Made by a program: the position numbers and the translations under genes
The notes under the pieces: generated by a model
The model's database searches: none
What the model saw: the letters and a program-made list of their open reading frames with translations, nothing else
Told to the model about the DNA's origin: nothing
NCBI GenBank assembly: GCA_026417155.1
Contig: JAOADU010000084.1
Coordinates: 1-54,378, forward strand
Source of the DNA: Bacteroidales bacterium
GTDB taxonomy: Bacteria > Bacteroidota > Bacteroidia > Bacteroidales > GWA2-32-17
Direction of reading: 5' to 3'
Length of the DNA stretch: 54,378 nucleotides
Shown: positions 1 through 54,378 of the stretch, piece after piece
Position numbering within the stretch: position 1 is the first letter of the stretch
How the letters are laid out: each line of letters begins with the position of its first letter

Positions 1-13
1 CTAACAATGTCAT
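1..13 (-). CDS. Possible 5' end of cydA (partial)
   Basis: An ATG lies on the minus strand at 13-11, five bases after the DUF4492 stop, and stays open to the window edge, giving only Met-Thr-Leu-Leu. DUF4492 genes are, as far as I know, often followed by the cytochrome bd oxidase subunit I gene, so cydA is the expected neighbour. Four residues cannot identify a protein; this is context only. Confidence 0.25.
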
Positions 14-18
14 ATAAT

Positions 19-225
19 TTAATTTTTAGTTAATTCATGAATAATATACTTTGAACGCTCTTCATTTGTCTTAAAATCTCTTTTCAAAACATTTGGAAAG
101 AAAAACAATTTTAAAATAAAAAACATGATAAATAATTTAATAAAAATAATAATCCACAATGTTTTGCCTAAGGTACTTAAATGCTTAAATCCATCAACAT
201 ACATATAGAAAAACTTCTTTATCAT
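19..225 (-). CDS. DUF4492 small membrane protein
   Basis: A 68-residue protein beginning MIKKFFYMYVDGF, with one hydrophobic segment (about residues 20-43) followed by a charged tail. The pattern YVDGF, then LGKTLW, then KLFIMF and KLFFFPN is what I recognise as DUF4492. I chose the ATG at 225: the only earlier start in frame is a TTG at 240 that would overlap the upstream gene, while the ATG leaves a 7-base gap. Family members tend to sit next to cytochrome bd oxidase genes, and a start codon follows at position 13. A role as a small accessory subunit of the oxidase is inference. The family call is fairly secure; the function is not known. Confidence 0.8.
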   Translation of the reverse strand: MIKKFFYMYVDGFKHLSTLGKTLWIIIFIKLFIMFFILKLFFFPNVLKRDFKTNEERSKYIIHELTKN

Positions 226-232
226 GGAGGTA

Positions 233-1216
233 TTATTCAATTTGTGAAAAATATCGCATAAACTGAATGCGTTCGAAAGCGGCAGGCGATTCTACATTTT
301 GCATACTCATACTTCCTCTAAACTGACTAATTTTCTGATAACCTTTCGATTGCATCCAGTTTTCTATTTCACCAATTATTTGAGGTATAACTTCGTGTCC
401 CTTTTTATACAGCACACTCGATATTTGGACAGCTTTAGCTCCTGCAAGCAATTGCTTAATTACGGTTTTACCGTCCCAAATTCCAGTCGTAGCAGCAAAA
501 TCGTAATTTACTTTGTTGGACATAATGGCAATCCAACGTAAACTTTCGGTATATTCGGTAGGACTGCTAAAGACATTGCCTGCTACAATTTTCATTTTAT
601 CTATGTCTATATCGGGAGTATATTGGCGGTTAAATAAAACTACGCCTTGTACTAATTTATTCCAATCTAATTTTGTAAGTATATTTGACAAAGAAGTGTA
701 ATGATTGTTTAATTTTATTGCTAATGGTAGCTTAGTTTGTGAGCGAACCTTATCTATAATATCAAACATTTTTTGTTCAACTTCTGACGACGAAATTTTG
801 CCGTTAGTAGGCAATGTCATAATGTTTAGTTCTAAAGCGTCGGCTCCGGCTTGCTCTATTTCTTTTGCAAAGGAAACCCATTCGCTTGCACTAATACAAT
901 TAATAGATGCAATTATAGGTATTGCTGTTGTTTTTTTTGCTTGCTGTATAAGCAAAAGATATTGCTCAATTTCGTTAATACGACTGTAATTTTTAATGTA
1001 ATCGTACGCTTCGGGGTAATCCATTTTATTTTCAGCTATCTTCTGATGTGCATGGTAAAGAATTTGTTCTTCAAACAGAGATTTTAAAACTATTGCCCCT
1101 ATTCCGTTGTCGGACAATTTTTTGATTGATTCTATATTATTGGTTAATCCACAGCTTGCAGCTATGATTGGATTTTTTAAATTTAACCCTAAAAACGTTG
1201 TTTGCAAATCAGCCAT
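233..1216 (-). CDS. Dihydroorotate dehydrogenase-like flavoprotein
   Basis: A 327-residue TIM-barrel protein of the PyrD/DHODH superfamily. Near the N-terminus it has FLGLNLKNPIIAASCG, and near the C-terminus a phosphate/FMN-binding stretch TTGIWDG followed by LLAGAKAVQISS. The segment that in true class 1 enzymes carries the active-site Cys or Ser reads ELNIMTLPTN here, so that catalytic base appears to be missing. Bacteroidota commonly encode such a DHOD-like protein in addition to a genuine PyrD. FMN binding is likely; the substrate is unknown and I would not assign it to pyrimidine synthesis. It is followed 7 bases later by DUF4492 and lies 56 bases after the Crp/Fnr gene on the same strand, so all may be co-transcribed. 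Confidence 0.85.
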   Translation of the reverse strand: MADLQTTFLGLNLKNPIIAASCGLTNNIESIKKLSDNGIGAIVLKSLFEEQILYHAHQKIAENKMDYPEAYDYIKNYSRINEIEQYLLLIQQAKKTTAIPIIASINCISASEWVSFAKEIEQAGADALELNIMTLPTNGKISSSEVEQKMFDIIDKVRSQTKLPLAIKLNNHYTSLSNILTKLDWNKLVQGVVLFNRQYTPDIDIDKMKIVAGNVFSSPTEYTESLRWIAIMSNKVNYDFAATTGIWDGKTVIKQLLAGAKAVQISSVLYKKGHEVIPQIIGEIENWMQSKGYQKISQFRGSMSMQNVESPAAFERIQFMRYFSQIE

Positions 1217-1272
1217 AATTTTTTTGATTGTAAATTTATAGAAATTTAATGGAAAACATGTAAACTCTTCAT

Positions 1273-1983
1273 TTATTTTTTTGCCGATACTTTTTGCAAA
1301 GCTTTAATATCTAACAATTTTAATTTTCTTCCATTTATTTCAATCCATTTGTTTTCTTTGAACTCGCCAAGCAAGCGAATAACCGATTCCGTTGCCGTTC
1401 CGATAATATTGCCCAATTCTTCGCGTGTTAATACTATTTGCAAATTTTGTTCTTCATCAAGTCCGAAAGTATCTTTGAGAATCAATAACACTTCGGCAAG
1501 ACGTTCTTTTACAGTTTTTTGTGCAATATCGGTAATAAAAGCATTGGCTTCGCCAAGCTCTACGCATGCTAATTTTAGCATTTCGAGCGAAAATTTGCTG
1601 TTGTTTTCAAGTAATTGAAATAATGTTTCGCCTGGTATAAAACAAACTTGCGAATCCTCTAATACTTTTGCTGTATGGCATGCAAAATCATTGCTTAATA
1701 ACGAACGATAGCCAATAATATCGCCTTTTTTGGCAAACCGAATGATATGCTCTCGTCCTTCGAAACCAGTTTTATAGAGTTTAATTATACCATTGTGTAT
1801 GCAATAACATCCACTTATGCGACTTCCTTCATTGTAAATTGTTGTTCCTTTTTTAAAAACCTGACATATTTTTTCGTAATTCAGCAAATTAAGTTCATCA
1901 ATAGTAAGTTTATTAAAAACTGAAATAGAATTTATTATACAATCATCACACGAAGGAGTTGATGTTTGATTTTTTCGTTTCAT
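1273..1983 (-). CDS. Crp/Fnr family transcriptional regulator
   Basis: A 236-residue cytoplasmic regulator. Residues about 20-140 form the cyclic-nucleotide-binding beta-roll (KKGTTIYNEGSRISG, then GDIIGYRSLL). Residues about 155-232 form the Crp winged helix-turn-helix (LTREELGNIIGTATESVIRLL). Cysteines at 12 and 15 form a CxxC before the beta-roll and others are at 40, 59 and 61, which recalls FNR-type iron-sulfur or redox sensing, but the spacing is not that of E. coli FNR. The effector is therefore uncertain. Context is suggestive: the genes read after it are a flavoprotein, DUF4492 and possibly cytochrome bd oxidase, which would fit control by oxygen or redox state. Confidence 0.9.
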   Translation of the reverse strand: MKRKNQTSTPSCDDCIINSISVFNKLTIDELNLLNYEKICQVFKKGTTIYNEGSRISGCYCIHNGIIKLYKTGFEGREHIIRFAKKGDIIGYRSLLSNDFACHTAKVLEDSQVCFIPGETLFQLLENNSKFSLEMLKLACVELGEANAFITDIAQKTVKERLAEVLLILKDTFGLDEEQNLQIVLTREELGNIIGTATESVIRLLGEFKENKWIEINGRKLKLLDIKALQKVSAKK

Positions 1984-2090
1984 TATTTACTGATATTTAA
2001 GTATTTATACACTTAATTTAGAGATTTTAAGCATGTGGTAAAAATAGTAATAATTTTGCAAATAAAAATAACTTTAGTCATAAAATTCGA

Positions 2091-2098
2091 TATTTTTG
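2091..2098 (+). promoter_or_regulatory. Bacteroidota -7 box for the CoA-binding protein gene
   Basis: TATTTTTG matches the TAnnTTTG consensus exactly and lies 13 bases before the ATG at 2112, implying a very short leader. No convincing -33 TTG is at ideal spacing. A second TAATTTTG is at 2051-2058. Confidence 0.55.
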
Positions 2099-2111
2099 TA
2101 AAAAAATAAGA

Positions 2112-2468
2112 ATGAAGACCGTTGTTTTAGGGGCAAGTCCAAATCCCGAACGATATTCGTACAAGGCTGTTAAGAAGTTAAAACAGCATGGTTACGAAGT
2201 CATAGCCATAGGAAAACGAAAAGGGAATATTGATGGCATAGAAATTATTCAGCAATTGCCATTTTTATCCGATGTACATACAATAGCCATGTATTTGTCT
2301 CCTTCCAATCAGAAAGAATATTATGATTATATTTTATCATTAAAACCACAACGTATCATCTTTAATCCTGGAACAGAAAATAAAGAATTAGCTACTCTCG
2401 CAGAGAAAAATGGAATTGCCGTTGTAGAATGGTGTGTGTTGATTATGCTTGCTGGAAATCAATACTAA
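2112..2468 (+). CDS. CoA-binding domain protein (Rossmann fold)
   Basis: A 118-residue single-domain protein of the CoA_binding_2 (YccU-like) family. The N-terminal TVVLGASPNPERYS is the nucleotide-binding loop of the family, followed by YKAVKKLKQHGYEVIAIG and, near the C-terminus, IIFNPGTENKEL and AVVEWCVLIML. The length matches stand-alone members. The family binds CoA in structures, but no reaction is established. The gene begins just after a perfect -7 box and is followed 11 bases after its stop by the GT-C/TPR membrane protein gene, so the two are probably transcribed together, though nothing suggests a shared job. Confidence 0.85.
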   Translation: MKTVVLGASPNPERYSYKAVKKLKQHGYEVIAIGKRKGNIDGIEIIQQLPFLSDVHTIAMYLSPSNQKEYYDYILSLKPQRIIFNPGTENKELATLAEKNGIAVVEWCVLIMLAGNQY

Positions 2469-2479
2469 TCTTCATTGTT

Positions 2480-4405
2480 ATGAAAAAAAATAAAGATAGA
2501 AAATTTCATAATAAACAAAGTTCCCAGAATAATTTAACCAAAAAACTATCCAACGAAAAAAAAATAAATTATTTACCTTATTACATTATTATTTTTGTTG
2601 TTGCTTTTTTGGCCTATGCTAATACACTTACTCATGGTTATGTGCTCGACGATTATTCGGTAATAAAAGAAAATTATGTTGTTAAAAAAGGATTTGAAGG
2701 AATTCCTACTATCTTAAAAACAGGTTATAGATTTGGTTATTGGAATTCGCCCGATAATTTGTATCGTCCTTTATCGCTTATAATGTTTGCTGTTGAATGG
2801 CAATTATTTCCCGATAAACCATTTGTATCTCATTTAATGAATGTAATTTTGTTTGCTTTGTTATGCGTTTTTCTCTTTAAATGGTTACTGATTTTCTTAA
2901 AAGATTATTCTATTCATTTTGCTTTTATAGCTGTTTTACTATATGCTTTACATCCTATACATACCGAAGTTGTTGCAAACATTAAAAGCCGTGACGAAAT
3001 TTTAGCTTTTCTATTTGCAATAATTACAATGATTTTATTTGTCCGATATCATCATACTTCTAAATGGTATTGGCTGGTTAGTGCTTTATTTTCGTTTCTA
3101 TTGGCTTTATTATCGAAAGAAAGTGCCATAACATTTTTAGCCATCATACCGCTATCATTTTATTTCTTTAAAATTATACCCAATCAACGCAATGTTTTTA
3201 TTACTGTGTTAATGCTTGTTCCTGTTTTACTATTCTTTGCCATGCGGCATAGAGCCATTGGGCATCAATTGCATTTAGACGAAACATCAATGATTGATAA
3301 TTTGTTAGTTGCTGCCCCCGATTTCATCTCACGATATGCTACTGCCATTAAAATTTTAGGATTATATTTATGGAAATTAGTTGTGCCTTATCCATTAGCG
3401 TGCGATTATTCGTATAATCAAATTCCAATTGTTGGATTAACAAATATTTATTTTATCATCTCGTTTATTGTTCATTTATTGTTATTTACGTTAGCCATTT
3501 ATTGGTTTAAAAAAAGACATCTTTTGTCGTTTCTCATATTGTTTTACTTTATTAGCATGTCAATAAACTCAAATTTATTGATATTAATAGGAACATCATT
3601 TGGAGAACGCTTATTATTTGTCCCATCATTTGCTTATACAACCTTTATTAGTTTTGTATTAATAAAATTTTCAAAACACACGATATTGCCGAATTCAATT
3701 TTATCTGCATATAAAGTTATTTTTTCAAAACCTGTCTTCCTTTCATTGATAATTTTAGTGCCTTATCTTTTCCTCACCATATCAAGAAACAAAGATTGGA
3801 AATCGAGCCTGTCATTATACGAAGCAGATATTCGAAAATCGCCAAACTCGGCACACATGAATTATTATTATGGCTTAGAACTCATGAAAGAAAGAGCCAT
3901 GAAAGACGGAAAAGTAGTAAATCCCTCCTATTTAGATTCAGCTATTTTTTATTTTACAAAAGCAAAACAAATCATTCCAACCTATGCCGATGCTTATGAT
4001 CAGATAGGCTTAGCATATTTTAGAAAAAACGATTGGGACAAAGCTCTTGCATACTATGATACGTGCTTAACATTAGCTCCCGGAAAGCCTATCACCTATA
4101 GCAATATGGGAGTAATATATTTTCAGCGACAACAATACGATAAGGCTCTCGAATTATACGAAAAAGTGGTTCGATACGATCCAAAATTTGCAGACGGATG
4201 GTTTAATTTAGGAAGCACTTATGGCACATTAGGTAGATTTAATGATGCCATATATGCATTCAAAAAATGTCTGGAATTTAATCCTGAAAAAGCCGAAGCT
4301 TATTATTTTTTGGGTATTACATATCAAAACCTAAAAGACGAAACTAATGCTCAATTTTATTTGAATAAAGCATACGAACTGAATCCTAACTTAAAAAAAC
4401 CATAA
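2480..4405 (+). CDS. TMTC-like GT-C fold membrane protein with C-terminal TPRs
   Basis: A 641-residue protein with a basic N-terminal tail, about ten hydrophobic segments from residue 31 to about 430, and a soluble C-terminal third with about four to five tetratricopeptide repeats. After the first TM segment a periplasmic loop holds the diacid D57-D58 (in THGYVLDDY), then NLYRPLS and HPIHTEVVANIKSRDE. This arrangement is typical of GT-C glycosyltransferases and resembles TMTC (DUF1736) proteins, which in animals are O-mannosyltransferases with TPRs. A lipid-linked sugar donor and a secreted protein or glycan acceptor are plausible but unproven. I chose ATG 2480, 11 bases after the upstream stop; a longer reading from 2429 would overlap that gene. 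It converges with pdxH with only 4 bases between stops. Confidence 0.8.
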   Translation: MKKNKDRKFHNKQSSQNNLTKKLSNEKKINYLPYYIIIFVVAFLAYANTLTHGYVLDDYSVIKENYVVKKGFEGIPTILKTGYRFGYWNSPDNLYRPLSLIMFAVEWQLFPDKPFVSHLMNVILFALLCVFLFKWLLIFLKDYSIHFAFIAVLLYALHPIHTEVVANIKSRDEILAFLFAIITMILFVRYHHTSKWYWLVSALFSFLLALLSKESAITFLAIIPLSFYFFKIIPNQRNVFITVLMLVPVLLFFAMRHRAIGHQLHLDETSMIDNLLVAAPDFISRYATAIKILGLYLWKLVVPYPLACDYSYNQIPIVGLTNIYFIISFIVHLLLFTLAIYWFKKRHLLSFLILFYFISMSINSNLLILIGTSFGERLLFVPSFAYTTFISFVLIKFSKHTILPNSILSAYKVIFSKPVFLSLIILVPYLFLTISRNKDWKSSLSLYEADIRKSPNSAHMNYYYGLELMKERAMKDGKVVNPSYLDSAIFYFTKAKQIIPTYADAYDQIGLAYFRKNDWDKALAYYDTCLTLAPGKPITYSNMGVIYFQRQQYDKALELYEKVVRYDPKFADGWFNLGSTYGTLGRFNDAIYAFKKCLEFNPEKAEAYYFLGITYQNLKDETNAQFYLNKAYELNPNLKKP

Positions 4406-4409
4406 AAAA

Positions 4410-5021
4410 TTAAGGATAAAGGCGTACATGCGACCATTCTCCTTGCACAATAGAATAAGCAACTCTGTCGTGTAACCGTGAAGGCATGCCTTGCCAGAAT
4501 TCAAAATAATAAGGGACAACCAAATACCCCCCCCAAGTTTCGGGACGAACAGGATGTTTTATGTTTTTAAATTGCCGTATCAGTGCTGCTCGACTGGGTA
4601 AAATTTCGCTTTGTTTTGAAATCATGGCAGATTTTTGACTTTCAACAGGTCGCGAATAAAAATATTTGTCCGACTCTGCTGCCGAAATTTTTTGACATGT
4701 TCCCAATATTCTAACTTGTCGCTCGGTTGTTTGCCAAAAAAACAACAACGAAACTTTTTGATTATGTTCTATTTGCTTGCCTTTTGCACTTGAATAATGA
4801 GTAAAAAAAACAAAGCCTTTTTCGGAAAATGATTTCAATAATACAACCCGACTATGTGGCTGTAATTGTTCATCTACGGTTGACAATACCATCGCATTAA
4901 CTTCGAAAGATTCGAATTTCTCCGCTTCTTGAAACCATTTTTCGAATAATTTGAACGGATTTTTTCTTGCTATTATTACTTTTCCACTATAATTTTTTCG
5001 ATAATCGGAAAGGTTATACAT
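4410..5021 (-). CDS. pdxH: Pyridoxamine 5'-phosphate oxidase
   Basis: A 203-residue FMN enzyme that oxidises pyridoxine or pyridoxamine 5'-phosphate to pyridoxal 5'-phosphate in vitamin B6 synthesis and salvage. It carries the family landmarks in order: LSDYRKNY near the N-terminus, PHSRVVLLKSF (FMN and substrate region), FFTHYSSAKGKQ, SRPVESQKSAMIS, and the C-terminal signature WGGYLVVP, FEFWQG, RLHDR and the closing VRLYP. A start 48 bases upstream (5069) is possible but would add a hydrophobic tail foreign to the family. A -7 box on this strand at 5041-5034 places the transcript start downstream of 5069, which settles the ATG at 5021. The protein should be cytosolic and dimeric. Confidence 0.95.
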   Translation of the reverse strand: MYNLSDYRKNYSGKVIIARKNPFKLFEKWFQEAEKFESFEVNAMVLSTVDEQLQPHSRVVLLKSFSEKGFVFFTHYSSAKGKQIEHNQKVSLLFFWQTTERQVRILGTCQKISAAESDKYFYSRPVESQKSAMISKQSEILPSRAALIRQFKNIKHPVRPETWGGYLVVPYYFEFWQGMPSRLHDRVAYSIVQGEWSHVRLYP

Positions 5022-5033
5022 CTTTTTTTTATA

Positions 5034-5041
5034 CAAAGTTA
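5034..5041 (-). promoter_or_regulatory. -7 box of pdxH
   Basis: Reads TAACTTTG on the minus strand, an exact TAnnTTTG match 12 bases before the pdxH ATG. It decides between two candidate starts, because the upstream one would lie before the expected transcript start. Confidence 0.6.
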
Positions 5042-5094
5042 TAGAAAACAACATCGAATAAAAATGCAAACAACTATCGTTAAAATTTTCAAAC

Positions 5095-5988
5095 CTAAAT
5101 CAATATCCCACGAACAAGATATATTATCAAAACAATTATTCCTATTACAAACTCAATACCTTTCTTTGATGGAGAAAACAACATCATTAATCTTAATGGC
5201 AATAATCCTGTTAAACAAAGTCCAATAATTCCAAAAGTTTCCTTATATGCAAGGTAAAATACGTTATCCCACAAATTCAAAGTTAAATTTATTATAAATT
5301 GTTCACCAAATTGTCGAATTGTTTTTGTTTTTTCTATGAACCAAGTAACCTTTGAATTTTCAAAAATAACGGTTATATACAAAAGTGCAGCAAATAGTGC
5401 AACAAATGTTACAATAGCTAATATGGTATCAATAACAGAAATATTAATGATTGTTGAAATCCAATAACTAACATATCCACTAAAAATTAACCACGGAATG
5501 TATAGAAATAGCACTAATTTTACAACAGAACTAAAATTATTCTTTGCTTCTATTGGCTCATTTGAAGTACCATCGTCTTTATCAAATATCATTGTTTTCC
5601 CTTCGATAAAACCAAACATTGCAAACAGAAGTCCCAAAATGTAGGCAATGAAAGTAATTTCTTGAGAAATAGTATAAATTTTTTGAAAATCAGGATGATG
5701 TGAAAACATGTAGGGTATAGTAATAATAAGCGAGCCAAATATTAATAAAATTAAGCTATTAACGCCCATTTTTACAATCTTAAAAGATAAATTTTTTTGG
5801 TATAATTCAAATAAACTGCCTATTTGTCGAAAAAAGAAAAACATAAATATGCAATAGATTATAGCAAACATTAAGGGATGAATCAATGCCAAAAATTTTA
5901 AGTCTCCTACATCAACTGAAACAAAAGGAAAAAGTAATACATTTGTAAGAATCATAAAATCAAAGACATAATGATTTATTCTTTTCAT
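5095..5988 (-). CDS. Unknown polytopic membrane protein (about 8 TM)
   Basis: A 297-residue protein I do not recognise. It has about eight hydrophobic segments, near residues 8-25, 30-52, 73-93, 107-127, 152-176, 183-208, 250-272 and 278-296, with a charged loop around 130-148 between the fourth and fifth. There is no signal peptide, no catalytic motif I can name, and no soluble domain. Composition resembles the neighbouring genes, so transfer is not suggested. It lies upstream of pdxH on the same strand, but pdxH has its own -7 box. A transporter or small integral membrane protein of the inner membrane is the most that can be said. Confidence 0.7.
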   Translation of the reverse strand: MKRINHYVFDFMILTNVLLFPFVSVDVGDLKFLALIHPLMFAIIYCIFMFFFFRQIGSLFELYQKNLSFKIVKMGVNSLILLIFGSLIITIPYMFSHHPDFQKIYTISQEITFIAYILGLLFAMFGFIEGKTMIFDKDDGTSNEPIEAKNNFSSVVKLVLFLYIPWLIFSGYVSYWISTIINISVIDTILAIVTFVALFAALLYITVIFENSKVTWFIEKTKTIRQFGEQFIINLTLNLWDNVFYLAYKETFGIIGLCLTGLLPLRLMMLFSPSKKGIEFVIGIIVLIIYLVRGILI

Positions 5989-6110
5989 ACCTACCTAATA
6001 TTTCTTACAACGTATAAGATGTAAAAATAAAAAATTTATGCAAATCAAACACAGAACACAAAAACATTAAATTGAAAATGATGTGCATATAATTGGTTCA
6101 TTTTTTGATG

Positions 6111-6118
6111 TATATTTG
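6111..6118 (+). promoter_or_regulatory. -7 box of the DUF4783-nadC-yihY operon
   Basis: TATATTTG, an exact TAnnTTTG match 15 bases before the ATG at 6134. A TTG at 6093-6095 is a possible -33 element, although its spacing of 15 is short. Confidence 0.55.
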
Positions 6119-6133
6119 TAAAAAAATAGATTT

Positions 6134-6517
6134 ATGAATGCAATTTTCTTTATATGGTTATGGATGGCAATTATTGGTAACACTATAGCCGATTTGCCAG
6201 AACCTATTAGCAATGCTATCAAAAATGGTAACGCTACTGAGCTTACTAAATATTTCAACACGAATATTGATTTAACCATTTTGGATAAACAGGATATTTA
6301 CAGTAAAACCCAAGCTGAATCGTTATTAAAAGAGTTTTTTGCTAAAAATGTGCCTTCCAATTTCAGAGTTATTCATCAAGGTGGAAAAGACGATGCTCAA
6401 TATTATGTAGGAAAACTCACAACATCAACGGGCATATATAGAATTTCTATATTAATGAAAGGACAAGGAAAATCTTCATTAATTCACCAATTTAGAATTG
6501 AAAAAGAAAATGATTGA
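6134..6517 (+). CDS. DUF4783 secreted protein
   Basis: A 127-residue protein with a cleavable signal peptide (about 1-19) and a compact alpha+beta domain of the DUF4783 type, an NTF2-like fold. Features include the ISNAIKNGNATELTKYF helix, DIYSKTQAESLLKEFF, then the strands carrying HQGGKDDAQYYVGKL and YRISILMKG. It should act in the periplasm or at the envelope; no reaction is known. In Bacteroidota it commonly sits directly before nadC, as here, where the two reading frames overlap by 8 bases (6510-6517) and translation is likely coupled. Why a secreted protein is tied to NAD synthesis is unexplained. Confidence 0.85.
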   Translation: MNAIFFIWLWMAIIGNTIADLPEPISNAIKNGNATELTKYFNTNIDLTILDKQDIYSKTQAESLLKEFFAKNVPSNFRVIHQGGKDDAQYYVGKLTTSTGIYRISILMKGQGKSSLIHQFRIEKEND

Positions 6518-7358
6518 CAAGGGAATTAAAGAATGGGTTGAAAGGTATATTGAAGAAGATGTAGGTGCAGGTGATGTTACAACATTAGCAACTATTCCCA
6601 ACAACATCCATGGCGAAGCCAAATTGTGGGTCAAAGAGCAAGGAATACTTGCCGGAGTGGCCATTGCGAAACAAATTTTCGAATGGTATGATACAGAATC
6701 AAAAGTTGAAATATTTTTACATGATGGCACCATTTGCGATGGCAATAAAAATTTAGTTTTTTCCGTAAAATCTAACGTTCATACATTGCTAAAGTTAGAA
6801 CGACTTATTCTTAACATTATGCAACGTATGAGCGGTATTGCCACAACTACCCATAAATTTGTAAAAGCTGTCGAAGGAACGAAAGCCATTATATTAGACA
6901 CAAGAAAAACAACACCCGGGTTTCGTTATTTCGAAAAAATGGCTGTTCGTATAGGCGGCGGTCAAAACCATCGTTTTGGTTTATTCGACCAAATACTCAT
7001 AAAAGACAATCACATAGATTTTGCAGGGGGTATTGATAATGCGCTTATTCAAACTCAAAAATATATTGAAAAAAATAATCTCCAAATTCCCATCGAAGTT
7101 GAAGCAAGAACTTTGAGCGATATTGAAAAAATTTTACAATACCCTTTTGTAACCATTATTTTACTCGACAATTTTTCACTAAGCGAAACACAACAAGCAG
7201 TAAAATTAATAGACGGAAAAGTAAAAGTAGAATCGAGCGGAGGTATCAATATACATAATGTAAGAGATTATGCTTTATGCGGAGTCGATTATATTAGTAT
7301 TGGCGCACTAACTCATCATGTTAGTAGCTTAGATTTAAGTTTAAAAGCTAGTTTTTAA
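6510..7358 (+). CDS. nadC: Nicotinate-nucleotide pyrophosphorylase (carboxylating)
   Basis: A 282-residue quinolinate phosphoribosyltransferase, which makes nicotinate mononucleotide, CO2 and pyrophosphate from quinolinate and PRPP in de novo NAD synthesis. Visible landmarks are EEDVGAGDVTT near the N-terminus, RLILNIMQRMSGIATTT, the active-site block DTRKTTPGFR followed by VRIGGGQNHRFGL, then ILIKDNHI, EVEAR, ESSGGI and DYISIGALTH. Length is normal. I start it at ATG 6510, which overlaps the DUF4783 end by 8 bases; a TTG 12 bases earlier is possible. Its stop is followed one base later by the ATG of the yihY-like gene. Confidence 0.96.
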   Translation: MIDKGIKEWVERYIEEDVGAGDVTTLATIPNNIHGEAKLWVKEQGILAGVAIAKQIFEWYDTESKVEIFLHDGTICDGNKNLVFSVKSNVHTLLKLERLILNIMQRMSGIATTTHKFVKAVEGTKAIILDTRKTTPGFRYFEKMAVRIGGGQNHRFGLFDQILIKDNHIDFAGGIDNALIQTQKYIEKNNLQIPIEVEARTLSDIEKILQYPFVTIILLDNFSLSETQQAVKLIDGKVKVESSGGINIHNVRDYALCGVDYISIGALTHHVSSLDLSLKASF

Positions 7359-7359
7359 C

Positions 7360-8274
7360 ATGAACTTAGCACAAAAAACTCTTAATTTTTTAAAAACATT
7401 TACTTTACCGGGATTCGATCAATTGCCTTTATGGGAAGTTTTAAAGTTTCTTATCAAAAGCTTAAATAAATCGGCATTAACCGTCAGAGCTTCGTCTATT
7501 TCGTATAATCTTTTTTTGGCATTGTTCCCTGCACTAATTTTTTTCTTTTCTGCATTAGCTTATGTTCCTATTTCAGGTTTTACACACGAATTGCTTAGGC
7601 TTCTTAAAGAAGTTATGCCTACAAATGCTTACCTTACTATTCGAAGCACAATCATAGATATAATTCAATACAAACGTGCCGGACTATTATCTTTTGGTTT
7701 TGTTTCTACCTTGTATTTCGCTACCAATGGCATGAATGCGCTAATCGCTGCTTTTAATGCAACAGAGCTTACTTACGATAATAGAAACTGGTTTCAACGA
7801 CGTGTAGTTGCATTTATCTTATTACTAATTTTTTCAATTTTAATTATATTGGCAATTGCTTTGCTTATTTTTAGCCAATCGTTTTTTAATTTTCTTGTTG
7901 AGCAAGACTTTATTCGAACAGGAATATTATTATGGCTACTTAAACTTGCCAAATGGATTATTGTATTATCGTGCTTTTTCTTTTCAATTTCTTTTTTGTA
8001 TTATTTTGCACCTGCAAGAAAATCCAAATTTAAGCTAATTTCGGCTGGTTCAACATTAGCAACCCTTTTAGTTTTACTGGTATCTCTTGGTTTTTCCTAT
8101 TACGTTAACAATTTTGGACAATACAATAAACTTTACGGTTCATTAGGAACACTCATTGTGCTTATGTTATGGATTTATTTTAATTCGCTTGCTTTACTTA
8201 TAGGATATGAATTAAATTGGTCTATTCGTCATACAAAACAAAAATTAAAAGAATTGAAACATCAAAGTAGTTAG
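7360..8274 (+). CDS. YihY/BrkB family inner-membrane protein
   Basis: A 304-residue protein of the YihY (formerly virulence factor BrkB) family. After an amphipathic start it has about six TM segments from residue 45 to about 280. Family motifs include ALTVRASSISYNLFLALFPALIFFF near residue 40, the central FATNGMNALIAAFN, and the C-terminal GTLIVLMLWIYFNSLALLIGYELN. The last 15 residues are basic and cytoplasmic. The old RNase BN assignment of this family was withdrawn, and its true function is not established. It starts one base after the nadC stop, so it is the third gene of that operon. Confidence 0.9.
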   Translation: MNLAQKTLNFLKTFTLPGFDQLPLWEVLKFLIKSLNKSALTVRASSISYNLFLALFPALIFFFSALAYVPISGFTHELLRLLKEVMPTNAYLTIRSTIIDIIQYKRAGLLSFGFVSTLYFATNGMNALIAAFNATELTYDNRNWFQRRVVAFILLLIFSILIILAIALLIFSQSFFNFLVEQDFIRTGILLWLLKLAKWIIVLSCFFFSISFLYYFAPARKSKFKLISAGSTLATLLVLLVSLGFSYYVNNFGQYNKLYGSLGTLIVLMLWIYFNSLALLIGYELNWSIRHTKQKLKELKHQSS

Positions 8275-8289
8275 AATAGTTTTTTTATC

Positions 8290-8297
8290 TAATTTTG
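8290..8297 (+). promoter_or_regulatory. -7 box of ftcD
   Basis: TAATTTTG, an exact TAnnTTTG match 33 bases before the ATG at 8331. It overlaps the only alternative start (TTG 8295), which argues for the downstream ATG. Confidence 0.5.
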
Positions 8298-8330
8298 AAC
8301 AACGAAATAAAATATTCAAAACTATACATT

Positions 8331-10034
8331 ATGAGTCAAAAGAAAATCATCGAATGCGTTCCGAACTTTAGCGAAGGACGCAACATGGATATTATTAAAC
8401 AAATTACCGATGTCATCGAATCTGTCGAAGGAGTTAAATTAATCGATGTAGATCCTGGTAAAGCTACCAATCGAACAGTAGTAACATTTGTTGGCGAACC
8501 AGAACCTGTTTGCGAAGCTGCCTTTTTAGCTGCTAAGAAAGCTAAGGAACTCATAGACATGACCAAGCATAAAGGCGAGCATCCCCGTTTTGGTGCAATG
8601 GATGTTTGCCCGTTAGTACCCGTTGCAAATATTACCATGGATGAAACTGTAGAATATGCCCGAAAACTCGCCAAACGTATAGGCGAAGAACTTCAATATC
8701 CGATATATTGCTACGAATTTGCATCCTTTACTCCCGAGCGAAAAAATTTAGCTTATGTACGTTCGGGCGAATACGAAGCCTTACCCGAAAAGTTAAAAAA
8801 GCCCGAATGGAAACCCGATTTCGGACCTGCTGAATTTGTTCCTAAAACAGGTGCAACCGCAGTAGGAGCCCGCAACTTTTTAATTGCATACAATGTAAAC
8901 TTAAATACAACATCTACACGTCGGGCCAATGCTATTGCATTTGATGTTCGCGAAAAAGGACGACCCGTAAGAGAGGGAAATCCTTACACTGGCAAAATCA
9001 AAAAAGACGAACATGGTAACGAAATTTGGCAACCCGGAACATTAAAAGCCGTAAAGGGCATAGGCTGGTTTATTGAAGAATACGGCATAGCCCAAGTCTC
9101 ACTTAATTTAACCGATATTACCGTAACACCTTTACATGTTGCTTTTGAAGAAGTATGTAAAAAAGCAGAAGAGCGAGGTGTACGAGTTACCGGTAGCGAA
9201 ATAGTTGGTGTTGTGCCTTTGCAAGCCATGCTCGATGCTGGAAAGTATTTTCTGAAAAAACAAAAACGTTCGGTTGGAATTCCCGACGAAGAAATTGTTC
9301 GAATTGCTATTAAATCATTAGGTCTCAATGAGTTGTATCCCTTCGATCCGAAAAAGAAAATTATTGAATACATATTACAAGAAGAAGAAAATCAAAAGAA
9401 AAAACTTGTAGATCTTACTTTAAGAGGTTTTGTCCAAGAAACAGCATCCGAATCGCCTGCACCTGGTGGAGGTTCTATTTCTGCCGCTATGGGAGCTATG
9501 GGAGCCGCGTTAGCTACTATGGTAGCTAATTTATCATCGCACAAACCCGGATGGGACGACCGATGGGAAGAATTTAGCAATTGGGCAGATAAAGGAAAAC
9601 AATATTACCAAGAATTGTTATTTCTAATTGATGAAGATACGCGAGCATTTAATAAAATAATGGACGCTTTTTCGTTACCTAAATCAACCGAAGAAGAAAA
9701 AACAATCCGACAAAAAGCTATTCAAGAAGCTACACGTTATGCAATCGAAATCCCATTACGTGTGATGAAAGTAGCATATAATAGTATGGAGGTAATTAAA
9801 GCGATGGCCGAAATAGGTAACCCAAATTCTGTTTCTGATGCTGGTGTAGGAGCCATTGCTGCTCGTGGTTGTGTGATGGGAGCATATTTAAACGTAAAAA
9901 TTAATGCTGCTTCGTACGAAGATAAAGAATTTGTTAATAAAGTATTGACCGAAGGAGCAGAAATAGAACGAAAGGCTATGGAAATGGAAAAAGAAATACT
10001 GAACATTGTTAATGGAAAGATAAACATCAATTAA
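8331..10034 (+). CDS. ftcD: Bifunctional glutamate formimidoyltransferase / formimidoyl-THF cyclodeaminase
   Basis: A 567-residue two-enzyme protein of histidine degradation and one-carbon metabolism. The first part (about 1-330) is the formiminotransferase, with IIECVPNFSEGRN at the N-terminus, HPRFGAMDVCPLVPV and GARNFLIAYNVNL; it moves the formimino group from formiminoglutamate to tetrahydrofolate. The second part (about 365-560) is the cyclodeaminase, with PAPGGGSISAAMGAMGAAL and NPNSVSDAGVGAIAARG; it releases ammonia to give methenyl-THF. This is the domain order of the mammalian enzyme. No other hut gene is adjacent. I chose ATG 8331 because the extra residues from TTG 8295 are not family-like and overlap a -7 box. 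A strong terminator follows. Confidence 0.95.
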   Translation: MSQKKIIECVPNFSEGRNMDIIKQITDVIESVEGVKLIDVDPGKATNRTVVTFVGEPEPVCEAAFLAAKKAKELIDMTKHKGEHPRFGAMDVCPLVPVANITMDETVEYARKLAKRIGEELQYPIYCYEFASFTPERKNLAYVRSGEYEALPEKLKKPEWKPDFGPAEFVPKTGATAVGARNFLIAYNVNLNTTSTRRANAIAFDVREKGRPVREGNPYTGKIKKDEHGNEIWQPGTLKAVKGIGWFIEEYGIAQVSLNLTDITVTPLHVAFEEVCKKAEERGVRVTGSEIVGVVPLQAMLDAGKYFLKKQKRSVGIPDEEIVRIAIKSLGLNELYPFDPKKKIIEYILQEEENQKKKLVDLTLRGFVQETASESPAPGGGSISAAMGAMGAALATMVANLSSHKPGWDDRWEEFSNWADKGKQYYQELLFLIDEDTRAFNKIMDAFSLPKSTEEEKTIRQKAIQEATRYAIEIPLRVMKVAYNSMEVIKAMAEIGNPNSVSDAGVGAIAARGCVMGAYLNVKINAASYEDKEFVNKVLTEGAEIERKAMEMEKEILNIVNGKININ

Positions 10035-10040
10035 ACAATA

Positions 10041-10072
10041 AAAAAGCAGCACCTTATGTGCTGCTTTTTTTT
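10041..10072. terminator. Bidirectional intrinsic terminator between ftcD and the tRNA gene
   Basis: A near-perfect 12-bp inverted repeat, AAAAAGCAGCAC and GTGCTGCTTTTT, around a 5-base loop (10053-10057), with T-runs on both strands. It can end ftcD on the plus strand and the tRNA transcript on the minus strand. Confidence 0.9.
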
Positions 10073-10073
10073 G

Positions 10074-10147
10074 TGGTCCCACTTGGGATCGAACCAAGGA
10101 CCCCCTGATTATGAGTCAGGTGCTCTAACCAGCTGAGCTATGGGACC
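10074..10147 (-). tRNA. tRNA with CAU anticodon (Ile2 or elongator Met)
   Basis: A full cloverleaf on the minus strand: 7-bp acceptor stem GGTCCCA/TGGGACC, D-arm TAGCTCAGCTGGTTAGAGCA, anticodon stem CCTGA/TCAGG with loop CTCATAA, and T-arm with GGTTCGATCC. The anticodon is CAT. It is not the initiator, since the anticodon stem lacks three G-C pairs and position 1 pairs normally. C4-G69 and C5-G68 in the acceptor stem recall lysidine-modified tRNA-Ile2, so I lean to Ile2, but an elongator tRNA-Met remains possible. The 3' CCA is not encoded (the DNA after the discriminator A reads CAA) and must be added. Confidence 0.95.
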
Positions 10148-10204
10148 AAAATCGGACGGCAAAACTAATACAAATTTTTTTTTTCGCAAAATAAAAAACA
10201 ATTT

Positions 10205-10495
10205 TTAAAACAAATATTCTGCATCCCAAACAAAAGCACGAATACCAACTTCTTTATTGGCTTCATCTAAAAACTTAAGAGCTTTTTGTAAATCGGGCAA
10301 TTGATTATTATTAACAATCGTAAGAATTGCACTATTTTCTTCGGGCCAGGTATGAGTGCCCATTCGGGGTTCGCCTTCATTGCCTTGCCCGTACACAGTT
10401 TCCCACAATGTAAATGCTTTTATACTTAATTTATCTAAGATATATAGTATTTGTTCACTTACAGCCTTATTGTAAATAATAAATACAGCTTTCAT
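10205..10495 (-). CDS. PG0541-like, PII-fold transporter-associated protein
   Basis: A 96-residue cytosolic protein of the type found next to RND pumps in Bacteroidota (PG0541-like). It begins MKAVFIIYNKAVSEQILYIL, then WETVYGQGNEGEPRMGTHTWPEENSAILTIV, and ends in an acidic helix and VWDAEYLF. The length and beta-alpha-beta pattern suit a PII/ferredoxin-like trimer. I chose ATG 10495, 7 bases after the RND stop; the TTG-type start at 10522 would overlap the pump gene. It is the last gene of the efflux operon. A role in sensing or tuning the pump is guessed from its constant neighbour. Confidence 0.75.
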   Translation of the reverse strand: MKAVFIIYNKAVSEQILYILDKLSIKAFTLWETVYGQGNEGEPRMGTHTWPEENSAILTIVNNNQLPDLQKALKFLDEANKEVGIRAFVWDAEYLF

Positions 10496-10502
10496 ACACA
10501 AG

Positions 10503-13500
10503 TTATTTAGGTAAAACTTCATCTAATAAAGAAAACTCACTCTGAAACTTTTTACGTAAACGACGACTACCCGATCGAATTAAAATGTAATACAACACTG
10601 GCACTATAATTAAAGTAAGTACTGTAGTAAAAATAAGTCCACCTATAACCGATATTCCTATAGGTGCCCATTGTTCACTACCTTCGCCAGTACTGAGTGC
10701 AAGTGGCAACATGCCCAAAATGGTAGTAAGTGCTGTCATTAATATAGGACGCAAACGAGAACGACCGGCTTCTACCAGTGCGTCGAATAATTTCATCCCT
10801 CTATCGCGAAGCAAATTAGTAAAATCTACTAAAATAATAGAATTTTTTACAGCAATACCTATAAGCATAAACGCTCCAAGTAATGAATTGACACTAAAAG
10901 ATATTCCCGTAATAAATAAAGCAATAAACACTCCGCTAAAAGCAAAAGGTATTGCAATCATAATGATTATTGGCATTGTAAACGATTCGAACTGTGCTGC
11001 CATAGTTAAATAAACGAGCAACGAAGCCACCAGCATAAGTAATGCTAAATCGCGAAACGATTCTTGTTGATCTTGATATGCCCCGCCGACAACTACATCG
11101 GTATGCTGAGGAACAGTTGTTTGAGCTATTGTTTTTTCAATATCGGTAGCTACTTCATTTAACGAACGCCCTTGAGGTTTTACCGATATTTTTATCATAC
11201 GTTGTTTGTTTTCGTGTTCAATAACCGGTGGTGAACTTAGTTCGCGTAAATCGGCAATATCCGATAAAAATACCTTGTTGCCTTGCATGTTTCGAATAGT
11301 AATATTTTTAAATAATTCAATATTATGTCGAATTTCATTATTTAAACGAAAAACGATATCGTATTCTTTCCCTTCTTCTTTCAATTTTGATGCGGTAAAT
11401 CCTGTCAGGTAATTTCGTAAAGCTGCTCCTACCATTGCTGAATTTAATCCCATTTGAGCCATTTTTTCTTGTTTTAGAAAAATCTTAATTTCTGGTTTAT
11501 CACTTTCCTGACTAATTAACACTTCTTTTGCACCCTCGATGTTTTTAATTTTTTCGGCAAGTTGCTTGGCATATACCATCGATTGATCGAGGTTAAAACT
11601 AAATATTTTTACATCTATATTGTTGCTTCCCATACCTCCCATAGCCGCCTGGTAAGTAATATCGTATTTGATAACCTCTGGCATGGAATCGAGGACCGAA
11701 CGCAAATCGTTTCCTATAGAAAAAACAGAACGACTTCGATGATCTAAATCTTTAAACCGAACCATAAGTTGAATAACATTGCTTGCATTTGCACTAAATG
11801 CCGAAATAAACGATGCTTCGTCGGAAGCTCCGGCCGATATAGCATGGGCTACTACTTCATTAGGGTAGCGTTCGTGTAATATTTGTTCCAATTTTTTCAT
11901 CGTTTCTTCGGTTTTCTCCACTTTAATACCCGTTTGTAGGGTTATTTTGGCCGATATCATGCTTTGATCGGATTGTGGTAAGAAATCGGCACCAATAAAT
12001 TTCATTAAGGAAACCGAAAAAACAAAAATCAAAATTGCTACAATAAGCGTACTTATTTTATGTCGAAGAACAAAGCTAATGCTGTTTTTATAAAATTCGT
12101 CTAATTGATTAAGCGCTTTACCTATTGTTTTGTCCCACAATGTTATTTTTCTTTTTTCTTTTTGATAAGCATACGATTTAAGTATTTGGGAGCTAAGCAT
12201 TGGTGTAAACGAAATGGCTGCAATTGTAGAAACAACAATGGTAATACTAATAATCCAACCGAAAGAATTGAATAAAGCACCTGTAAAGCCTGTAAGCAAT
12301 GTCAATGGCATAAATACTGCCACAATAACTACAGTTGTAGCAATCACAGCAACCCATACCTCGTTAGTTCCATATATTGCAGCTTCGCGTCGTGTGCTAC
12401 CTCGCTCTATGTGCTTAATGATATTCTCGAGCACAACAATGGCATCGTCAACAACCATTCCAATTGCAATGCTTATAGCCGATAATGTTATAATATTGAG
12501 AGAATTATTCGATGCATACAAGTAAACTAACCCACTCATTAAGGAAATAGGAATAACAGCAAGCACAATAAGCGAAGGTCGCCATCGTCCTAAAAAGAAA
12601 ATGACCACAATGCTTACAAACAACAAAGCAAACAATATCGTTTCGGAAAGGTTGCGAATAGAAGTTAAAATATTACGCGAAGTGTCGAATATGGGCTCAA
12701 TCTTTACATCGGAAGGCAATGTTGGTAAAATTTTTTCCATTTCAGCTTTAACCTTATTGGCTACTTTTACTGTATTTGAGCCCGATTGTTTCATTACTAA
12801 CAATCGTAAGCCCTTCCCTGAATTTATACGTTCAATAATAGACCTGTCCTTTAAAGTATCTGTTACAGTAGCAATATCTTTAATACGAATAGTTTTTCCA
12901 TTTTGAAAAGTGAGTACTGTATTTTTAATTTGATCGGCCGATTGAAACTCACCTTGCAACGATATTTTATATTCTAAATCGTTAGTTTTTACTGATCCTA
13001 TAGGTAAATTTAAGTTTTCTGCTTTTACTATTTGAGCTATCTGATCGAAAGTAATACCGTAGTTGTTTAAAGCCAATGGATCGAATTCAACGTAAATAGT
13101 ACGCTTAGGCGTTCCTATAGTCATAACAGAAGCAACACCATTTATACGATTTAATTGATTGATTACTTTTTCCTCTAGTATTTTACTAATACCTTCATAA
13201 TTCTTATTGGCTGTAACTGCATAAAATAAGATGGGCATTTGTGAAGTTGAAAACTTAAGTATAGTAGGACGATCGACACCCGAAGGTAACAAAGGGACAA
13301 CTCTATCTAAAACATTCCGAATATCGTTGGCGGCTTCATCGAGATTTGTGCCATAATTAAACTCGGCTGTAACAATTGAAATATTATCGCTCGAACGGGA
13401 AGTTATCTTCTTTAAATTATTCAGAGCACTTACTTGCTCTTCTATAGGCTTAGTAATGTTTTGCTCTATATTTTCGGAATTAGCCCCCGGATAAGTTGTG

Positions 13501-13643
13501 AGTATCGTAATAGTAGGAAATTCTATTTCAGGGAAATAATCGATTGCCAATTGGCTCAACGAATATACACCAACAACAATGACGGCTATAAAAACCATTA
13601 ATGTTGTAATTGGCTTTTTAACAGCTGCTTCGTATATTTTCAT
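10503..13643 (-). CDS. RND efflux transporter, AcrB/HAE1-like permease
   Basis: A 1046-residue inner-membrane proton antiporter of the hydrophobe/amphiphile efflux (HAE1) class, working as a trimer with the adjacent adaptor and TolC-type channel. It has the typical duplicated layout: TM1 near residues 12-30, a long periplasmic loop, six TM segments, TM7 near 520, a second loop and six more. The proton-relay residues are visible as the diacid in GMVVDDAIVVLENI (TM4) and the lysine in GIAVKNSIILVDF (TM10). The N-terminus KKPITTLMVFIAVIVVGVYSL and the YPGANSENIEQNI segment are family-typical. Substrate cannot be read from sequence. It starts 4 bases after the adaptor stop. Confidence 0.95.
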   Translation of the reverse strand: MKIYEAAVKKPITTLMVFIAVIVVGVYSLSQLAIDYFPEIEFPTITILTTYPGANSENIEQNITKPIEEQVSALNNLKKITSRSSDNISIVTAEFNYGTNLDEAANDIRNVLDRVVPLLPSGVDRPTILKFSTSQMPILFYAVTANKNYEGISKILEEKVINQLNRINGVASVMTIGTPKRTIYVEFDPLALNNYGITFDQIAQIVKAENLNLPIGSVKTNDLEYKISLQGEFQSADQIKNTVLTFQNGKTIRIKDIATVTDTLKDRSIIERINSGKGLRLLVMKQSGSNTVKVANKVKAEMEKILPTLPSDVKIEPIFDTSRNILTSIRNLSETILFALLFVSIVVIFFLGRWRPSLIVLAVIPISLMSGLVYLYASNNSLNIITLSAISIAIGMVVDDAIVVLENIIKHIERGSTRREAAIYGTNEVWVAVIATTVVIVAVFMPLTLLTGFTGALFNSFGWIISITIVVSTIAAISFTPMLSSQILKSYAYQKEKRKITLWDKTIGKALNQLDEFYKNSISFVLRHKISTLIVAILIFVFSVSLMKFIGADFLPQSDQSMISAKITLQTGIKVEKTEETMKKLEQILHERYPNEVVAHAISAGASDEASFISAFSANASNVIQLMVRFKDLDHRSRSVFSIGNDLRSVLDSMPEVIKYDITYQAAMGGMGSNNIDVKIFSFNLDQSMVYAKQLAEKIKNIEGAKEVLISQESDKPEIKIFLKQEKMAQMGLNSAMVGAALRNYLTGFTASKLKEEGKEYDIVFRLNNEIRHNIELFKNITIRNMQGNKVFLSDIADLRELSSPPVIEHENKQRMIKISVKPQGRSLNEVATDIEKTIAQTTVPQHTDVVVGGAYQDQQESFRDLALLMLVASLLVYLTMAAQFESFTMPIIIMIAIPFAFSGVFIALFITGISFSVNSLLGAFMLIGIAVKNSIILVDFTNLLRDRGMKLFDALVEAGRSRLRPILMTALTTILGMLPLALSTGEGSEQWAPIGISVIGGLIFTTVLTLIIVPVLYYILIRSGSRRLRKKFQSEFSLLDEVLPK

Positions 13644-13647
13644 AGGG

Positions 13648-14697
13648 CTATTGTTTTACTATATTTATTTTTGAACCATCAACTAACTTTTCTTGTCCTA
13701 CAACAACTATGCTATCGCCTTCATGTAATTCGTCGGAATAAATTTCCGATAGTTCGTCGGTTAATAATTGATGCTGAACAAAAATCTGTTGTGCAGTGTT
13801 GTGTTGAACTTTAAACACATAAAACCGAGCAGTACCTTGCAATTTTTGTATGGCTATAGTAGGAACAACAGTAACTTCTACTTCGCCAAGCGTAAGTTTG
13901 GCATTGGCAAACATACCGGGCTTTATTTGCTGACTATAGTTAGGTATTTGTAATTCTACTCTGAAAGTTTTGCTAATAGGATCTATAACAGGATAAATAC
14001 GATTTATTTTTGCATCGAATACTTTATTGGGCAAAGCATCAACCATTATTTTGACAGGCATTGTTGATTTTATTTGTGCATAATATTTTTCGGGCATGTC
14101 AATGTTTAGCTTCATGGCAGATATTTGTTCAATAGTAACCAATGCAGCTTTGCCCTCTTTAGTATTGGGTGCTGCCGAAAACATTTCGCCTTCGTTGTAA
14201 TATTTTGCAGTTACTATCCCCGAAATAGGGCTTTTCAGATATACGTTTTTTTCTATAAAAGCATAGCTGTTTTTTGTTACTTCGTAGTTGGTTTTAATTT
14301 GTTCGTATTGTTGCTGCGAAATAGCCTGTAATTTATACAACGAATCCATACGTTTAAAATCTTTTTCGAGTTGTAATAATTGTAATTTTGTTGTCATGTA
14401 CTGAGTAGGATCCATTTCGGCTATTAAATCGCCTTTATTGACAACAGAACCCACATCAACAAATAATTTTTCAATTTTACCAGGACTTGTAGGAACTAAA
14501 TGCACTTTTTCCCAACTTTCGATATTACCAGAAAAAGTTAAAGATTTTTCTATCTTTTGTTTGGTAACTTTTTCAATTTTGACATTAAAAGCCTTTTCTT
14601 CATTGTTTTGCTTTTCTTGTTTTGCTTGTTTCGATGCACAAGCTCCCAACAATGATACTATCAAAATTATTGCAAAATGTTTTAGTTTATTATCCAT
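13648..14697 (-). CDS. RND periplasmic adaptor (membrane fusion lipoprotein)
   Basis: A 349-residue membrane fusion protein. Residues 1-20 are a lipoprotein signal ending in the lipobox LLGAC, with Cys20 the expected lipidation site. The split biotinyl-lipoyl domain is visible as VHLVPTSPGKIEKLFVDVGSVVNKGDLIAEMD (about 63-94) and VYLKSPISGIVTAKYYNEGEMF (about 150-172), separated by a helical hairpin around 95-150. The beta-barrel and membrane-proximal regions follow, including IYPVIDPISKTFRVELQIPN and LKPGMFANAKL-like QIKPGMFANAKL. It bridges the RND pump and the outer-membrane channel. It starts 4 bases after the TolC-like gene. Confidence 0.93.
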   Translation of the reverse strand: MDNKLKHFAIILIVSLLGACASKQAKQEKQNNEEKAFNVKIEKVTKQKIEKSLTFSGNIESWEKVHLVPTSPGKIEKLFVDVGSVVNKGDLIAEMDPTQYMTTKLQLLQLEKDFKRMDSLYKLQAISQQQYEQIKTNYEVTKNSYAFIEKNVYLKSPISGIVTAKYYNEGEMFSAAPNTKEGKAALVTIEQISAMKLNIDMPEKYYAQIKSTMPVKIMVDALPNKVFDAKINRIYPVIDPISKTFRVELQIPNYSQQIKPGMFANAKLTLGEVEVTVVPTIAIQKLQGTARFYVFKVQHNTAQQIFVQHQLLTDELSEIYSDELHEGDSIVVVGQEKLVDGSKINIVKQ

Positions 14698-14701
14698 AAT
14701 A

Positions 14702-16030
14702 TTATTTATTTTTTATGTTCATCAATTTTTCTAAATTTGTTTTAGCGTTGATTAGCTCCAAAGATGCTGTTATGAAATTATTTTCAGCATTTAAATAATT
14801 TGTATTGGCTTGTGTTACATCAAGACTTGAACTCACACCTTGCAAATATTTGTTTTCGATATTTGTATAAACCCGTTTAGCAACTTCGATATTTTTCTTT
14901 TGAAGCAAATAGTTGTCATAAGCGTTTTTAAGTGTATATCGTAGCTGCTTTTCTTGAATAAGCAATTGTTCGGCTATGGTTTCGGTTTGGTATTTGGCTT
15001 TTTCGTATTGAATGCGGGCTTTAGTATATTGTGTATAATTTTGAGTTCCGCCAAATATAGGGAAAGATAGGCTTAAACCGAGCACTTTCGATGGGAACCA
15101 ACTTAGGTTATTCATTTCGTTGCCTTGGCCAGTCTTTGTATAATTATAAAAACTAGCTATAGTAGGCAGCACATCGGCCTTTTCTTTATCAACAGCTAAT
15201 TTAGCCATATGTTCCTGAGTTTTTAATAACTGATAATCGGTATTGGTTTCTATCGCAAAAGTATTGGTAAGTAATTGTAAAATTTGTTGTTCGTTAATTA
15301 AATCTTCGAGATTTGTAGTTAATTCAATAGCCTGTGCCGTATCTAAGCCTAAATTAAATCGTAATAAATTTAGCGTAAGCTGATAATTTCGTTTGAGGCT
15401 GTGTTTGGCATTTTGCAAATTCGTTATGGTTATATCCATTTGATCTACATCGGTTGATTGTAGCATACCAAGATTGTACATAGCTTTGGTTTTTTCTTTA
15501 ATGCTTTCAAGATTATTTATGTTATTGCTTAGAATGGATAAAGATTTTTTTAATACTAAAGCAGATGTATAAAAAGTTTTTACTGAAGCAATAACTTCGT
15601 TTTCGGTTTTTAAATATCCTATTTCTGAAAGTTTACGACTTTGTTCCGACATTTGAATACCTACTATTAACGGTGCACTTAAAATTACTTGTTGAGCTTT
15701 AATTGCCCAGCTTGTTTGATATTCAACGCCAAACTGAACCGGAATATATTTACCCGGTTGCCCAAACATGATACCCGGAAGCAACACCGTATTTAGTTGC
15801 AAATTATCTAACCACGATGCTTCAAAATTTACTTTGGGCAAGTAATTGGTTACGGTTTCCCACTTCGATTTATGGGCAATAAGACGGTCGTAGCTTGCTA
15901 ATTGTAAGCTCCTGTTCTGGTTCAGAGCTATTTTAATAGCATCTTCTAATGTTATAGATTTTATTTCCTGTGCTTGTATGTGCAGAAATAAACCAATGCT
16001 AATAAGTAATATCCATGCTTTACGTATCAT
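14702..16030 (-). CDS. TolC-like outer-membrane efflux protein
   Basis: A 442-residue outer-membrane factor with a signal peptide (about 1-20, ending IQAQ) and the duplicated alpha-barrel layout of the OEP family. Each half has long amphipathic helices, for example LEDAIKIALNQNRSLQLASYD at about 25-45 and the second-half VEVAKR-type segment IEVAKRVYTNIENKYLQGVSSSLDVTQANTNYLNAENN near 370-415. The VSSSLDVTQAN segment corresponds to the conserved turn of the family. It should form the trimeric exit duct for the pump encoded downstream. Its ATG overlaps the TetR stop by 4 bases, which ties channel synthesis to the regulator. Confidence 0.93.
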   Translation of the reverse strand: MIRKAWILLISIGLFLHIQAQEIKSITLEDAIKIALNQNRSLQLASYDRLIAHKSKWETVTNYLPKVNFEASWLDNLQLNTVLLPGIMFGQPGKYIPVQFGVEYQTSWAIKAQQVILSAPLIVGIQMSEQSRKLSEIGYLKTENEVIASVKTFYTSALVLKKSLSILSNNINNLESIKEKTKAMYNLGMLQSTDVDQMDITITNLQNAKHSLKRNYQLTLNLLRFNLGLDTAQAIELTTNLEDLINEQQILQLLTNTFAIETNTDYQLLKTQEHMAKLAVDKEKADVLPTIASFYNYTKTGQGNEMNNLSWFPSKVLGLSLSFPIFGGTQNYTQYTKARIQYEKAKYQTETIAEQLLIQEKQLRYTLKNAYDNYLLQKKNIEVAKRVYTNIENKYLQGVSSSLDVTQANTNYLNAENNFITASLELINAKTNLEKLMNIKNK

Positions 16031-16647
16031 AATTCTATTTGATTTATCTTTGTTCGTAAATATTGACGACCTTTTTCGTTAACAATAGCGTGTAAATGAA
16101 ATAAATATATCTCGCGTAAAACCGTATCTACAGAATATTTTTTTAGTTGTTCGCTGTTGATTAAATCGGGGAAATGTTCGATAATATTTACATACATGAA
16201 CGATACTATTTCTATGTTTATGTTTTTACGATAAACACCTTCGGTAATTCCACGTTGTAAGTTTTGAATAATTTTTTCACGAATATGTTTTACGCGGAAA
16301 TCATTGAGCTTTTTTGCTTGTACAGGATAATATTTTTTTAATTCCCAAAAAAATATAGGATTCACATGCTTGCCCAGTTCTGCCAATCGGGTTATTACAT
16401 TTAAAATAACATCAATAGCATTTTCCGAGTCCCGGTTCAATTGTTCATCACAATCCTTATCGTGTATAGAATAAATGATTGCATCAATAATTTTATCGAG
16501 CAATTCGTCTTTACTTTGAAACCATTGATACAATGTTTTCTTTGACACACCCAATTCACGGGCAACATCATCCATGCTTGTGTTACGAATGCCATATTTC
16601 ATAAATAACTGAGAAACTGCCTGAAGTTGTTCGGAAGACATGCTCAT
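16027..16647 (-). CDS. TetR/AcrR family regulator of the efflux operon
   Basis: A 206-residue regulator with an N-terminal helix-turn-helix at about residues 10-55 (LFMKYGIRNTSMDDVARELGVSKKTLYQWFQSKDELLDKII) and a helical ligand-binding domain behind it. It is the first gene of the operon for the outer-membrane channel, adaptor, RND pump and PG0541-like protein, so it most likely represses its own operon until a pump substrate binds. I chose ATG 16647; ATG 16641 is equally possible, whereas the start at 16671 would lie at or before the transcript start. A 10-bp palindrome with a 4-base centre lies just upstream of its -7 box and is the likely operator. Confidence 0.92.
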   Translation of the reverse strand: MSMSSEQLQAVSQLFMKYGIRNTSMDDVARELGVSKKTLYQWFQSKDELLDKIIDAIIYSIHDKDCDEQLNRDSENAIDVILNVITRLAELGKHVNPIFFWELKKYYPVQAKKLNDFRVKHIREKIIQNLQRGITEGVYRKNINIEIVSFMYVNIIEHFPDLINSEQLKKYSVDTVLREIYLFHLHAIVNEKGRQYLRTKINQIEL

Positions 16648-16660
16648 AATTTTTTTTCTG

Positions 16661-16668
16661 CAAATATA
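16661..16668 (-). promoter_or_regulatory. -7 box of the efflux operon
   Basis: TATATTTG on the minus strand, an exact TAnnTTTG match, 14 bases before the tetR ATG at 16647. The expected transcript start leaves only a very short leader. The operator palindrome covers the expected -33 position. Confidence 0.65.
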
Positions 16669-16686
16669 CAAAACGAAATTTACGCA

Positions 16687-16714
16687 GAAAACTATTTTTG
16701 TGAAAATAGTTTCC
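16687..16714. promoter_or_regulatory. Palindromic operator candidate for the TetR regulator
   Basis: Two perfect 10-base arms, AAACTATTTT at 16689-16698 and AAAATAGTTT at 16703-16712, are separated by TGTG; the outermost G16687 and C16714 also match. The 24-28 base size with a 4-base centre is usual for TetR dimers, and the site lies over the -33 region of the operon. Binding by the adjacent regulator is inference. Confidence 0.7.
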
Positions 16715-16934
16715 TTAATGGTTAATTTATGTTAATTTTAAATTAGGAATAATTTGCTATTATTTATTATCTTACATTAGCAGCCTTACATTGAAAAGTA
16801 TTATATACAATTTTAATGATATAAGGTTTATTATAAATTGGAAAAGTAATTGAAACCAGAAAAATGACGGTAAACAAATAAGATTCAAGCAAAACTGTTT
16901 AAAAACATTTTTTCAAAGTTTCATAAAACATTCA

Positions 16935-16962
16935 TTGCGTTTTTAAATTTTAACTATTTTTG
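16935..16962 (+). promoter_or_regulatory. serA promoter (-33 TTG, -7 TATTTTTG)
   Basis: TTG at 16935-16937 and TATTTTTG at 16955-16962 are 17 bases apart, a close match to the Bacteroidota TTG / TAnnTTTG consensus. The serA ATG follows 25 bases after the -7 box. Confidence 0.65.
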
Positions 16963-16987
16963 GCATAAAATCTTAAATGGTATAACT

Positions 16988-17905
16988 ATGAAAATTTTAG
17001 TAGCAACCGAAAAACCGTTTGCCAAAATAGCCGTCGATGGCATTCGTAAAGTCGTAGAAGATGCTGGTTATCAGCTTGTCCTTCTCGAAAAATACACCGA
17101 CAAAAATCAGCTATTATCGGCAGTTGCCGATGCAGATGCATTAATAGTTCGTAGCGATAAAGCCGATGCACAAGTTATTGAATCAGCAAAAAACTTAAAA
17201 ATCATTGTTCGTGCCGGTGCCGGTTATGACAATATAGACCTGCCAGCAGCAACAGCCAAAGGAATTGTTGTTATGAATACCCCCGGTCAAAATTCCAATG
17301 CCGTTGCCGAATTAGCTATAGGCATGATGATTTTTATGGCTCGCGGACAATTTAAAGGAATTTCCGGTACCGAACTAAAAGGAAAAAAACTTGGCATACA
17401 TGCCTACGGATATGTCGGAAAAGCTGTTGCTACTATTGCTAAAGGTTTTGGTATGGATATTTATGCTTTCGATCCTTTTATTTCCAACGATATTATGATA
17501 AATGATCAGGTAAAGCCTGTTGCTTCAGTCGAAGAATTGTACAAGATTAGCGACTACTTATCGTTACATATTCCGGCAAATGAAAAAACAAAAAAATCTA
17601 TCCATTACGAATTATTATCCTTACTGCCCAAAGGTGCTACCTTGGTAAATACAGCACGAAAAGAAGTGATTTGCGAAGAATCGTTAAAAAAGATGTTCGA
17701 AACGCGCGAAGACTTTAAATATGTTTCGGATGTTGCTCCCGATTGTCATAATGAATTGCTCAAATACGAACATCGTTACTACTCTACACCCAAGAAACAA
17801 GGAGCCGAAACTGCCGAAGCCAATATCAATGCAGGAATCGCAGCTGCTAAACAAATAGTTGCTTTCTTTAAACATGGCGATAAAACATTTCAGGTTAACA
17901 AATAA
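16988..17905 (+). CDS. serA: D-3-phosphoglycerate dehydrogenase, short Bacteroidota type
   Basis: A 305-residue NAD-dependent D-2-hydroxyacid dehydrogenase, much shorter than E. coli SerA because it has no C-terminal ACT domain, so serine feedback control of the usual kind is unlikely. The substrate domain holds VRAGAGYDNID; the nucleotide-binding loop (about 134-147) reads LGIHAYGYVGKAV instead of the usual GxGxxG. The active-site Arg is in LVNTARKEVI (about 221). The usual catalytic His, in TPHxGA of the family, is a Lys here (STPKKQGAETAEAN, about 266-279), which I believe is common in the Bacteroidota version. It should catalyse the first step of serine synthesis. DUF1015 follows 15 bases later; serC is not present in the window. 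Confidence 0.85.
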   Translation: MKILVATEKPFAKIAVDGIRKVVEDAGYQLVLLEKYTDKNQLLSAVADADALIVRSDKADAQVIESAKNLKIIVRAGAGYDNIDLPAATAKGIVVMNTPGQNSNAVAELAIGMMIFMARGQFKGISGTELKGKKLGIHAYGYVGKAVATIAKGFGMDIYAFDPFISNDIMINDQVKPVASVEELYKISDYLSLHIPANEKTKKSIHYELLSLLPKGATLVNTARKEVICEESLKKMFETREDFKYVSDVAPDCHNELLKYEHRYYSTPKKQGAETAEANINAGIAAAKQIVAFFKHGDKTFQVNK

Positions 17906-17910
17906 TAAAA

Positions 17911-17916
17911 AGGAGG
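17911..17916 (+). promoter_or_regulatory. Strong Shine-Dalgarno site before the DUF1015 gene
   Basis: AGGAGG, a perfect anti-16S core match, lies 4 bases before the ATG at 17921. Most genes in this window have no such site, which is usual for Bacteroidota, so this one stands out. Confidence 0.7.
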
Positions 17917-17920
17917 AACT

Positions 17921-19168
17921 ATGGCAATATTAAAACCATTTAAAGGATTACGACCACCCAAGCATATTGCAAAAGACATGGCAGCACGTCCATACGATGT
18001 GCTCAATTCGCAAGAAGCACGCGAAGAAGCAAAGGGCAATCCCTATTCACTCTTACATATCACAAAACCCGAAATTGATTTGCCCGAACATATAGACGAA
18101 CATGACGAACAAGTTTACCAAAAAGCCAAAGAAAATTTCGAAAAATTTTTACAAAACGGTTGGTTAGTACAAGACCCCGATGAATATTTATACATTTATG
18201 CTCAAACGATGAACGGACGTACTCAATACGGACTTGTAGGTTGTGCCGGTGTTGACGATTACCTTAATGGTGTAATTAAAAGACACGAGCTCACTCGAAA
18301 AGATAAAGAAGAAGACCGCATGAAACATGTGCGGATTACCAATGCAAATATGGAGCCCGTATTTTTTTCGTATCGTGCCGTACCCGAAATTGATGCTATT
18401 GTAGAAAATATCGTTAAAACACAACAACCCGAATACGATTTCGTAACTACTGACAATGTAGGACACCATTTCTGGGTAGTACGCGACAAACAAACTATAC
18501 AAAAGCTAGTTGACTTATTTGCTCAAATACCCTACACCTATGTTGCCGATGGACATCATCGAACAGCTGCTGCCGCATTAGTGGGAAAAGAAAAACGCGA
18601 ACAACATCCTAATTATACCGGTAACGAAGAATTTAACTACTTTCTGGCTGTTCATTTCCCCGATAATCAACTCAATATTATTGATTATAATCGCGTAGTA
18701 AAAGATTTAAACGGATTGACCCCTCAGCAATTTATCGAAAAACTTAAAGAAAAATTTATTATCGAAGAAAAAGGTACCGAAATTTATAAACCTACGCATC
18801 TGCATAATTTTTCGATGTATCTTGAAGGAAAATGGTATTCGCTCGAAGCCAAACCCGGCACGTACGACGACAACGATCCTATTGGTGTGCTCGATGTTAC
18901 CATATTGAGCCGTTATGTACTCGACGAAATTTTGGGTATTAAAGATTTAAGAACCGACAAACGAATAGATTTCGTTGGAGGAATACGCGGTTTAGGAGAA
19001 CTAAAAAAACGTGTCGATTCGGGCGAAATGAAAGTAGCCTTTGCTTTATATCCCGTTACAATGAAACAACTCATTGATATTGCCGACACCGGTAACATTA
19101 TGCCCCCAAAAACCACATGGTTTGAACCTAAACTGAGAAGCGGATTAGTTGTTCATTTGCTCGACTAA
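17921..19168 (+). CDS. DUF1015 family protein (COG4198)
   Basis: A 415-residue cytosolic protein covering the whole DUF1015 family. The N-terminus ILKPFKGLRPPKHIAKDMAARPYDVLN contains the family's Arg-Pro-Tyr-Asp motif, and the signature VADGHHRTAAA is at about 208. Function is not established. The DGHHR motif recalls the ParB/sulfiredoxin-type fold of free serine kinases (SerK, SbnI), and in Bacteroidota this gene is commonly next to serA and serC, as here next to serA. A part in serine or phosphoserine metabolism is therefore a reasonable hypothesis, not a finding. Translation starts from a strong Shine-Dalgarno site 15 bases after serA. Confidence 0.85.
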   Translation: MAILKPFKGLRPPKHIAKDMAARPYDVLNSQEAREEAKGNPYSLLHITKPEIDLPEHIDEHDEQVYQKAKENFEKFLQNGWLVQDPDEYLYIYAQTMNGRTQYGLVGCAGVDDYLNGVIKRHELTRKDKEEDRMKHVRITNANMEPVFFSYRAVPEIDAIVENIVKTQQPEYDFVTTDNVGHHFWVVRDKQTIQKLVDLFAQIPYTYVADGHHRTAAAALVGKEKREQHPNYTGNEEFNYFLAVHFPDNQLNIIDYNRVVKDLNGLTPQQFIEKLKEKFIIEEKGTEIYKPTHLHNFSMYLEGKWYSLEAKPGTYDDNDPIGVLDVTILSRYVLDEILGIKDLRTDKRIDFVGGIRGLGELKKRVDSGEMKVAFALYPVTMKQLIDIADTGNIMPPKTTWFEPKLRSGLVVHLLD

Positions 19169-19185
19169 TGATACAAAAATTATCG

Positions 19186-19193
19186 TAAATTTG
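19186..19193 (+). promoter_or_regulatory. -7 box upstream of the yggS-like gene
   Basis: TAAATTTG, an exact TAnnTTTG match, directly before the hairpin at 19194-19215. If used, the transcript would begin inside the 5' arm of that hairpin. Confidence 0.45.
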
Positions 19194-19222
19194 TCCCCGA
19201 TTGCATAATCGGGGATTTTTTT
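19194..19222 (+). terminator. Intrinsic terminator hairpin abutting the yggS-like start codon
   Basis: Perfect 8-bp stem CCCCGATT / AATCGGGG with a GCAT loop (plus an outer T-A pair), followed by seven T residues that run straight into the ATG at 19223. It most simply ends the serA-DUF1015 transcript, but its position leaves the next gene almost no leader. Confidence 0.8.
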
Positions 19223-19897
19223 ATGAATTATATTCAAGAAAATATTGAAAAATTACGTCAACAAATTCCTCCTTACGTAACTATTGTTGCTGTAAGCAAA
19301 ACACATTCTGTTCAATCAATTGAGGAAGCATATAGGGCAGGAATCAGCATTTTTGGAGAAAACAAAGTACAAGAACTAGTTCAGAAAGCCAAAACAATTT
19401 CCCAACCCGTGCAATGGCATATGATTGGACATTTGCAAACAAATAAAGTAAAAACACTTTTACCACACGTTACACTGATACATTCGTTAGATTCGCTTAA
19501 ATTAGCCAAAGAAATTAACAAAGAATCTCAAAAAATTCAAAAAATTACACCCTGCTTGTTACAAGTACATATAGCAAAAGAAGAAACAAAATTCGGTTTT
19601 GATGAATACGAACTTTCTTCCTTCTTAAACAATCCCGATTTGCCAAATCTATCTCATATAAAAATTTGTGGATTGATGGGAATGGCAACTTTTACCGATG
19701 ATACAGTGCAAATACGAAAAGAATTCAGTACACTCAGAAAATTGTTTGACAAACTAAAAACAACATATTTTGCAAATAACCCCGACTTTAAAGAATTATC
19801 TATGGGTATGTCAAACGATTTCAAAATTGCCATCGACGAAGGAAGTACAATGATACGTGTAGGATCTATCATTTTTGGGCAAAGAAATTATACATAA
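19223..19897 (+). CDS. YggS/PLPBP family PLP-binding protein
   Basis: A 224-residue single-domain alanine-racemase-fold protein of the PLPBP (YggS, ProsC) family, which binds pyridoxal phosphate and takes part in vitamin B6 and amino-acid balance without a known enzyme activity. The PLP lysine is K26 in IVAVSKTH. Other family marks are FGENKVQELVQKA, WHMIGHLQTNKVK, GLMGMATF, and the C-terminal phosphate-binding LSMGMSNDFKIAI and GSTMIRVGSIIFGQR. Length is normal. Another B6 gene, pdxH, is in the same window but far away. A terminator hairpin sits immediately before its ATG. Confidence 0.95.
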   Translation: MNYIQENIEKLRQQIPPYVTIVAVSKTHSVQSIEEAYRAGISIFGENKVQELVQKAKTISQPVQWHMIGHLQTNKVKTLLPHVTLIHSLDSLKLAKEINKESQKIQKITPCLLQVHIAKEETKFGFDEYELSSFLNNPDLPNLSHIKICGLMGMATFTDDTVQIRKEFSTLRKLFDKLKTTYFANNPDFKELSMGMSNDFKIAIDEGSTMIRVGSIIFGQRNYT

Positions 19898-19971
19898 ATA
19901 CATAAACAAAGAAAAAATTTGGTTATCATTGCAAAAAATATGAAAAAATATTTTTCTGTTAAAAAATTTAT

Positions 19972-19979
19972 TATTTTTG
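19972..19979 (+). promoter_or_regulatory. -7 box of the lipoprotein gene at 20023
   Basis: TATTTTTG, an exact TAnnTTTG match, 43 bases before the ATG. The -33 region reads TTTTTC and is weak. Confidence 0.5.
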
Positions 19980-20022
19980 TGCAACAGAAAGATGAAAATT
20001 GAGAAATAAAAACTAAGGCTAT

Positions 20023-20919
20023 ATGAAATTTAAAAGCAAGATTTTAAGCACTTTAGTTATTTTTATTATAGGTGCAATAACTTTACTTACAACTAGCTGT
20101 GGTGGCGATAAATCAAATGTTGACAATCAATTAGACGACTCGCTCAGCACAAGCGATGAGTTCAATAAAGCAAAGCAAGTAATATATGGCATACCATCGC
20201 CAATAGAAACCGCAATGCTTATGAAACGTGCCGGTGCTAAATACAATCAGGATTATCTCAATCCTCTTAGCAACTTGCCCAACTACACGACAACCAAAAG
20301 CATGGCGTTGAACTTAGGCGTATATAGTGCCGATTTAAGCTTTGCCAGCATGTTCGACCAATCCCAAGCCAGCATTAAATACTTATCTGCTACCAAAAAA
20401 CTCGCCGACGACTTAGGAATATTAAATGCTATTGACAAATCTATCATTACACGAATGGAAAATAATATCAATAATCGCGACAGTGTAATGGAAATTATTA
20501 GCGAAACATTTATGAACTCCAACTCATTTCTCAAAGAAAACGACCGTGGCGAAATTGCTGCTATCATTCTAACCGGTGGTTGGCTCGAAGGATTATACAT
20601 TGGCATACAAATTGTAAAGAATACTTCACAAAACAAAGAATTAATGGAACGTATTGCCGATCAAAGACTTTCGCTTAACACATTAATAAGCCTGCTCAAT
20701 GAATATAAAAGCGATCCCAATGTACAGTCCATACTTCCCGACATGGAACGCTTAAAAAAAGTATTTGATAAAATACAAACTTCATCTACCAAAATGGAAG
20801 TAGTAGAAAAAGACGGCAAAAACATTATTACTTCTACTTCGGAAATAAAATTTACACCCGAAGTGTTTGAAGAATTAGCTGCTGTTGTAACAGAAATTAG
20901 GTCTAACATTATTAAATAA
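20023..20919 (+). CDS. Uncharacterised lipoprotein
   Basis: A 298-residue protein with a lipoprotein signal (hydrophobic residues 8-22, then TTSC with Cys26 as the lipidation site, followed by GGDKS). The mature part is mostly helical and acidic, with an ADDLGIL helix near 130 and a C-terminal region about 215-298 (LLNEYKSDPNVQSILPDMERLKKVFDKI) likely to form helices. I cannot name a family. It is followed 10 bases later by a second exported protein, and the pair probably works together at the envelope. There is no T9SS tail. Confidence 0.75.
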   Translation: MKFKSKILSTLVIFIIGAITLLTTSCGGDKSNVDNQLDDSLSTSDEFNKAKQVIYGIPSPIETAMLMKRAGAKYNQDYLNPLSNLPNYTTTKSMALNLGVYSADLSFASMFDQSQASIKYLSATKKLADDLGILNAIDKSIITRMENNINNRDSVMEIISETFMNSNSFLKENDRGEIAAIILTGGWLEGLYIGIQIVKNTSQNKELMERIADQRLSLNTLISLLNEYKSDPNVQSILPDMERLKKVFDKIQTSSTKMEVVEKDGKNIITSTSEIKFTPEVFEELAAVVTEIRSNIIK

Positions 20920-20929
20920 CCAGGGAGCT

Positions 20930-21394
20930 ATGAAAAAAATATTTGTAACTGCAATCATCGTAATCGTAGCAATGACTATAACAAATGTAGCTTCGGCTCA
21001 ATGTAAAAATTTTGCCAAAAAAATATGTAAGTTGGAGTTGCTCCCTTATGTTCACGATGGTATCTACAACGCTACCGTGTTGAGCGAAGGCGAAACTGCC
21101 GAATTGTATAAAACATTCTATGCCGGACAAGAATACAGAGTTACCGTATGCGGCGATGAAAATCTTCCGCCTATTCAATTTCAGGTTCTCGATGCCGAAC
21201 GCAATGTATTATACGACAATAAAAAACATAATTACGCCAAAAGTTGGGATTTTAAGTTACAATCAAGTAAACAACTTATAATATCCATACAAGTTCAAAC
21301 TTCCGATGAATTGACAGATCAAATTCTTAGTGGTTGTGTAGCTGTACTGGTTGGCTTTATGAATATTGAAAATACGTTCAATCAGAACAAGTAA
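20930..21394 (+). CDS. Uncharacterised secreted protein
   Basis: A 154-residue protein with a signal peptide (about 1-24, ending ASAQ) and a small beta-rich domain. The mature region starts CKNFAKKICKLELLPYVHDG and continues ELYKTFYAGQEYRVTVCGDE, PIQFQVLDAERNVLYDN and ISIQVQTS; four cysteines (25, 33, about 84 and about 137) could form disulfides in the periplasm. I do not recognise the family. It is translated 10 bases after the lipoprotein stop and has a GGGAG sequence just before its ATG. A terminator follows, overlapping the uvrA 3' end. Confidence 0.75.
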   Translation: MKKIFVTAIIVIVAMTITNVASAQCKNFAKKICKLELLPYVHDGIYNATVLSEGETAELYKTFYAGQEYRVTVCGDENLPPIQFQVLDAERNVLYDNKKHNYAKSWDFKLQSSKQLIISIQVQTSDELTDQILSGCVAVLVGFMNIENTFNQNK

Positions 21395-21421
21395 AACAAT
21401 ACATATCCATAATTTTTTATT

Positions 21422-24199
21422 TTAAACTGTCCTATTCGAGGGCAGTTTTTTTATTTTACTTTTTAAATATTGTCCTGTAATTGAATTTTCTACTTTTACA
21501 ATCTCTTCGGGCAAACCACATGCTACAATATAACCTCCATTTTCTCCACCACCTGGTCCTAAATCTATAATCCAATCAGCACTTTTTATTATATCTAAAT
21601 GGTGTTCGATAACTACTACCGTATGATGATATTGTACCAGTTTGTTTAATGCTTTTAACAACATCTGAACATCATGCAAATGCAATCCCGTACTAGGTTC
21701 ATCAAAAATAAACAAGGTATGGTGTTTTGCGGGTTGGCTTAAAAATAAAGCTAATTTTAACCGTTGTGCTTCCCCTCCGCTTAAAGTAGACGTAGATTGC
21801 CCTAACGTTAAATAACCTAAACCTACTTCTTGCAATATGCAAAGCTTATTAGCAATAGATTTTTCAAGAGTTCCATCGCTTGCAGAAAAGAAAGTTATTG
21901 CTTCGTCAACGGTCATATCGAGCAAATCAGAAATAGATTTGCCTTTGTATTCTATTTCCAATATTTCGGGTTTAAAACGTTTTCCTTGGCAAGCTTCGCA
22001 AACTAATTTCACATCGGCTAAAAACTGCATATCTACGGTTAAATACCCTTCGCCTTTGCATTCTTCGCAACGCCCCCCTTCAATATTAAATGAAAAGTAC
22101 GATGGTTTTAATTTTAATTTTTTAGCTAAGGGTAATTCGCTGTAAAACAATCGCAAATCATCATAAATTTTTAAATATGTTAGTGCATTGGAACGAGTAG
22201 AACGTCCTATTGGATTCTGATCAATTAATTGTACATCTTCAACTTTATCAACATCACCCAAAAGCTCACGAAAACCTGTTGTTTTTTGTATCTTTCCAAG
22301 TTTTCTTTGAATGGCAGTGTATAATATGTCGGTTATTAATGATGACTTGCCCGACCCACTAACTCCGGTTACAACTGTTAAAACTTGCAAAGGTATTGTT
22401 ACATCTATATGTTTTAAGTTATTCAAATATGCATCTTTTACTGTAATTGAATATTTCCATGTTTTTCGGCGTTCTGGCAAAGCAATAGACAATTCTTGTC
22501 GTAAATATTTTGCAGTCAAACTTTCTGAATTTTTACACAAAAGGTCTGGGCTTCCAGAAAAAACAATTTCCCCTCCTTTGTGCCCAGCTAATGGACCAAC
22601 ATCTATTATATAATCGGCAGATCGTATTATTTCCTCATCGTGTTCTACTACTACTACCGTATTCCCTATATCTCTCAGATGAAATAGAGATTTTAGTAAT
22701 TGGTGCGTGTCATAAGGATGAAGACCAATGGTAGGCTCGTCGAGAATGTATAACGAACCTACTAAACTGCTTCCCAAAGAAGTAGATAAGTGGACACGTT
22801 GTGATTCTCCTCCCGATAATGTTGCAGAACTTCTATTGAGAGTAAGATAGCTCAAACCTACGTTGATTAAAAATTGTAATCTTGTTTTTATTTCAATAAG
22901 CAACCGCTCGGCAACTGCATAATCATGCTTTCCTAATTTTAAATTATCAAACCATAAAAATAATTCACTAATGGGCATCATGAGCAATTCACCTAAACTT
23001 TTCCCTTGTATTTTAACATTTTCTGTCTCTGGTTTTAGTCGTTTCCCTTTGCAAGTAGGACACAGTGTTTTCCCTCTATAACGCGACAAAAGTACACGAT
23101 ATTGAATTTTGTATAAATTGCTTTTTAAAAAATTAAAAAAATCATTTATCCCTTCAAAATACTGGCTACCATTCCATAAATATTCTTTCTCTTTATCCGT
23201 AAGCTGATAATATGGTGAATGAATAGGAAAATTAACTTTATGAGCATTATGAATAAATTGCCATTTCCATTCCTGTAATGTTTCTCCTTTCCAGCAAGCC
23301 ACAGCGTCGTCGTAAACTGATAATGATTGGTTGGGTATTACCAAATCTTCATCAATACCGATTGTTTGTCCAAATCCTTCGCATGTGGGGCATGCCCCAG
23401 CCGGACTATTAAAATTAAACATTTGCGGGTGAGGTTCTTCAAATATCATTCCACCCGATTCAAATTTATTAGAAAATGTTTCTATTTGCCATTTTCCGTT
23501 CCTTTGTATCCCCACAATACATTCTCCTCGCCCTTCAAAAAAAGCCGTTTCAATTGAATCGGCAAGTCTGTTTAAAATTTCTTTATCATGGCAAAATTCA
23601 AATCGATCTAATACAATTGCAAAAGGCTCATCATGCTTTATTGATTCGAGCTTTTCAATAGAATTATTTATAAACGCTCTTGTATAGCCCTGTTCTATAT
23701 AATACTGAACTGATAGTCCGTTTTGCGAATGAAAGCCAATAAATCCCATTAAATGAGCATCTTGATGACAAATAAAATCGAGCACATCGGCAACTGTATG
23801 TTTTTTTACTTCTTTACCATTTATGGGTGAGTATGTTTTACCAATCCGAGCATACAAGAGCTTTAAATATTCGTATATTTCTGTAGAAGTCCCAACCGTA
23901 GAGCGAGGATTTGTAGTTATTGTTTTTTGTTCTATCGCAATAGCAGGAGGAATTCCCGATATAAAATCTACTTCGGGTTTGGGCAATCGTGTTAGAAACT
24001 GCCGCGCATAAGACGAAAGACTTTCGATATAACGACGTTGTCCTTCAATAAATAAAGTATCGAAAGCTAATGATGATTTTCCGCTTCCCGAAACACCCGT
24101 AATTATGACTAATTTTTGATGAGGAATTTCAACATCTATGTTTTTTAAATTGTTTACTCGTGCTCCTTTAATAATAATTTTATCGTTTAATCGCTGCAT
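21422..24199 (-). CDS. uvrA: Excinuclease ABC subunit A
   Basis: A 925-residue UvrA, the damage-sensing ATPase of nucleotide excision repair that loads UvrB. Both ABC modules are complete: Walker A GVSGSGKSSLAFDT (about 34), signature LSGGESQRVHLS, Walker B ILDEPTIGLH; then GVSGSGKSSLITD (about 620), LSGGEAQRLKLA and FIFDEPSTGLH. The C-terminal zinc finger is intact (CEEC and CEAC around 715-740). The first zinc module is odd: the CPTC of PAGACPTCEGFG is present, but the preceding CxxC pair of E. coli UvrA is replaced by a cysteine-free stretch. I believe many Bacteroidota UvrAs share this. Its last codons lie within a plus-strand terminator. Confidence 0.95.
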   Translation of the reverse strand: MQRLNDKIIIKGARVNNLKNIDVEIPHQKLVIITGVSGSGKSSLAFDTLFIEGQRRYIESLSSYARQFLTRLPKPEVDFISGIPPAIAIEQKTITTNPRSTVGTSTEIYEYLKLLYARIGKTYSPINGKEVKKHTVADVLDFICHQDAHLMGFIGFHSQNGLSVQYYIEQGYTRAFINNSIEKLESIKHDEPFAIVLDRFEFCHDKEILNRLADSIETAFFEGRGECIVGIQRNGKWQIETFSNKFESGGMIFEEPHPQMFNFNSPAGACPTCEGFGQTIGIDEDLVIPNQSLSVYDDAVACWKGETLQEWKWQFIHNAHKVNFPIHSPYYQLTDKEKEYLWNGSQYFEGINDFFNFLKSNLYKIQYRVLLSRYRGKTLCPTCKGKRLKPETENVKIQGKSLGELLMMPISELFLWFDNLKLGKHDYAVAERLLIEIKTRLQFLINVGLSYLTLNRSSATLSGGESQRVHLSTSLGSSLVGSLYILDEPTIGLHPYDTHQLLKSLFHLRDIGNTVVVVEHDEEIIRSADYIIDVGPLAGHKGGEIVFSGSPDLLCKNSESLTAKYLRQELSIALPERRKTWKYSITVKDAYLNNLKHIDVTIPLQVLTVVTGVSGSGKSSLITDILYTAIQRKLGKIQKTTGFRELLGDVDKVEDVQLIDQNPIGRSTRSNALTYLKIYDDLRLFYSELPLAKKLKLKPSYFSFNIEGGRCEECKGEGYLTVDMQFLADVKLVCEACQGKRFKPEILEIEYKGKSISDLLDMTVDEAITFFSASDGTLEKSIANKLCILQEVGLGYLTLGQSTSTLSGGEAQRLKLALFLSQPAKHHTLFIFDEPSTGLHLHDVQMLLKALNKLVQYHHTVVVIEHHLDIIKSADWIIDLGPGGGENGGYIVACGLPEEIVKVENSITGQYLKSKIKKLPSNRTV
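21424..21452 (+). terminator. Terminator for the 20023-21394 gene pair
   Basis: Stem AAACTGTCC (21424-21432) / GGGCAGTTT (21440-21448), nine pairs including one G-U, 7-base loop, then a T-run to 21452. The hairpin lies entirely within the last codons and stop of the convergent uvrA gene, and only the plus strand has a T-tail. Confidence 0.8.
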
Positions 24200-24216
24200 A
24201 AATGGAATAATATTTG

Positions 24217-24224
24217 CAAAGGTA
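24217..24224 (-). promoter_or_regulatory. -7 box of uvrA
   Basis: TACCTTTG on the minus strand, an exact TAnnTTTG match, 17 bases before the uvrA ATG. It is back to back with the promoter of the plus-strand sigma factor gene. Confidence 0.5.
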
Positions 24225-24228
24225 ATGA

Positions 24229-24258
24229 TTGATTTTTGAAACTTTATTTGTATATTTG
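24229..24258 (+). promoter_or_regulatory. Promoter of the first ECF sigma factor gene
   Basis: TTG at 24229-24231 and TATATTTG at 24251-24258, 19 bases apart, match the housekeeping Bacteroidota consensus. The ATG is at 24323, giving a leader of about 58 bases. Confidence 0.6.
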
Positions 24259-24298
24259 CGTAGAAATAATTAAAACCAGCTGCCTATTGAAAATTTTT

Positions 24299-24321
24299 AC
24301 CACTTGAACTAAAAAAGTGGT
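24299..24321 (+). promoter_or_regulatory. Hairpin at the start of the first ECF sigma factor
   Basis: Seven-base arms ACCACTT (24299-24305) and AAGTGGT (24315-24321) flank a 9-base loop, ending one base before the ATG at 24323. The helix would cover the ribosome-docking region and could limit translation. Function is inferred from position only. Confidence 0.45.
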
Positions 24322-24322
24322 T

Positions 24323-24910
24323 ATGAAAACAAATCATTTATCCGATAGTGAGCTCATTAAAGCTTACTTATCGGGAAACGAGGCAGCCGTTGTAGAAATT
24401 ATTAATCGTTACAAGAGAAAAGTTTATACCTACATCTATTACAGAATAAAAAATAAAGAAAAATGCGCCGATATTTTTCAGGAAACTTTTATTAAAGTTT
24501 TTAGCTCAATTAAAGAAAACAAATACAACGATGATGGCAAATTCATTGCCTGGATAATAAGAATTGCTCATAATTTAATTGTTGATTACATTCGCAAAGA
24601 AGATAGATTAAAAACAATTGCTTTAGACAACTATGATTACGATTTATTAAATAATAAGAAATTGAGCGATGTTCATACTGAAAACAAAATTATTAAAGAA
24701 GAAATACATCATGACATACGAAACCTTCTGGATTATTTACCTCCATCTCAGAAAGAGGTTGTAGTTATGCGTTTTTTCTTAGGAATGAGCTTTAAAGAAA
24801 TTGCTGAAATAACAAATGTAAGTATTAACACTGCTCTTGGTAGAATGCGATATGCACTCATTAACTTAAAAAAATTAATTGCACAATATCATATAGAAGT
24901 TGTTGAATAA
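24323..24910 (+). CDS. ECF-type RNA polymerase sigma factor (first)
   Basis: A 195-residue sigma-70 family protein with only regions 2 and 4. Region 2 covers about residues 8-95 (ELIKAYLSGNEAAVVEIINRY, then CADIFQETFIKVF for -10 recognition and FIAWIIRIAHNLIVDYIRK). Region 4 covers about 128-185 (LLDYLPPSQKEVVVMRFFLGMSFKEIAEITNVSINTALGRMRYAL), a clear -35-binding helix-turn-helix. No anti-sigma gene of the FecR kind follows; instead there is a 56-residue acidic protein and a rubredoxin. I start at ATG 24323; a GTG six bases earlier sits inside a hairpin arm. Target genes are unknown. Confidence 0.9.
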   Translation: MKTNHLSDSELIKAYLSGNEAAVVEIINRYKRKVYTYIYYRIKNKEKCADIFQETFIKVFSSIKENKYNDDGKFIAWIIRIAHNLIVDYIRKEDRLKTIALDNYDYDLLNNKKLSDVHTENKIIKEEIHHDIRNLLDYLPPSQKEVVVMRFFLGMSFKEIAEITNVSINTALGRMRYALINLKKLIAQYHIEVVE

Positions 24911-24973
24911 CCATTTTTTATTACAATATTTTTTTTATTTATCCGTTTTCTATTAGGTAAATGTAAATTGCCT

Positions 24974-25144
24974 ATGAATATTTCTACTTTTCTGTATTCT
25001 TACGATAATACTAATTTTGAAAATGAAGAAAACGATGAACACGTTTTTGATGATATTATTTGTTTATCAGATTTTTATTTAGATCCACCGGAAAATTTAG
25101 TAAAAGATACTATTAAATTAGTATTAAATCTTTCGGACAAATAA
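24974..25144 (+). CDS. Small acidic protein after the ECF sigma factor
   Basis: A 56-residue frame, MNISTFLYSYDNTNF at the start, then an Asp/Glu-rich middle (ENEENDEHVFDD) and a probable C-terminal helix (DPPENLVKDTIKLVLNL). No signal peptide or TM segment. It lies 63 bases after the sigma factor stop and before rubredoxin on the same strand, and its codon use matches its neighbours, so I think it is real. I recognise no family. Given its place, a small sigma-factor-binding protein is one possibility; nothing in the sequence proves it. Confidence 0.55.
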   Translation: MNISTFLYSYDNTNFENEENDEHVFDDIICLSDFYLDPPENLVKDTIKLVLNLSDK

Positions 25145-25215
25145 GTTTTTTTGTAATTTTATGGTAATTTTAACCTAATCTCATTCAGAGAGAGTGAATT
25201 TTTATTCTTTTTATC

Positions 25216-25374
25216 ATGAAATATAAATGTAAAATTTGTGGATACGTTTACGATCCTGACATTGGCGATCCAAGTCAGATGATTTTACCGCAAACAATTT
25301 TCGAAGAACTACCGTCAGGCTGGGTTTGTCCTATTTGCGATGCTCCCAAAGAAGATTTTTTTCCAATAAATTAA
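25216..25374 (+). CDS. Rubredoxin
   Basis: A 52-residue one-electron carrier. The iron site is fully visible: C5 and C8 ([12 protein letters not shown]) and C38 and C41 ([14 protein letters not shown]), with the conserved GDP turn, the aromatic core and LPSGW. Length is standard. It acts in the cytosol, often as a donor in peroxide or superoxide detoxification or other redox reactions of anaerobes. It stands between two ECF sigma factor genes with no obvious redox partner adjacent, so its electron partners cannot be named from the window. Confidence 0.95.
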
Positions 25375-25423
25375 TTATTGATTAGCAACCATCAAATTAT
25401 TTTTTCGTCTTTAAGTTAGACTC

Positions 25424-26017
25424 ATGAAAATAAACTGGCAAGATACAGAGAGTGTTAAGCGTTTGGTAGAAGGGTGCATTAAGGGCGATAAAATGAGTCA
25501 ACAGTTGTTGTACAAAACGTTCTATGGCAAAATGTTAGTAGTATGCATGCGATATACACAAAATAAAGAGGAAGCGCTTGACATTTTGCAAGACGGATTT
25601 GTAAAAGTTTTTCAGAAACTGAGAAACTTTGAACACAAAGGTTCTTTGGAAGGTTGGATTCGAAGAATAATGGTTAATACCGCCATTGACAGCATACGTC
25701 GAAAAAAAGATGTATTTGCAAAAACCAACGAAGAACTTGAACTGGATCAGTTTGTGGACGATACCTTTGACGACGAAGAATTAGAAAAGATGACGTTGCT
25801 GAAAGCCGAAATATTAATTGAACTCATCCAGCAATTAACGCCTGCTTATCGCACTGTTTTTAACATGTATGTTATAGAAAACATGACTCACGCCGAAATC
25901 GCACAACGACTAAATATAAATATTGGAACTTCGAAATCGAACCTTGCCAAAGCAAAAATGAAACTTAAAGAATTGTTTACTCAATATATTAAAACATACT
26001 ATCATGAAACGTTTTGA
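25424..26017 (+). CDS. ECF-type RNA polymerase sigma factor (second)
   Basis: A 197-residue sigma-70 family protein. Region 2 (about 10-95) holds LVEGCIKGDKMSQQLLYKTFYGKM, EALDILQDGFVKVFQKL and GSLEGWIRRIMVNTAIDSIRRKK; region 4 (about 135-190) holds LIQQLTPAYRTVFNMYVIENMTHAEIAQRLNINIGTSKSNLAKAK. This subtype is widespread in Bacteroidota. Its last 14 bases overlap the start of the membrane-anchored PKD/CHU_C protein, so the two are almost certainly translated as a pair, the usual layout for a sigma factor and its membrane partner. The genes downstream, including the giant adhesin, are candidate targets. Confidence 0.93.
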   Translation: MKINWQDTESVKRLVEGCIKGDKMSQQLLYKTFYGKMLVVCMRYTQNKEEALDILQDGFVKVFQKLRNFEHKGSLEGWIRRIMVNTAIDSIRRKKDVFAKTNEELELDQFVDDTFDDEELEKMTLLKAEILIELIQQLTPAYRTVFNMYVIENMTHAEIAQRLNINIGTSKSNLAKAKMKLKELFTQYIKTYYHETF

Positions 26018-27182
26018 AGAAATCATACAAGATAAACTCAACACTTTCGAATATCCTTACGAAGAAAATTCGTGGATTCAATTTAAACGAAAACAAACAC
26101 TTCGAAAGTGGACTCGCTTTACTGTAATTTCAGCTAGTATTATAATGGTTACTTCTGTTATTTTCTATATGCTAACAAATGAAAATAAAATAGACAAAAA
26201 TTCAACCAATACTACTCAAAATACAATACAAACAAACGTTAATAATAATGAAATAATTAATTATGCCCAACCACAAAACACAGAAAAATCGACGGAACGT
26301 AAACATCAAACACCTACTATCCATGATAATGTTACAAGTACTGTCGCCCTTCAGAATAACATACAAAATCAAAACTCTGCAAATAATACATTCGATATCA
26401 ATGATACCAAAAATTATTCAACAGAAATTAAATACTCTATTGGGCAAACTACTCAACAAGGATGTGTTCCATTAACGGTAGAATTCTTTGTTTTGAATCT
26501 GCCCAAACAGGCTACTTGCCTATGGAACTTTGGCGATGGTACCGTATCAGCAGAAATAAATCCAATCCATATTTTTACAAAACCTGGTAAATATAACATT
26601 TCGGTAAAAATAAATCTTGATGACCAAACATCAATACTAGTAGAAGACGCTAAAGTACAAGCATATGCTCAACCTATTGCTCGCATTTATGCTAAACAAG
26701 AAGGAAATACTATCGTATTCGAAAATCAATCAAAACAATTTAGCACAATATCATGGATTTTTGGCGATTCCATTCTCTCTGAGGAAACATGGAAATATCA
26801 ACCCAATCGTAGTGGCAAGTACAATGTAAAACTAATTGCCGAAAACCAATACGGGTGTAAAGACACTGCCAATAAAATTATAGATTTTACATATTTATTG
26901 CCCGTTCAATTTGCCGATGCCTTTACACCCGATGGTGACGGTGTAAATGATGTTTTCGGACCACAAGTAATGGATTTCTCATACTATCAATTCACCTTAC
27001 AAATCTACAACAAAACAGGCAAAATGATATATGAAACCAAAGGTAGTCCTGTTTGGTGGGATGGTTCTGATATTCATACGCGTCAAAATTGCCCAACCGA
27101 TGTATATTTTTATAAAGTTATAGCTGTTGATAAATTGGGCAATAAACAAGAATTTTCAGGTAAAATTCAGTTGATTCGTTAA
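26004..27182 (+). CDS. Inner-membrane PKD protein with T9SS type-B (CHU_C) tail, putative sigma partner
   Basis: A 392-residue protein with an unusual layout. Residues 1-37 are a charged, probably cytoplasmic segment (RFEEIIQDKLNTFEYPYEEN, then WIQFKRKQTLRKW); 39-57 are a single TM helix; 60-140 an Asn/Thr/Gln-rich periplasmic linker; about 142-215 a PKD domain (CLWNFGDGT); about 222-285 a second PKD-like domain (SWIFGDS); about 303-392 a gliding-associated C-terminal domain (FADAFTPDGDGVNDVF to the closing GKIQLIR). The N-terminus has no cleavage site, which is at odds with a tail normally found on exported T9SS cargo. Overlap with the sigma gene suggests an anti-sigma or sensor role. That role is inferred. 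Confidence 0.82.
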   Translation: MKRFEEIIQDKLNTFEYPYEENSWIQFKRKQTLRKWTRFTVISASIIMVTSVIFYMLTNENKIDKNSTNTTQNTIQTNVNNNEIINYAQPQNTEKSTERKHQTPTIHDNVTSTVALQNNIQNQNSANNTFDINDTKNYSTEIKYSIGQTTQQGCVPLTVEFFVLNLPKQATCLWNFGDGTVSAEINPIHIFTKPGKYNISVKINLDDQTSILVEDAKVQAYAQPIARIYAKQEGNTIVFENQSKQFSTISWIFGDSILSEETWKYQPNRSGKYNVKLIAENQYGCKDTANKIIDFTYLLPVQFADAFTPDGDGVNDVFGPQVMDFSYYQFTLQIYNKTGKMIYETKGSPVWWDGSDIHTRQNCPTDVYFYKVIAVDKLGNKQEFSGKIQLIR

Positions 27183-27201
27183 AAAAAATATAGTAAATTT
27201 G
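27171..27201 (+). promoter_or_regulatory. Promoter upstream of the giant adhesin gene pair
   Basis: TTG at 27171-27173 and an exact -7 box TAAATTTG at 27194-27201, 20 bases apart. The ATG at 27217 is 15 bases beyond the box, so the adhesin pair can be transcribed apart from the sigma operon. The TTG lies within the last codons of the preceding gene. Confidence 0.55.
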
Positions 27202-27216
27202 TAAAAAAACATAAAT

Positions 27217-27753
27217 ATGAAAAATATTTTCATTTTTTTTTCTTCCTTCCTATTATCTTCCTATGTTTTTAGTCAATGGACCACATCTTTTGATAAGTTA
27301 AAAATGTATGAAGTAAAAATTCATGGATTTTTAAATGACGAACAAGCATTATTTCTTTCTAGAATAATCTCTGACGATGAAACCGTTTTAATCGCAAGAT
27401 TTTATGAAGATTTAGAAGGTTATATTTTTTCGGAACAAAACATTTCAGAAGAAATTATTTTAAGTAATCTAACAAGTATAAAAAATATAACATTAATTTC
27501 TTTTCAAGAAGCAAAAGCAAATCCTGATAAATACCTTCAAATATATAATGACTTTAGACCAATAAGATTTAACTTGTCTACAACATTACCTTCGCCAGTT
27601 TATTTTAAAGATAAACAAAAAGAAGAAAAAGCTTATAGTATTTTTAAAAGTCTATGGACACAAAAATATGCTGAGAGTTACAAAAACATGCAAAATCAAA
27701 ACCCTATATATACCGATGAAGAAATAGAAGAATTAAAAAAGAAAAATAAATAA
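27217..27753 (+). CDS. Uncharacterised secreted protein before the giant adhesin
   Basis: A 178-residue protein with a signal peptide (about 1-19, ending VFSQ). The mature N-terminal part (KLKMYEVKIHGFLNDEQALFLSRIISDDETVLIARFYEDLEGYIFSE) alternates strands and helices as a small ferredoxin-like domain would. The C-terminal third is charged and helical, ending in EEIEELKKKNK. There is no T9SS tail, so it probably remains in the periplasm or envelope. It ends three bases before the giant adhesin start and shares its promoter, which points to a job in making or exporting that protein. No family recognised. Confidence 0.7.
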   Translation: MKNIFIFFSSFLLSSYVFSQWTTSFDKLKMYEVKIHGFLNDEQALFLSRIISDDETVLIARFYEDLEGYIFSEQNISEEIILSNLTSIKNITLISFQEAKANPDKYLQIYNDFRPIRFNLSTTLPSPVYFKDKQKEEKAYSIFKSLWTQKYAESYKNMQNQNPIYTDEEIEELKKKNK

Positions 27754-27756
27754 TAT

Positions 27757-30700
27757 ATGAATAAACTATATTACTTAATAATAATTACTTTATTTTCATT
27801 AAAAGCTTTTTCTCAATGTTATAATTGTGGAAATATGTTTCCATCATCCGTGCAAACCATAACATGCGGAACTTCCACTACGGTAACCAGTTGTGCTTAC
27901 GGCTCAGAATATTCAGTCTATAACGTAGTTGCAGGAAATACTTATACATGGCAAACGTGTGGTGATACAGATTTCGATACTCAATTAACATTGTTTCAAG
28001 GAAGTACTTGTGGGGGAGGTACTGTCTTGTCGTACAATGATGATGCCTGTGGATTACAATCAAAAATTACTTGGACTGCAACATTTACAGGAACAGTAAC
28101 ATTATTATTATCAAAATATAATTGCACTTCACAATCTACCTGTATGACTTTACAATGGTCTTGTACATCAGGCGGTAGTGGTGGAGGAGGAACTGCGTGT
28201 CCCGGTGCCCCTTCATGCTCTTCTTCACCTCCAGCAAATGATTTTTGCTCAACACCTACTCCAATTTGCGAATTTGAAGGTTACTGTGGTAACACAAGTT
28301 CATCATATACACCAGGTGAAATTCCCTCTCAATTTTGTGGTTCAGTTGAAAATAATTCATGGATAAGTTTTGTAGCATCTTCTTCTACAGCAACTCTCAA
28401 TGTATATGTATGTAATTGTACAAATTCTTGGGGTATTCAAATGGAAATTTATTCTACTACAAACTGCGCTACATTTACTTCATATTCCAACTGCTGGAAC
28501 CCAGGAGTTATGCAAAATGGAACAGTAACAGCTACAGGCTTAACACCAGGTAATACTTATTTGTTAATGATTGATGGATATGCAGGAGATGTGTGTAATT
28601 ACACTATATCAGCTTCTTCAGATGTTTTTATGGCAAATGCTATTGTGCAACAAACCGGCACAAATACTGCCACTATTTGTGCTGGTCAATCAGTTAATTT
28701 ATTAGCTAGTGGCGGAACATCATATTCATGGACACCCACAACAGGATTAAGTAATCCAAATATAGCTAATCCTATCGCTTCCCCTACAACAACAACCACT
28801 TATACCTGTAATGTTACGGGAGGAAACCCACTTTGTCCTGGAACACAACAAGTTCAGGTAACAATAAACGTTACACCAGGATTAACAATAAATACAAGTA
28901 GCACTAATCCAACTTGTTTTGGAGGTAATAACGGAACAGCTTCTGTTACATCGGTTACAGGAGGCACTGCCCCTTATACTTATAATTGGAGCAATGGAGC
29001 AACAACACAAAATATAACTGGATTATCAGCAGGAACATATACAGTAACTGTTACTTCAGCAAATGGATGTACTAATACAGCAACTATTACAATTAGTAAT
29101 CCTCCCCAAATGACTGTTAGTGCAACAAGTACTCCATCTACATGCGGTAGTCCTAACGGGACAGTTACAGCTACTGTAACTAATGGAACACCCAACTATA
29201 CTTATACAATTACTCCTCCTGGAACCTCACAATCTTCGAGTAGTAATAATTATACCTTTAACAATATATCCAGTGGAACCTACACTGTACTCGTAATTGC
29301 AAGTAATGGTTGTACGGCTACAACAACGGTAAATGTTGCTTCATCTGGAAGTGTTACAGCAGGGTTCACATACAATGGTAATCAATGTGTTACAGGGAAT
29401 AGTTATAATTTCACAAATACAGGAACATCTGGCGGAGGCACCACCTATTCTTGGACATTCCCTGGTGGTTCGCCTTCAAGCTCTACTGCTCAAAATCCGA
29501 CTGGTATTACCTGGAGCACACCAGGAACGTACACGGTTACACAAACGGTTACACAAGGATCGTGTAATGCTACATATTCACAAAATATTACTGTTTATCC
29601 TAATCCAACAGCAAATATTACCCCAACTAATGTTACATGCTTTGGTGCTTGTAATGGTAGTGCCATTGCTTCGGGTAGTGGAGGAAGCGGAACTTACACT
29701 TATAGTTGGAGCACGGGAGCAAATACTCAAAATATCTCGTCTTTGTGCCCAGGTTCTTATACAGTTACCGTTACAGATACTTACGGTTGTAAAGGAACAG
29801 CCACTGTTAATATCACTCAGCCTGCTGCTTTAAATTTAACTACAACACGAACTAATCCAACCTGCAATGGTTTGTGTAATGGAACGGCAAATGTAACCGT
29901 TGCAGGTGGCATCGGACCATTTACATATTTATGGAGTAATGGAGCCACAACGGCAAGTATTTCTGGCTTATGTGCCGGCACATATACTGTTACAGTAACT
30001 GATCAAGCATCGCCCGGCTGTACACAAACAGCAAATGTTAATCTCACAAATCCTGCTCCTATCACATTATCAACATCTAAAGTTGATGCTTCGTGTGGTT
30101 TAAATAATGGCTCTGCAACCGTAACTGTAACAGGCGGTGGTACTCCTAATTACAATTATCAATGGTCAAATGGCACTGTTTCGAATAATAATCCTTCAAA
30201 TACTCATACCGCAACAGGGTTAACCTCAGGTTCATATACAGTTACAGTTACAAGTTCAAATGGTTGCACTCAAACAGCAACCGTAAATGTTGGAAGTACA
30301 GGAGGTCCAACTGCTACTATTACAACAAGTTCAAATCCCCTGTGTAATGGCGTTTGTAGCGGTAGTGCTACGGTAAGTATAGGGGGAACTTTAAATCCTC
30401 CGTACAATTACGTTTGGTCAAATGGTGCTTCAACTACAGGTACAACTTCTACTACTAACACAGTAAATACACTATGTGCGGGAACAAGCTCAGTAACAAT
30501 TACCGATAATATTGGATGTCAAGCTGTAGCAAGTGTTAATTTAACAGCACCACCTGCTTTAAATGTTGCAACAAGTAGTGTTAATGCATATTGCGGTCAA
30601 AATAATGGAAGTGCAACTGCAAATCCTACTGGTGGAACACCAGGATATACATACCAATGGTCGCCTTCGGCAGGTAGCCAAACCACACAAACAGCTACTA

Positions 30701-33700
30701 ATTTAACACCAGGAACCTATAGCGTTACTGTACGTGATGCAAATAATTGCACTCAAACCGCTACCGTCAATGTTGGTAATAATGCAGGTGTTACTGCATC
30801 AATTTCATCTCAGACAAATGTTAGTTGTTTTAGTGGAAATAATGGTACTGCTACTGCAAGTGGTACAGGAGGGAATTTGCCTTACACATATCAATGGCCT
30901 GCAAGTGCTGGAAATCAAACAACAGCAACAGCTACAAATTTGTCGGCAGGAACTTATACTGTAACTGTTCGAGATGCTAATAACTGTACTTCTACCGCAA
31001 CTGTTACCATAACTCAACCTACAGCAGTTTCTGCTACAATAAGCAGTTTTACAAATGCATTATGTAATGGCAGTTGTAATGGTACCGCTTCTGTGTTAGG
31101 AGGAGGTGGTACGGCTCCATATACTTATCAATGGTCGAATACACAAACCACACAAACTGCAACAGGATTATGCAATGGTACTTATTTTGTAACAGTAAGA
31201 GATGCTAATAACTGTACCGCAACAACTAGTGTTACAATAACTCAACCTTCGGTATTATCGGCAACTGCAAGCTCAACTAATGCTTATTGTGGACAAAGTA
31301 ATGGTAGTGCAACCGTTAATCCAACGGGAGGAACCTCTCCTTACACATATTCATGGAGTAGTGGGCAAACAACACAAACTATTACCAATAGACCTCCGGG
31401 ATCTTATACAGTAACAGTTACTGATGCCAATGGTTGTACTGCTGTTGCCAATACTGTTATAGGCAATAATCCTGGTGGAACAGCCAGCATTACTTCATTA
31501 AATTATACTACATGTTATGGCGTATGCAATGGTTCTGCTACAGTTTCTATGGGTGGGGGGACTCCTCCATATACCTATCTTTGGTCGAACGGAGGAAATA
31601 CAGCAACAATATCTGGATTATGTGAAGCTATCTATACTGTTACTGTAACTGATGCTGGCGGCTGTACTGCAACAGCTGTAGCTGATGTTAAGTCGCCCAA
31701 TCCGTTGGTTTTAGCTTTTAATGTAACCGATGTCTTTTGCTTTGGTCAATGTACGGGTCAAATAACTGTTACTCCATCAGGTGGCACACCACCTTATACT
31801 TATACTTGGAGCAATGGAAGCACACAATCGTCATTAAGTAATTTATGTAGCGGAGTCTATTCTGTAACTGTTCGTGATGCCAATAACTGTAGTGCAACTG
31901 GAAATAGAAGTATAAGTAATATCCCTCCTATAACTTTAAGTGCCACGACAACAAGCACAAATTGTAATCAATCTAATGGTTCTATTGATTTGACTGTTAC
32001 AAATGGGGCAGCACCGTTTACTTATAATTGGTCGAATGGAGCAAATACTCAAGACTTGAATAATATTTCGGCTGGAGTTTATAATGTTACCGTTACTGAT
32101 GTAAAGGGATGTACTGCAACAGGAAGCTACACTGTTACAAACATTAGTGGACCATCGGCAAGCATTTCAACATTTACACCAGTATCGTGTAATGGTTTGT
32201 GTAATGGCATAGCTACCGGTGTTGCATCAGGTGGCACAACTCCTTATACGTACGCATGGAGTAATGGTCAAAATTCTCAAACAGCAACCAATTTATGCGC
32301 AGGAACCTACGTATTTAGTGTAACTGACGCTGCCGGGTGCGTCGCAACTGCGAATGTAACCATTACACAACCACCTGTAATGCAGGTAAATAGTATTACT
32401 AGCACTCATCCTAATTGTAATGGACAGTGTAATGGTACCGCGACAGTAGTCGTAGGAGGGGGCACACCACCATATTCATACCAATGGACAGGAGGAACTC
32501 CTTTCGGTGGGCAAAATCCAACAAGTGCCACAACCACAGGTATTTGTAGTGGAATACTAACCGTTACCGTAACAGACTCAAAAGGATGCACCGTTACTGC
32601 AAATACAGCTGTTGTTGAACCACCAATTCTATCTCTTGTACCAAGTTCTACACCAGTATTATGTGCCGGTCAAAATACTGGTACTGCAAGTGTAAGTGTA
32701 AATGGTGGAACACCACCTTATACCTATCAATGGTCGGCAAATACTGGTGGACAAACTTCTGCTGTTGCAACCAATTTAGCTCCTGGAACTTATCAGGTTA
32801 CAGTTACCGATTCGAAAGGCTGTACGGTATCAATACCAGTTACAGTTTCAGGACCTACACCTTTAACATTTAGCAACATTACTTCTACCGATTTACCCTG
32901 TTATCAATCAAATAACGGAACTATTTCAGTAAGTGTTTCAGGAGGAACTCCTCCCTATTCATACAATTGGACAAATTCTACCAATAGCTATTCTTCTACC
33001 AATCAAAATATTGGGAATTTGCCCGCAGAGACCTATTTTCTAACAGTAACCGATGCAAATGGATGTATTATTACTACCAATGTTATCATCAATCAGCCTC
33101 CACCATTATCATTAAATTTAATAAAAACGGATGAAACGTGCTATCAATTTTGCAATGGTTCTATTCAAGCACATGTTTCAGGTGGTCAAATTCCGTACAC
33201 ATATTTATGGAGCAATGCACAAACAACTTCTGCTATTCAAAATCTATGTCCTGGAAGTTATAGTGTTACTGTTACAGATTTTAATGGGTGTACACGTGCT
33301 AGTAATGTTACTATTATTGGACCGCCATTATTGCAAATTGATGTAGTAAATGTTGTACCTGCAACTTGTGGACAATCGAATGGTGAAGCTACTATAAGTT
33401 TTCAGGGTGGCACTACAGGATACACCATACAATGGTCAACAGGTGGAAATTCCGTCCACGAAACAAATATGCCTGCCGGTAATCATACTGTTACTCTTAT
33501 AGATCAAAATGGTTGTATTGCCACTCAAAATATTACCATACAAAATTTAAACGGACCTAGTATCACGTCAGTTGTATCAAGCCCTGTAACTTGCTATGGT
33601 TATTCTAATGGGGTTGCCATTGTTAGTTATAATCCATCCAATCCACCTGCTCCTCCCTACACAACAACATGGAACAATAACATGACTGGTGATACCATTA

Positions 33701-36063
33701 CCGGCTTAGCTGGAGGTATTTATTATGTAACTGTACAAGATGCCAATGGTTGCATAAGTGCAGGAAATGTTGTAGTCCAAGAACCAACACAATTAACATC
33801 TGTTATTTCTTCCACTACTCATAACCTATGCAATGGTCAATGTATAGGAACCGCTAGCGTTTTAGCCGGTGGTGGTACTCCTCCATATATTTATACATGG
33901 TTAGGCATAGGTCAAACAGGACCTAATGCTGTTAATCTTTGTGCCGGCACATATAATGTTGTAGTAACAGATCAACGCGGATGCACTAGTACTAACGTCG
34001 CCATTATAAATCAACCAACACCTATCTCAATTCAAGGTAACATAACAAATGTACAATGTAATAATACATCAACAGGAATGATTTCTGTAACAGTATCAGG
34101 TGGAACACCCGTATATCAATATGTATGGTTGCCACCTGCTAACAGTACTACTTCAATTGCCGCAAACTTATCGGCTGGAGTTTACACTGTCGTTGTGACA
34201 GATACCTGGAACTGCACAAATACAGCAACATTTACTGTAACTCAACCCATGCCATTGCAGGCATATATTAGTACACAACCAGCCCGATGCGGATTGCAAA
34301 ATGGTATGGCAGTAATAGATTCTGTAACTGGCGGTACTCCCTCTTATAGCTTCTTATGGTCGCCAGGAAACATGAATACAAGTCAAGTAACAGATTTAAC
34401 TAGTGGTATATATCAGCTAATCATCACCGATGCTAATAACTGCACATTAGTCCAACAAGTACCCATAGGACAAGTACAAGGACCCGATGTAGTTCAAATG
34501 ACAAAAACCGAACCTACCTGCTATGGCTATTTTGATGGGACTGCTACTGCAAATCCAATTGGAGGTCAACCTCCCTATCAATTCATTTGGAATAATGGTC
34601 AAAATACAGCAACAGCTATTAATTTAGGAGCTGGTGTTTACACTGTTACTGTAACAGACGCAAATGGATGCACTAAAGCTAATACTATTCAAATAGGACA
34701 GCCTTCTCCTATCGTGCCCATCGCCAATGGCTCTGATACAATTTGTGTAGGCAATTTTTCTGTAAATATTTCTGCAAATGCAACCGGAGGTACGCCTCCA
34801 TATTCGTTTATGTGGTCAGGACCTGGTTTAACAAATCCTACTTCTGCTGTTCAACTTGTTTCTCCTGATACAACTACAAATTACTTTGTAAATGTTTATG
34901 ATGCCAACGGTTGTGCTTCGGCAAACCCTGCAAGCATTACTGTTTTTGTTTATCCTCCTATCACAGCAAGTATTTCAAATGATGTAATAATATGTAAAGG
35001 AGATGTGTATTCAATTAATGTAACTGCTCAGGGTGGTAAGCCTCCATACACTTATGTGTGGAATAATGGAGTTGGAAATCCAAACATGGTTTCGCCAACC
35101 CAAACAACAACTTATATTGTTAGTGTCTATGATGCTTGTGGTACGCCCCCTGCTATAGATTCTATGACCATTACGGTAAAAAATCCGCCTCATATTGTTC
35201 GCGATCCACGGTTCCAAAAAGGCTGTGTTCCATTAGGTGCAAATTTTGATTGCATTGTCGATCCTTCGTCATATCCTGTTACATATTCATGGAACTTTGG
35301 CGATCCTTCATCAGGAATGCTTAACTTCTCGAACGATAGCACACCATCTCACACTTATAATATCCCGGGCAATTATAATGTTACTTTAACTTTAACTTCT
35401 TCTTTTGGTTGTCAAACCACAATAACATATTATAATCTTGTACAAGTTTCTCCTTATCCACAAGTTGATTTTAGTTATAGTCCTACAAGCAATATTACTC
35501 CTGTAAACGGTGATGTTTGGTTTGCTGCTCAAACAGATCCCAACAATCTGCTCACTTGGATCTTTGGCGATGGTTACACTGCATCAGGAATAATGAATCC
35601 TATGCACACATACACACAAGCCGGTGTATATACCGTAATGTTAATTGCCCGAAACGCTGATGGATGCATGGATACAGCCATTCATATGCTTCGTGTTAAT
35701 GATATCTTTACTTTGTGGGCTCCTTCTGCATTTTCGCCAGGGAGTGGCAAAGCCAATGGCTACTGGTATCCAAGAGGATTGGGCATTGATAGTAGCGATT
35801 ATTATTTAGCTATCTATGATCGTTGGGGACAGGTTGTGTTTGAAACACGAGAAATGCCTAAAGGGACTAATTTAACCCCAAGCGAAGTAATGACAATTTC
35901 CGTTGCTAACCAAGAATGGGAACCTGGCGGATGGAATGGAGGATTTATGAATGATATGTCAAAAATGGTTCCTGTTGGATCGTATATTTGGTATGTCCGC
36001 GTAAAAGAAAAAGATACTGGATATTTACACGAACGCAAAGGGATTGTTACAGTAATTCGATAA
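27757..36063 (+). CDS. Giant SprB-repeat T9SS adhesin (2768 residues)
   Basis: A cell-surface or secreted adhesin. Residues 1-19 are a signal peptide. Two Cys-rich beta domains cover about 20-135 and 160-295, then an Ig-like domain (about 300-380). From about 380 to 2315 there are 24 SprB-type repeats of 74-84 residues (C..NG, then GGTPPYTYxWSNG, then GTYTVTVTDANGC), interrupted once by a PKD-like domain after repeat 2. Two Ig-like domains (2315-2480), two PKD domains (WNFGD, WIFGDG; 2480-2648) and a type-B C-terminal domain (2648-2768) follow. That last domain lacks the usual NGDGxND motif. SprB is the mobile gliding adhesin of Flavobacterium, but repeat similarity alone does not prove gliding. 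No PorP/SprF gene lies nearby. Confidence 0.9.
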   Translation: MNKLYYLIIITLFSLKAFSQCYNCGNMFPSSVQTITCGTSTTVTSCAYGSEYSVYNVVAGNTYTWQTCGDTDFDTQLTLFQGSTCGGGTVLSYNDDACGLQSKITWTATFTGTVTLLLSKYNCTSQSTCMTLQWSCTSGGSGGGGTACPGAPSCSSSPPANDFCSTPTPICEFEGYCGNTSSSYTPGEIPSQFCGSVENNSWISFVASSSTATLNVYVCNCTNSWGIQMEIYSTTNCATFTSYSNCWNPGVMQNGTVTATGLTPGNTYLLMIDGYAGDVCNYTISASSDVFMANAIVQQTGTNTATICAGQSVNLLASGGTSYSWTPTTGLSNPNIANPIASPTTTTTYTCNVTGGNPLCPGTQQVQVTINVTPGLTINTSSTNPTCFGGNNGTASVTSVTGGTAPYTYNWSNGATTQNITGLSAGTYTVTVTSANGCTNTATITISNPPQMTVSATSTPSTCGSPNGTVTATVTNGTPNYTYTITPPGTSQSSSSNNYTFNNISSGTYTVLVIASNGCTATTTVNVASSGSVTAGFTYNGNQCVTGNSYNFTNTGTSGGGTTYSWTFPGGSPSSSTAQNPTGITWSTPGTYTVTQTVTQGSCNATYSQNITVYPNPTANITPTNVTCFGACNGSAIASGSGGSGTYTYSWSTGANTQNISSLCPGSYTVTVTDTYGCKGTATVNITQPAALNLTTTRTNPTCNGLCNGTANVTVAGGIGPFTYLWSNGATTASISGLCAGTYTVTVTDQASPGCTQTANVNLTNPAPITLSTSKVDASCGLNNGSATVTVTGGGTPNYNYQWSNGTVSNNNPSNTHTATGLTSGSYTVTVTSSNGCTQTATVNVGSTGGPTATITTSSNPLCNGVCSGSATVSIGGTLNPPYNYVWSNGASTTGTTSTTNTVNTLCAGTSSVTITDNIGCQAVASVNLTAPPALNVATSSVNAYCGQNNGSATANPTGGTPGYTYQWSPSAGSQTTQTATNLTPGTYSVTVRDANNCTQTATVNVGNNAGVTASISSQTNVSCFSGNNGTATASGTGGNLPYTYQWPASAGNQTTATATNLSAGTYTVTVRDANNCTSTATVTITQPTAVSATISSFTNALCNGSCNGTASVLGGGGTAPYTYQWSNTQTTQTATGLCNGTYFVTVRDANNCTATTSVTITQPSVLSATASSTNAYCGQSNGSATVNPTGGTSPYTYSWSSGQTTQTITNRPPGSYTVTVTDANGCTAVANTVIGNNPGGTASITSLNYTTCYGVCNGSATVSMGGGTPPYTYLWSNGGNTATISGLCEAIYTVTVTDAGGCTATAVADVKSPNPLVLAFNVTDVFCFGQCTGQITVTPSGGTPPYTYTWSNGSTQSSLSNLCSGVYSVTVRDANNCSATGNRSISNIPPITLSATTTSTNCNQSNGSIDLTVTNGAAPFTYNWSNGANTQDLNNISAGVYNVTVTDVKGCTATGSYTVTNISGPSASISTFTPVSCNGLCNGIATGVASGGTTPYTYAWSNGQNSQTATNLCAGTYVFSVTDAAGCVATANVTITQPPVMQVNSITSTHPNCNGQCNGTATVVVGGGTPPYSYQWTGGTPFGGQNPTSATTTGICSGILTVTVTDSKGCTVTANTAVVEPPILSLVPSSTPVLCAGQNTGTASVSVNGGTPPYTYQWSANTGGQTSAVATNLAPGTYQVTVTDSKGCTVSIPVTVSGPTPLTFSNITSTDLPCYQSNNGTISVSVSGGTPPYSYNWTNSTNSYSSTNQNIGNLPAETYFLTVTDANGCIITTNVIINQPPPLSLNLIKTDETCYQFCNGSIQAHVSGGQIPYTYLWSNAQTTSAIQNLCPGSYSVTVTDFNGCTRASNVTIIGPPLLQIDVVNVVPATCGQSNGEATISFQGGTTGYTIQWSTGGNSVHETNMPAGNHTVTLIDQNGCIATQNITIQNLNGPSITSVVSSPVTCYGYSNGVAIVSYNPSNPPAPPYTTTWNNNMTGDTITGLAGGIYYVTVQDANGCISAGNVVVQEPTQLTSVISSTTHNLCNGQCIGTASVLAGGGTPPYIYTWLGIGQTGPNAVNLCAGTYNVVVTDQRGCTSTNVAIINQPTPISIQGNITNVQCNNTSTGMISVTVSGGTPVYQYVWLPPANSTTSIAANLSAGVYTVVVTDTWNCTNTATFTVTQPMPLQAYISTQPARCGLQNGMAVIDSVTGGTPSYSFLWSPGNMNTSQVTDLTSGIYQLIITDANNCTLVQQVPIGQVQGPDVVQMTKTEPTCYGYFDGTATANPIGGQPPYQFIWNNGQNTATAINLGAGVYTVTVTDANGCTKANTIQIGQPSPIVPIANGSDTICVGNFSVNISANATGGTPPYSFMWSGPGLTNPTSAVQLVSPDTTTNYFVNVYDANGCASANPASITVFVYPPITASISNDVIICKGDVYSINVTAQGGKPPYTYVWNNGVGNPNMVSPTQTTTYIVSVYDACGTPPAIDSMTITVKNPPHIVRDPRFQKGCVPLGANFDCIVDPSSYPVTYSWNFGDPSSGMLNFSNDSTPSHTYNIPGNYNVTLTLTSSFGCQTTITYYNLVQVSPYPQVDFSYSPTSNITPVNGDVWFAAQTDPNNLLTWIFGDGYTASGIMNPMHTYTQAGVYTVMLIARNADGCMDTAIHMLRVNDIFTLWAPSAFSPGSGKANGYWYPRGLGIDSSDYYLAIYDRWGQVVFETREMPKGTNLTPSEVMTISVANQEWEPGGWNGGFMNDMSKMVPVGSYIWYVRVKEKDTGYLHERKGIVTVIR
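28890..34710 (+). repeat. Array of 24 SprB-type coding repeats
   Basis: About 5.8 kb of degenerate coding repeats of about 225-250 bases, each giving one 74-84 residue unit; one PKD-like unit interrupts after repeat 2. Three subtypes can be told apart. Four-cysteine repeats are numbers 3, 4, 6, 9, 11, 12, 14, 15, 18 and 21. Short-headed two-cysteine repeats are 2, 5, 7, 10, 13, 19 and 23. Long-headed two-cysteine repeats are 1, 8, 16, 17, 20, 22 and 24. Confidence 0.9.
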
Positions 36064-36088
36064 CCGATACAAAAATACTTTTTAACAG

Positions 36089-36116
36089 TTAGGGCAAATT
36101 ATGCCCTAATTTTTTC
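36089..36116 (+). terminator. Terminator of the giant adhesin gene
   Basis: Perfect 8-bp stem TTAGGGCA (36089-36096) / TGCCCTAA (36102-36109), AATTA loop, then a T-rich tail. The first three bases are also the stop codon of the convergent ribBA gene. Only the plus strand has the T-run. Confidence 0.85.
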
Positions 36117-37303
36117 TTTTTTGTTGTTAAATAATTGATATTGTATGGATTAGGTGGAATAACAAGTGGAATATTTTCGACAATTTGCAAACCAAATCCT
36201 TCAAGCCCTGCTCGTTTCTTAGGATTATTTGTTAACAAACGTATTTTTTTTATACCTAAGTCTCGCAATATTTGGGCACCTACACCATAATCTCTTTCGT
36301 CGGGCTTAAAACCTAAATGTACATTAGCTTCTACCGTGTCTAACCCTTCTTCTTGCAACTTATATGCTTCTATCTTATGAAACAAACCAATCCCTCGTCC
36401 TTCTTGATTGAGATATATAATAGCTCCTTTACCTTCCTTTTCTATCATTCGCATCGCTTCATGAAGCTGCGGTCCGCAATCGCAACGATAACTTCCAAAA
36501 ATATCGCCCGTTACACAAGAGGAATGTACTCTTACTAAGACAGGCTCATCTGTATTAATTTCGCCTTTAATAATTGCAATATGTTCTAAACCATTTGATG
36601 TTTGTATGTATGGAATTAATTCAAAATTGCCATATTCGGTAGGAAGTTTAACTTTCTGACCTCGCTTTATTAATGTTTCATTTTGTAATCTATACTTAAT
36701 CAAATCAACAATAGTAATTATTTTTAGGCCAAATTTTTGAGCTATTTGCATTAATTCGGGTACGCGAGCCATAGAACCATCTTCACTCATAATTTCTATT
36801 AACGCACCTCCTTCTCGCAAACCGGCTAAACGAGTTAAGTCAACGGCAGCTTCGGTATGTCCTGCTCTTCGAAGCACACCATTGGGTTTTGCTTTGAGTG
36901 GGAAAATATGACCTGGACGCGCTAAATCTTCACTTTTCGTATTAGGGTCAACCAATGCTTGAATTGTTTTGGCTCGGTCTTCGGCTGAAATACCTGTAGT
37001 ACAGCCATGACCAATTAAATCAACTGAAACAGTGAAAGCTGTTTCGTGCAATGAAGTATTGTGCGAAACCATCATGGTTAAATTCAATTCTTCGCATCGT
37101 TCTTCGGTTAATGCCACACATAATAATCCTCGTCCATATTTGGTCATAAAATTGACCATAGTAGGAGTAATTTTTTCGGCAGCAGCAATGAAATCGCCTT
37201 CGTTTTCTCTATCTTCATCATCAACAACGATAATCATTTTGCCATCGCGAAGGTCTTGTAGAGCTTCTTCGATTGTATTGAATTTGTATTCTGTAGTTTC
37301 CAT
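36089..37303 (-). CDS. ribBA: 3,4-dihydroxy-2-butanone 4-phosphate synthase / GTP cyclohydrolase II
   Basis: A 404-residue bifunctional enzyme that makes both precursors of riboflavin. Residues 1-205 are the DHBP synthase acting on ribulose 5-phosphate, with [18 protein letters not shown] (acidic metal site), [10 protein letters not shown] and GHTEAAVDL. Residues about 206-404 are GTP cyclohydrolase II, with [21 protein letters not shown] (zinc cysteines), NQEGRGIGL and LLTNNPKK. Both active sites look complete. A -7 box lies about 14 bases before the ATG, leaving no room for an FMN riboswitch. Its stop codon is the first part of the plus-strand adhesin terminator. Confidence 0.97.
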
Positions 37304-37316
37304 ATAATAATTTGTG

Positions 37317-37324
37317 CAAAGTTA
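37317..37324 (-). promoter_or_regulatory. -7 box of ribBA
   Basis: TAACTTTG on the minus strand, an exact TAnnTTTG match, 13 bases before the ribBA ATG. It lies between the GT4 stop (37338) and ribBA, so ribBA has its own promoter. Confidence 0.6.
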
Positions 37325-37337
37325 TATAATGAACAAG

Positions 37338-38561
37338 CTAATTTTTATGATTTTTATCGTGTAAACTTTTTACTTTTTCGATGTAAGTTAATGTATGGCT
37401 TACTATTGTAGTAATATTGTAATGTTGTTTAACAAACTCGTATGCTTGCTGTCCAATTTTTTCGAATAACGATTTATCGTTTAATAATTGTTGTATTGAG
37501 TCCAAAAATTGTTCTTGCGAATCGGCAATAAGTATATGATTTAGGTGCAATGCAGGAATCCCTTCGGCACCAATAGAAGTAGTAACTATTGTTTTCCCCA
37601 ACGACATACCTTCCAATATTTTGATACGAATTCCACTGCCCGAAAATAATGGAACAACCATAATAGCTCTTTGTTGCATAAATTTTTTTGCATCATCAAT
37701 TTCGCCAAAAAATCGCACATTAGGATATTCTTTAATCTTTTGCTGAAGCCATAATGGTGCATTCCTTCCTGCAACATCAAACATTAAATGAGGGTTAAGA
37801 ACGTGCAATTTTTGCCAAATTGTGCGTAAAAACCATATTAGTCCTTCTTGGTTGGGCAACCAATCTAAAGCTCCTATAAAAAAAATAGACGGAAATTCAA
37901 TTAAATGCTTTTGATATGAATGTTCAGAAATAGGTATTCCTGCTTTTGAAACATACATAAGTTTTTTACATCCCATTGTTTTAAGCAACGATTCATCGCG
38001 TTGAGTTAGTGTAAGAACAATATTTGGTTTATTAATTATTTTTCGTTCAAAATTTTCTAAACGATTGGCCAATGAGCGTAAATACCATTTTTTAAAAATA
38101 TTTTTTTCGTTCGATGCAACACGATGCCAAATTTCACTTTCAATATTATGAGCTCTGTAAACGGAAAAATGTTGAGGATTTGCTTTTATGTAAGGTAAAA
38201 CAAATAATCCTTCGTATAAAATAAAGTCGTAATTTGTTGAGCGTATTTCATTTAAAAGTGTTTTTTCGAATTCTTTTGATGAGAAGCGAACACAATGGTA
38301 TGGCTTTTTTGAAAATAAAAAATTCACTAACAATGAAAAGGGTTTTATATTTGAGTCAACATCTACGGCAATTATGCGAATCTTTTCTACTATATAACCC
38401 GGAATTTGACTAATAGGATAGAAATGCTTTTTTGTATTCATGCATAGCAAGGTAACACTATTTGATTGTTGTGCCATTTCCAAACAAAATTCTAATACGG
38501 CAATAGATCCTCCATCTTTTGGTGGATAAGGTAATTTATTATGTAGAACTAATATGTTCAT
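37338..38561 (-). CDS. Glycosyltransferase, GT4 type (GT-B fold)
   Basis: A 407-residue cytosolic or membrane-associated glycosyltransferase. The N-terminal Rossmann half begins MNILVLHNKLPYPPKDGGSIAVLEF, an acceptor-binding loop seen in GT4 enzymes, and the C-terminal donor half has SIFFIGALDWLPNQEGLIWFL, NVRFFGEID and the signature VVPLFSGSGIRIKILEGMSLGKTIVTT around residues 295-325, with the family Glu in KILEGMS. The donor and acceptor are unknown. It overlaps the upstream LptF/G gene by 23 bases and, with the GT2 gene, frames that permease, which points to an envelope polysaccharide or lipopolysaccharide role. Confidence 0.9.
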   Translation of the reverse strand: MNILVLHNKLPYPPKDGGSIAVLEFCLEMAQQSNSVTLLCMNTKKHFYPISQIPGYIVEKIRIIAVDVDSNIKPFSLLVNFLFSKKPYHCVRFSSKEFEKTLLNEIRSTNYDFILYEGLFVLPYIKANPQHFSVYRAHNIESEIWHRVASNEKNIFKKWYLRSLANRLENFERKIINKPNIVLTLTQRDESLLKTMGCKKLMYVSKAGIPISEHSYQKHLIEFPSIFFIGALDWLPNQEGLIWFLRTIWQKLHVLNPHLMFDVAGRNAPLWLQQKIKEYPNVRFFGEIDDAKKFMQQRAIMVVPLFSGSGIRIKILEGMSLGKTIVTTSIGAEGIPALHLNHILIADSQEQFLDSIQQLLNDKSLFEKIGQQAYEFVKQHYNITTIVSHTLTYIEKVKSLHDKNHKN

Positions 38562-39996
38562 GCTTTGATTTTTTTAATCGTTCGGTTACTTTGTATATAT
38601 ACGAAATCAAATTTTGCAAAGGCAACATAGTTGAATCGGTCATTGCTTTATATGTTAATAAAATCCCTAACGGAAAAAGAATAAACGAAGAAAACCAAAT
38701 CCCTTTCCATGCAGGCCAGTATAGTTCTTTTGCAAATTTTTCGCCTGTAAGAGAGATGATATAATACATTATAAATAACAAAACAGAAACAACCACAGGC
38801 ATGCCTAATCCTCCTCTACGTATAATCGCTCCCAAAGGTGCACCAATGAAAAAGAATATAATACAAGCAAATGCTAACGTAAATTTTTGATGAAATTCTA
38901 TTTGATGACGGGCAATCCAACTTCTTTTGGCTTTGTCTTCCTCTATACTTATCTGAATAAATGATTGCTGATTTCTAGCATCTATCAAAGCTAAATTAAT
39001 AATATCGTCCCATTCTTTATGGTTAATTCTTTTATATACTTCTTGCAATTTTAATGTTGTATCTTTTGATAAAGAATCATTCGTTAAATGCTTGAAAAAT
39101 GCCTGTTCGCAAACGGTTGTTTTGTAATTTTCCTTAAACCTTTTATAATCCGTCCATAGAGAATCTTCGGTTTTTTTTAATTGTTCTATATTTAGCATTC
39201 GATAGTGTTCTTTAAATAAACTTTCATCCGATCGACTAAACGTAAAACCCGACAAGGCAATTTTTGCTTTTTGAATATCGAAAGTTTGAAATTGATGCGG
39301 ATATGTTTTACGAAGATAACCTCCGTCTTCCATCACTTCTTCGTATTTTTTTCCATGATAAAGTTCAATAAATAAATAATCTTTATTAGGTGATAGATAC
39401 ATTTTACCTGAGTCGGCAATGAGTACACTTGTATTTCCTTTGCGTTCAGTATGGTCGTATATCATTATGTCGTACATCATATTAGTCTGTTGGTTACGAC
39501 TACGTATTCGAATACTGTAATCGTCTATTCCGTTATAAAAAATACCTGGTTTGATTATAATTTCTGGTCGCTGACTACGTACATCGAATAATAAAGAGTA
39601 AAATTTTAAATTGGCTACTGGTAAAATATAGTTCGAAAATAACAAAGCCAAAACACTTAATATTGCAATAAATACAATAAGAGGATACATAATACGGTAA
39701 AGCGAAATACCAGAAGCTTTAAGGGCAGTAAGTTCAAAATATTCTCCCAAATTTCCGAAAGTCATAATAGACGAAAGTAAAATAGCAAGAGGCAAAGCCA
39801 TAGGAATAAAGTTTATGGAAGCATACCCAAAAAGTTCAGCCATTACCGACCATTCTATCCCTTTCCCTACAAATTCATCAACATACTTCCAAATAAATTG
39901 CATTAACAAAACAAAAACCGTGATAAAAAAAGTGAATATAAAAGGTCCGAGATACGATTTTATCATAAAAATATGTAATCTCTTGATTCGCAACAT
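38539..39996 (-). CDS. LptF/LptG family permease
   Basis: A 485-residue inner-membrane protein of the YjgP/YjgQ family, the transmembrane partners of LptB in the ABC exporter that extracts lipopolysaccharide. Three TM segments lie near residues 14-34, 55-78 and 100-122, followed by a large periplasmic domain (about 130-375) and three C-terminal TM segments (about 380-470). Family marks are the N-terminal LHIFMIKSYLGPF and FIPMALPLAILLSSIMTFG. The periplasmic domain is longer than in E. coli LptF, as is usual in Bacteroidota. It lies between two glycosyltransferase genes, 3 bases after GT2 and overlapping GT4. Whether it is F or G cannot be decided. Confidence 0.92.
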   Translation of the reverse strand: MLRIKRLHIFMIKSYLGPFIFTFFITVFVLLMQFIWKYVDEFVGKGIEWSVMAELFGYASINFIPMALPLAILLSSIMTFGNLGEYFELTALKASGISLYRIMYPLIVFIAILSVLALLFSNYILPVANLKFYSLLFDVRSQRPEIIIKPGIFYNGIDDYSIRIRSRNQQTNMMYDIMIYDHTERKGNTSVLIADSGKMYLSPNKDYLFIELYHGKKYEEVMEDGGYLRKTYPHQFQTFDIQKAKIALSGFTFSRSDESLFKEHYRMLNIEQLKKTEDSLWTDYKRFKENYKTTVCEQAFFKHLTNDSLSKDTTLKLQEVYKRINHKEWDDIINLALIDARNQQSFIQISIEEDKAKRSWIARHQIEFHQKFTLAFACIIFFFIGAPLGAIIRRGGLGMPVVVSVLLFIMYYIISLTGEKFAKELYWPAWKGIWFSSFILFPLGILLTYKAMTDSTMLPLQNLISYIYKVTERLKKSKHEHISST

Positions 39997-39999
39997 AGT

Positions 40000-41193
40000 T
40001 CAGCTATTGATAATTTTTGAATTATTTTTGCTTATTATATCGGTTTTTCGTTTTACTTTTTCCCATGCTGCCGATTGTTTATTCGTAATATATTTGTAAA
40101 AACCCACATACTGTGCAACATTCATTAAAACGAAATAATATGGAATAAAAAATATTTTGGGTAAATGTTTTATAAATAGGTTTAAGGAAACAATAAAGTA
40201 AAACATCACTTGCAAAACAAAAAATATAAGAAAAAATGGATGCTTTGAAATTGTCAATAAAATAAGAATATTGAAAATAAAAATTAATGGCAATGCAATA
40301 GGTACAATAAACCATCGAATAACTTTATACGATATATATTGAAACGATAATACAGGCGTTTTAAAAACATTTAACCAATCAAGATATCTAAATAACGTTT
40401 GAAAAGCACCTGCTGCAATTCTAACTTTTCGCTTCATTTCTTCTTTTTCATTGTCCGAAGGTTCTTCGCAAGCAATGGCTTGAGGTTCGTACGCTATAAT
40501 GTATCCTTTATTGGCTATTTGCATAGATAAAACAAAATCATCAATAATAGTATCTTCGGGAATCGGCGTGGCTAATGATTTTTTTACAGCAAATAATTCT
40601 CCTACTGCTCCAATGGAAGAGTAAAATTTTGCATTTAACTGCTTTAACCAAGATTCGTACTTCCAATATAAGCTTTCACCAGATCCTGCTATTTCATTAT
40701 TATTTAAAACTCGTTTTTCGCCTGCAACAACTCCTATTTTTGGATTATTAAAATGAGTTACTATTTTTTGTATCGATTCTTTATTGAGCATGGTATTTGC
40801 ATCGCAAAAAACAACTATTTCTGTATCAACTAAAGAAAGTGCACGATTTATTGCAGCAGCTTTTCCCTTTCTATCTGTTTCGTGCCATACAACAACTTCA
40901 GGATAATGCTTTCTTAAATATTCGGGTGTACCATCGTTAGAACCATCGGTAATCCATACAACAGTCAATTTGTCGGTTGGGTAATAAAGTTCCTTAGTGT
41001 TATGCATTTTTTTATCAACAATGTATAACTCATTGTATGCCGGAATAACAAGTGTTACTGGAGGTAATGAATCTTGATATTTTTGTACATTATTTTTATT
41101 ACTTCTGAAACTCGTAATTAACCAAAGCAATAAACCATAGCCAACATACGAATAAAAAACACAACCTATCAATATAAAAAATAGTACTATCAA
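40000..41193 (-). CDS. Membrane-bound glycosyltransferase family 2
   Basis: A 397-residue GT-A enzyme with a TM segment at the N-terminus (about 1-22) and three or four more after residue 285. Catalytic landmarks are PVTLVIPAYNE, WITDGSNDGTPEYL, the metal-site VVFCDANTML (DxN in place of DxD), TIIDDFVLSMQIANKGY (catalytic acidic pair) and RKVRIAAGAFQTL (in the position of QxxRW). This resembles processive or lipid-linked GT2 enzymes that make polysaccharides. The only start in frame before the first hydrophobic segment is a TTG at 41193, supported by a -7 box 18 bases upstream. It heads the GT2-LptF/G-GT4 operon. Confidence 0.9.
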   Translation of the reverse strand: MIVLFFILIGCVFYSYVGYGLLLWLITSFRSNKNNVQKYQDSLPPVTLVIPAYNELYIVDKKMHNTKELYYPTDKLTVVWITDGSNDGTPEYLRKHYPEVVVWHETDRKGKAAAINRALSLVDTEIVVFCDANTMLNKESIQKIVTHFNNPKIGVVAGEKRVLNNNEIAGSGESLYWKYESWLKQLNAKFYSSIGAVGELFAVKKSLATPIPEDTIIDDFVLSMQIANKGYIIAYEPQAIACEEPSDNEKEEMKRKVRIAAGAFQTLFRYLDWLNVFKTPVLSFQYISYKVIRWFIVPIALPLIFIFNILILLTISKHPFFLIFFVLQVMFYFIVSLNLFIKHLPKIFFIPYYFVLMNVAQYVGFYKYITNKQSAAWEKVKRKTDIISKNNSKIINS

Positions 41194-41210
41194 AGTTAAA
41201 TTTTAATTCG

Positions 41211-41218
41211 CAAAGTTA
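41211..41218 (-). promoter_or_regulatory. -7 box of the GT2 operon
   Basis: TAACTTTG on the minus strand, an exact TAnnTTTG match, 17 bases before the TTG start at 41193. A second copy at 41191-41198 overlaps the start codon itself and is probably not used. Confidence 0.5.
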
Positions 41219-41261
41219 GGATAAATATTGAAAAGTTTGAATTATAGCCATAAAACTATCA

Positions 41262-41317
41262 ATCAAAATATCAAAACCTGATTAGGTTTTAACTTCATCG
41301 CACAATAATATTTTGAT
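41262..41317. repeat. Nested inverted repeats upstream of adhesin module A
   Basis: Outer arms ATCAAAATAT (41262-41271) and ATATTTTGAT (41308-41317) are a perfect 10-base inverted repeat. Inside them, AAAACCT (41273-41279) and AGGTTTT (41284-41290) form a second perfect palindrome around GATT. No T-run follows, so it is not a simple terminator. It may be a binding site or a structured leader. Confidence 0.6.
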
Positions 41318-41518
41318 AGCAAATATTTTTTAAAATTTGAGTTATGAATTAGTTTTTTCAAAAATTTTCATTTTTATGTATTGAAAAATAAATACTTGTA
41401 TGTTAAGTATTACTTCAAAACCATCTAATTTGTTAATCGTTACTTACTGTTGTTTGTAGAAAATACTCGTTTATTGATACCAAAAAATTATTGAAATATA
41501 TAATACCTACATAAAAAA

Positions 41519-41549
41519 TTTGACTTTTTGCTTTTTTTAATTAAATTTG
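41519..41549 (+). promoter_or_regulatory. Promoter of adhesin module A
   Basis: TTTG at 41519-41522 and TAAATTTG at 41542-41549 with 19 bases between, the full Bacteroidota -33/-7 consensus. The adhesin ATG at 41577 is 27 bases beyond the box. This is the best promoter match in the window. Confidence 0.75.
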
Positions 41550-41576
41550 TATCTATAAAAAATATTTAAGCAATTT

Positions 41577-43955
41577 ATGAAGCGATTTATTTTTATTTTT
41601 TGCGTTTTGAATTTCTATTATGAATTAGTTTATACTCAATTTTACAATTATGGTAGTGTATATATTGAAACTTCTGGTGCTGTTTACGTAACCACAGATT
41701 TCGCTAACGAATCTGGTGGAAGTATCAATAATTGGGGAACGATTTTATTGGGTGGCAACTGGGCAAACAACAATCCTAATAATCAAGTCTTTATTAACTC
41801 CAGCCCCGGCACTGTCAAACTTATTGGAGGCAATCAATTTATTGGGGGAACTAATCAAACCAAATTTTTTAATTTAAGTTTAGAAGGTACTGGTATCAAA
41901 ACATTACAAATAAATTCAGAAGTTGAAGGCACGTTATTTCTAAATGATAGAGAACTAGCCACAGATCAGAATATTATGTTTGTTTCAAATTCTTCCATCA
42001 GTGCAATTACCTTTACATCGGGCTTTGTGAGCAGTTTAGGTAACGGATATCTCAGAAGAGCTATGAATAGCACTTTGCCATACATTTTCCCAGTAGGATC
42101 TTCGTTAGGAACACCTCGATATCGTCCGGTTGAGCTCACTTCGAGCACCTCTGCAAATCAAATTATGGGCGTTAGATTTGCCAATACCGACCCAACTAAT
42201 GAAAGTTTTGATAGAACAATTACCGATGGACAGGTTGGTAATATTAATTCTTTATTCTTCCATAAAATTGAAAGAGTTTCTGGATCTGCCCCAATGACAG
42301 TAAGCATTTTCTTTGATTCTTCTCAAGATGGAACATTCAATGAAATAGCACACTGGGACGATCAGCCTTCTGCCAGATGGGAAGCTACTACTACAGCCAC
42401 GTTGAACAATGGAACACCGCTTAGTACATTAACCATCAATTCGTGGAACGATTTCACACATACACCATTTGCATTATATGGTTGTACGCCTTCAACTCAA
42501 CCTACAAATATTGTTGCTACTGATACTATCATTTGTGCAGGACAACAAGTTACACTAACGGTTCAAGGAGGAAGCTTAGGCAGTGGTGCACAATGGACAT
42601 GGTACACAGATAATTGTGGCGGTACACCCATCGGCACGGGAAATAGTATACAAGTTTCTCCTACTTCGACAACTACATACTATGTAAATGCTGTTGGCAG
42701 CTGTGGAACAACAGAATGTACTTATTTGAAAATAGAAATTAGCCAACCACCAGTCATTTCCATCAATTCAAATAGTCCATTATGTGTTGGGAGTACTTTA
42801 AATTTATCGGCATCGGGAGGCATACAATATCAATGGAGTGGACCCAATAATTTTACTTCGAACCAGGCAAATCCAAGTATTGCTAATGTTACATTACAAC
42901 ACGCCGGCATTTATTATGTTACAGTTACTAATGCCGAAGGATGTACAAGCACTGCTCAAATAACTGTACAAGTTTCTAATTTGCCTCAAGGTACTATAAG
43001 CCCATCACAATCTGTTTGCGAAGGACAAACAATTAGCCTACAAGCAAGTGGAGGAACAACCTACAATTGGGGCGGGCCTAATAACTTCAATCAAACAGGT
43101 GCAACCGTTCAAATTACTAATGCAACTACTGCCAATGCCGGAACTTATTATGTTACGATTACCAACAACGATGGTTGTAGCATAGTGCTCAATACAACTG
43201 TAAATATACAAGCCTCACCACAAGTCAGTGCAACATATTCTGGAGCTGCATGCGAAGGGAACTCTATCACATTACAAGCAAATCCTTCCGGAATGAGCTC
43301 ATATCAATGGAGTGGACCCAACAACTTTACCAGCAACATACAAAATCCTGTTATCAATAATGTATCATCTGCTTCAAGCGGCACCTATACCGTTACAATT
43401 ACACATTCATGTGGTACATCAACAGCAACTGTTAATGTTACCATTTACGAACGACCATCAATTTTAGGAATGAATACTAATAACGAAAGCTGTAAAGAAA
43501 TGAAAGACGGTCATATACAACCTAGCATAAGTGGCGGAACTTCTCCATTTACTTTTACGTGGAACACAGGGAGTACTCAACCTCAACTTGAAGGACTTTC
43601 GGAAGGTACTTACACGGTTACCATTTCTGATGCAAATGGATGTACAACTACTGGAACAGCAAATATATTACGCGGCGAACACGAATGCTTTTTTATTCCT
43701 ACCATATTTTCGCCTAATGGCGACGGGAATAACGATGTTTTATATGTGCGTGGGCACGGTATTAAAGAATTGTTATTCAGAATTTATGATCGATGGGGTA
43801 ATTTAATTTTCGAAAGCACAAGCCCACAAACAGGATGGGACGGAACATTTAAAGGAAAGCCTATGAACGCAGGAGCCTACGCTTATATCGTCAAAATAAA
43901 ATTTTATAACGGAACTGAAAAAGAAATTAAAGACAATATAACATTAATACGTTAA
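41577..43955 (+). CDS. T9SS type-B adhesin of module A (Ig-like repeats, SprB repeat, CHU_C)
   Basis: A 792-residue exported protein. Residues 1-20 are a signal peptide (ending VYTQ). About 21-305 is a beta-rich N-terminal region with no named domain. Then come four Ig-like domains (about 310-630); the second to fourth share a YxWSGPNNF or YNWGGPNNF core. A single SprB-type repeat (about 633-700, GGTSPFTFTWNTG and GTYTVTISDANGC) follows, and last a gliding-associated C-terminal domain (about 704-792) with intact FSPNGDGNNDV, FRIYDRWGNLIFES and final ITLIR. The tail is the signal for T9SS type-B export. The PorP/SprF protein four bases downstream is the expected outer-membrane partner. Confidence 0.9.
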   Translation: MKRFIFIFCVLNFYYELVYTQFYNYGSVYIETSGAVYVTTDFANESGGSINNWGTILLGGNWANNNPNNQVFINSSPGTVKLIGGNQFIGGTNQTKFFNLSLEGTGIKTLQINSEVEGTLFLNDRELATDQNIMFVSNSSISAITFTSGFVSSLGNGYLRRAMNSTLPYIFPVGSSLGTPRYRPVELTSSTSANQIMGVRFANTDPTNESFDRTITDGQVGNINSLFFHKIERVSGSAPMTVSIFFDSSQDGTFNEIAHWDDQPSARWEATTTATLNNGTPLSTLTINSWNDFTHTPFALYGCTPSTQPTNIVATDTIICAGQQVTLTVQGGSLGSGAQWTWYTDNCGGTPIGTGNSIQVSPTSTTTYYVNAVGSCGTTECTYLKIEISQPPVISINSNSPLCVGSTLNLSASGGIQYQWSGPNNFTSNQANPSIANVTLQHAGIYYVTVTNAEGCTSTAQITVQVSNLPQGTISPSQSVCEGQTISLQASGGTTYNWGGPNNFNQTGATVQITNATTANAGTYYVTITNNDGCSIVLNTTVNIQASPQVSATYSGAACEGNSITLQANPSGMSSYQWSGPNNFTSNIQNPVINNVSSASSGTYTVTITHSCGTSTATVNVTIYERPSILGMNTNNESCKEMKDGHIQPSISGGTSPFTFTWNTGSTQPQLEGLSEGTYTVTISDANGCTTTGTANILRGEHECFFIPTIFSPNGDGNNDVLYVRGHGIKELLFRIYDRWGNLIFESTSPQTGWDGTFKGKPMNAGAYAYIVKIKFYNGTEKEIKDNITLIR

Positions 43956-43959
43956 GCCT

Positions 43960-44970
43960 ATGAAAACCAAATATATATTAATAGTGAGCCTATTTCTTTC
44001 AGTAAATTTTTATGCTCAGGATATTCATTTTATCAACCAAGATATCACGAAAACTATATTAAACCCATCATACGCAGGAAAAAATGAACAATCTTTAATG
44101 ACAGGTATCGTTTATCGTGATCAATGGTCAGAATTGGGGAAAATTTATAAAACATACACATTAGCAGGAGAAATTTTATTGCCCAACCAATCAAGACAAG
44201 CAGGTAACTTAGGCGTTGGTTTATGGATTGATAGAGATAACGCAGGTTATGTTCGATTAGGAACCAATCAAGTTGGATTATCTATTGCATATCATGCAAA
44301 ACTCAATGATCAAAATATTTTTGCGGGTGGAATTTACGGAGGTGTTTTAAATCAACATTTAAGTCAGGATAATATGCGTTGGGATAGTCAATACAATGGC
44401 ATTTATTACGATGCAAGTTTATCATCGAACGAAACTTTTTCGGCTCAGAGTATTACTAAACCCGATGTAGGAGCTGGTATTTCATATCATTTTTCAAATC
44501 GCAAACAAAAAGGCGAAGGAATTAGTATTCAAACAGGTTTTGCCATGTATCATCTCAATAAACCCGACCTTTCGTATACAAGTTCTGGCACAGATAAATT
44601 ACATACACGAAATGTTTTTCACTTAAGCAGCATTGTTGATATTTCTAGAACAATTATATCGTTAAATCCTTCTGTGTTATATATGCAACAAGGAAAATCT
44701 ACAGAATTAAGCTTGAGTTTCAAGAGTATTTTTGATATAACAAAATCGCAAATGAAAGGTGGAAATATTCAAAAAATTTGGGCAGGCTTCCATTACCGAA
44801 ACAAAGATGCAATTATTGCCGAAATAGGCATTCAAAGTTATAATGTTGCTTTTTCTTTTGCCTATGACTGGACTATATCGAGCTTAAAAGGCAAAGGAAT
44901 TGGTGCGTTTGAACTGGGATTAAAATATCAATATCAATTATTTAAAATGTCAAGTAATCGCTTATTGTAA
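43960..44970 (+). CDS. PorP/SprF family outer-membrane protein (module A)
   Basis: A 336-residue beta-barrel protein with a signal peptide (about 1-19, ending NFYAQ). The PorP/SprF signature is at the mature N-terminus: ILNPSYAGKNEQSLMTGIVYRDQW, followed by GVGLWIDRDNAG and a series of amphipathic strands such as FAGGIYGGVLNQ and AGISYHFSN. Family members sit in the outer membrane and retain or attach type-B T9SS cargo. It begins 4 bases after the 792-residue CHU_C protein, the standard pair, and ends 27 bases before the tail-fibre-like gene. Confidence 0.92.
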   Translation: MKTKYILIVSLFLSVNFYAQDIHFINQDITKTILNPSYAGKNEQSLMTGIVYRDQWSELGKIYKTYTLAGEILLPNQSRQAGNLGVGLWIDRDNAGYVRLGTNQVGLSIAYHAKLNDQNIFAGGIYGGVLNQHLSQDNMRWDSQYNGIYYDASLSSNETFSAQSITKPDVGAGISYHFSNRKQKGEGISIQTGFAMYHLNKPDLSYTSSGTDKLHTRNVFHLSSIVDISRTIISLNPSVLYMQQGKSTELSLSFKSIFDITKSQMKGGNIQKIWAGFHYRNKDAIIAEIGIQSYNVAFSFAYDWTISSLKGKGIGAFELGLKYQYQLFKMSSNRLL

Positions 44971-44997
44971 AAAATGTTTACAAAAAACCTAATTACT

Positions 44998-46809
44998 ATG
45001 AAAACGATTGTAAAATTTATTATTTTGAGTTTTTTCATATGTTTGTATAAAAATGGGTACAACCAGGCAAGTATAAACTTATTGGGAAGTGCTCCCCATT
45101 CATCAGCAGGTTTAGATATAGATTTTTCTAACAAAGGATTATTAATTCCCCGAATTTCATTAAGCCAAACCACATCATCTTCGCCTATAACTTCGCCAGC
45201 AACAAGTTTACTTGTTTACAATACTCAAACTATTAATGATGTTACACCGGGCTTTTATTATTGGGATGGCACAAAATGGCTTCGTTTATTCGATGCTAAT
45301 ACACGCCCGTGGTTGCTCAATGGAAATTCGGGAACCAATGCCCTCACAGATTTTTTAGGTACTACCGATTCGCAGCCTTTAATCATTAAAACCAATAACA
45401 CAGAAAGAGCCAGAATACTATCTAGTGGCAATGTGCTTATCAATCGTACAACATTAACATATGCAACCGATTTGTTCGAAGTTCAGGGCAACAGCAGCTA
45501 TCCCGATGCAATTAATGGATTCACCGATCAGGCTAACGGAATAGCAGTAAGCGGCATCAACTCAACAGCTACGGGAGCTGGTAATGGTACAGGCGTATAT
45601 GGTTCATCTTTGCAAACAAATTCTGCGGGTGTAAGAGGTGAAGGAAGCACTGCTACACGGGGAGTTCTTGGTATAACCAATAATGCAACTTATGCAGGAG
45701 TTCAAGGTCAAAATCAGAATGGAGATGGCGACGCCATAGTTGGCATAAATGCTGCAACTTCAGGTTCATTAAATGGAACTGGAATATTTGGTCAATGCTC
45801 ACAGGGTGGGGGTGCTGCCGCAGGAGTATACGGATACAACGACAATAATGCCGGTGCTGCTATTATTGGTTATAATGCTGCTGCTGCGGGAACTGGCAAT
45901 GGTAAGGGTGTTGTTGGCTATACAAACCAGAGCGGTTCTAGTGCTGCTGGAGTTTATGCTATTAATGCTAATGCGAGTGGCGAAGGGCTTATTGCTTTTA
46001 ATTCGGCTGCTAGTGGTACTAACATGGGTGATGCTATTTACGGACAAACAGCACAGTCGCAAGGTTTTGCTATGTTTGGTACTAACACACATACAAGTGG
46101 AACAGGAGTTGTTGGCTCTGGTAATAATCAAACAGCATCATATTTAACTAATGGTAGCGGAGGTGCATTTACGGGAAATACTATTGGTGTTTATGGTAAA
46201 GCTATTTCTTCGGCAAACTCTACCTTTGGAGGTTATTTTATTAATGGAAACGCGAATGGTTACGCTTATATCGGTGGAACTGATAATGTTGGTACTGTTA
46301 GAAAAGTTATCGGTCCAGGTACAGTTAGTACCATTGTAAGTGATACAAAAGGAAATAAAGTTACAATGTCGTGCCCCGAAGCACCGGAAATTTTATTTAT
46401 GGATTTTGGTCACGCCAAATTACAAAATGGAAGAGCCTATGTAAAAATTGATCCTATATTATCAAAAAACATTTTGGTTGATGAACAACATCCATTAAAA
46501 GTTTTTATCCAACTGGAAGGTGATTGCAAAGGAGTTTATGTTACCAATAAATCGAAAGAGGGTTTTGAAGTTATCGAACTACAAGACGGAACTTCAAATG
46601 TTCCATTTACATGGTCAATTGTTGCTCAACGTGCCGATGAATACGATGAAAATGGGAACTTAATATCTAAAAACGTAAATCGCTTTCCACCAGCGATGTT
46701 GCCCATGGAAGTAAGTTCAAAACCAATACGAAAATTAGAATATAAACCAGGAGAATTTGAACAAAATTCTAAAAAAGAGCGAATCGTTCAACCTATTGGA
46801 AAAAGATAA
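44998..46809 (+). CDS. Exported tail-fibre-like repeat protein (module A)
   Basis: A 603-residue protein with a signal peptide (about 1-23). It has an N-terminal domain with LIPRISLSQTTSSSPITSPATSLLVYNT and GFYYWDGTKWLRL, a pattern common in Bacteroidota repeat proteins. The centre (about 160-430) is a Gly/Ala/Asn-rich region with units of about 42 residues (GVYGYNDNNAGAAIIGYN-like), expected to stack as a fibre. The C-terminal domain (about 435-603) holds MDFGHAKLQNGRAYVKIDP, HPLKVFIQLEGDCKGVYV and a basic tail. It has no T9SS C-terminal domain. The overall plan recalls phage tail fibres or trimeric adhesins. I start at ATG 44998 to keep the signal peptide; ATG 44974 is also in frame. Confidence 0.8.
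   Translation: MKTIVKFIILSFFICLYKNGYNQASINLLGSAPHSSAGLDIDFSNKGLLIPRISLSQTTSSSPITSPATSLLVYNTQTINDVTPGFYYWDGTKWLRLFDANTRPWLLNGNSGTNALTDFLGTTDSQPLIIKTNNTERARILSSGNVLINRTTLTYATDLFEVQGNSSYPDAINGFTDQANGIAVSGINSTATGAGNGTGVYGSSLQTNSAGVRGEGSTATRGVLGITNNATYAGVQGQNQNGDGDAIVGINAATSGSLNGTGIFGQCSQGGGAAAGVYGYNDNNAGAAIIGYNAAAAGTGNGKGVVGYTNQSGSSAAGVYAINANASGEGLIAFNSAASGTNMGDAIYGQTAQSQGFAMFGTNTHTSGTGVVGSGNNQTASYLTNGSGGAFTGNTIGVYGKAISSANSTFGGYFINGNANGYAYIGGTDNVGTVRKVIGPGTVSTIVSDTKGNKVTMSCPEAPEILFMDFGHAKLQNGRAYVKIDPILSKNILVDEQHPLKVFIQLEGDCKGVYVTNKSKEGFEVIELQDGTSNVPFTWSIVAQRADEYDENGNLISKNVNRFPPAMLPMEVSSKPIRKLEYKPGEFEQNSKKERIVQPIGKR
45640..46200 (+). repeat. Gly/Ala-rich coding repeats of the tail-fibre-like protein
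   Basis: Imperfect units of about 126 bases (42 residues), each with a GxGVxGY or GxGIFGQ strand, a glycine-rich turn, AGVYGxN and a final NAAxxGTxNG. At least three units are clear between 45775 and 46110. Confidence 0.6.
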
Positions 46810-46811
46810 TC

Positions 46812-47414
46812 TCAGCAGTGCGGTGCTTTATGATTAGGATTTACTAAAATTCTATATTGTGCCACTACTTTTTTAAAATCTTCCCACGTTTCTGCCTTTA
46901 ATGATGGATTTCGTAATAGTGCAGCAGGATGATAAGTTGGCATTACCCAACGATTTTGCCATTCAATCCATTGACCTCTAACTTTTGTTATTTTTAGCGA
47001 TTCATCTATCAAACCGTTTAAAGCTGTTGCACCCAATAGAACAATAATTGTTGGATTAATTAATTCAATTTGTTTATATAAATAAGGCAAACATTGTGCT
47101 TTCTCTTCGGGCAACGGAGCTCTGTTGTTAGGCGGACGGCATTTGACAATATTTGCAATAAACACATTTTCTGTTCTACTAAAACCACAAGCTGCTAATA
47201 TTTTATCGAGCAACTGCCCGCTTTTCCCTACAAACGGTCTTCCTTGCAAATCTTCATCTCTTCCAGGTCCTTCACCAATACACATTAACTTTGCTTGAAG
47301 ATTCCCTTCGCCGAAAACAACATTTGTACGACCATGAGCAAGAGCACATTTCGTACACGATAATACTTGTTGTTTTAAATCTTCTATTTCAAACAAATTT
47401 ATTTTAATACACAT
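46812..47414 (-). CDS. Uracil-DNA glycosylase, family 4 (Fe-S type)
   Basis: A 200-residue base-excision repair enzyme that removes uracil from DNA. The four expected 4Fe-4S cysteines are visible: C20 and C23 (LSCTKCALAHGR), C92 (VKCRPPNNR) and C108 (EKAQC). The active-site motif GEGPGRDEDLQGRPFVG is at about 47-63, and the uracil-binding MPTYHPAALLRN near residue 155. I use ATG 47414; the frame opens one codon earlier with TTG. It overlaps the PD40/PKD gene by 11 bases, so it is translated as the last gene of module B, an odd partner for an adhesin. It converges with the tail-fibre-like gene with only 2 bases between. Confidence 0.94.
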   Translation of the reverse strand: MCIKINLFEIEDLKQQVLSCTKCALAHGRTNVVFGEGNLQAKLMCIGEGPGRDEDLQGRPFVGKSGQLLDKILAACGFSRTENVFIANIVKCRPPNNRAPLPEEKAQCLPYLYKQIELINPTIIVLLGATALNGLIDESLKITKVRGQWIEWQNRWVMPTYHPAALLRNPSLKAETWEDFKKVVAQYRILVNPNHKAPHC

Positions 47415-48786
47415 CAAACTCTAAAATAGAACATTTTTTTATTGTGTTTTTAGTCTCATCCCGAGCTACATATCCTAACCTTACCCAATATTTACCAGGC
47501 TTTTTAAATACACGTTCGCATGTGTTTCCTACGTGCTTATATCCATCATTAAAAATCCATACAAATTGTTCTATCGTACCATTCGGAAAATAAGAATCTT
47601 TACTGTCAAATATTACGGGTTGATTTACTCGAATTGTATCGGAAATAGTGATATAGGGCTGTACAACTCGTTCAACGTCAAGTGTATAATTGGCTACTTC
47701 ATGAATTTCATCGGCAATAGTATCAATCATTACTAAACGCACAAAATAGGTTCCATAATCGTTATAACAATGGTCGGCTTCCCATGCTTGCACTTTTACG
47801 CTATCCCCAAAATCCCATTCATAAATTACAGGTAACGTATCAATATACTGAGAAGTTTCATCAATAAAATGAAAGCAGAGTACCTTTTCTACCATTGTAT
47901 CACATTGTTCGAAAGTGGGAAGTGTAGAATAGAAACGATAAATATCATCTGTTTTTTTTCTATCACTTACGAAAAAACCTTGTTCGTAAGAAGCATCGCA
48001 AATAAAACCAAAATCATTTGATGGAGAGCTAAAAGGCTCTGGTAATGCTTGTGCAGGTAGCCATTGATTCTGTTCATTCTCCGAAAAAAATATATCAAAT
48101 TTTTTGGCACTATCTCTGTTTGAAGCAAAATACAAACGATTAGATATTACAAAAGGTGTAATTTCATCTGCCGAACTATTTATTTTCGAACCTAAATTTT
48201 TTGGGACATCCCATGTTGTATCTTTTTTTTCGCTTACATAAATATCAAAACCGCCATATCCACCGGGAATATTAGAAGAAAAAAACAAATACTTGCCATC
48301 GGAGGAAATACATGGATGTCCTACCCGATAACTTGTATTATTGTAAGGAAAAGGCTTGTAAACAGGTGTTTCTTTATTCGATGAAAAATCGTAAAAAAAT
48401 ATTCCGACGGGTGCTTTGTGTTTTTTGCCTCCTTTTATGTAAAAATTTTGCGAAACAATGAAAGTATCGCCATAAGCTACCATTGGACCATCATGAAATG
48501 TTGTGTTTATTTTTTTTAACATACTATCTATCAGTATCTTTTGTGATTTATCGGTCGAATAATAATACACATTATAAAAATATTCGTTTTCTGTTGTTTT
48601 TTTGCTTTCTATAGCAGTTGTTTTAACATTGCTTGTATAAAAAACACCTCCTTTATAGTAATAGGCTGGAGCAATATCGCTGTAGTCGGGAGTATTAAAC
48701 GAAACTGGTTCTATTTTTATGTAAGACTGTCCTATCAGTAATAATGGGAAAACAAAAAACCATATAAATATCACTGCTCGCACCAT
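47404..48786 (-). CDS. Exported PD40/PKD protein (module B)
   Basis: A 460-residue protein with a signal peptide (about 1-20). Residues about 150-290 form WD40-like PD40 beta-propeller units (GHPCISSDGKYLFFSSN, GYGGFDIYVSEK, NRLYFASNRDS, GFFVSDRKKTDDIY). About 300-375 and 378-460 are two PKD domains (YEWDFGDS, FVWIFNDGY, FKKPGKYWVRLGY). Proteins next to PorP/SprF often combine PD40 with an OmpA peptidoglycan-binding domain; here the OmpA part is absent and PKD domains take its place. A periplasmic or outer-membrane scaffold for the module's adhesin is likely. Its ATG shares one base with the PorP stop. Confidence 0.85.
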   Translation of the reverse strand: MVRAVIFIWFFVFPLLLIGQSYIKIEPVSFNTPDYSDIAPAYYYKGGVFYTSNVKTTAIESKKTTENEYFYNVYYYSTDKSQKILIDSMLKKINTTFHDGPMVAYGDTFIVSQNFYIKGGKKHKAPVGIFFYDFSSNKETPVYKPFPYNNTSYRVGHPCISSDGKYLFFSSNIPGGYGGFDIYVSEKKDTTWDVPKNLGSKINSSADEITPFVISNRLYFASNRDSAKKFDIFFSENEQNQWLPAQALPEPFSSPSNDFGFICDASYEQGFFVSDRKKTDDIYRFYSTLPTFEQCDTMVEKVLCFHFIDETSQYIDTLPVIYEWDFGDSVKVQAWEADHCYNDYGTYFVRLVMIDTIADEIHEVANYTLDVERVVQPYITISDTIRVNQPVIFDSKDSYFPNGTIEQFVWIFNDGYKHVGNTCERVFKKPGKYWVRLGYVARDETKNTIKKCSILEFDVY

Positions 48787-49697
48787 TAAAAAAACTTAGT
48801 AGAATAAACATGATATTTTTTTACTAACTCGTAACGTAAAGTTATTTCGTTTGTGCCCATTGTAACCTTTTGCAAGGGCGAAGTTATAAAATCGTGAGCA
48901 AATCCCAAACGAAACTGCGGATTTATTTGATATTCTATAAGCATGACTAATGATTCTGCCGAACGAAGACTAACACCAATTAATAAAGTTTTTAATATTT
49001 GAAATGAAAAATTCAAATCTATCTGTCCATCATTTTTTATAGATTTAAAATAAATAGACGGCATGAATTCAACATCTTTGCCCAATGAAACAACAAAACC
49101 CGTAGTAAAATAGGTTGTTATTGCCCTTGTTTTTATTGAATCGTAGGTTTGATATGCATTATACCCAAATCTATTTATTGTAGGAGACGACAATGATATA
49201 AAAAAATGAGGTGCATAATAATAAATTCCAAATCCAACATCGAAACGAGTTTGATTAATGATAACACCATTAAATGCATCATCTTGCTGATTGCTAAGTT
49301 GTAGTTTCGACAAATCGGCCTTAAAATTGGTCAATCCTGTCTTTAATCCGAATGCTAAATTTCGTTTCCCTTCCTTCATCCGTATTCGATAAACATAATT
49401 CACAGCAAGCCCTGTTAATCGGCTAACTCCAATTTGATCATTAAAAGCAGTAAACCCTGAAGCTATATTTAATCTTTTTAATGGTGTATGAAAACTAAAA
49501 TTCATGGTTTTTGGTGCGCCCTCTAATCCTGTCCATTGATTACGATACATAACCGTTGACGAAAACACTTCTCTGCTGCCTGCGTATGCCGGATTATGAA
49601 ACTGTCCGTTCATGTAAAAATTACTTGCCGAATGAAAATACTGTGCCGAAACACCTATTGTTTTAATTATCAACAATATACAAAAAGTTACTCTCAT
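48786..49697 (-). CDS. PorP/SprF family outer-membrane protein (module B)
   Basis: A 303-residue outer-membrane beta-barrel protein with a signal peptide (about 1-18, ending VSAQ). The family signature is clear at the mature N-terminus: FYMNGQFHNPAYAGSREVFSSTVMYRNQWTGLEGAPKT, then strand pairs such as ASGFTAFNDQIG and LAFGLKTGLTNF, and a C-terminal LRYELVKK. It should hold the 1539-residue type-B adhesin whose stop overlaps this start codon by 4 bases (ATGA). The two PorP proteins of the window share the family signature but otherwise differ strongly, as expected if each serves its own cargo. Confidence 0.93.
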   Translation of the reverse strand: MRVTFCILLIIKTIGVSAQYFHSASNFYMNGQFHNPAYAGSREVFSSTVMYRNQWTGLEGAPKTMNFSFHTPLKRLNIASGFTAFNDQIGVSRLTGLAVNYVYRIRMKEGKRNLAFGLKTGLTNFKADLSKLQLSNQQDDAFNGVIINQTRFDVGFGIYYYAPHFFISLSSPTINRFGYNAYQTYDSIKTRAITTYFTTGFVVSLGKDVEFMPSIYFKSIKNDGQIDLNFSFQILKTLLIGVSLRSAESLVMLIEYQINPQFRLGFAHDFITSPLQKVTMGTNEITLRYELVKKYHVYSTKFF

Positions 49698-52600
49698 CGT
49701 TTCAAGATTAAATAACCACTTTTAATTAGTTTATTGCCTTTATACAACATGTAAAAATAGGTATCGTCGGGCAAATCATTTCCTCCTTTATCTTTTCCAT
49801 TCCAATTATTCAAATAAGGTTTGCTTTCATATACCAAATTACCCCAACGGTTAAACACAGATAATTGATAAGTATCGTCTATACCATTAATTTCAAAGAA
49901 ATCGTTTATTCCATCTCCATTAGGTGAAAAACCTTCAGGAACAACAATCGTATAAACTTTAATCAATACATCGTCGTAAACTTGCGGACAAACGCCATTA
50001 ACAACAGACCATCGCAAAATATTATCCCCTTCGGCCAATCCTGTAATTTGTGTATGTGGACTATGAATATCCACAAATGAAGCTTGTCCTGAAATTACCG
50101 TCCATGTTCCTACACCCACATTAGGATTGCTTGCATTCAAATAAACAGGCTGTGAAAGGTCGTAAATTATCTGATCGTCGCCAGCATAGGGTTGAGATGG
50201 TGCTTCGTAAAATGTAATGTATGTTTGATTGGTATCATAACACGGACCATTTGTTACTTCCCATATAATGGGAAATGTTCCATACTGGCTTGAGTAAACT
50301 TGAGCATTATGTAAATATACATTATTGCAAGTCATTGTTGGTGGCAAAATCCACCGACCAATACCCTCTACAGGAGGTTGTGCTTGTAGCGTAGCCGTCA
50401 ATCCGCACAATTCCATAGACGAAGAATGAGCTGCTATTGAATTAAAAGCCCATATACGGATAGTATCGTTTGGTAAGATATTTGAACAATTACTACTATC
50501 TGTTACTTGCACCAAATAAATTTCATAATAATTTTGCTGTAAAGGTGACACAGAAAAAATACTGTCGTTAGAATATTGATTAAACGAATAGTTGATTCCA
50601 TTAATAGAATAAGTAACATTCCAAGGACCATTGCCTTCGATATGAACATGAATATTAATTGATGAATTAAATGTTTTACAAATACTATCATTGTTTAGGT
50701 GCTCAAAAGTTACGTTCTTCTGTGGATTACAGTTAATGGTTATTATATTACTAGAAGAAGAACAATTATTTTTAAAAACATTACGTCTATATGACGTGCT
50801 TCCAATAATATAATTAGGCACATAAACAGGTTGATTGGCACCTGCAATATTTTGCCATTGATTATTTACCAACATTTGCCACTGATATGATACATTAAAG
50901 CCTTGTGTTGGAACAGATTCTTCTATCGGTAAAATACTTTGCCCGTAACAATAATCTGTTTGCGTCGTATTTATTTCATTCGATGGTAAATAAATAGGAT
51001 AAACCGAAATAATATTACTTGTATCTAAGCAAGCTCCCGATTCAATTATTCTAGCAAAATACACAGTATCCCAAATAGCAGGTGTAAGATAATTTTTTTG
51101 ATTATTAATCCCTATAGCAGGCATCCAATTAGCAGATGATGTGCTATAAATCCATAAATACGTATATTGATTGTTTCCACCCGAAGGCTGATTGATAAAG
51201 CTTCCTAAAGCAAGCATTTGACCAGAACATACTTCCACTATTGAAGATAATCCATGATTTGATTCAATAATATTGAGCAAAGGTGGTAAAATTTCGACAA
51301 CTACAACATTACTTGTGTCGGAACAGCCTTGTATTTGAATAATTCTGCGATAATAATAAAATTGATTGGAATAATCGGTAATGTAAAAATGATATATTAA
51401 TGATGTATCAACTGTTGACCAATTGAGAGAATCTAAGCTCATCTGCCATATTGTAGATACATTAGGAATGGAATTTTGCCCACCGATATCGCCTTCAGCT
51501 ACTGTACAATATTGAGCATAAATAAGCGTATCTTCAATAAAAATAGTATTACCCGCAATAGCGTTTATGATAATAATCTGAATGGTATTTGAAGTATCAT
51601 AACAACCATAGCTCGAAACAATTCGACGGTACAATGCTTGAGTGTATTGATTGGAAGGGAATATTGATGGAGTTTGTGCAGATAAATTCTGCCAGCCCGA
51701 ACCATAATTTACTTGCCAAAGGTACGTAAATGATGTATCTATAGTCCCTGTAATTGGCATTATTGAATCATTCTGGCAATATATTGTATCAGCTGTTTGT
51801 ATCTGATTAGTAAGCTGAATGACAGAAAAATGCAATACATTACTGGTATCTGCACACCCATTCCCAATAACTATTCTTCTAAAGTACCTTGGTGCATCTA
51901 CATACCAATTGTAGTTAGGATGCGAGTTAGGCAAAGGAGCACTAGTCCAATTTATACCATCAAAACTACTTTGCCATAAAAAATTAAATACCCCACTGCC
52001 AGTTGGTGTTGTTCCTGTTATAGCAATTGTAGAATGATAACAAACCTGAGCAGAACTATTGGTTTGAATGATATTGTTTTGAATATTCGTCTGTGGCGAT
52101 AAAGAAACCGTCGTTGTTGCAATACATGAATTATTGTCAGTTGCAACTATATTATACACGCCCGGACAAAGGTTGGATAAATTAGCCGGAGTTATTTGAT
52201 ATGGAGGGGTTCCGCCGGTAACATTTGCTGTAATACTTCCATTGCATGAATATTCACACGTTGGACTAGATACAATATAATTTATAGCTAAAGGTGGTGG
52301 TTGATCGATATTAATATAAGAAACAAGCTGACAGTTATTGGCATCAGTTATAGTTAAATAATACGTGCCAGCAAATACATTAGAGATAGCAGGCATATTT
52401 GTCCCGTTACTCCAAATGTAATTATAAGGCGAAACACCTCCCGTAACCGTTGCGTTGGCAAAACCATCAGATAAACCATAACATGTTACATCTGTTTTAA
52501 AAATATTTACCTGAATTTGTGGTGGTTGATTTACAACGACAGTATCGTAACGAACACAACCTTTACTATCACTAACTGATAAGAAATATATTCCTGCGGG

Positions 52601-54313
52601 CACATTATTTAAGTTTTGGGAAGTAACACCGTTATTCCATCCAAATGTATATGGGAGCGTGCCTCCGGTAACTGAAGTTTGCACTTGTCCGTTTAGACCA
52701 CCATAACAAGTTACATGCGTTACATTAAAACTTGTAACAATTGGTGCTACAGTTATTGTAACAATATTACTGGTATCAACAGTAGTTCCCGACGATAAGT
52801 AAACAAGACGACGATAATATGTAGTTTGAGTTAATATAGGAGGTTGATAATTTGGCTGATTATTTGTTCCAGGACAAGCACTCCAGGAGCTATAGTCGGT
52901 GCTGTATTGCCACAAATAAGAAAAATATAAGGGCGAACTTGTTCCTGTTAGTAAATTTGGTTGAATCCCAGGACATATTTGCTGATTAGCTTGTATTTGA
53001 TTATTATTTAGCAAACAATTTAATCTCAATAAAAAATTATTCGCAGCAATTCCATTTGTTCCATCTGTTCCTTTATATTGTGAACATGCATTACCTGCAT
53101 ACCCTTTGCTTATATTGATTGGTGGAACAGTAGGAGTAGAATAATAAACTACTCCACCACCACCTCCACCACCAGAACCTCTACACGACGAAATGGCATT
53201 ACTTGAACCACCATTCCCACCAAATGCACTTAAAGATAAATTTCCACTTATATTGAAAGCTGAAAGAACTATTGTTCCTCCTCCTCCCCCTCCTCCTGCA
53301 CTTTCATTTTGCGTTACATACGTTACTGTTTCGCCGTTAGCTTTTATCGAATAACTATTGGCAACAATATTTTTCGCAATAATAATTGCAATTCCTCCCC
53401 CATTTCCCCCATTCGAAACATCGTTAGGATATTGCTCAAAGGTACCAGTTCCGCCACCTCCACCAAAAAATAATCTCCCCCCATTAATTGTTTGGCTTAT
53501 TGAAAAATTTGTACCTCCTATTCCACCATAATTTTGTGTAACAGGGCATTGATAACTCTCTTTCCCACCATCGCCACCAATACCTCCATTTCCACCACCT
53601 CCTCCTGCCGAATTAATACCATTCCCTCCGCCTCCTCCGTTAGCATTTTTTCCTCTTCCGCGAGCATAAGCCAACGGTAACTTACTTACGCCTTCTCCTT
53701 TCAACCCCGCCGAATCGTAGCCATTCTGTGTATAAAAATAATTGTAAATATTGGCTTGATTAGAACATTTAAGCAATGTATTTACCTGAGGTGAATTAGC
53801 TCCTCTAAATCCTTTAAAGCTCACATCAATATCTGCATAAAGGGTTAAAGTTTCATGTACAAAGAGTACTAATACGCCACCTTTTTTTCCGTCCCATGCT
53901 GGACAAGTTAATGTGCCTGCTACTGTAGCGTTTACAAAATTTCGCACCCTTACTACCTGAAACATGCTATCGTTATACATGTTTTGCAACGGACAAGTTA
54001 AAGTTAAAATTTTATTTTGTGCATCTATTGATTGAATAATCGAAAAGTCGTAATTTCCTGCATTCCCTAAACTTATTATATCACCAAAAGTATTGTTATT
54101 AGCTTTTACAGTTGTTGCACCCTGTGCTTGATAAATAAATACCGTATCGCCTGGCTGAAAGATTGAAACTTGATTAACTTTAATATGAGTATAATTTATT
54201 TGCTGAATCCCTTCTGCATAACTATTTATTATTCCAGAAACTACAGTATTTTGTGCATCTATGATAGCAATTGAAAATGTGAAAAAAATGATTATGCAAG
54301 TTATTATTTTCAT
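49694..54313 (-). CDS. Large T9SS type-B adhesin with glycine-rich domain (module B)
   Basis: A 1539-residue exported protein. Residues 1-21 are a signal peptide (ending IDAQ). About 22-200 is a beta region (ISLGNAGNYDFSIIQ). About 210-410 is a very glycine-rich domain with four or more runs of five to seven Gly (GGGGGNGI, FFGGGGGTG, AGGGGGGGTI). Three SprB-type repeats lie at about 535-770, one of the four-cysteine kind. Six Ig-like units share a YxWQ core and YRRxV...C.DTSN; one lies before and five after the SprB repeats. Further beta domains and a gliding-associated C-terminal domain (FSPNGDGINDFF, VFNRWGNLVYES, final LILKR) complete it. I start at ATG 54313, two bases after the upstream stop. 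Confidence 0.9.
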   Translation of the reverse strand: MKIITCIIIFFTFSIAIIDAQNTVVSGIINSYAEGIQQINYTHIKVNQVSIFQPGDTVFIYQAQGATTVKANNNTFGDIISLGNAGNYDFSIIQSIDAQNKILTLTCPLQNMYNDSMFQVVRVRNFVNATVAGTLTCPAWDGKKGGVLVLFVHETLTLYADIDVSFKGFRGANSPQVNTLLKCSNQANIYNYFYTQNGYDSAGLKGEGVSKLPLAYARGRGKNANGGGGGNGINSAGGGGGNGGIGGDGGKESYQCPVTQNYGGIGGTNFSISQTINGGRLFFGGGGGTGTFEQYPNDVSNGGNGGGIAIIIAKNIVANSYSIKANGETVTYVTQNESAGGGGGGGTIVLSAFNISGNLSLSAFGGNGGSSNAISSCRGSGGGGGGGVVYYSTPTVPPINISKGYAGNACSQYKGTDGTNGIAANNFLLRLNCLLNNNQIQANQQICPGIQPNLLTGTSSPLYFSYLWQYSTDYSSWSACPGTNNQPNYQPPILTQTTYYRRLVYLSSGTTVDTSNIVTITVAPIVTSFNVTHVTCYGGLNGQVQTSVTGGTLPYTFGWNNGVTSQNLNNVPAGIYFLSVSDSKGCVRYDTVVVNQPPQIQVNIFKTDVTCYGLSDGFANATVTGGVSPYNYIWSNGTNMPAISNVFAGTYYLTITDANNCQLVSYINIDQPPPLAINYIVSSPTCEYSCNGSITANVTGGTPPYQITPANLSNLCPGVYNIVATDNNSCIATTTVSLSPQTNIQNNIIQTNSSAQVCYHSTIAITGTTPTGSGVFNFLWQSSFDGINWTSAPLPNSHPNYNWYVDAPRYFRRIVIGNGCADTSNVLHFSVIQLTNQIQTADTIYCQNDSIMPITGTIDTSFTYLWQVNYGSGWQNLSAQTPSIFPSNQYTQALYRRIVSSYGCYDTSNTIQIIIINAIAGNTIFIEDTLIYAQYCTVAEGDIGGQNSIPNVSTIWQMSLDSLNWSTVDTSLIYHFYITDYSNQFYYYRRIIQIQGCSDTSNVVVVEILPPLLNIIESNHGLSSIVEVCSGQMLALGSFINQPSGGNNQYTYLWIYSTSSANWMPAIGINNQKNYLTPAIWDTVYFARIIESGACLDTSNIISVYPIYLPSNEINTTQTDYCYGQSILPIEESVPTQGFNVSYQWQMLVNNQWQNIAGANQPVYVPNYIIGSTSYRRNVFKNNCSSSSNIITINCNPQKNVTFEHLNNDSICKTFNSSINIHVHIEGNGPWNVTYSINGINYSFNQYSNDSIFSVSPLQQNYYEIYLVQVTDSSNCSNILPNDTIRIWAFNSIAAHSSSMELCGLTATLQAQPPVEGIGRWILPPTMTCNNVYLHNAQVYSSQYGTFPIIWEVTNGPCYDTNQTYITFYEAPSQPYAGDDQIIYDLSQPVYLNASNPNVGVGTWTVISGQASFVDIHSPHTQITGLAEGDNILRWSVVNGVCPQVYDDVLIKVYTIVVPEGFSPNGDGINDFFEINGIDDTYQLSVFNRWGNLVYESKPYLNNWNGKDKGGNDLPDDTYFYMLYKGNKLIKSGYLILKR

Positions 54314-54315
54314 TT

Positions 54316-54378
54316 TCAAATAGTTTTTATCCAATTTGCTAAATTAAAATTATCAAAGTTGCCCGAACTCATAAGCAA
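54316..54378 (-). CDS. 3' end of a Mur ligase, probably Mpl (partial)
   Basis: An open frame enters from the right edge and ends at TGA 54318-54316. Its 20 visible residues include LLMSSGNFDNFNL. That matches the C-terminus I recall for Mpl (UDP-N-acetylmuramate-L-alanyl-peptide ligase), where E. coli has a similar MSNGGF sequence, so I suggest a peptidoglycan-recycling ligase. The stop is followed two bases later by the adhesin ATG, so module B probably continues this transcript. The identification rests on a short stretch. Confidence 0.5.
   Translation of the reverse strand: MLMSSGNFDNFNLANWIKTI

Follow-up and report, generated by a model that had tools for sequence, protein, structure and literature searches.

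The DNA analysed here (the window) is a stretch of 54,378 nucleotides, contig JAOADU010000084.1 of assembly GCA_026417155.1, from a Bacteroidales bacterium whose genome is fragmented and amounts to 2.4 Mb. This genome is of Bacteroidota type, carrying CHU_C, PorP and gldL genes, and its named relatives are Bacteroidota. The locus of interest is formed by an ECF sigma factor gene, whose product contains both the sigma2 and sigma4 regions over the Pfam cut-offs (Sigma70_r2, 3.2e-15; Sigma70_r4_2, 3.2e-16), and by a partner gene that overlaps it by 14 nt, as had been noticed in an earlier inspection made without database searches (the sequence-only reading). The features are as follows:

25385..25409, forward strand: promoter-like motif GCAAC-N16-CGTC, a predicted autoregulatory ECF promoter
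25424..26017, forward strand: ECF sigma factor gene, 197 aa
26004..27182, forward strand: predicted anti-sigma factor with a T9SS type-B tail, 392 aa (the partner)
26004..26114, forward strand: partner residues 1-37, predicted cytoplasmic sigma-binding segment with two helices and the invariant W24
26118..26174, forward strand: partner residues 39-57, transmembrane (TM) helix
26175..26435, forward strand: partner residues 58-144, predicted disordered periplasmic tether of conserved length
26436..26891, forward strand: partner residues 145-296, two PKD domains
26907..27173, forward strand: partner residues 302-390, CHU_C / T9SS type-B sorting domain
27217..27753, forward strand: small signal-peptide protein P0003, 178 aa, with homologues at the equivalent place in loci L111, L112, L116, L118 and L151
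27757..36063, forward strand: giant adhesin, 2768 aa, a predicted target of the sigma factor

The adhesin, which carries a CHU_C domain at 35722-36024 (28.5 bits), had been described as lying immediately downstream of the pair; it is indeed nearby and co-directional, but the gene for the 178-aa signal-peptide protein intervenes. A second ECF sigma gene, also encoding 197 aa and with a GTG start, is located at 24317-24910, about 0.5 kb upstream of the pair. No TM partner gene stands directly behind it, and a short ORF and a rubredoxin-like gene (about 25217-25375) occupy the interval. Elsewhere in the window, at 41577-44970 and 48786-54334, two CHU_C cargo genes are each found beside a gene of the PorP/SprF family, which is the usual type-B arrangement; the giant adhesin linked to the sigma factor has no adjoining gene of this family.

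Architecture of the partner protein

The partner was proposed in the sequence-only reading to consist of a cytoplasmic N-terminus, one TM helix, a linker, two PKD domains and a full CHU_C domain, and this build is borne out by Pfam and NCBIfam matches, hydropathy and an AlphaFold2 model. The TM helix (hydropathy 2.13) is followed by a polar linker and by two PKD/Ig-like domains (Pfam PKD_4, 4.9e-15; also PKD), while the CHU_C match spans profile positions 2-86 of 86 with 55.1 bits (Pfam cut-off 27), and TIGR04131 is matched with 41.4 bits (NCBIfam cut-off 35). The AlphaFold2 model, obtained from 42 sequences, places helices at residues 2-14 and 21-32, the TM helix at 43-58, a disordered tether of about 80 residues at approximately 59-140 (pLDDT mostly <50), and the beta domains, that is, the two PKDs and CHU_C, at 145-392 (pLDDT mostly >90). 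Searched by fold, the whole model matched PorU and, generically, tandem Ig/fibronectin domains, which gave no specific hint.

Regarding the features that define a type-B cargo protein, the partner has the C-terminal TIGR04131/CHU_C domain over cut-off. In place of a cleavable Sec signal peptide without an anchor, about 38 conserved residues precede the TM helix, and this segment is similar in the orthologues.

Conservation of the pair in Bacteroidota

Orthologues of the sigma factor are present among 60 related genomes, the closest ones at 53-66% identity, and in 12 of these 60 genomes a full-length partner is encoded beside the sigma gene. In a profile search of the same genomes, full-length matches to the partner scored 380-462 bits in frames of about 400-442 aa. 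CHU_C cargo proteins matched this profile through their C-terminal part alone, at no more than 229 bits and in frames from 280 to over 3000 aa; a few more distant full-length matches were obtained at 179-203 bits (frames of 428-441 aa).

A scan of named genomes yielded 80 relatives of the sigma gene, 77 of them with a readable next gene. In 69 of these 77 loci, cultured Flavobacteriales among them, the partner ends in a CHU_C-like domain according to a profile built in this analysis; the stricter Pfam CHU_C model (E<=1e-3) recognises 40 of 72 partners, the domain having diverged in many Flavobacteriales. Cultured carriers of the pair include Crocinitomix algicola, Lishizhenia tianjinensis, Cryomorpha ignava and Taishania pollutisoli. 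The search for ECF genes adjoining TM-PKD-CHU_C proteins suggested in the sequence-only reading has given a positive result, and the architecture, which had been presented as being without a known counterpart, is widespread in Bacteroidota. Its recurrence in 12 of the 60 related genomes and in most of the 77 readable loci exceeds what chance would give. A one-off gene fusion or an assembly artefact was also considered, and is ruled out by the conservation of the pair in relatives.

When 72 partner sequences were aligned, W24 was the sole invariant residue of the N-terminal segment. In the CHU_C domain, positions F307, P309, F318, P320, W352, G354, W370 and G386 are nearly invariant, which, together with the scores over cut-off, upholds the identification of the tail as a conserved T9SS domain. 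The span between the end of the TM helix and the CHU_C tryptophan measures 295-369 residues in 61 of 64 sequences, with a linker identity of 17%; the maintenance of length despite such a low identity is what would be expected of a protein that must bridge a gap. A much shorter span, of 108 residues, is found in two relatives.

A second, paralogous ECF and TM-CHU_C pair has been located at 5213-6956 of L123, on contig C8 of the host genome (G000), and also in L126, L128 and L129. It occurs in the four genomes of the genus examined (4/4), without GCAAC-N16-CGTC upstream.

Barrel-type partners and the relationship with Dma anti-sigma factors

Other ECF genes of the order are accompanied by partners with a similar N-terminal segment and TM helix and a different C-terminus. 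Six long alternative partners were analysed, of which four exceed the Pfam cut-off for OMP_b-brl_2 barrels and two match barrel families below it. The N-termini of CHU_C-type and barrel-type partners align over 51 columns, with a probability of 88% and an E value of 4e-7 in a single hhalign comparison. In the partner encoded at L219, five copies of the N-terminal motif and a TM helix are followed by a PorP/SprF-type barrel (74 bits with TIGR03519, less than the 90.55 required; one of the aligned sequences matches Pfam PorP_SprF at 1.9e-19).

Besides this gene (L219, 6551-8443), with its five tandem W motifs, repeated motifs appear in L106, L107, L125, L188 and L189. In addition, L124 (6366-6971), L127, L105 and L104 contain ECF partners of 196-262 aa in which the like N-terminal segment and TM helix precede a short, beta-rich-looking end domain with a weak resemblance to type-A CTDs (Por_Secre_tail in L124, E 0.028, below cut-off).

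An N-terminal anti-sigma segment, a TM helix, a disordered tether and a C-terminal barrel are the elements of the Dma anti-sigma factors of B. thetaiotaomicron, which have cognate ECF21 sigma factors and span both membranes (PMC13088901). The window partner is most likely an anti-sigma factor of the Dma type, with a T9SS tail in place of the barrel. It is considered here a Dma variant and is not filed as a member of the class, because the barrel, one of the defining features of Dma, is absent. The earlier suggestion that the partner is a membrane regulator of the sigma factor is very probably correct. For the misfit that had been seen between an inner-membrane anchor and an outer-membrane tail, the Dma proteins that span both membranes offer a published precedent (PMC13088901).

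These data also bear on the idea that the partner is simply T9SS cargo, whose signal peptide is unusually long and whose gene happens to lie in a sigma operon. Its CHU_C domain over cut-off and its PKD domains are as in cargo. However, 38 to 55 residues or thereabouts precede the TM helix, they are conserved and contain the invariant W24, this N-terminus is homologous to that of the barrel-type partners, and both the length of the protein and its position behind an ECF gene are constant, all of which makes this explanation very improbable. A cargo protein whose long signal peptide is cleavable was likewise set aside.

Promoter motif and gene neighbourhood

The motif GCAAC-N16-CGTC(T/A) was spotted by eye in upstream regions and then counted in those same regions, where it is present at a gap of exactly 16 in 43 of 90 (0-2 with gaps of 10-15 and 17-22; 0.05 in shuffles), so that independent support for it comes from its placement elsewhere in the genomes. 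The window contains a single match, at 25385-25409, where 0.14 would be expected. The motif is kept upstream of 11 of the 13 sigma genes of the window type, whereas 25 other ECF genes and the four sigma genes of the second CHU_C-type pair all lack it upstream. Six related genomes together contain it 72 times, versus 15 for the pattern read backwards; in Crocinitomix and Lishizhenia it is no commoner than the control.

The order sigma factor, anti-sigma factor, small signal-peptide protein and giant secreted protein is repeated in six genomes (G002, G003, G004, G005, G007 and G042), and in G008, G035 and G036 a large secreted gene comes directly after the pair. In the wider set, a sizeable share of the loci continue with a gene for a CHU_C protein of about 1000-1300 aa and others with housekeeping genes, and the neighbourhood is therefore not fixed across the phylum. 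The association of the adhesin with the pair, already suspected from the window, is supported by the conserved gene order and by a like promoter motif.

Small signal-peptide proteins (134-223 aa) encoded directly before giant CHU_C adhesins have been observed, besides the one at 27217-27753 of the window, in L271, L272, L309, L311, L365, L368, L400, L401 and L406. They belong to at least four families without detected mutual similarity, and those scanned have no Pfam match. Possibly, they act as adhesin-specific partners or chaperones.

Predicted regulon

The regulon was read, in 13 genomes, from the stretches around motif sites, setting the sigma operons aside and keeping those sites that lie before a gene and outside long ORFs. 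Sixty-two such intergenic sites were collected, 15 of which run into a contig end. At 38 of the 47 resolvable sites the first or second gene of the operon encodes a T9SS tail, of type B in 19 cases and of type A in another 19 (type-A tails over the Pfam cut-off in 13/13 tested); in the stretches used for comparison, about 10% of genes have such a tail, a figure biased upwards by the choice of those stretches around pairs of this kind. The nine other resolvable sites lead operons that lack a tail of either type in these genes.

In the host genome, the intergenic motif precedes the sigma operon, two operons composed of a small secreted protein and a CHU_C protein of 1418 or 1449 aa, a similar operon cut by a contig end, a universal stress protein gene and one for a type-A protein of 963 aa. 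As occurs in the window, cargo operons led by the motif often combine a small secreted protein with a giant CHU_C adhesin. In G042 it immediately precedes the two genes that adjoin the pair, for the small protein and for an adhesin of 3021 aa, and in Cryomorpha ignava it stands before the giant CHU_C gene adjoining the pair and before a small-protein/CHU_C operon elsewhere. The universal stress protein gene carries the motif both in G000 and in G003 (L275, L307), being a conserved predicted target that is not secreted. From these sequence patterns we conclude that the pair probably controls T9SS cargo, its predicted anti-sigma factor carrying itself a cargo tail.

It could be argued that a different sigma factor, of like specificity, recognises the cargo promoters, and that the pair controls its own operon and the neighbouring adhesin only. 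In this respect, the pair was not found in G001, a 97% complete assembly of the same genus, nor in the assembly of G021, and both keep the motif before cargo genes (5 of 7 informative upstream regions and 2 of 3, respectively). The pair may lie in gaps of these assemblies, or a second sigma factor may read the motif. Nevertheless, the motif marks sigma genes of the window type to the exclusion of the other 25 ECF genes and of the second pair, the cargo upstream regions of nine further genomes in which no pair was detected contain no full-score site (best score 12.7, the minimum for the sites used in the motif matrix being 18.7), and the pair lies next to giant repetitive genes, a frequent cause of breaks in assemblies. 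Control by another sigma factor is consequently regarded as unlikely.

Proposed mechanism

The best explanation for the locus, to which we assign a probability of roughly 60%, is an ECF sigma factor with an envelope-spanning anti-sigma factor in which the state of a T9SS tail controls the sigma factor and cargo synthesis. The short helical segment at the N-terminus of the anti-sigma factor would hold the sigma factor, the chain would cross the inner membrane once, and the periplasm would be bridged by the tether of conserved length and the two PKD domains. At the outer membrane, the T9SS or a PorP-like barrel would handle the type-B domain. The condition of the tail, which may be free, displaced by cargo, engaged, or exported or pulled, would be relayed through the membrane to the sigma factor, which could be released by pulling, conformational change or proteolysis and would activate its own operon and a set of T9SS cargo operons. 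In this way cargo synthesis would follow the state of the T9SS or of the cell surface. The simplest biological sense of the arrangement would be a feedback by which secretion or the state of the surface acts on cargo synthesis, with a logic like that of the secreted anti-sigma factors of flagella and type III systems. The tail may be a decoy, a plug or a fixed anchor.

The host genome has the T9SS motor gene gldL, which also exceeds the cut-off in 31 of 34 other genomes with the pair; as it is found in 58 of 60 genomes of the order, its presence does not discriminate. A SprA HMM gave no match in the host genome, and none in the controls either, which makes this search uninformative. Type-B tails bind PorP-like proteins (PMC9143113), 14 genes for which exceed the cut-off in the host genome, none of them beside the pair.

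A more specific version of this mechanism, plausible but tentative, is a feedback switch by cargo mimicry. The inner-membrane-tethered anti-sigma factor would offer its own type-B tail, and a free T9SS would engage or pull it, releasing the sigma factor and giving rise to more cargo; with an occupied or blocked T9SS the sigma factor would stay bound, or the sign could be the reverse. If this were true, secretion capacity would be read directly by one envelope-spanning chain.

The main rival explanation, which we consider rather doubtful, is a purely periplasmic sensor. The protein would still be an anti-sigma factor of the inner membrane, but its PKD-CHU_C part would remain in the periplasm and serve as an ordinary Ig-like sensor or dock, with a CHU_C fold that was recruited for binding and is not handled by the T9SS. 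Either ligand binding or regulated proteolysis would then release the sigma factor. Export may have been lost in the many relatives where CHU_C has diverged (Pfam recognises the domain in 40 of 72), and the 108-residue span of two relatives and the lack of a PorP gene adjoining the pair point in the same direction. Against it stand the span conserved in most relatives, the nearly invariant CHU_C landmarks, the exchange of the C-terminus with outer-membrane barrels, including one of PorP type, and the T9SS cargo regulon.

Returning to the envelope-spanning anti-sigma factor, the secretion- or surface-sensing switch imagined in the sequence-only reading is supported in part and gains two independent lines of support, the Dma-like class and the cargo regulon; its supposed uniqueness and the misfit of anchor and tail are not upheld. 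The presence of the switch motif before genes for exported surface proteins suggests that the cell ties their making to the state of the export machine. To our knowledge, it is an open question in what way Bacteroidota adjust the production of very large surface proteins to T9SS capacity, and the pair, being widespread and combining a cargo-tailed predicted anti-sigma factor with a predicted cargo regulon, is a direct candidate for this function. The promoter motif and the cultured pair-bearing strains (Cryomorpha ignava, Taishania pollutisoli, Crocinitomix algicola and Lishizhenia tianjinensis) make the idea testable.

Comparison with known systems

FlgM, the flagellar secreted anti-sigma factor, is a soluble protein that is exported whole, so that cargo genes follow the state of secretion. 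The logic proposed for the window pair is comparable, although its chain would stay anchored in the inner membrane. Similarly, the secreted anti-sigma factor BtrA of Bordetella is reported to be coupled to a secretion machine whose cargo genes follow secretion state (PMC10732220). BtrA is soluble and exported whole, whereas the window partner is anchored in the inner membrane and its tail alone would be engaged.

Within the T9SS field, the PorA-PorXY-SigP system of Porphyromonas gingivalis shares with the window a T9SS-tailed protein upstream of an ECF sigma factor, in that case one controlling T9SS genes (PMC7712824, PMC4800418). However, PorA is located at the surface and acts via a two-component system, while in the window a single chain carries both the tail and the predicted sigma-binding segment, and cargo genes are the predicted targets. 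PG1035-PorP-PorE and SprB-SprF have in common with the partner the type-B tail and, likely, a like class of receptor (PMC9143113); unlike the partner, PG1035 and SprB are surface proteins without an inner-membrane anchor or a sigma partner. The SM6 promoter class of F. psychrophilum also involves a CGT-type -10 box, an ECF/anti-sigma pair and T9SS genes, though SM6 controls T9SS components and the predicted targets of the window pair are cargo (PMC9723704).

Literature searches returned no description of a TM-PKD-CHU_C anti-sigma architecture, although a 2024 PNAS paper on Dma may mention variants. The closest system is Dma itself, which has in common with the window partner the N-terminal segment, a single TM helix, a long disordered tether, a C-terminal outer-membrane element (predicted in the window) and an adjoining Bacteroidota ECF gene; the N-terminal likeness is drawn from profile homology with barrel-type partners of related genomes. 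The sigma factor is ECF21 in Dma, and in the window an ECF factor by its Pfam domains. The C-terminus is a beta-barrel in Dma and a T9SS type-B domain behind two PKD domains in the window, these PKD domains after the tether being an addition relative to Dma, and the Dma regulon comprises vesiculation and PUL genes in contrast to the T9SS cargo predicted here. With the window partner, the recently described Dma class would no longer be confined to beta-barrels but would take in a further kind of outer-membrane element, and one relative would add a barrel of PorP type.

Follow-up and report, generated by a model that had tools for sequence, protein, structure and literature searches.

Covariation of cysteine pairs in SprB repeats predicts disulfide staples between neighbouring repeats of Bacteroidota adhesins

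The window, by which we mean the whole 54,378-nucleotide stretch of DNA analysed here, encodes a 2768-residue adhesin and two smaller proteins with SprB repeats. SprB is the gliding adhesin of Flavobacterium johnsoniae; gliding adhesins are required for gliding and move along the cell. The window adhesin is built from an N-terminal region, an Ig/PKD-like domain, 24 SprB repeats, further Ig/PKD-like domains and a weak CHU_C tail (20.6 bits in the domain scan, under the cut-off of 27). Its first 300 residues are rich in Cys, and one PKD-like domain separates repeats 2 and 3. The protein scores 602.6 bits against Pfam PF13573 (cut-off 28), with 24 matching stretches. Throughout, the first Cys of a repeat is called a, the Cys at a+4 is b, the Cys before the final hairpin is c and the last Cys is d. 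Repeats with all four are referred to as four-Cys repeats, and those with neither b nor c as two-Cys or plain repeats. The adhesin features that are needed below are as follows.

27757..36063, + strand: 2768-residue adhesin, 2768 codons (ORF and domain scan)
28915..34671, + strand: 24-repeat SprB array, from the first Cys a (residue 387) to the last Cys d (residue 2305) (Cys listing)
29638..29790, + strand: four-Cys repeat, residues 628-678, b 632, c 664
29863..30021, + strand: four-Cys repeat, residues 703-755, b 707, c 739
30343..30519, + strand: four-Cys repeat, residues 863-921, b 867, c 907
31063..31215, + strand: four-Cys repeat, residues 1103-1153, b 1107, c 1139; domain 1 of the AlphaFold2 model
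31288..31437, + strand: two-Cys repeat, residues 1178-1227; domain 2 of the AlphaFold2 model
31513..31665, + strand: four-Cys repeat, residues 1253-1303, b 1257, c 1289
31738..31890, + strand: four-Cys repeat, residues 1328-1378, b 1332, c 1364
32188..32340, + strand: four-Cys repeat, residues 1478-1528, b 1482, c 1514
32416..32589, + strand: four-Cys repeat, residues 1554-1611, b 1558, c 1597
33139..33291, + strand: four-Cys repeat, residues 1795-1845, b 1799, c 1831
33829..33984, + strand: four-Cys repeat, residues 2025-2076, b 2029, c 2062
34744..35667, + strand: post-array domains in which the a/d pattern goes on, Cys 2330, 2386, 2413, 2461, 2490, 2552 and 2637 (assigned by eye)

These Cys bounds agree with the array limits of 28890-34710 given in the original prediction. 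Along the 24 aligned repeats, the four-Cys, short-loop and long-loop types follow one another in the same order in the window adhesin and in a same-genus relative (L309), which indicates that the repeats retain their identity and have not been homogenised. Cys class is identical at 24/24 aligned positions of the two arrays.

The other two SprB proteins lie further along the window and are each adjoined by a PorP_SprF gene.

43491..43643, + strand: single SprB repeat of a 792-residue protein, two-Cys class (Cys listing)
43960-44970 and 48786-49697: PorP_SprF genes, adjoining the 792-residue and 1546-codon proteins
49694-54334, - strand: 1546-codon protein (1539 residues if a later ATG is used)
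52556..52708, - strand: SprB repeat 1 of the 1546-codon protein, two-Cys class
52331..52483, - strand: SprB repeat 2 of the 1546-codon protein, two-Cys class
52124..52258, - strand: SprB repeat 3 of the 1546-codon protein, four-Cys class

The 1546-codon protein has three PF13573 stretches (69.1 bits, cut-off 28). The single match in the 792-residue protein (43473-43577, 33.8 bits) is missing from the separate protein domain scan. A CHU_C domain is the type B tail of type IX secretion substrates; matches to it exceed the cut-off of 27 in both proteins, at 60.4 bits for the 792-residue protein and 78.6 bits for the 1546-codon protein. PorP/SprF-type neighbours are expected, because such carriers anchor these proteins; the accessible part of one article describes SprF as anchoring SprB (PMC12635249). 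There are 15 PorP_SprF matches genome-wide, and no PorP/SprF-type gene directly adjoins the large adhesin among the ten neighbours scanned. Two sigma-70-like genes with ECF family matches (24317-24910 and 25424-26017) lie immediately upstream of the genes for a PKD/CHU_C protein (26004-27182) and the adhesin.

From this DNA alone it had been proposed that b and c occur only together, as a second disulfide that sets one of two repeat classes apart. When every Cys in the window was listed, b was found in 10/24 adhesin repeats and c in the same ten, 14 residues ahead of d (16 for the repeat that starts at residue 703). The remaining 14 repeats have neither, and all 24 keep a and d. One repeat of the 1546-codon protein has both b and c and two have neither, as does the lone repeat of the 792-residue protein. 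The rule thus holds for 28/28 window repeats (11 both, 17 neither, 0 single). Given the margins and independent columns, this outcome has a probability of 1 in 21 million, a figure that carries little weight on its own because the repeats are related by duplication.

We surveyed SprB repeats in the window's genome, in regions from its family, class and phylum, and in 80 named genome loci, using 201 records in all (2,911,327 bases, window included). The best-scoring PF13573 matches determined which regions were picked, and part of the window array containing both classes served as the query for the named loci. Because the sample is uneven and favours strong, window-like matches, the share of four-Cys repeats cannot be read as their true frequency. 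The short search loci (L001-L059 and L220-L276) were excluded, and longer stretches cover them only in part. A profile of 80 columns, made from the window repeats and rebuilt once, found 4,336 repeats (4,141 unique), with a at column 15, b at 19, c at 51 and d at 65. Full-span repeats, defined as those covering columns 12 to 70, numbered 4,009 (3,821 unique) in 237 proteins. Some genomes were apparently sampled twice (L150 and L292 show the same class order), and counts based on the 4,009 include these duplicates. Cys a is present in 92.3% and d in 94.4% of the 4,336 repeats. One 3.9 kb contig labelled Woesearchaeota archaeon (L168) also encodes SprB repeats; it is probably a Bacteroidota contig in the wrong bin.

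Across the full-span repeats, 356 have both b and c, 5 have b only, 1 has c only and 3,647 have neither. One repeat was scored as having both because its c is displaced by an insertion (L195). Repeats with a single Cys of the pair, if numerous, would have refuted the proposal of a second disulfide, and they amount to only 6/4,009. Each of the six has a peculiarity: four (L100, L145, L160 and L133) lack Cys at column a and have their sole A-B loop Cys aligned at b, one (L183) has b without c and two other Cys at columns 56 and 70, and one (L173) has c without b and a Cys in the loop after column 39. Among unique repeats with neither column gapped (3,953/4,141), the counts are 355 both, 18 b only, 1 c only and 3,579 neither; many of the 18 are fragments or have their sole loop Cys aligned at b. 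Shuffling within proteins (1,000 times) gave a mean of 344.6 and a minimum of 310 discordant repeats, compared to the 6 observed. Plain repeats are also present in 48/50 of the proteins that have the four-Cys class.

A rule of this kind could also reflect shared ancestry only, with one old four-Cys type spread by duplication and no constraint on the columns themselves. Four-Cys repeats do cluster within arrays (neighbour association OR about 43) and by lineage, with 0/644 in the sampled repeats of family code f7. When b and c were masked, the nearest relative in another protein was itself a four-Cys repeat for 153/338, far above the class share, so shared ancestry also matters. For the other 185/338, however, the nearest relative lies outside the class. 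Clustering at 60% identity left 246 four-Cys clusters out of 2,036, against 3 b-only and 1 c-only. Aligned arrays provided 589 position comparisons in which the class switches and 0 in which one Cys switches alone, with the reservation that these comparisons overlap and that positions were matched by similarity. Finally, in a mean-field coupling analysis of 3,429 unique tandem pairs (effective number 2,628), 19-51 ranked first within repeats (z 67.6). The same pair still ranked 18/2,080 once every tandem pair with a b or c Cys had been removed, so the columns are coupled even where neither is Cys. We consider ancestry alone a highly improbable account. The best reading of the b/c covariation, which remains a reading of sequences, is a putative b-c bond inside the repeat.

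An attempt to count joint gains on a tree was abandoned, since the 902 rows of short repeats were too weakly resolved. The best tree has 95 changes, a number inflated by the poor resolution. Supported branches yielded 4 independent pairs, with b changing in the same direction in 3 and no difference in 1. Shuffles and nearest relatives were used instead for this reason.

The division into two classes only was too coarse, because rarer extra Cys are also often paired, though less strictly than b and c. Among the 3,821 unique full-span repeats, 3,012 have a and d only and 315 have a, b, c and d. The other extra pairs found beside a and d are 8/69 (13 unique repeats), 56/70 (12), 40/42 (7), 24/46 (6), 6/69 (5) and 36/59 (3). 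These pairs are leakier: column 69 has Cys without 8 or 6 in 5 repeats, 70 without 56 in 6, and 8 without 69 in 3. Columns 8-69, 24-46 and 56-70 also couple strongly. Odd numbers of Cys occur as well, with three in 149/3,821 unique repeats and five in 9. In 75 unique repeats, a lone extra Cys beside a and d lies at column 57, which is usually Val in strand F; it is perhaps a buried free thiol.

The weightier result concerns the constant cysteines, which most likely join neighbouring repeats. The lead came from repeats that are missing a or d, among which a d-only repeat often precedes an a-only repeat. We compared a of each repeat (n) with d of the following one (n+1) over 3,584 junctions and found both in 3,499, a only in 10, d only in 28 and neither in 47 (OR 587, p 4e-77). 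With two conserved Cys per domain, the first reading would be that a and d form the repeat's own disulfide, to which b and c add a second one in the same domain. That arrangement agrees with the presence of a and d in more than nine tenths of repeats and with a weak association of the two in the same repeat (OR 2.6, p 0.012), an association that is dwarfed by the one across the junction. Odds ratios at offsets -3, -2, -1, +2 and +3 are 1.3, 16.9, 4.7, 0.9 and 4.3, and we attribute the values at -1, -2 and +3 to periodic arrays, without a test of that attribution. When d was shuffled within proteins (2,000 times), joint losses averaged 12.1 and reached at most 21, compared to 47 observed, and there were at least 132 mismatches, compared to 38 observed. 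The 47 joint losses are spread over 22 proteins from 22 loci. They are not all independent, as several fall in arrays of three-repeat units and three family f1 proteins look orthologous. Four of the 47 have a linker Cys, and in three the second repeat has a Cys within columns 60-72.

Array ends also speak against a bond between a and d of one repeat. The first repeats of arrays with at least 3 repeats (n=219) lack d alone in 40 cases and a alone in 7, with both kept in 167, while the last repeats (n=219) lack a alone in 24 cases and d alone in 2, with both kept in 192. Arrays are bounded here by the profile and by locus ends, and some are cut by a locus end. For end repeats that retain both Cys, the partners would have to come from flanking domains of other families.

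The 38 mismatched junctions are for the most part offset by Cys nearby, with a substitute Cys identified by table in 31 and a displaced or mis-columned Cys recognised by eye in 7. Where only a is absent, 20/28 junctions have a linker Cys, against 45/3,499 normal junctions, and 3 more of the 28 have an A-B loop Cys off the column. Where only d is absent, an extra Cys lies at columns 16-18 in 8/10, against 14/3,499 normal junctions; these 8 come from just two loci, L143 and L147. In both loci, repeats whose following neighbour has lost its d have a C-x2-C motif in the A-B loop, as though a then found a local partner instead.

Four-Cys repeats without a provide information on which Cys pair with which. 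All five that we found retain b and c and are followed by a repeat without d, although three of the five look orthologous. These repeats fit a(n)-d(n+1) plus b-c, not a-c plus b-d, and the swapped pairing is disfavoured on this ground. The b+c pair is present in 10/115 repeats lacking only d, 5/112 lacking only a and 341/3,773 with both a and d.

Family code f7 arrays L090, L099, L111 and L116 consist largely of three-repeat units (one repeat with d only, one with a only and one with both), which would leave roughly one junction in three without a staple. These unstapled junctions are possible built-in hinges. We also tried the staple test on Ig_7-type domains, but the profile drifted into SprB repeats (560, 4,323 and 4,512 matches) and gave no separate result.

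The coupling analysis identified n:15 to n+1:65 as the top inter-repeat coupling (z 30.9, against 6.2 in the reverse direction). After removal of symmetric array effects its z was 25.3, followed by n:76 to n+1:63 at 4.3, and both of these pairs lie at the junction. Within one repeat, by contrast, 15-65 ranked only 522/2,080 once pairs with a b or c Cys were set aside. Couplings 8-69/71, 10-71/73, 13-73/75 and 16-75/76 indicate that strand A runs parallel to strand G. This puts a near the end of G and d ahead of its start, at opposite ends of the strand. Cys a and d would accordingly occupy opposite poles of the domain, a placement that rests on strand order and coupling and on no Cys-Cys distances.

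We predicted the structure of residues 1089-1241 with AlphaFold2 using 89 partner pairs, from 141 chosen without b or c Cys. The two-repeat model (pLDDT 97.5, pTM 0.84) has six strands per repeat, which in the first repeat span 4-11, 21-28, 35-38, 46-50, 53-60 and 66-73. In this model a falls in the A-B loop (residue 15) and d just before strand G (65). The canonical Ig disulfide connects strand B to strand F in one domain. SprB repeats do not meet this arrangement, as their Cys lie in the A-B loop and before G and hardly covary within the repeat. Taking strand order, coupling, array ends and the junction association into account, we regard a repeat's own a-d disulfide as very unlikely; the part of the original prediction that concerned b and c is supported, and a(n) is matched instead with d(n+1).

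We propose that SprB repeats are Ig-like beta-sandwich domains strung as a rod, in which Cys a, in the loop between the first two strands, would face the next domain, and Cys d, just before the last strand, would face the previous one. A bond from a(n) to d(n+1) would staple nearly every junction covalently beside the linker. A minority of repeats (356/4,009 sampled) would add a b-c bond, with c in the turn before strand F, and this second bond may tie down the loop that bears staple Cys a. We infer that the purpose is to keep the stalk stiff and resistant to pulling, the effect that calcium linkers have in RTX adhesins. The pairing by covariation, its persistence in proteins with repeats of both classes, the order of strands in the predicted model and the contact-like coupling of both pairs are direct observations. 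The disulfide state in the secreted protein and the stiff-stalk purpose are inferred, with no disulfide chemistry or Cys-Cys distances behind them. With that inference included, we hold the staple model, comprising a(n)-d(n+1) staples and optional b-c bonds, with considerable confidence.

For the window adhesin, the staple rule predicts bonds 387-519, then 463-603 and 544-678 through the PKD-like domain, followed by 628-755, 703-837 and onward to 2178-2305 and 2255-2386. Cys1103-Cys1227 is the predicted staple that joins repeat 1178-1227 to its preceding repeat. By eye, the last PKD-like domain has d (2637) and lacks a, with no later Cys, and Cys 2499 has no obvious partner.

Cys residues could also serve as metal ligands, be modified or be redox-active rather than form structural disulfides. 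The spacing of b close behind a (C-x3-C) and the C-x2-C variant in L143 and L147 are of the kind that such roles would have, and no known family of disulfide oxidases turned up in the genome: when window genome G000, which is 94.5% complete and rich in SprB repeats, was searched at E 0.001, DsbA, DsbB and VKOR were all without a match. VKOR occurs in 1/10 genomes of the window's family. The oxidant that would form the proposed disulfides is thus unidentified. Against these roles, Cys are gained and lost in twos and not in fours, an argument that does not cover metal ligands that co-vary. We find this possibility barely credible next to disulfide staples.

PF13573 describes the same family, and 24 + 3 window stretches match its model. 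Neither pairing is visible there, because matches to the 37-position model end before Cys c and Cys d. Family code f7, whose 644 sampled repeats lack the four-Cys class, may include Flavobacterium, but that membership is a guess, and F. johnsoniae SprB itself is outside the sample. The top structural match of the two-repeat model is GhpA, grappling hook protein A of Aureispira (PDB 9flw, 9flx, 9flu and 9fls), with Z 9.3 and an rmsd of 4.3 over 145/153 residues that include both domains. The structure match alone is not distinctive, because NCAM2 Ig domains tie at Z 8.9. GhpA stands out by its sequence profile (E 1.9e-27), with Cys at a-like and d-like places in the printed stretch; judged on that profile, and at about 20% identity, it is the closest solved relative found. 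Bonds between domains in GhpA, if reported, would be a precedent in a relative and are the main risk to novelty. In Siglecs, one interdomain disulfide connects the neighbouring Ig domains D1 and D2. That is a single bonded junction, compared to the proposed relay along the whole SprB array.

Other long adhesins reinforce their repeats in different ways. RTX adhesin extender domains are tandem beta-sandwiches, like SprB repeats, with calcium in the linkers that rigidifies each junction, according to the portion of the source available (PMC7493085). They belong to another family and another secretion route, and they use calcium, not a covalent bond. The giant adhesin of Mobiluncus mulieris has 51 Ig-like repeats with covalent cross-links within domains and a flexible interdomain linker, as far as the accessible text describes (PMC10619420). 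Its cross-links are also covalent and in Ig-like repeats, but they are intradomain, unlike the proposed SprB staples. Disulfides formed by SprF or PorG with GldK, described in the available part of another article, belong to the machinery for gliding and secretion by which SprB is carried, not to adhesin repeats (PMC12635249). SprB is listed among modelled repeat families in the accessible part of PMC8078820. We found no description of Cys pairing in SprB repeats or of staples between repeats in the open-licence literature, including the available portions of PMC12635249, PMC9870892, PMC8078820, PMC7698502, PMC10619420, PMC12618676 and PMC7493085; this absence is weak evidence.

In these results we see a likely covalent relay in a large class of Bacteroidota surface adhesins, in which nearly every repeat would be disulfide-bonded to the next. 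Its Cys are lost together with the neighbour's partner or replaced nearby, and losses at array ends mostly affect the outward-facing Cys. We are less sure of this general statement than of the staple model itself. The SprB family would gain a concrete disulfide map, which predicts free thiols at construct ends. A construct of one repeat would be left with two Cys lacking partners, with a risk of misfolding or dimerisation. Long adhesins have to project from the cell and withstand load, and the solutions described in the source material available are calcium linkers, intradomain covalent bonds and pilus assembly. A disulfide staple at each junction, if true, would be another load-bearing solution, in which pulling force is shared by staples and linkers and the optional b-c bond is a second lock on selected junctions. 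The stiffness of the stalk could then be tuned one junction at a time, and redox state could make it softer. Whether such stiffness matters for gliding could be tested directly through the staple model.
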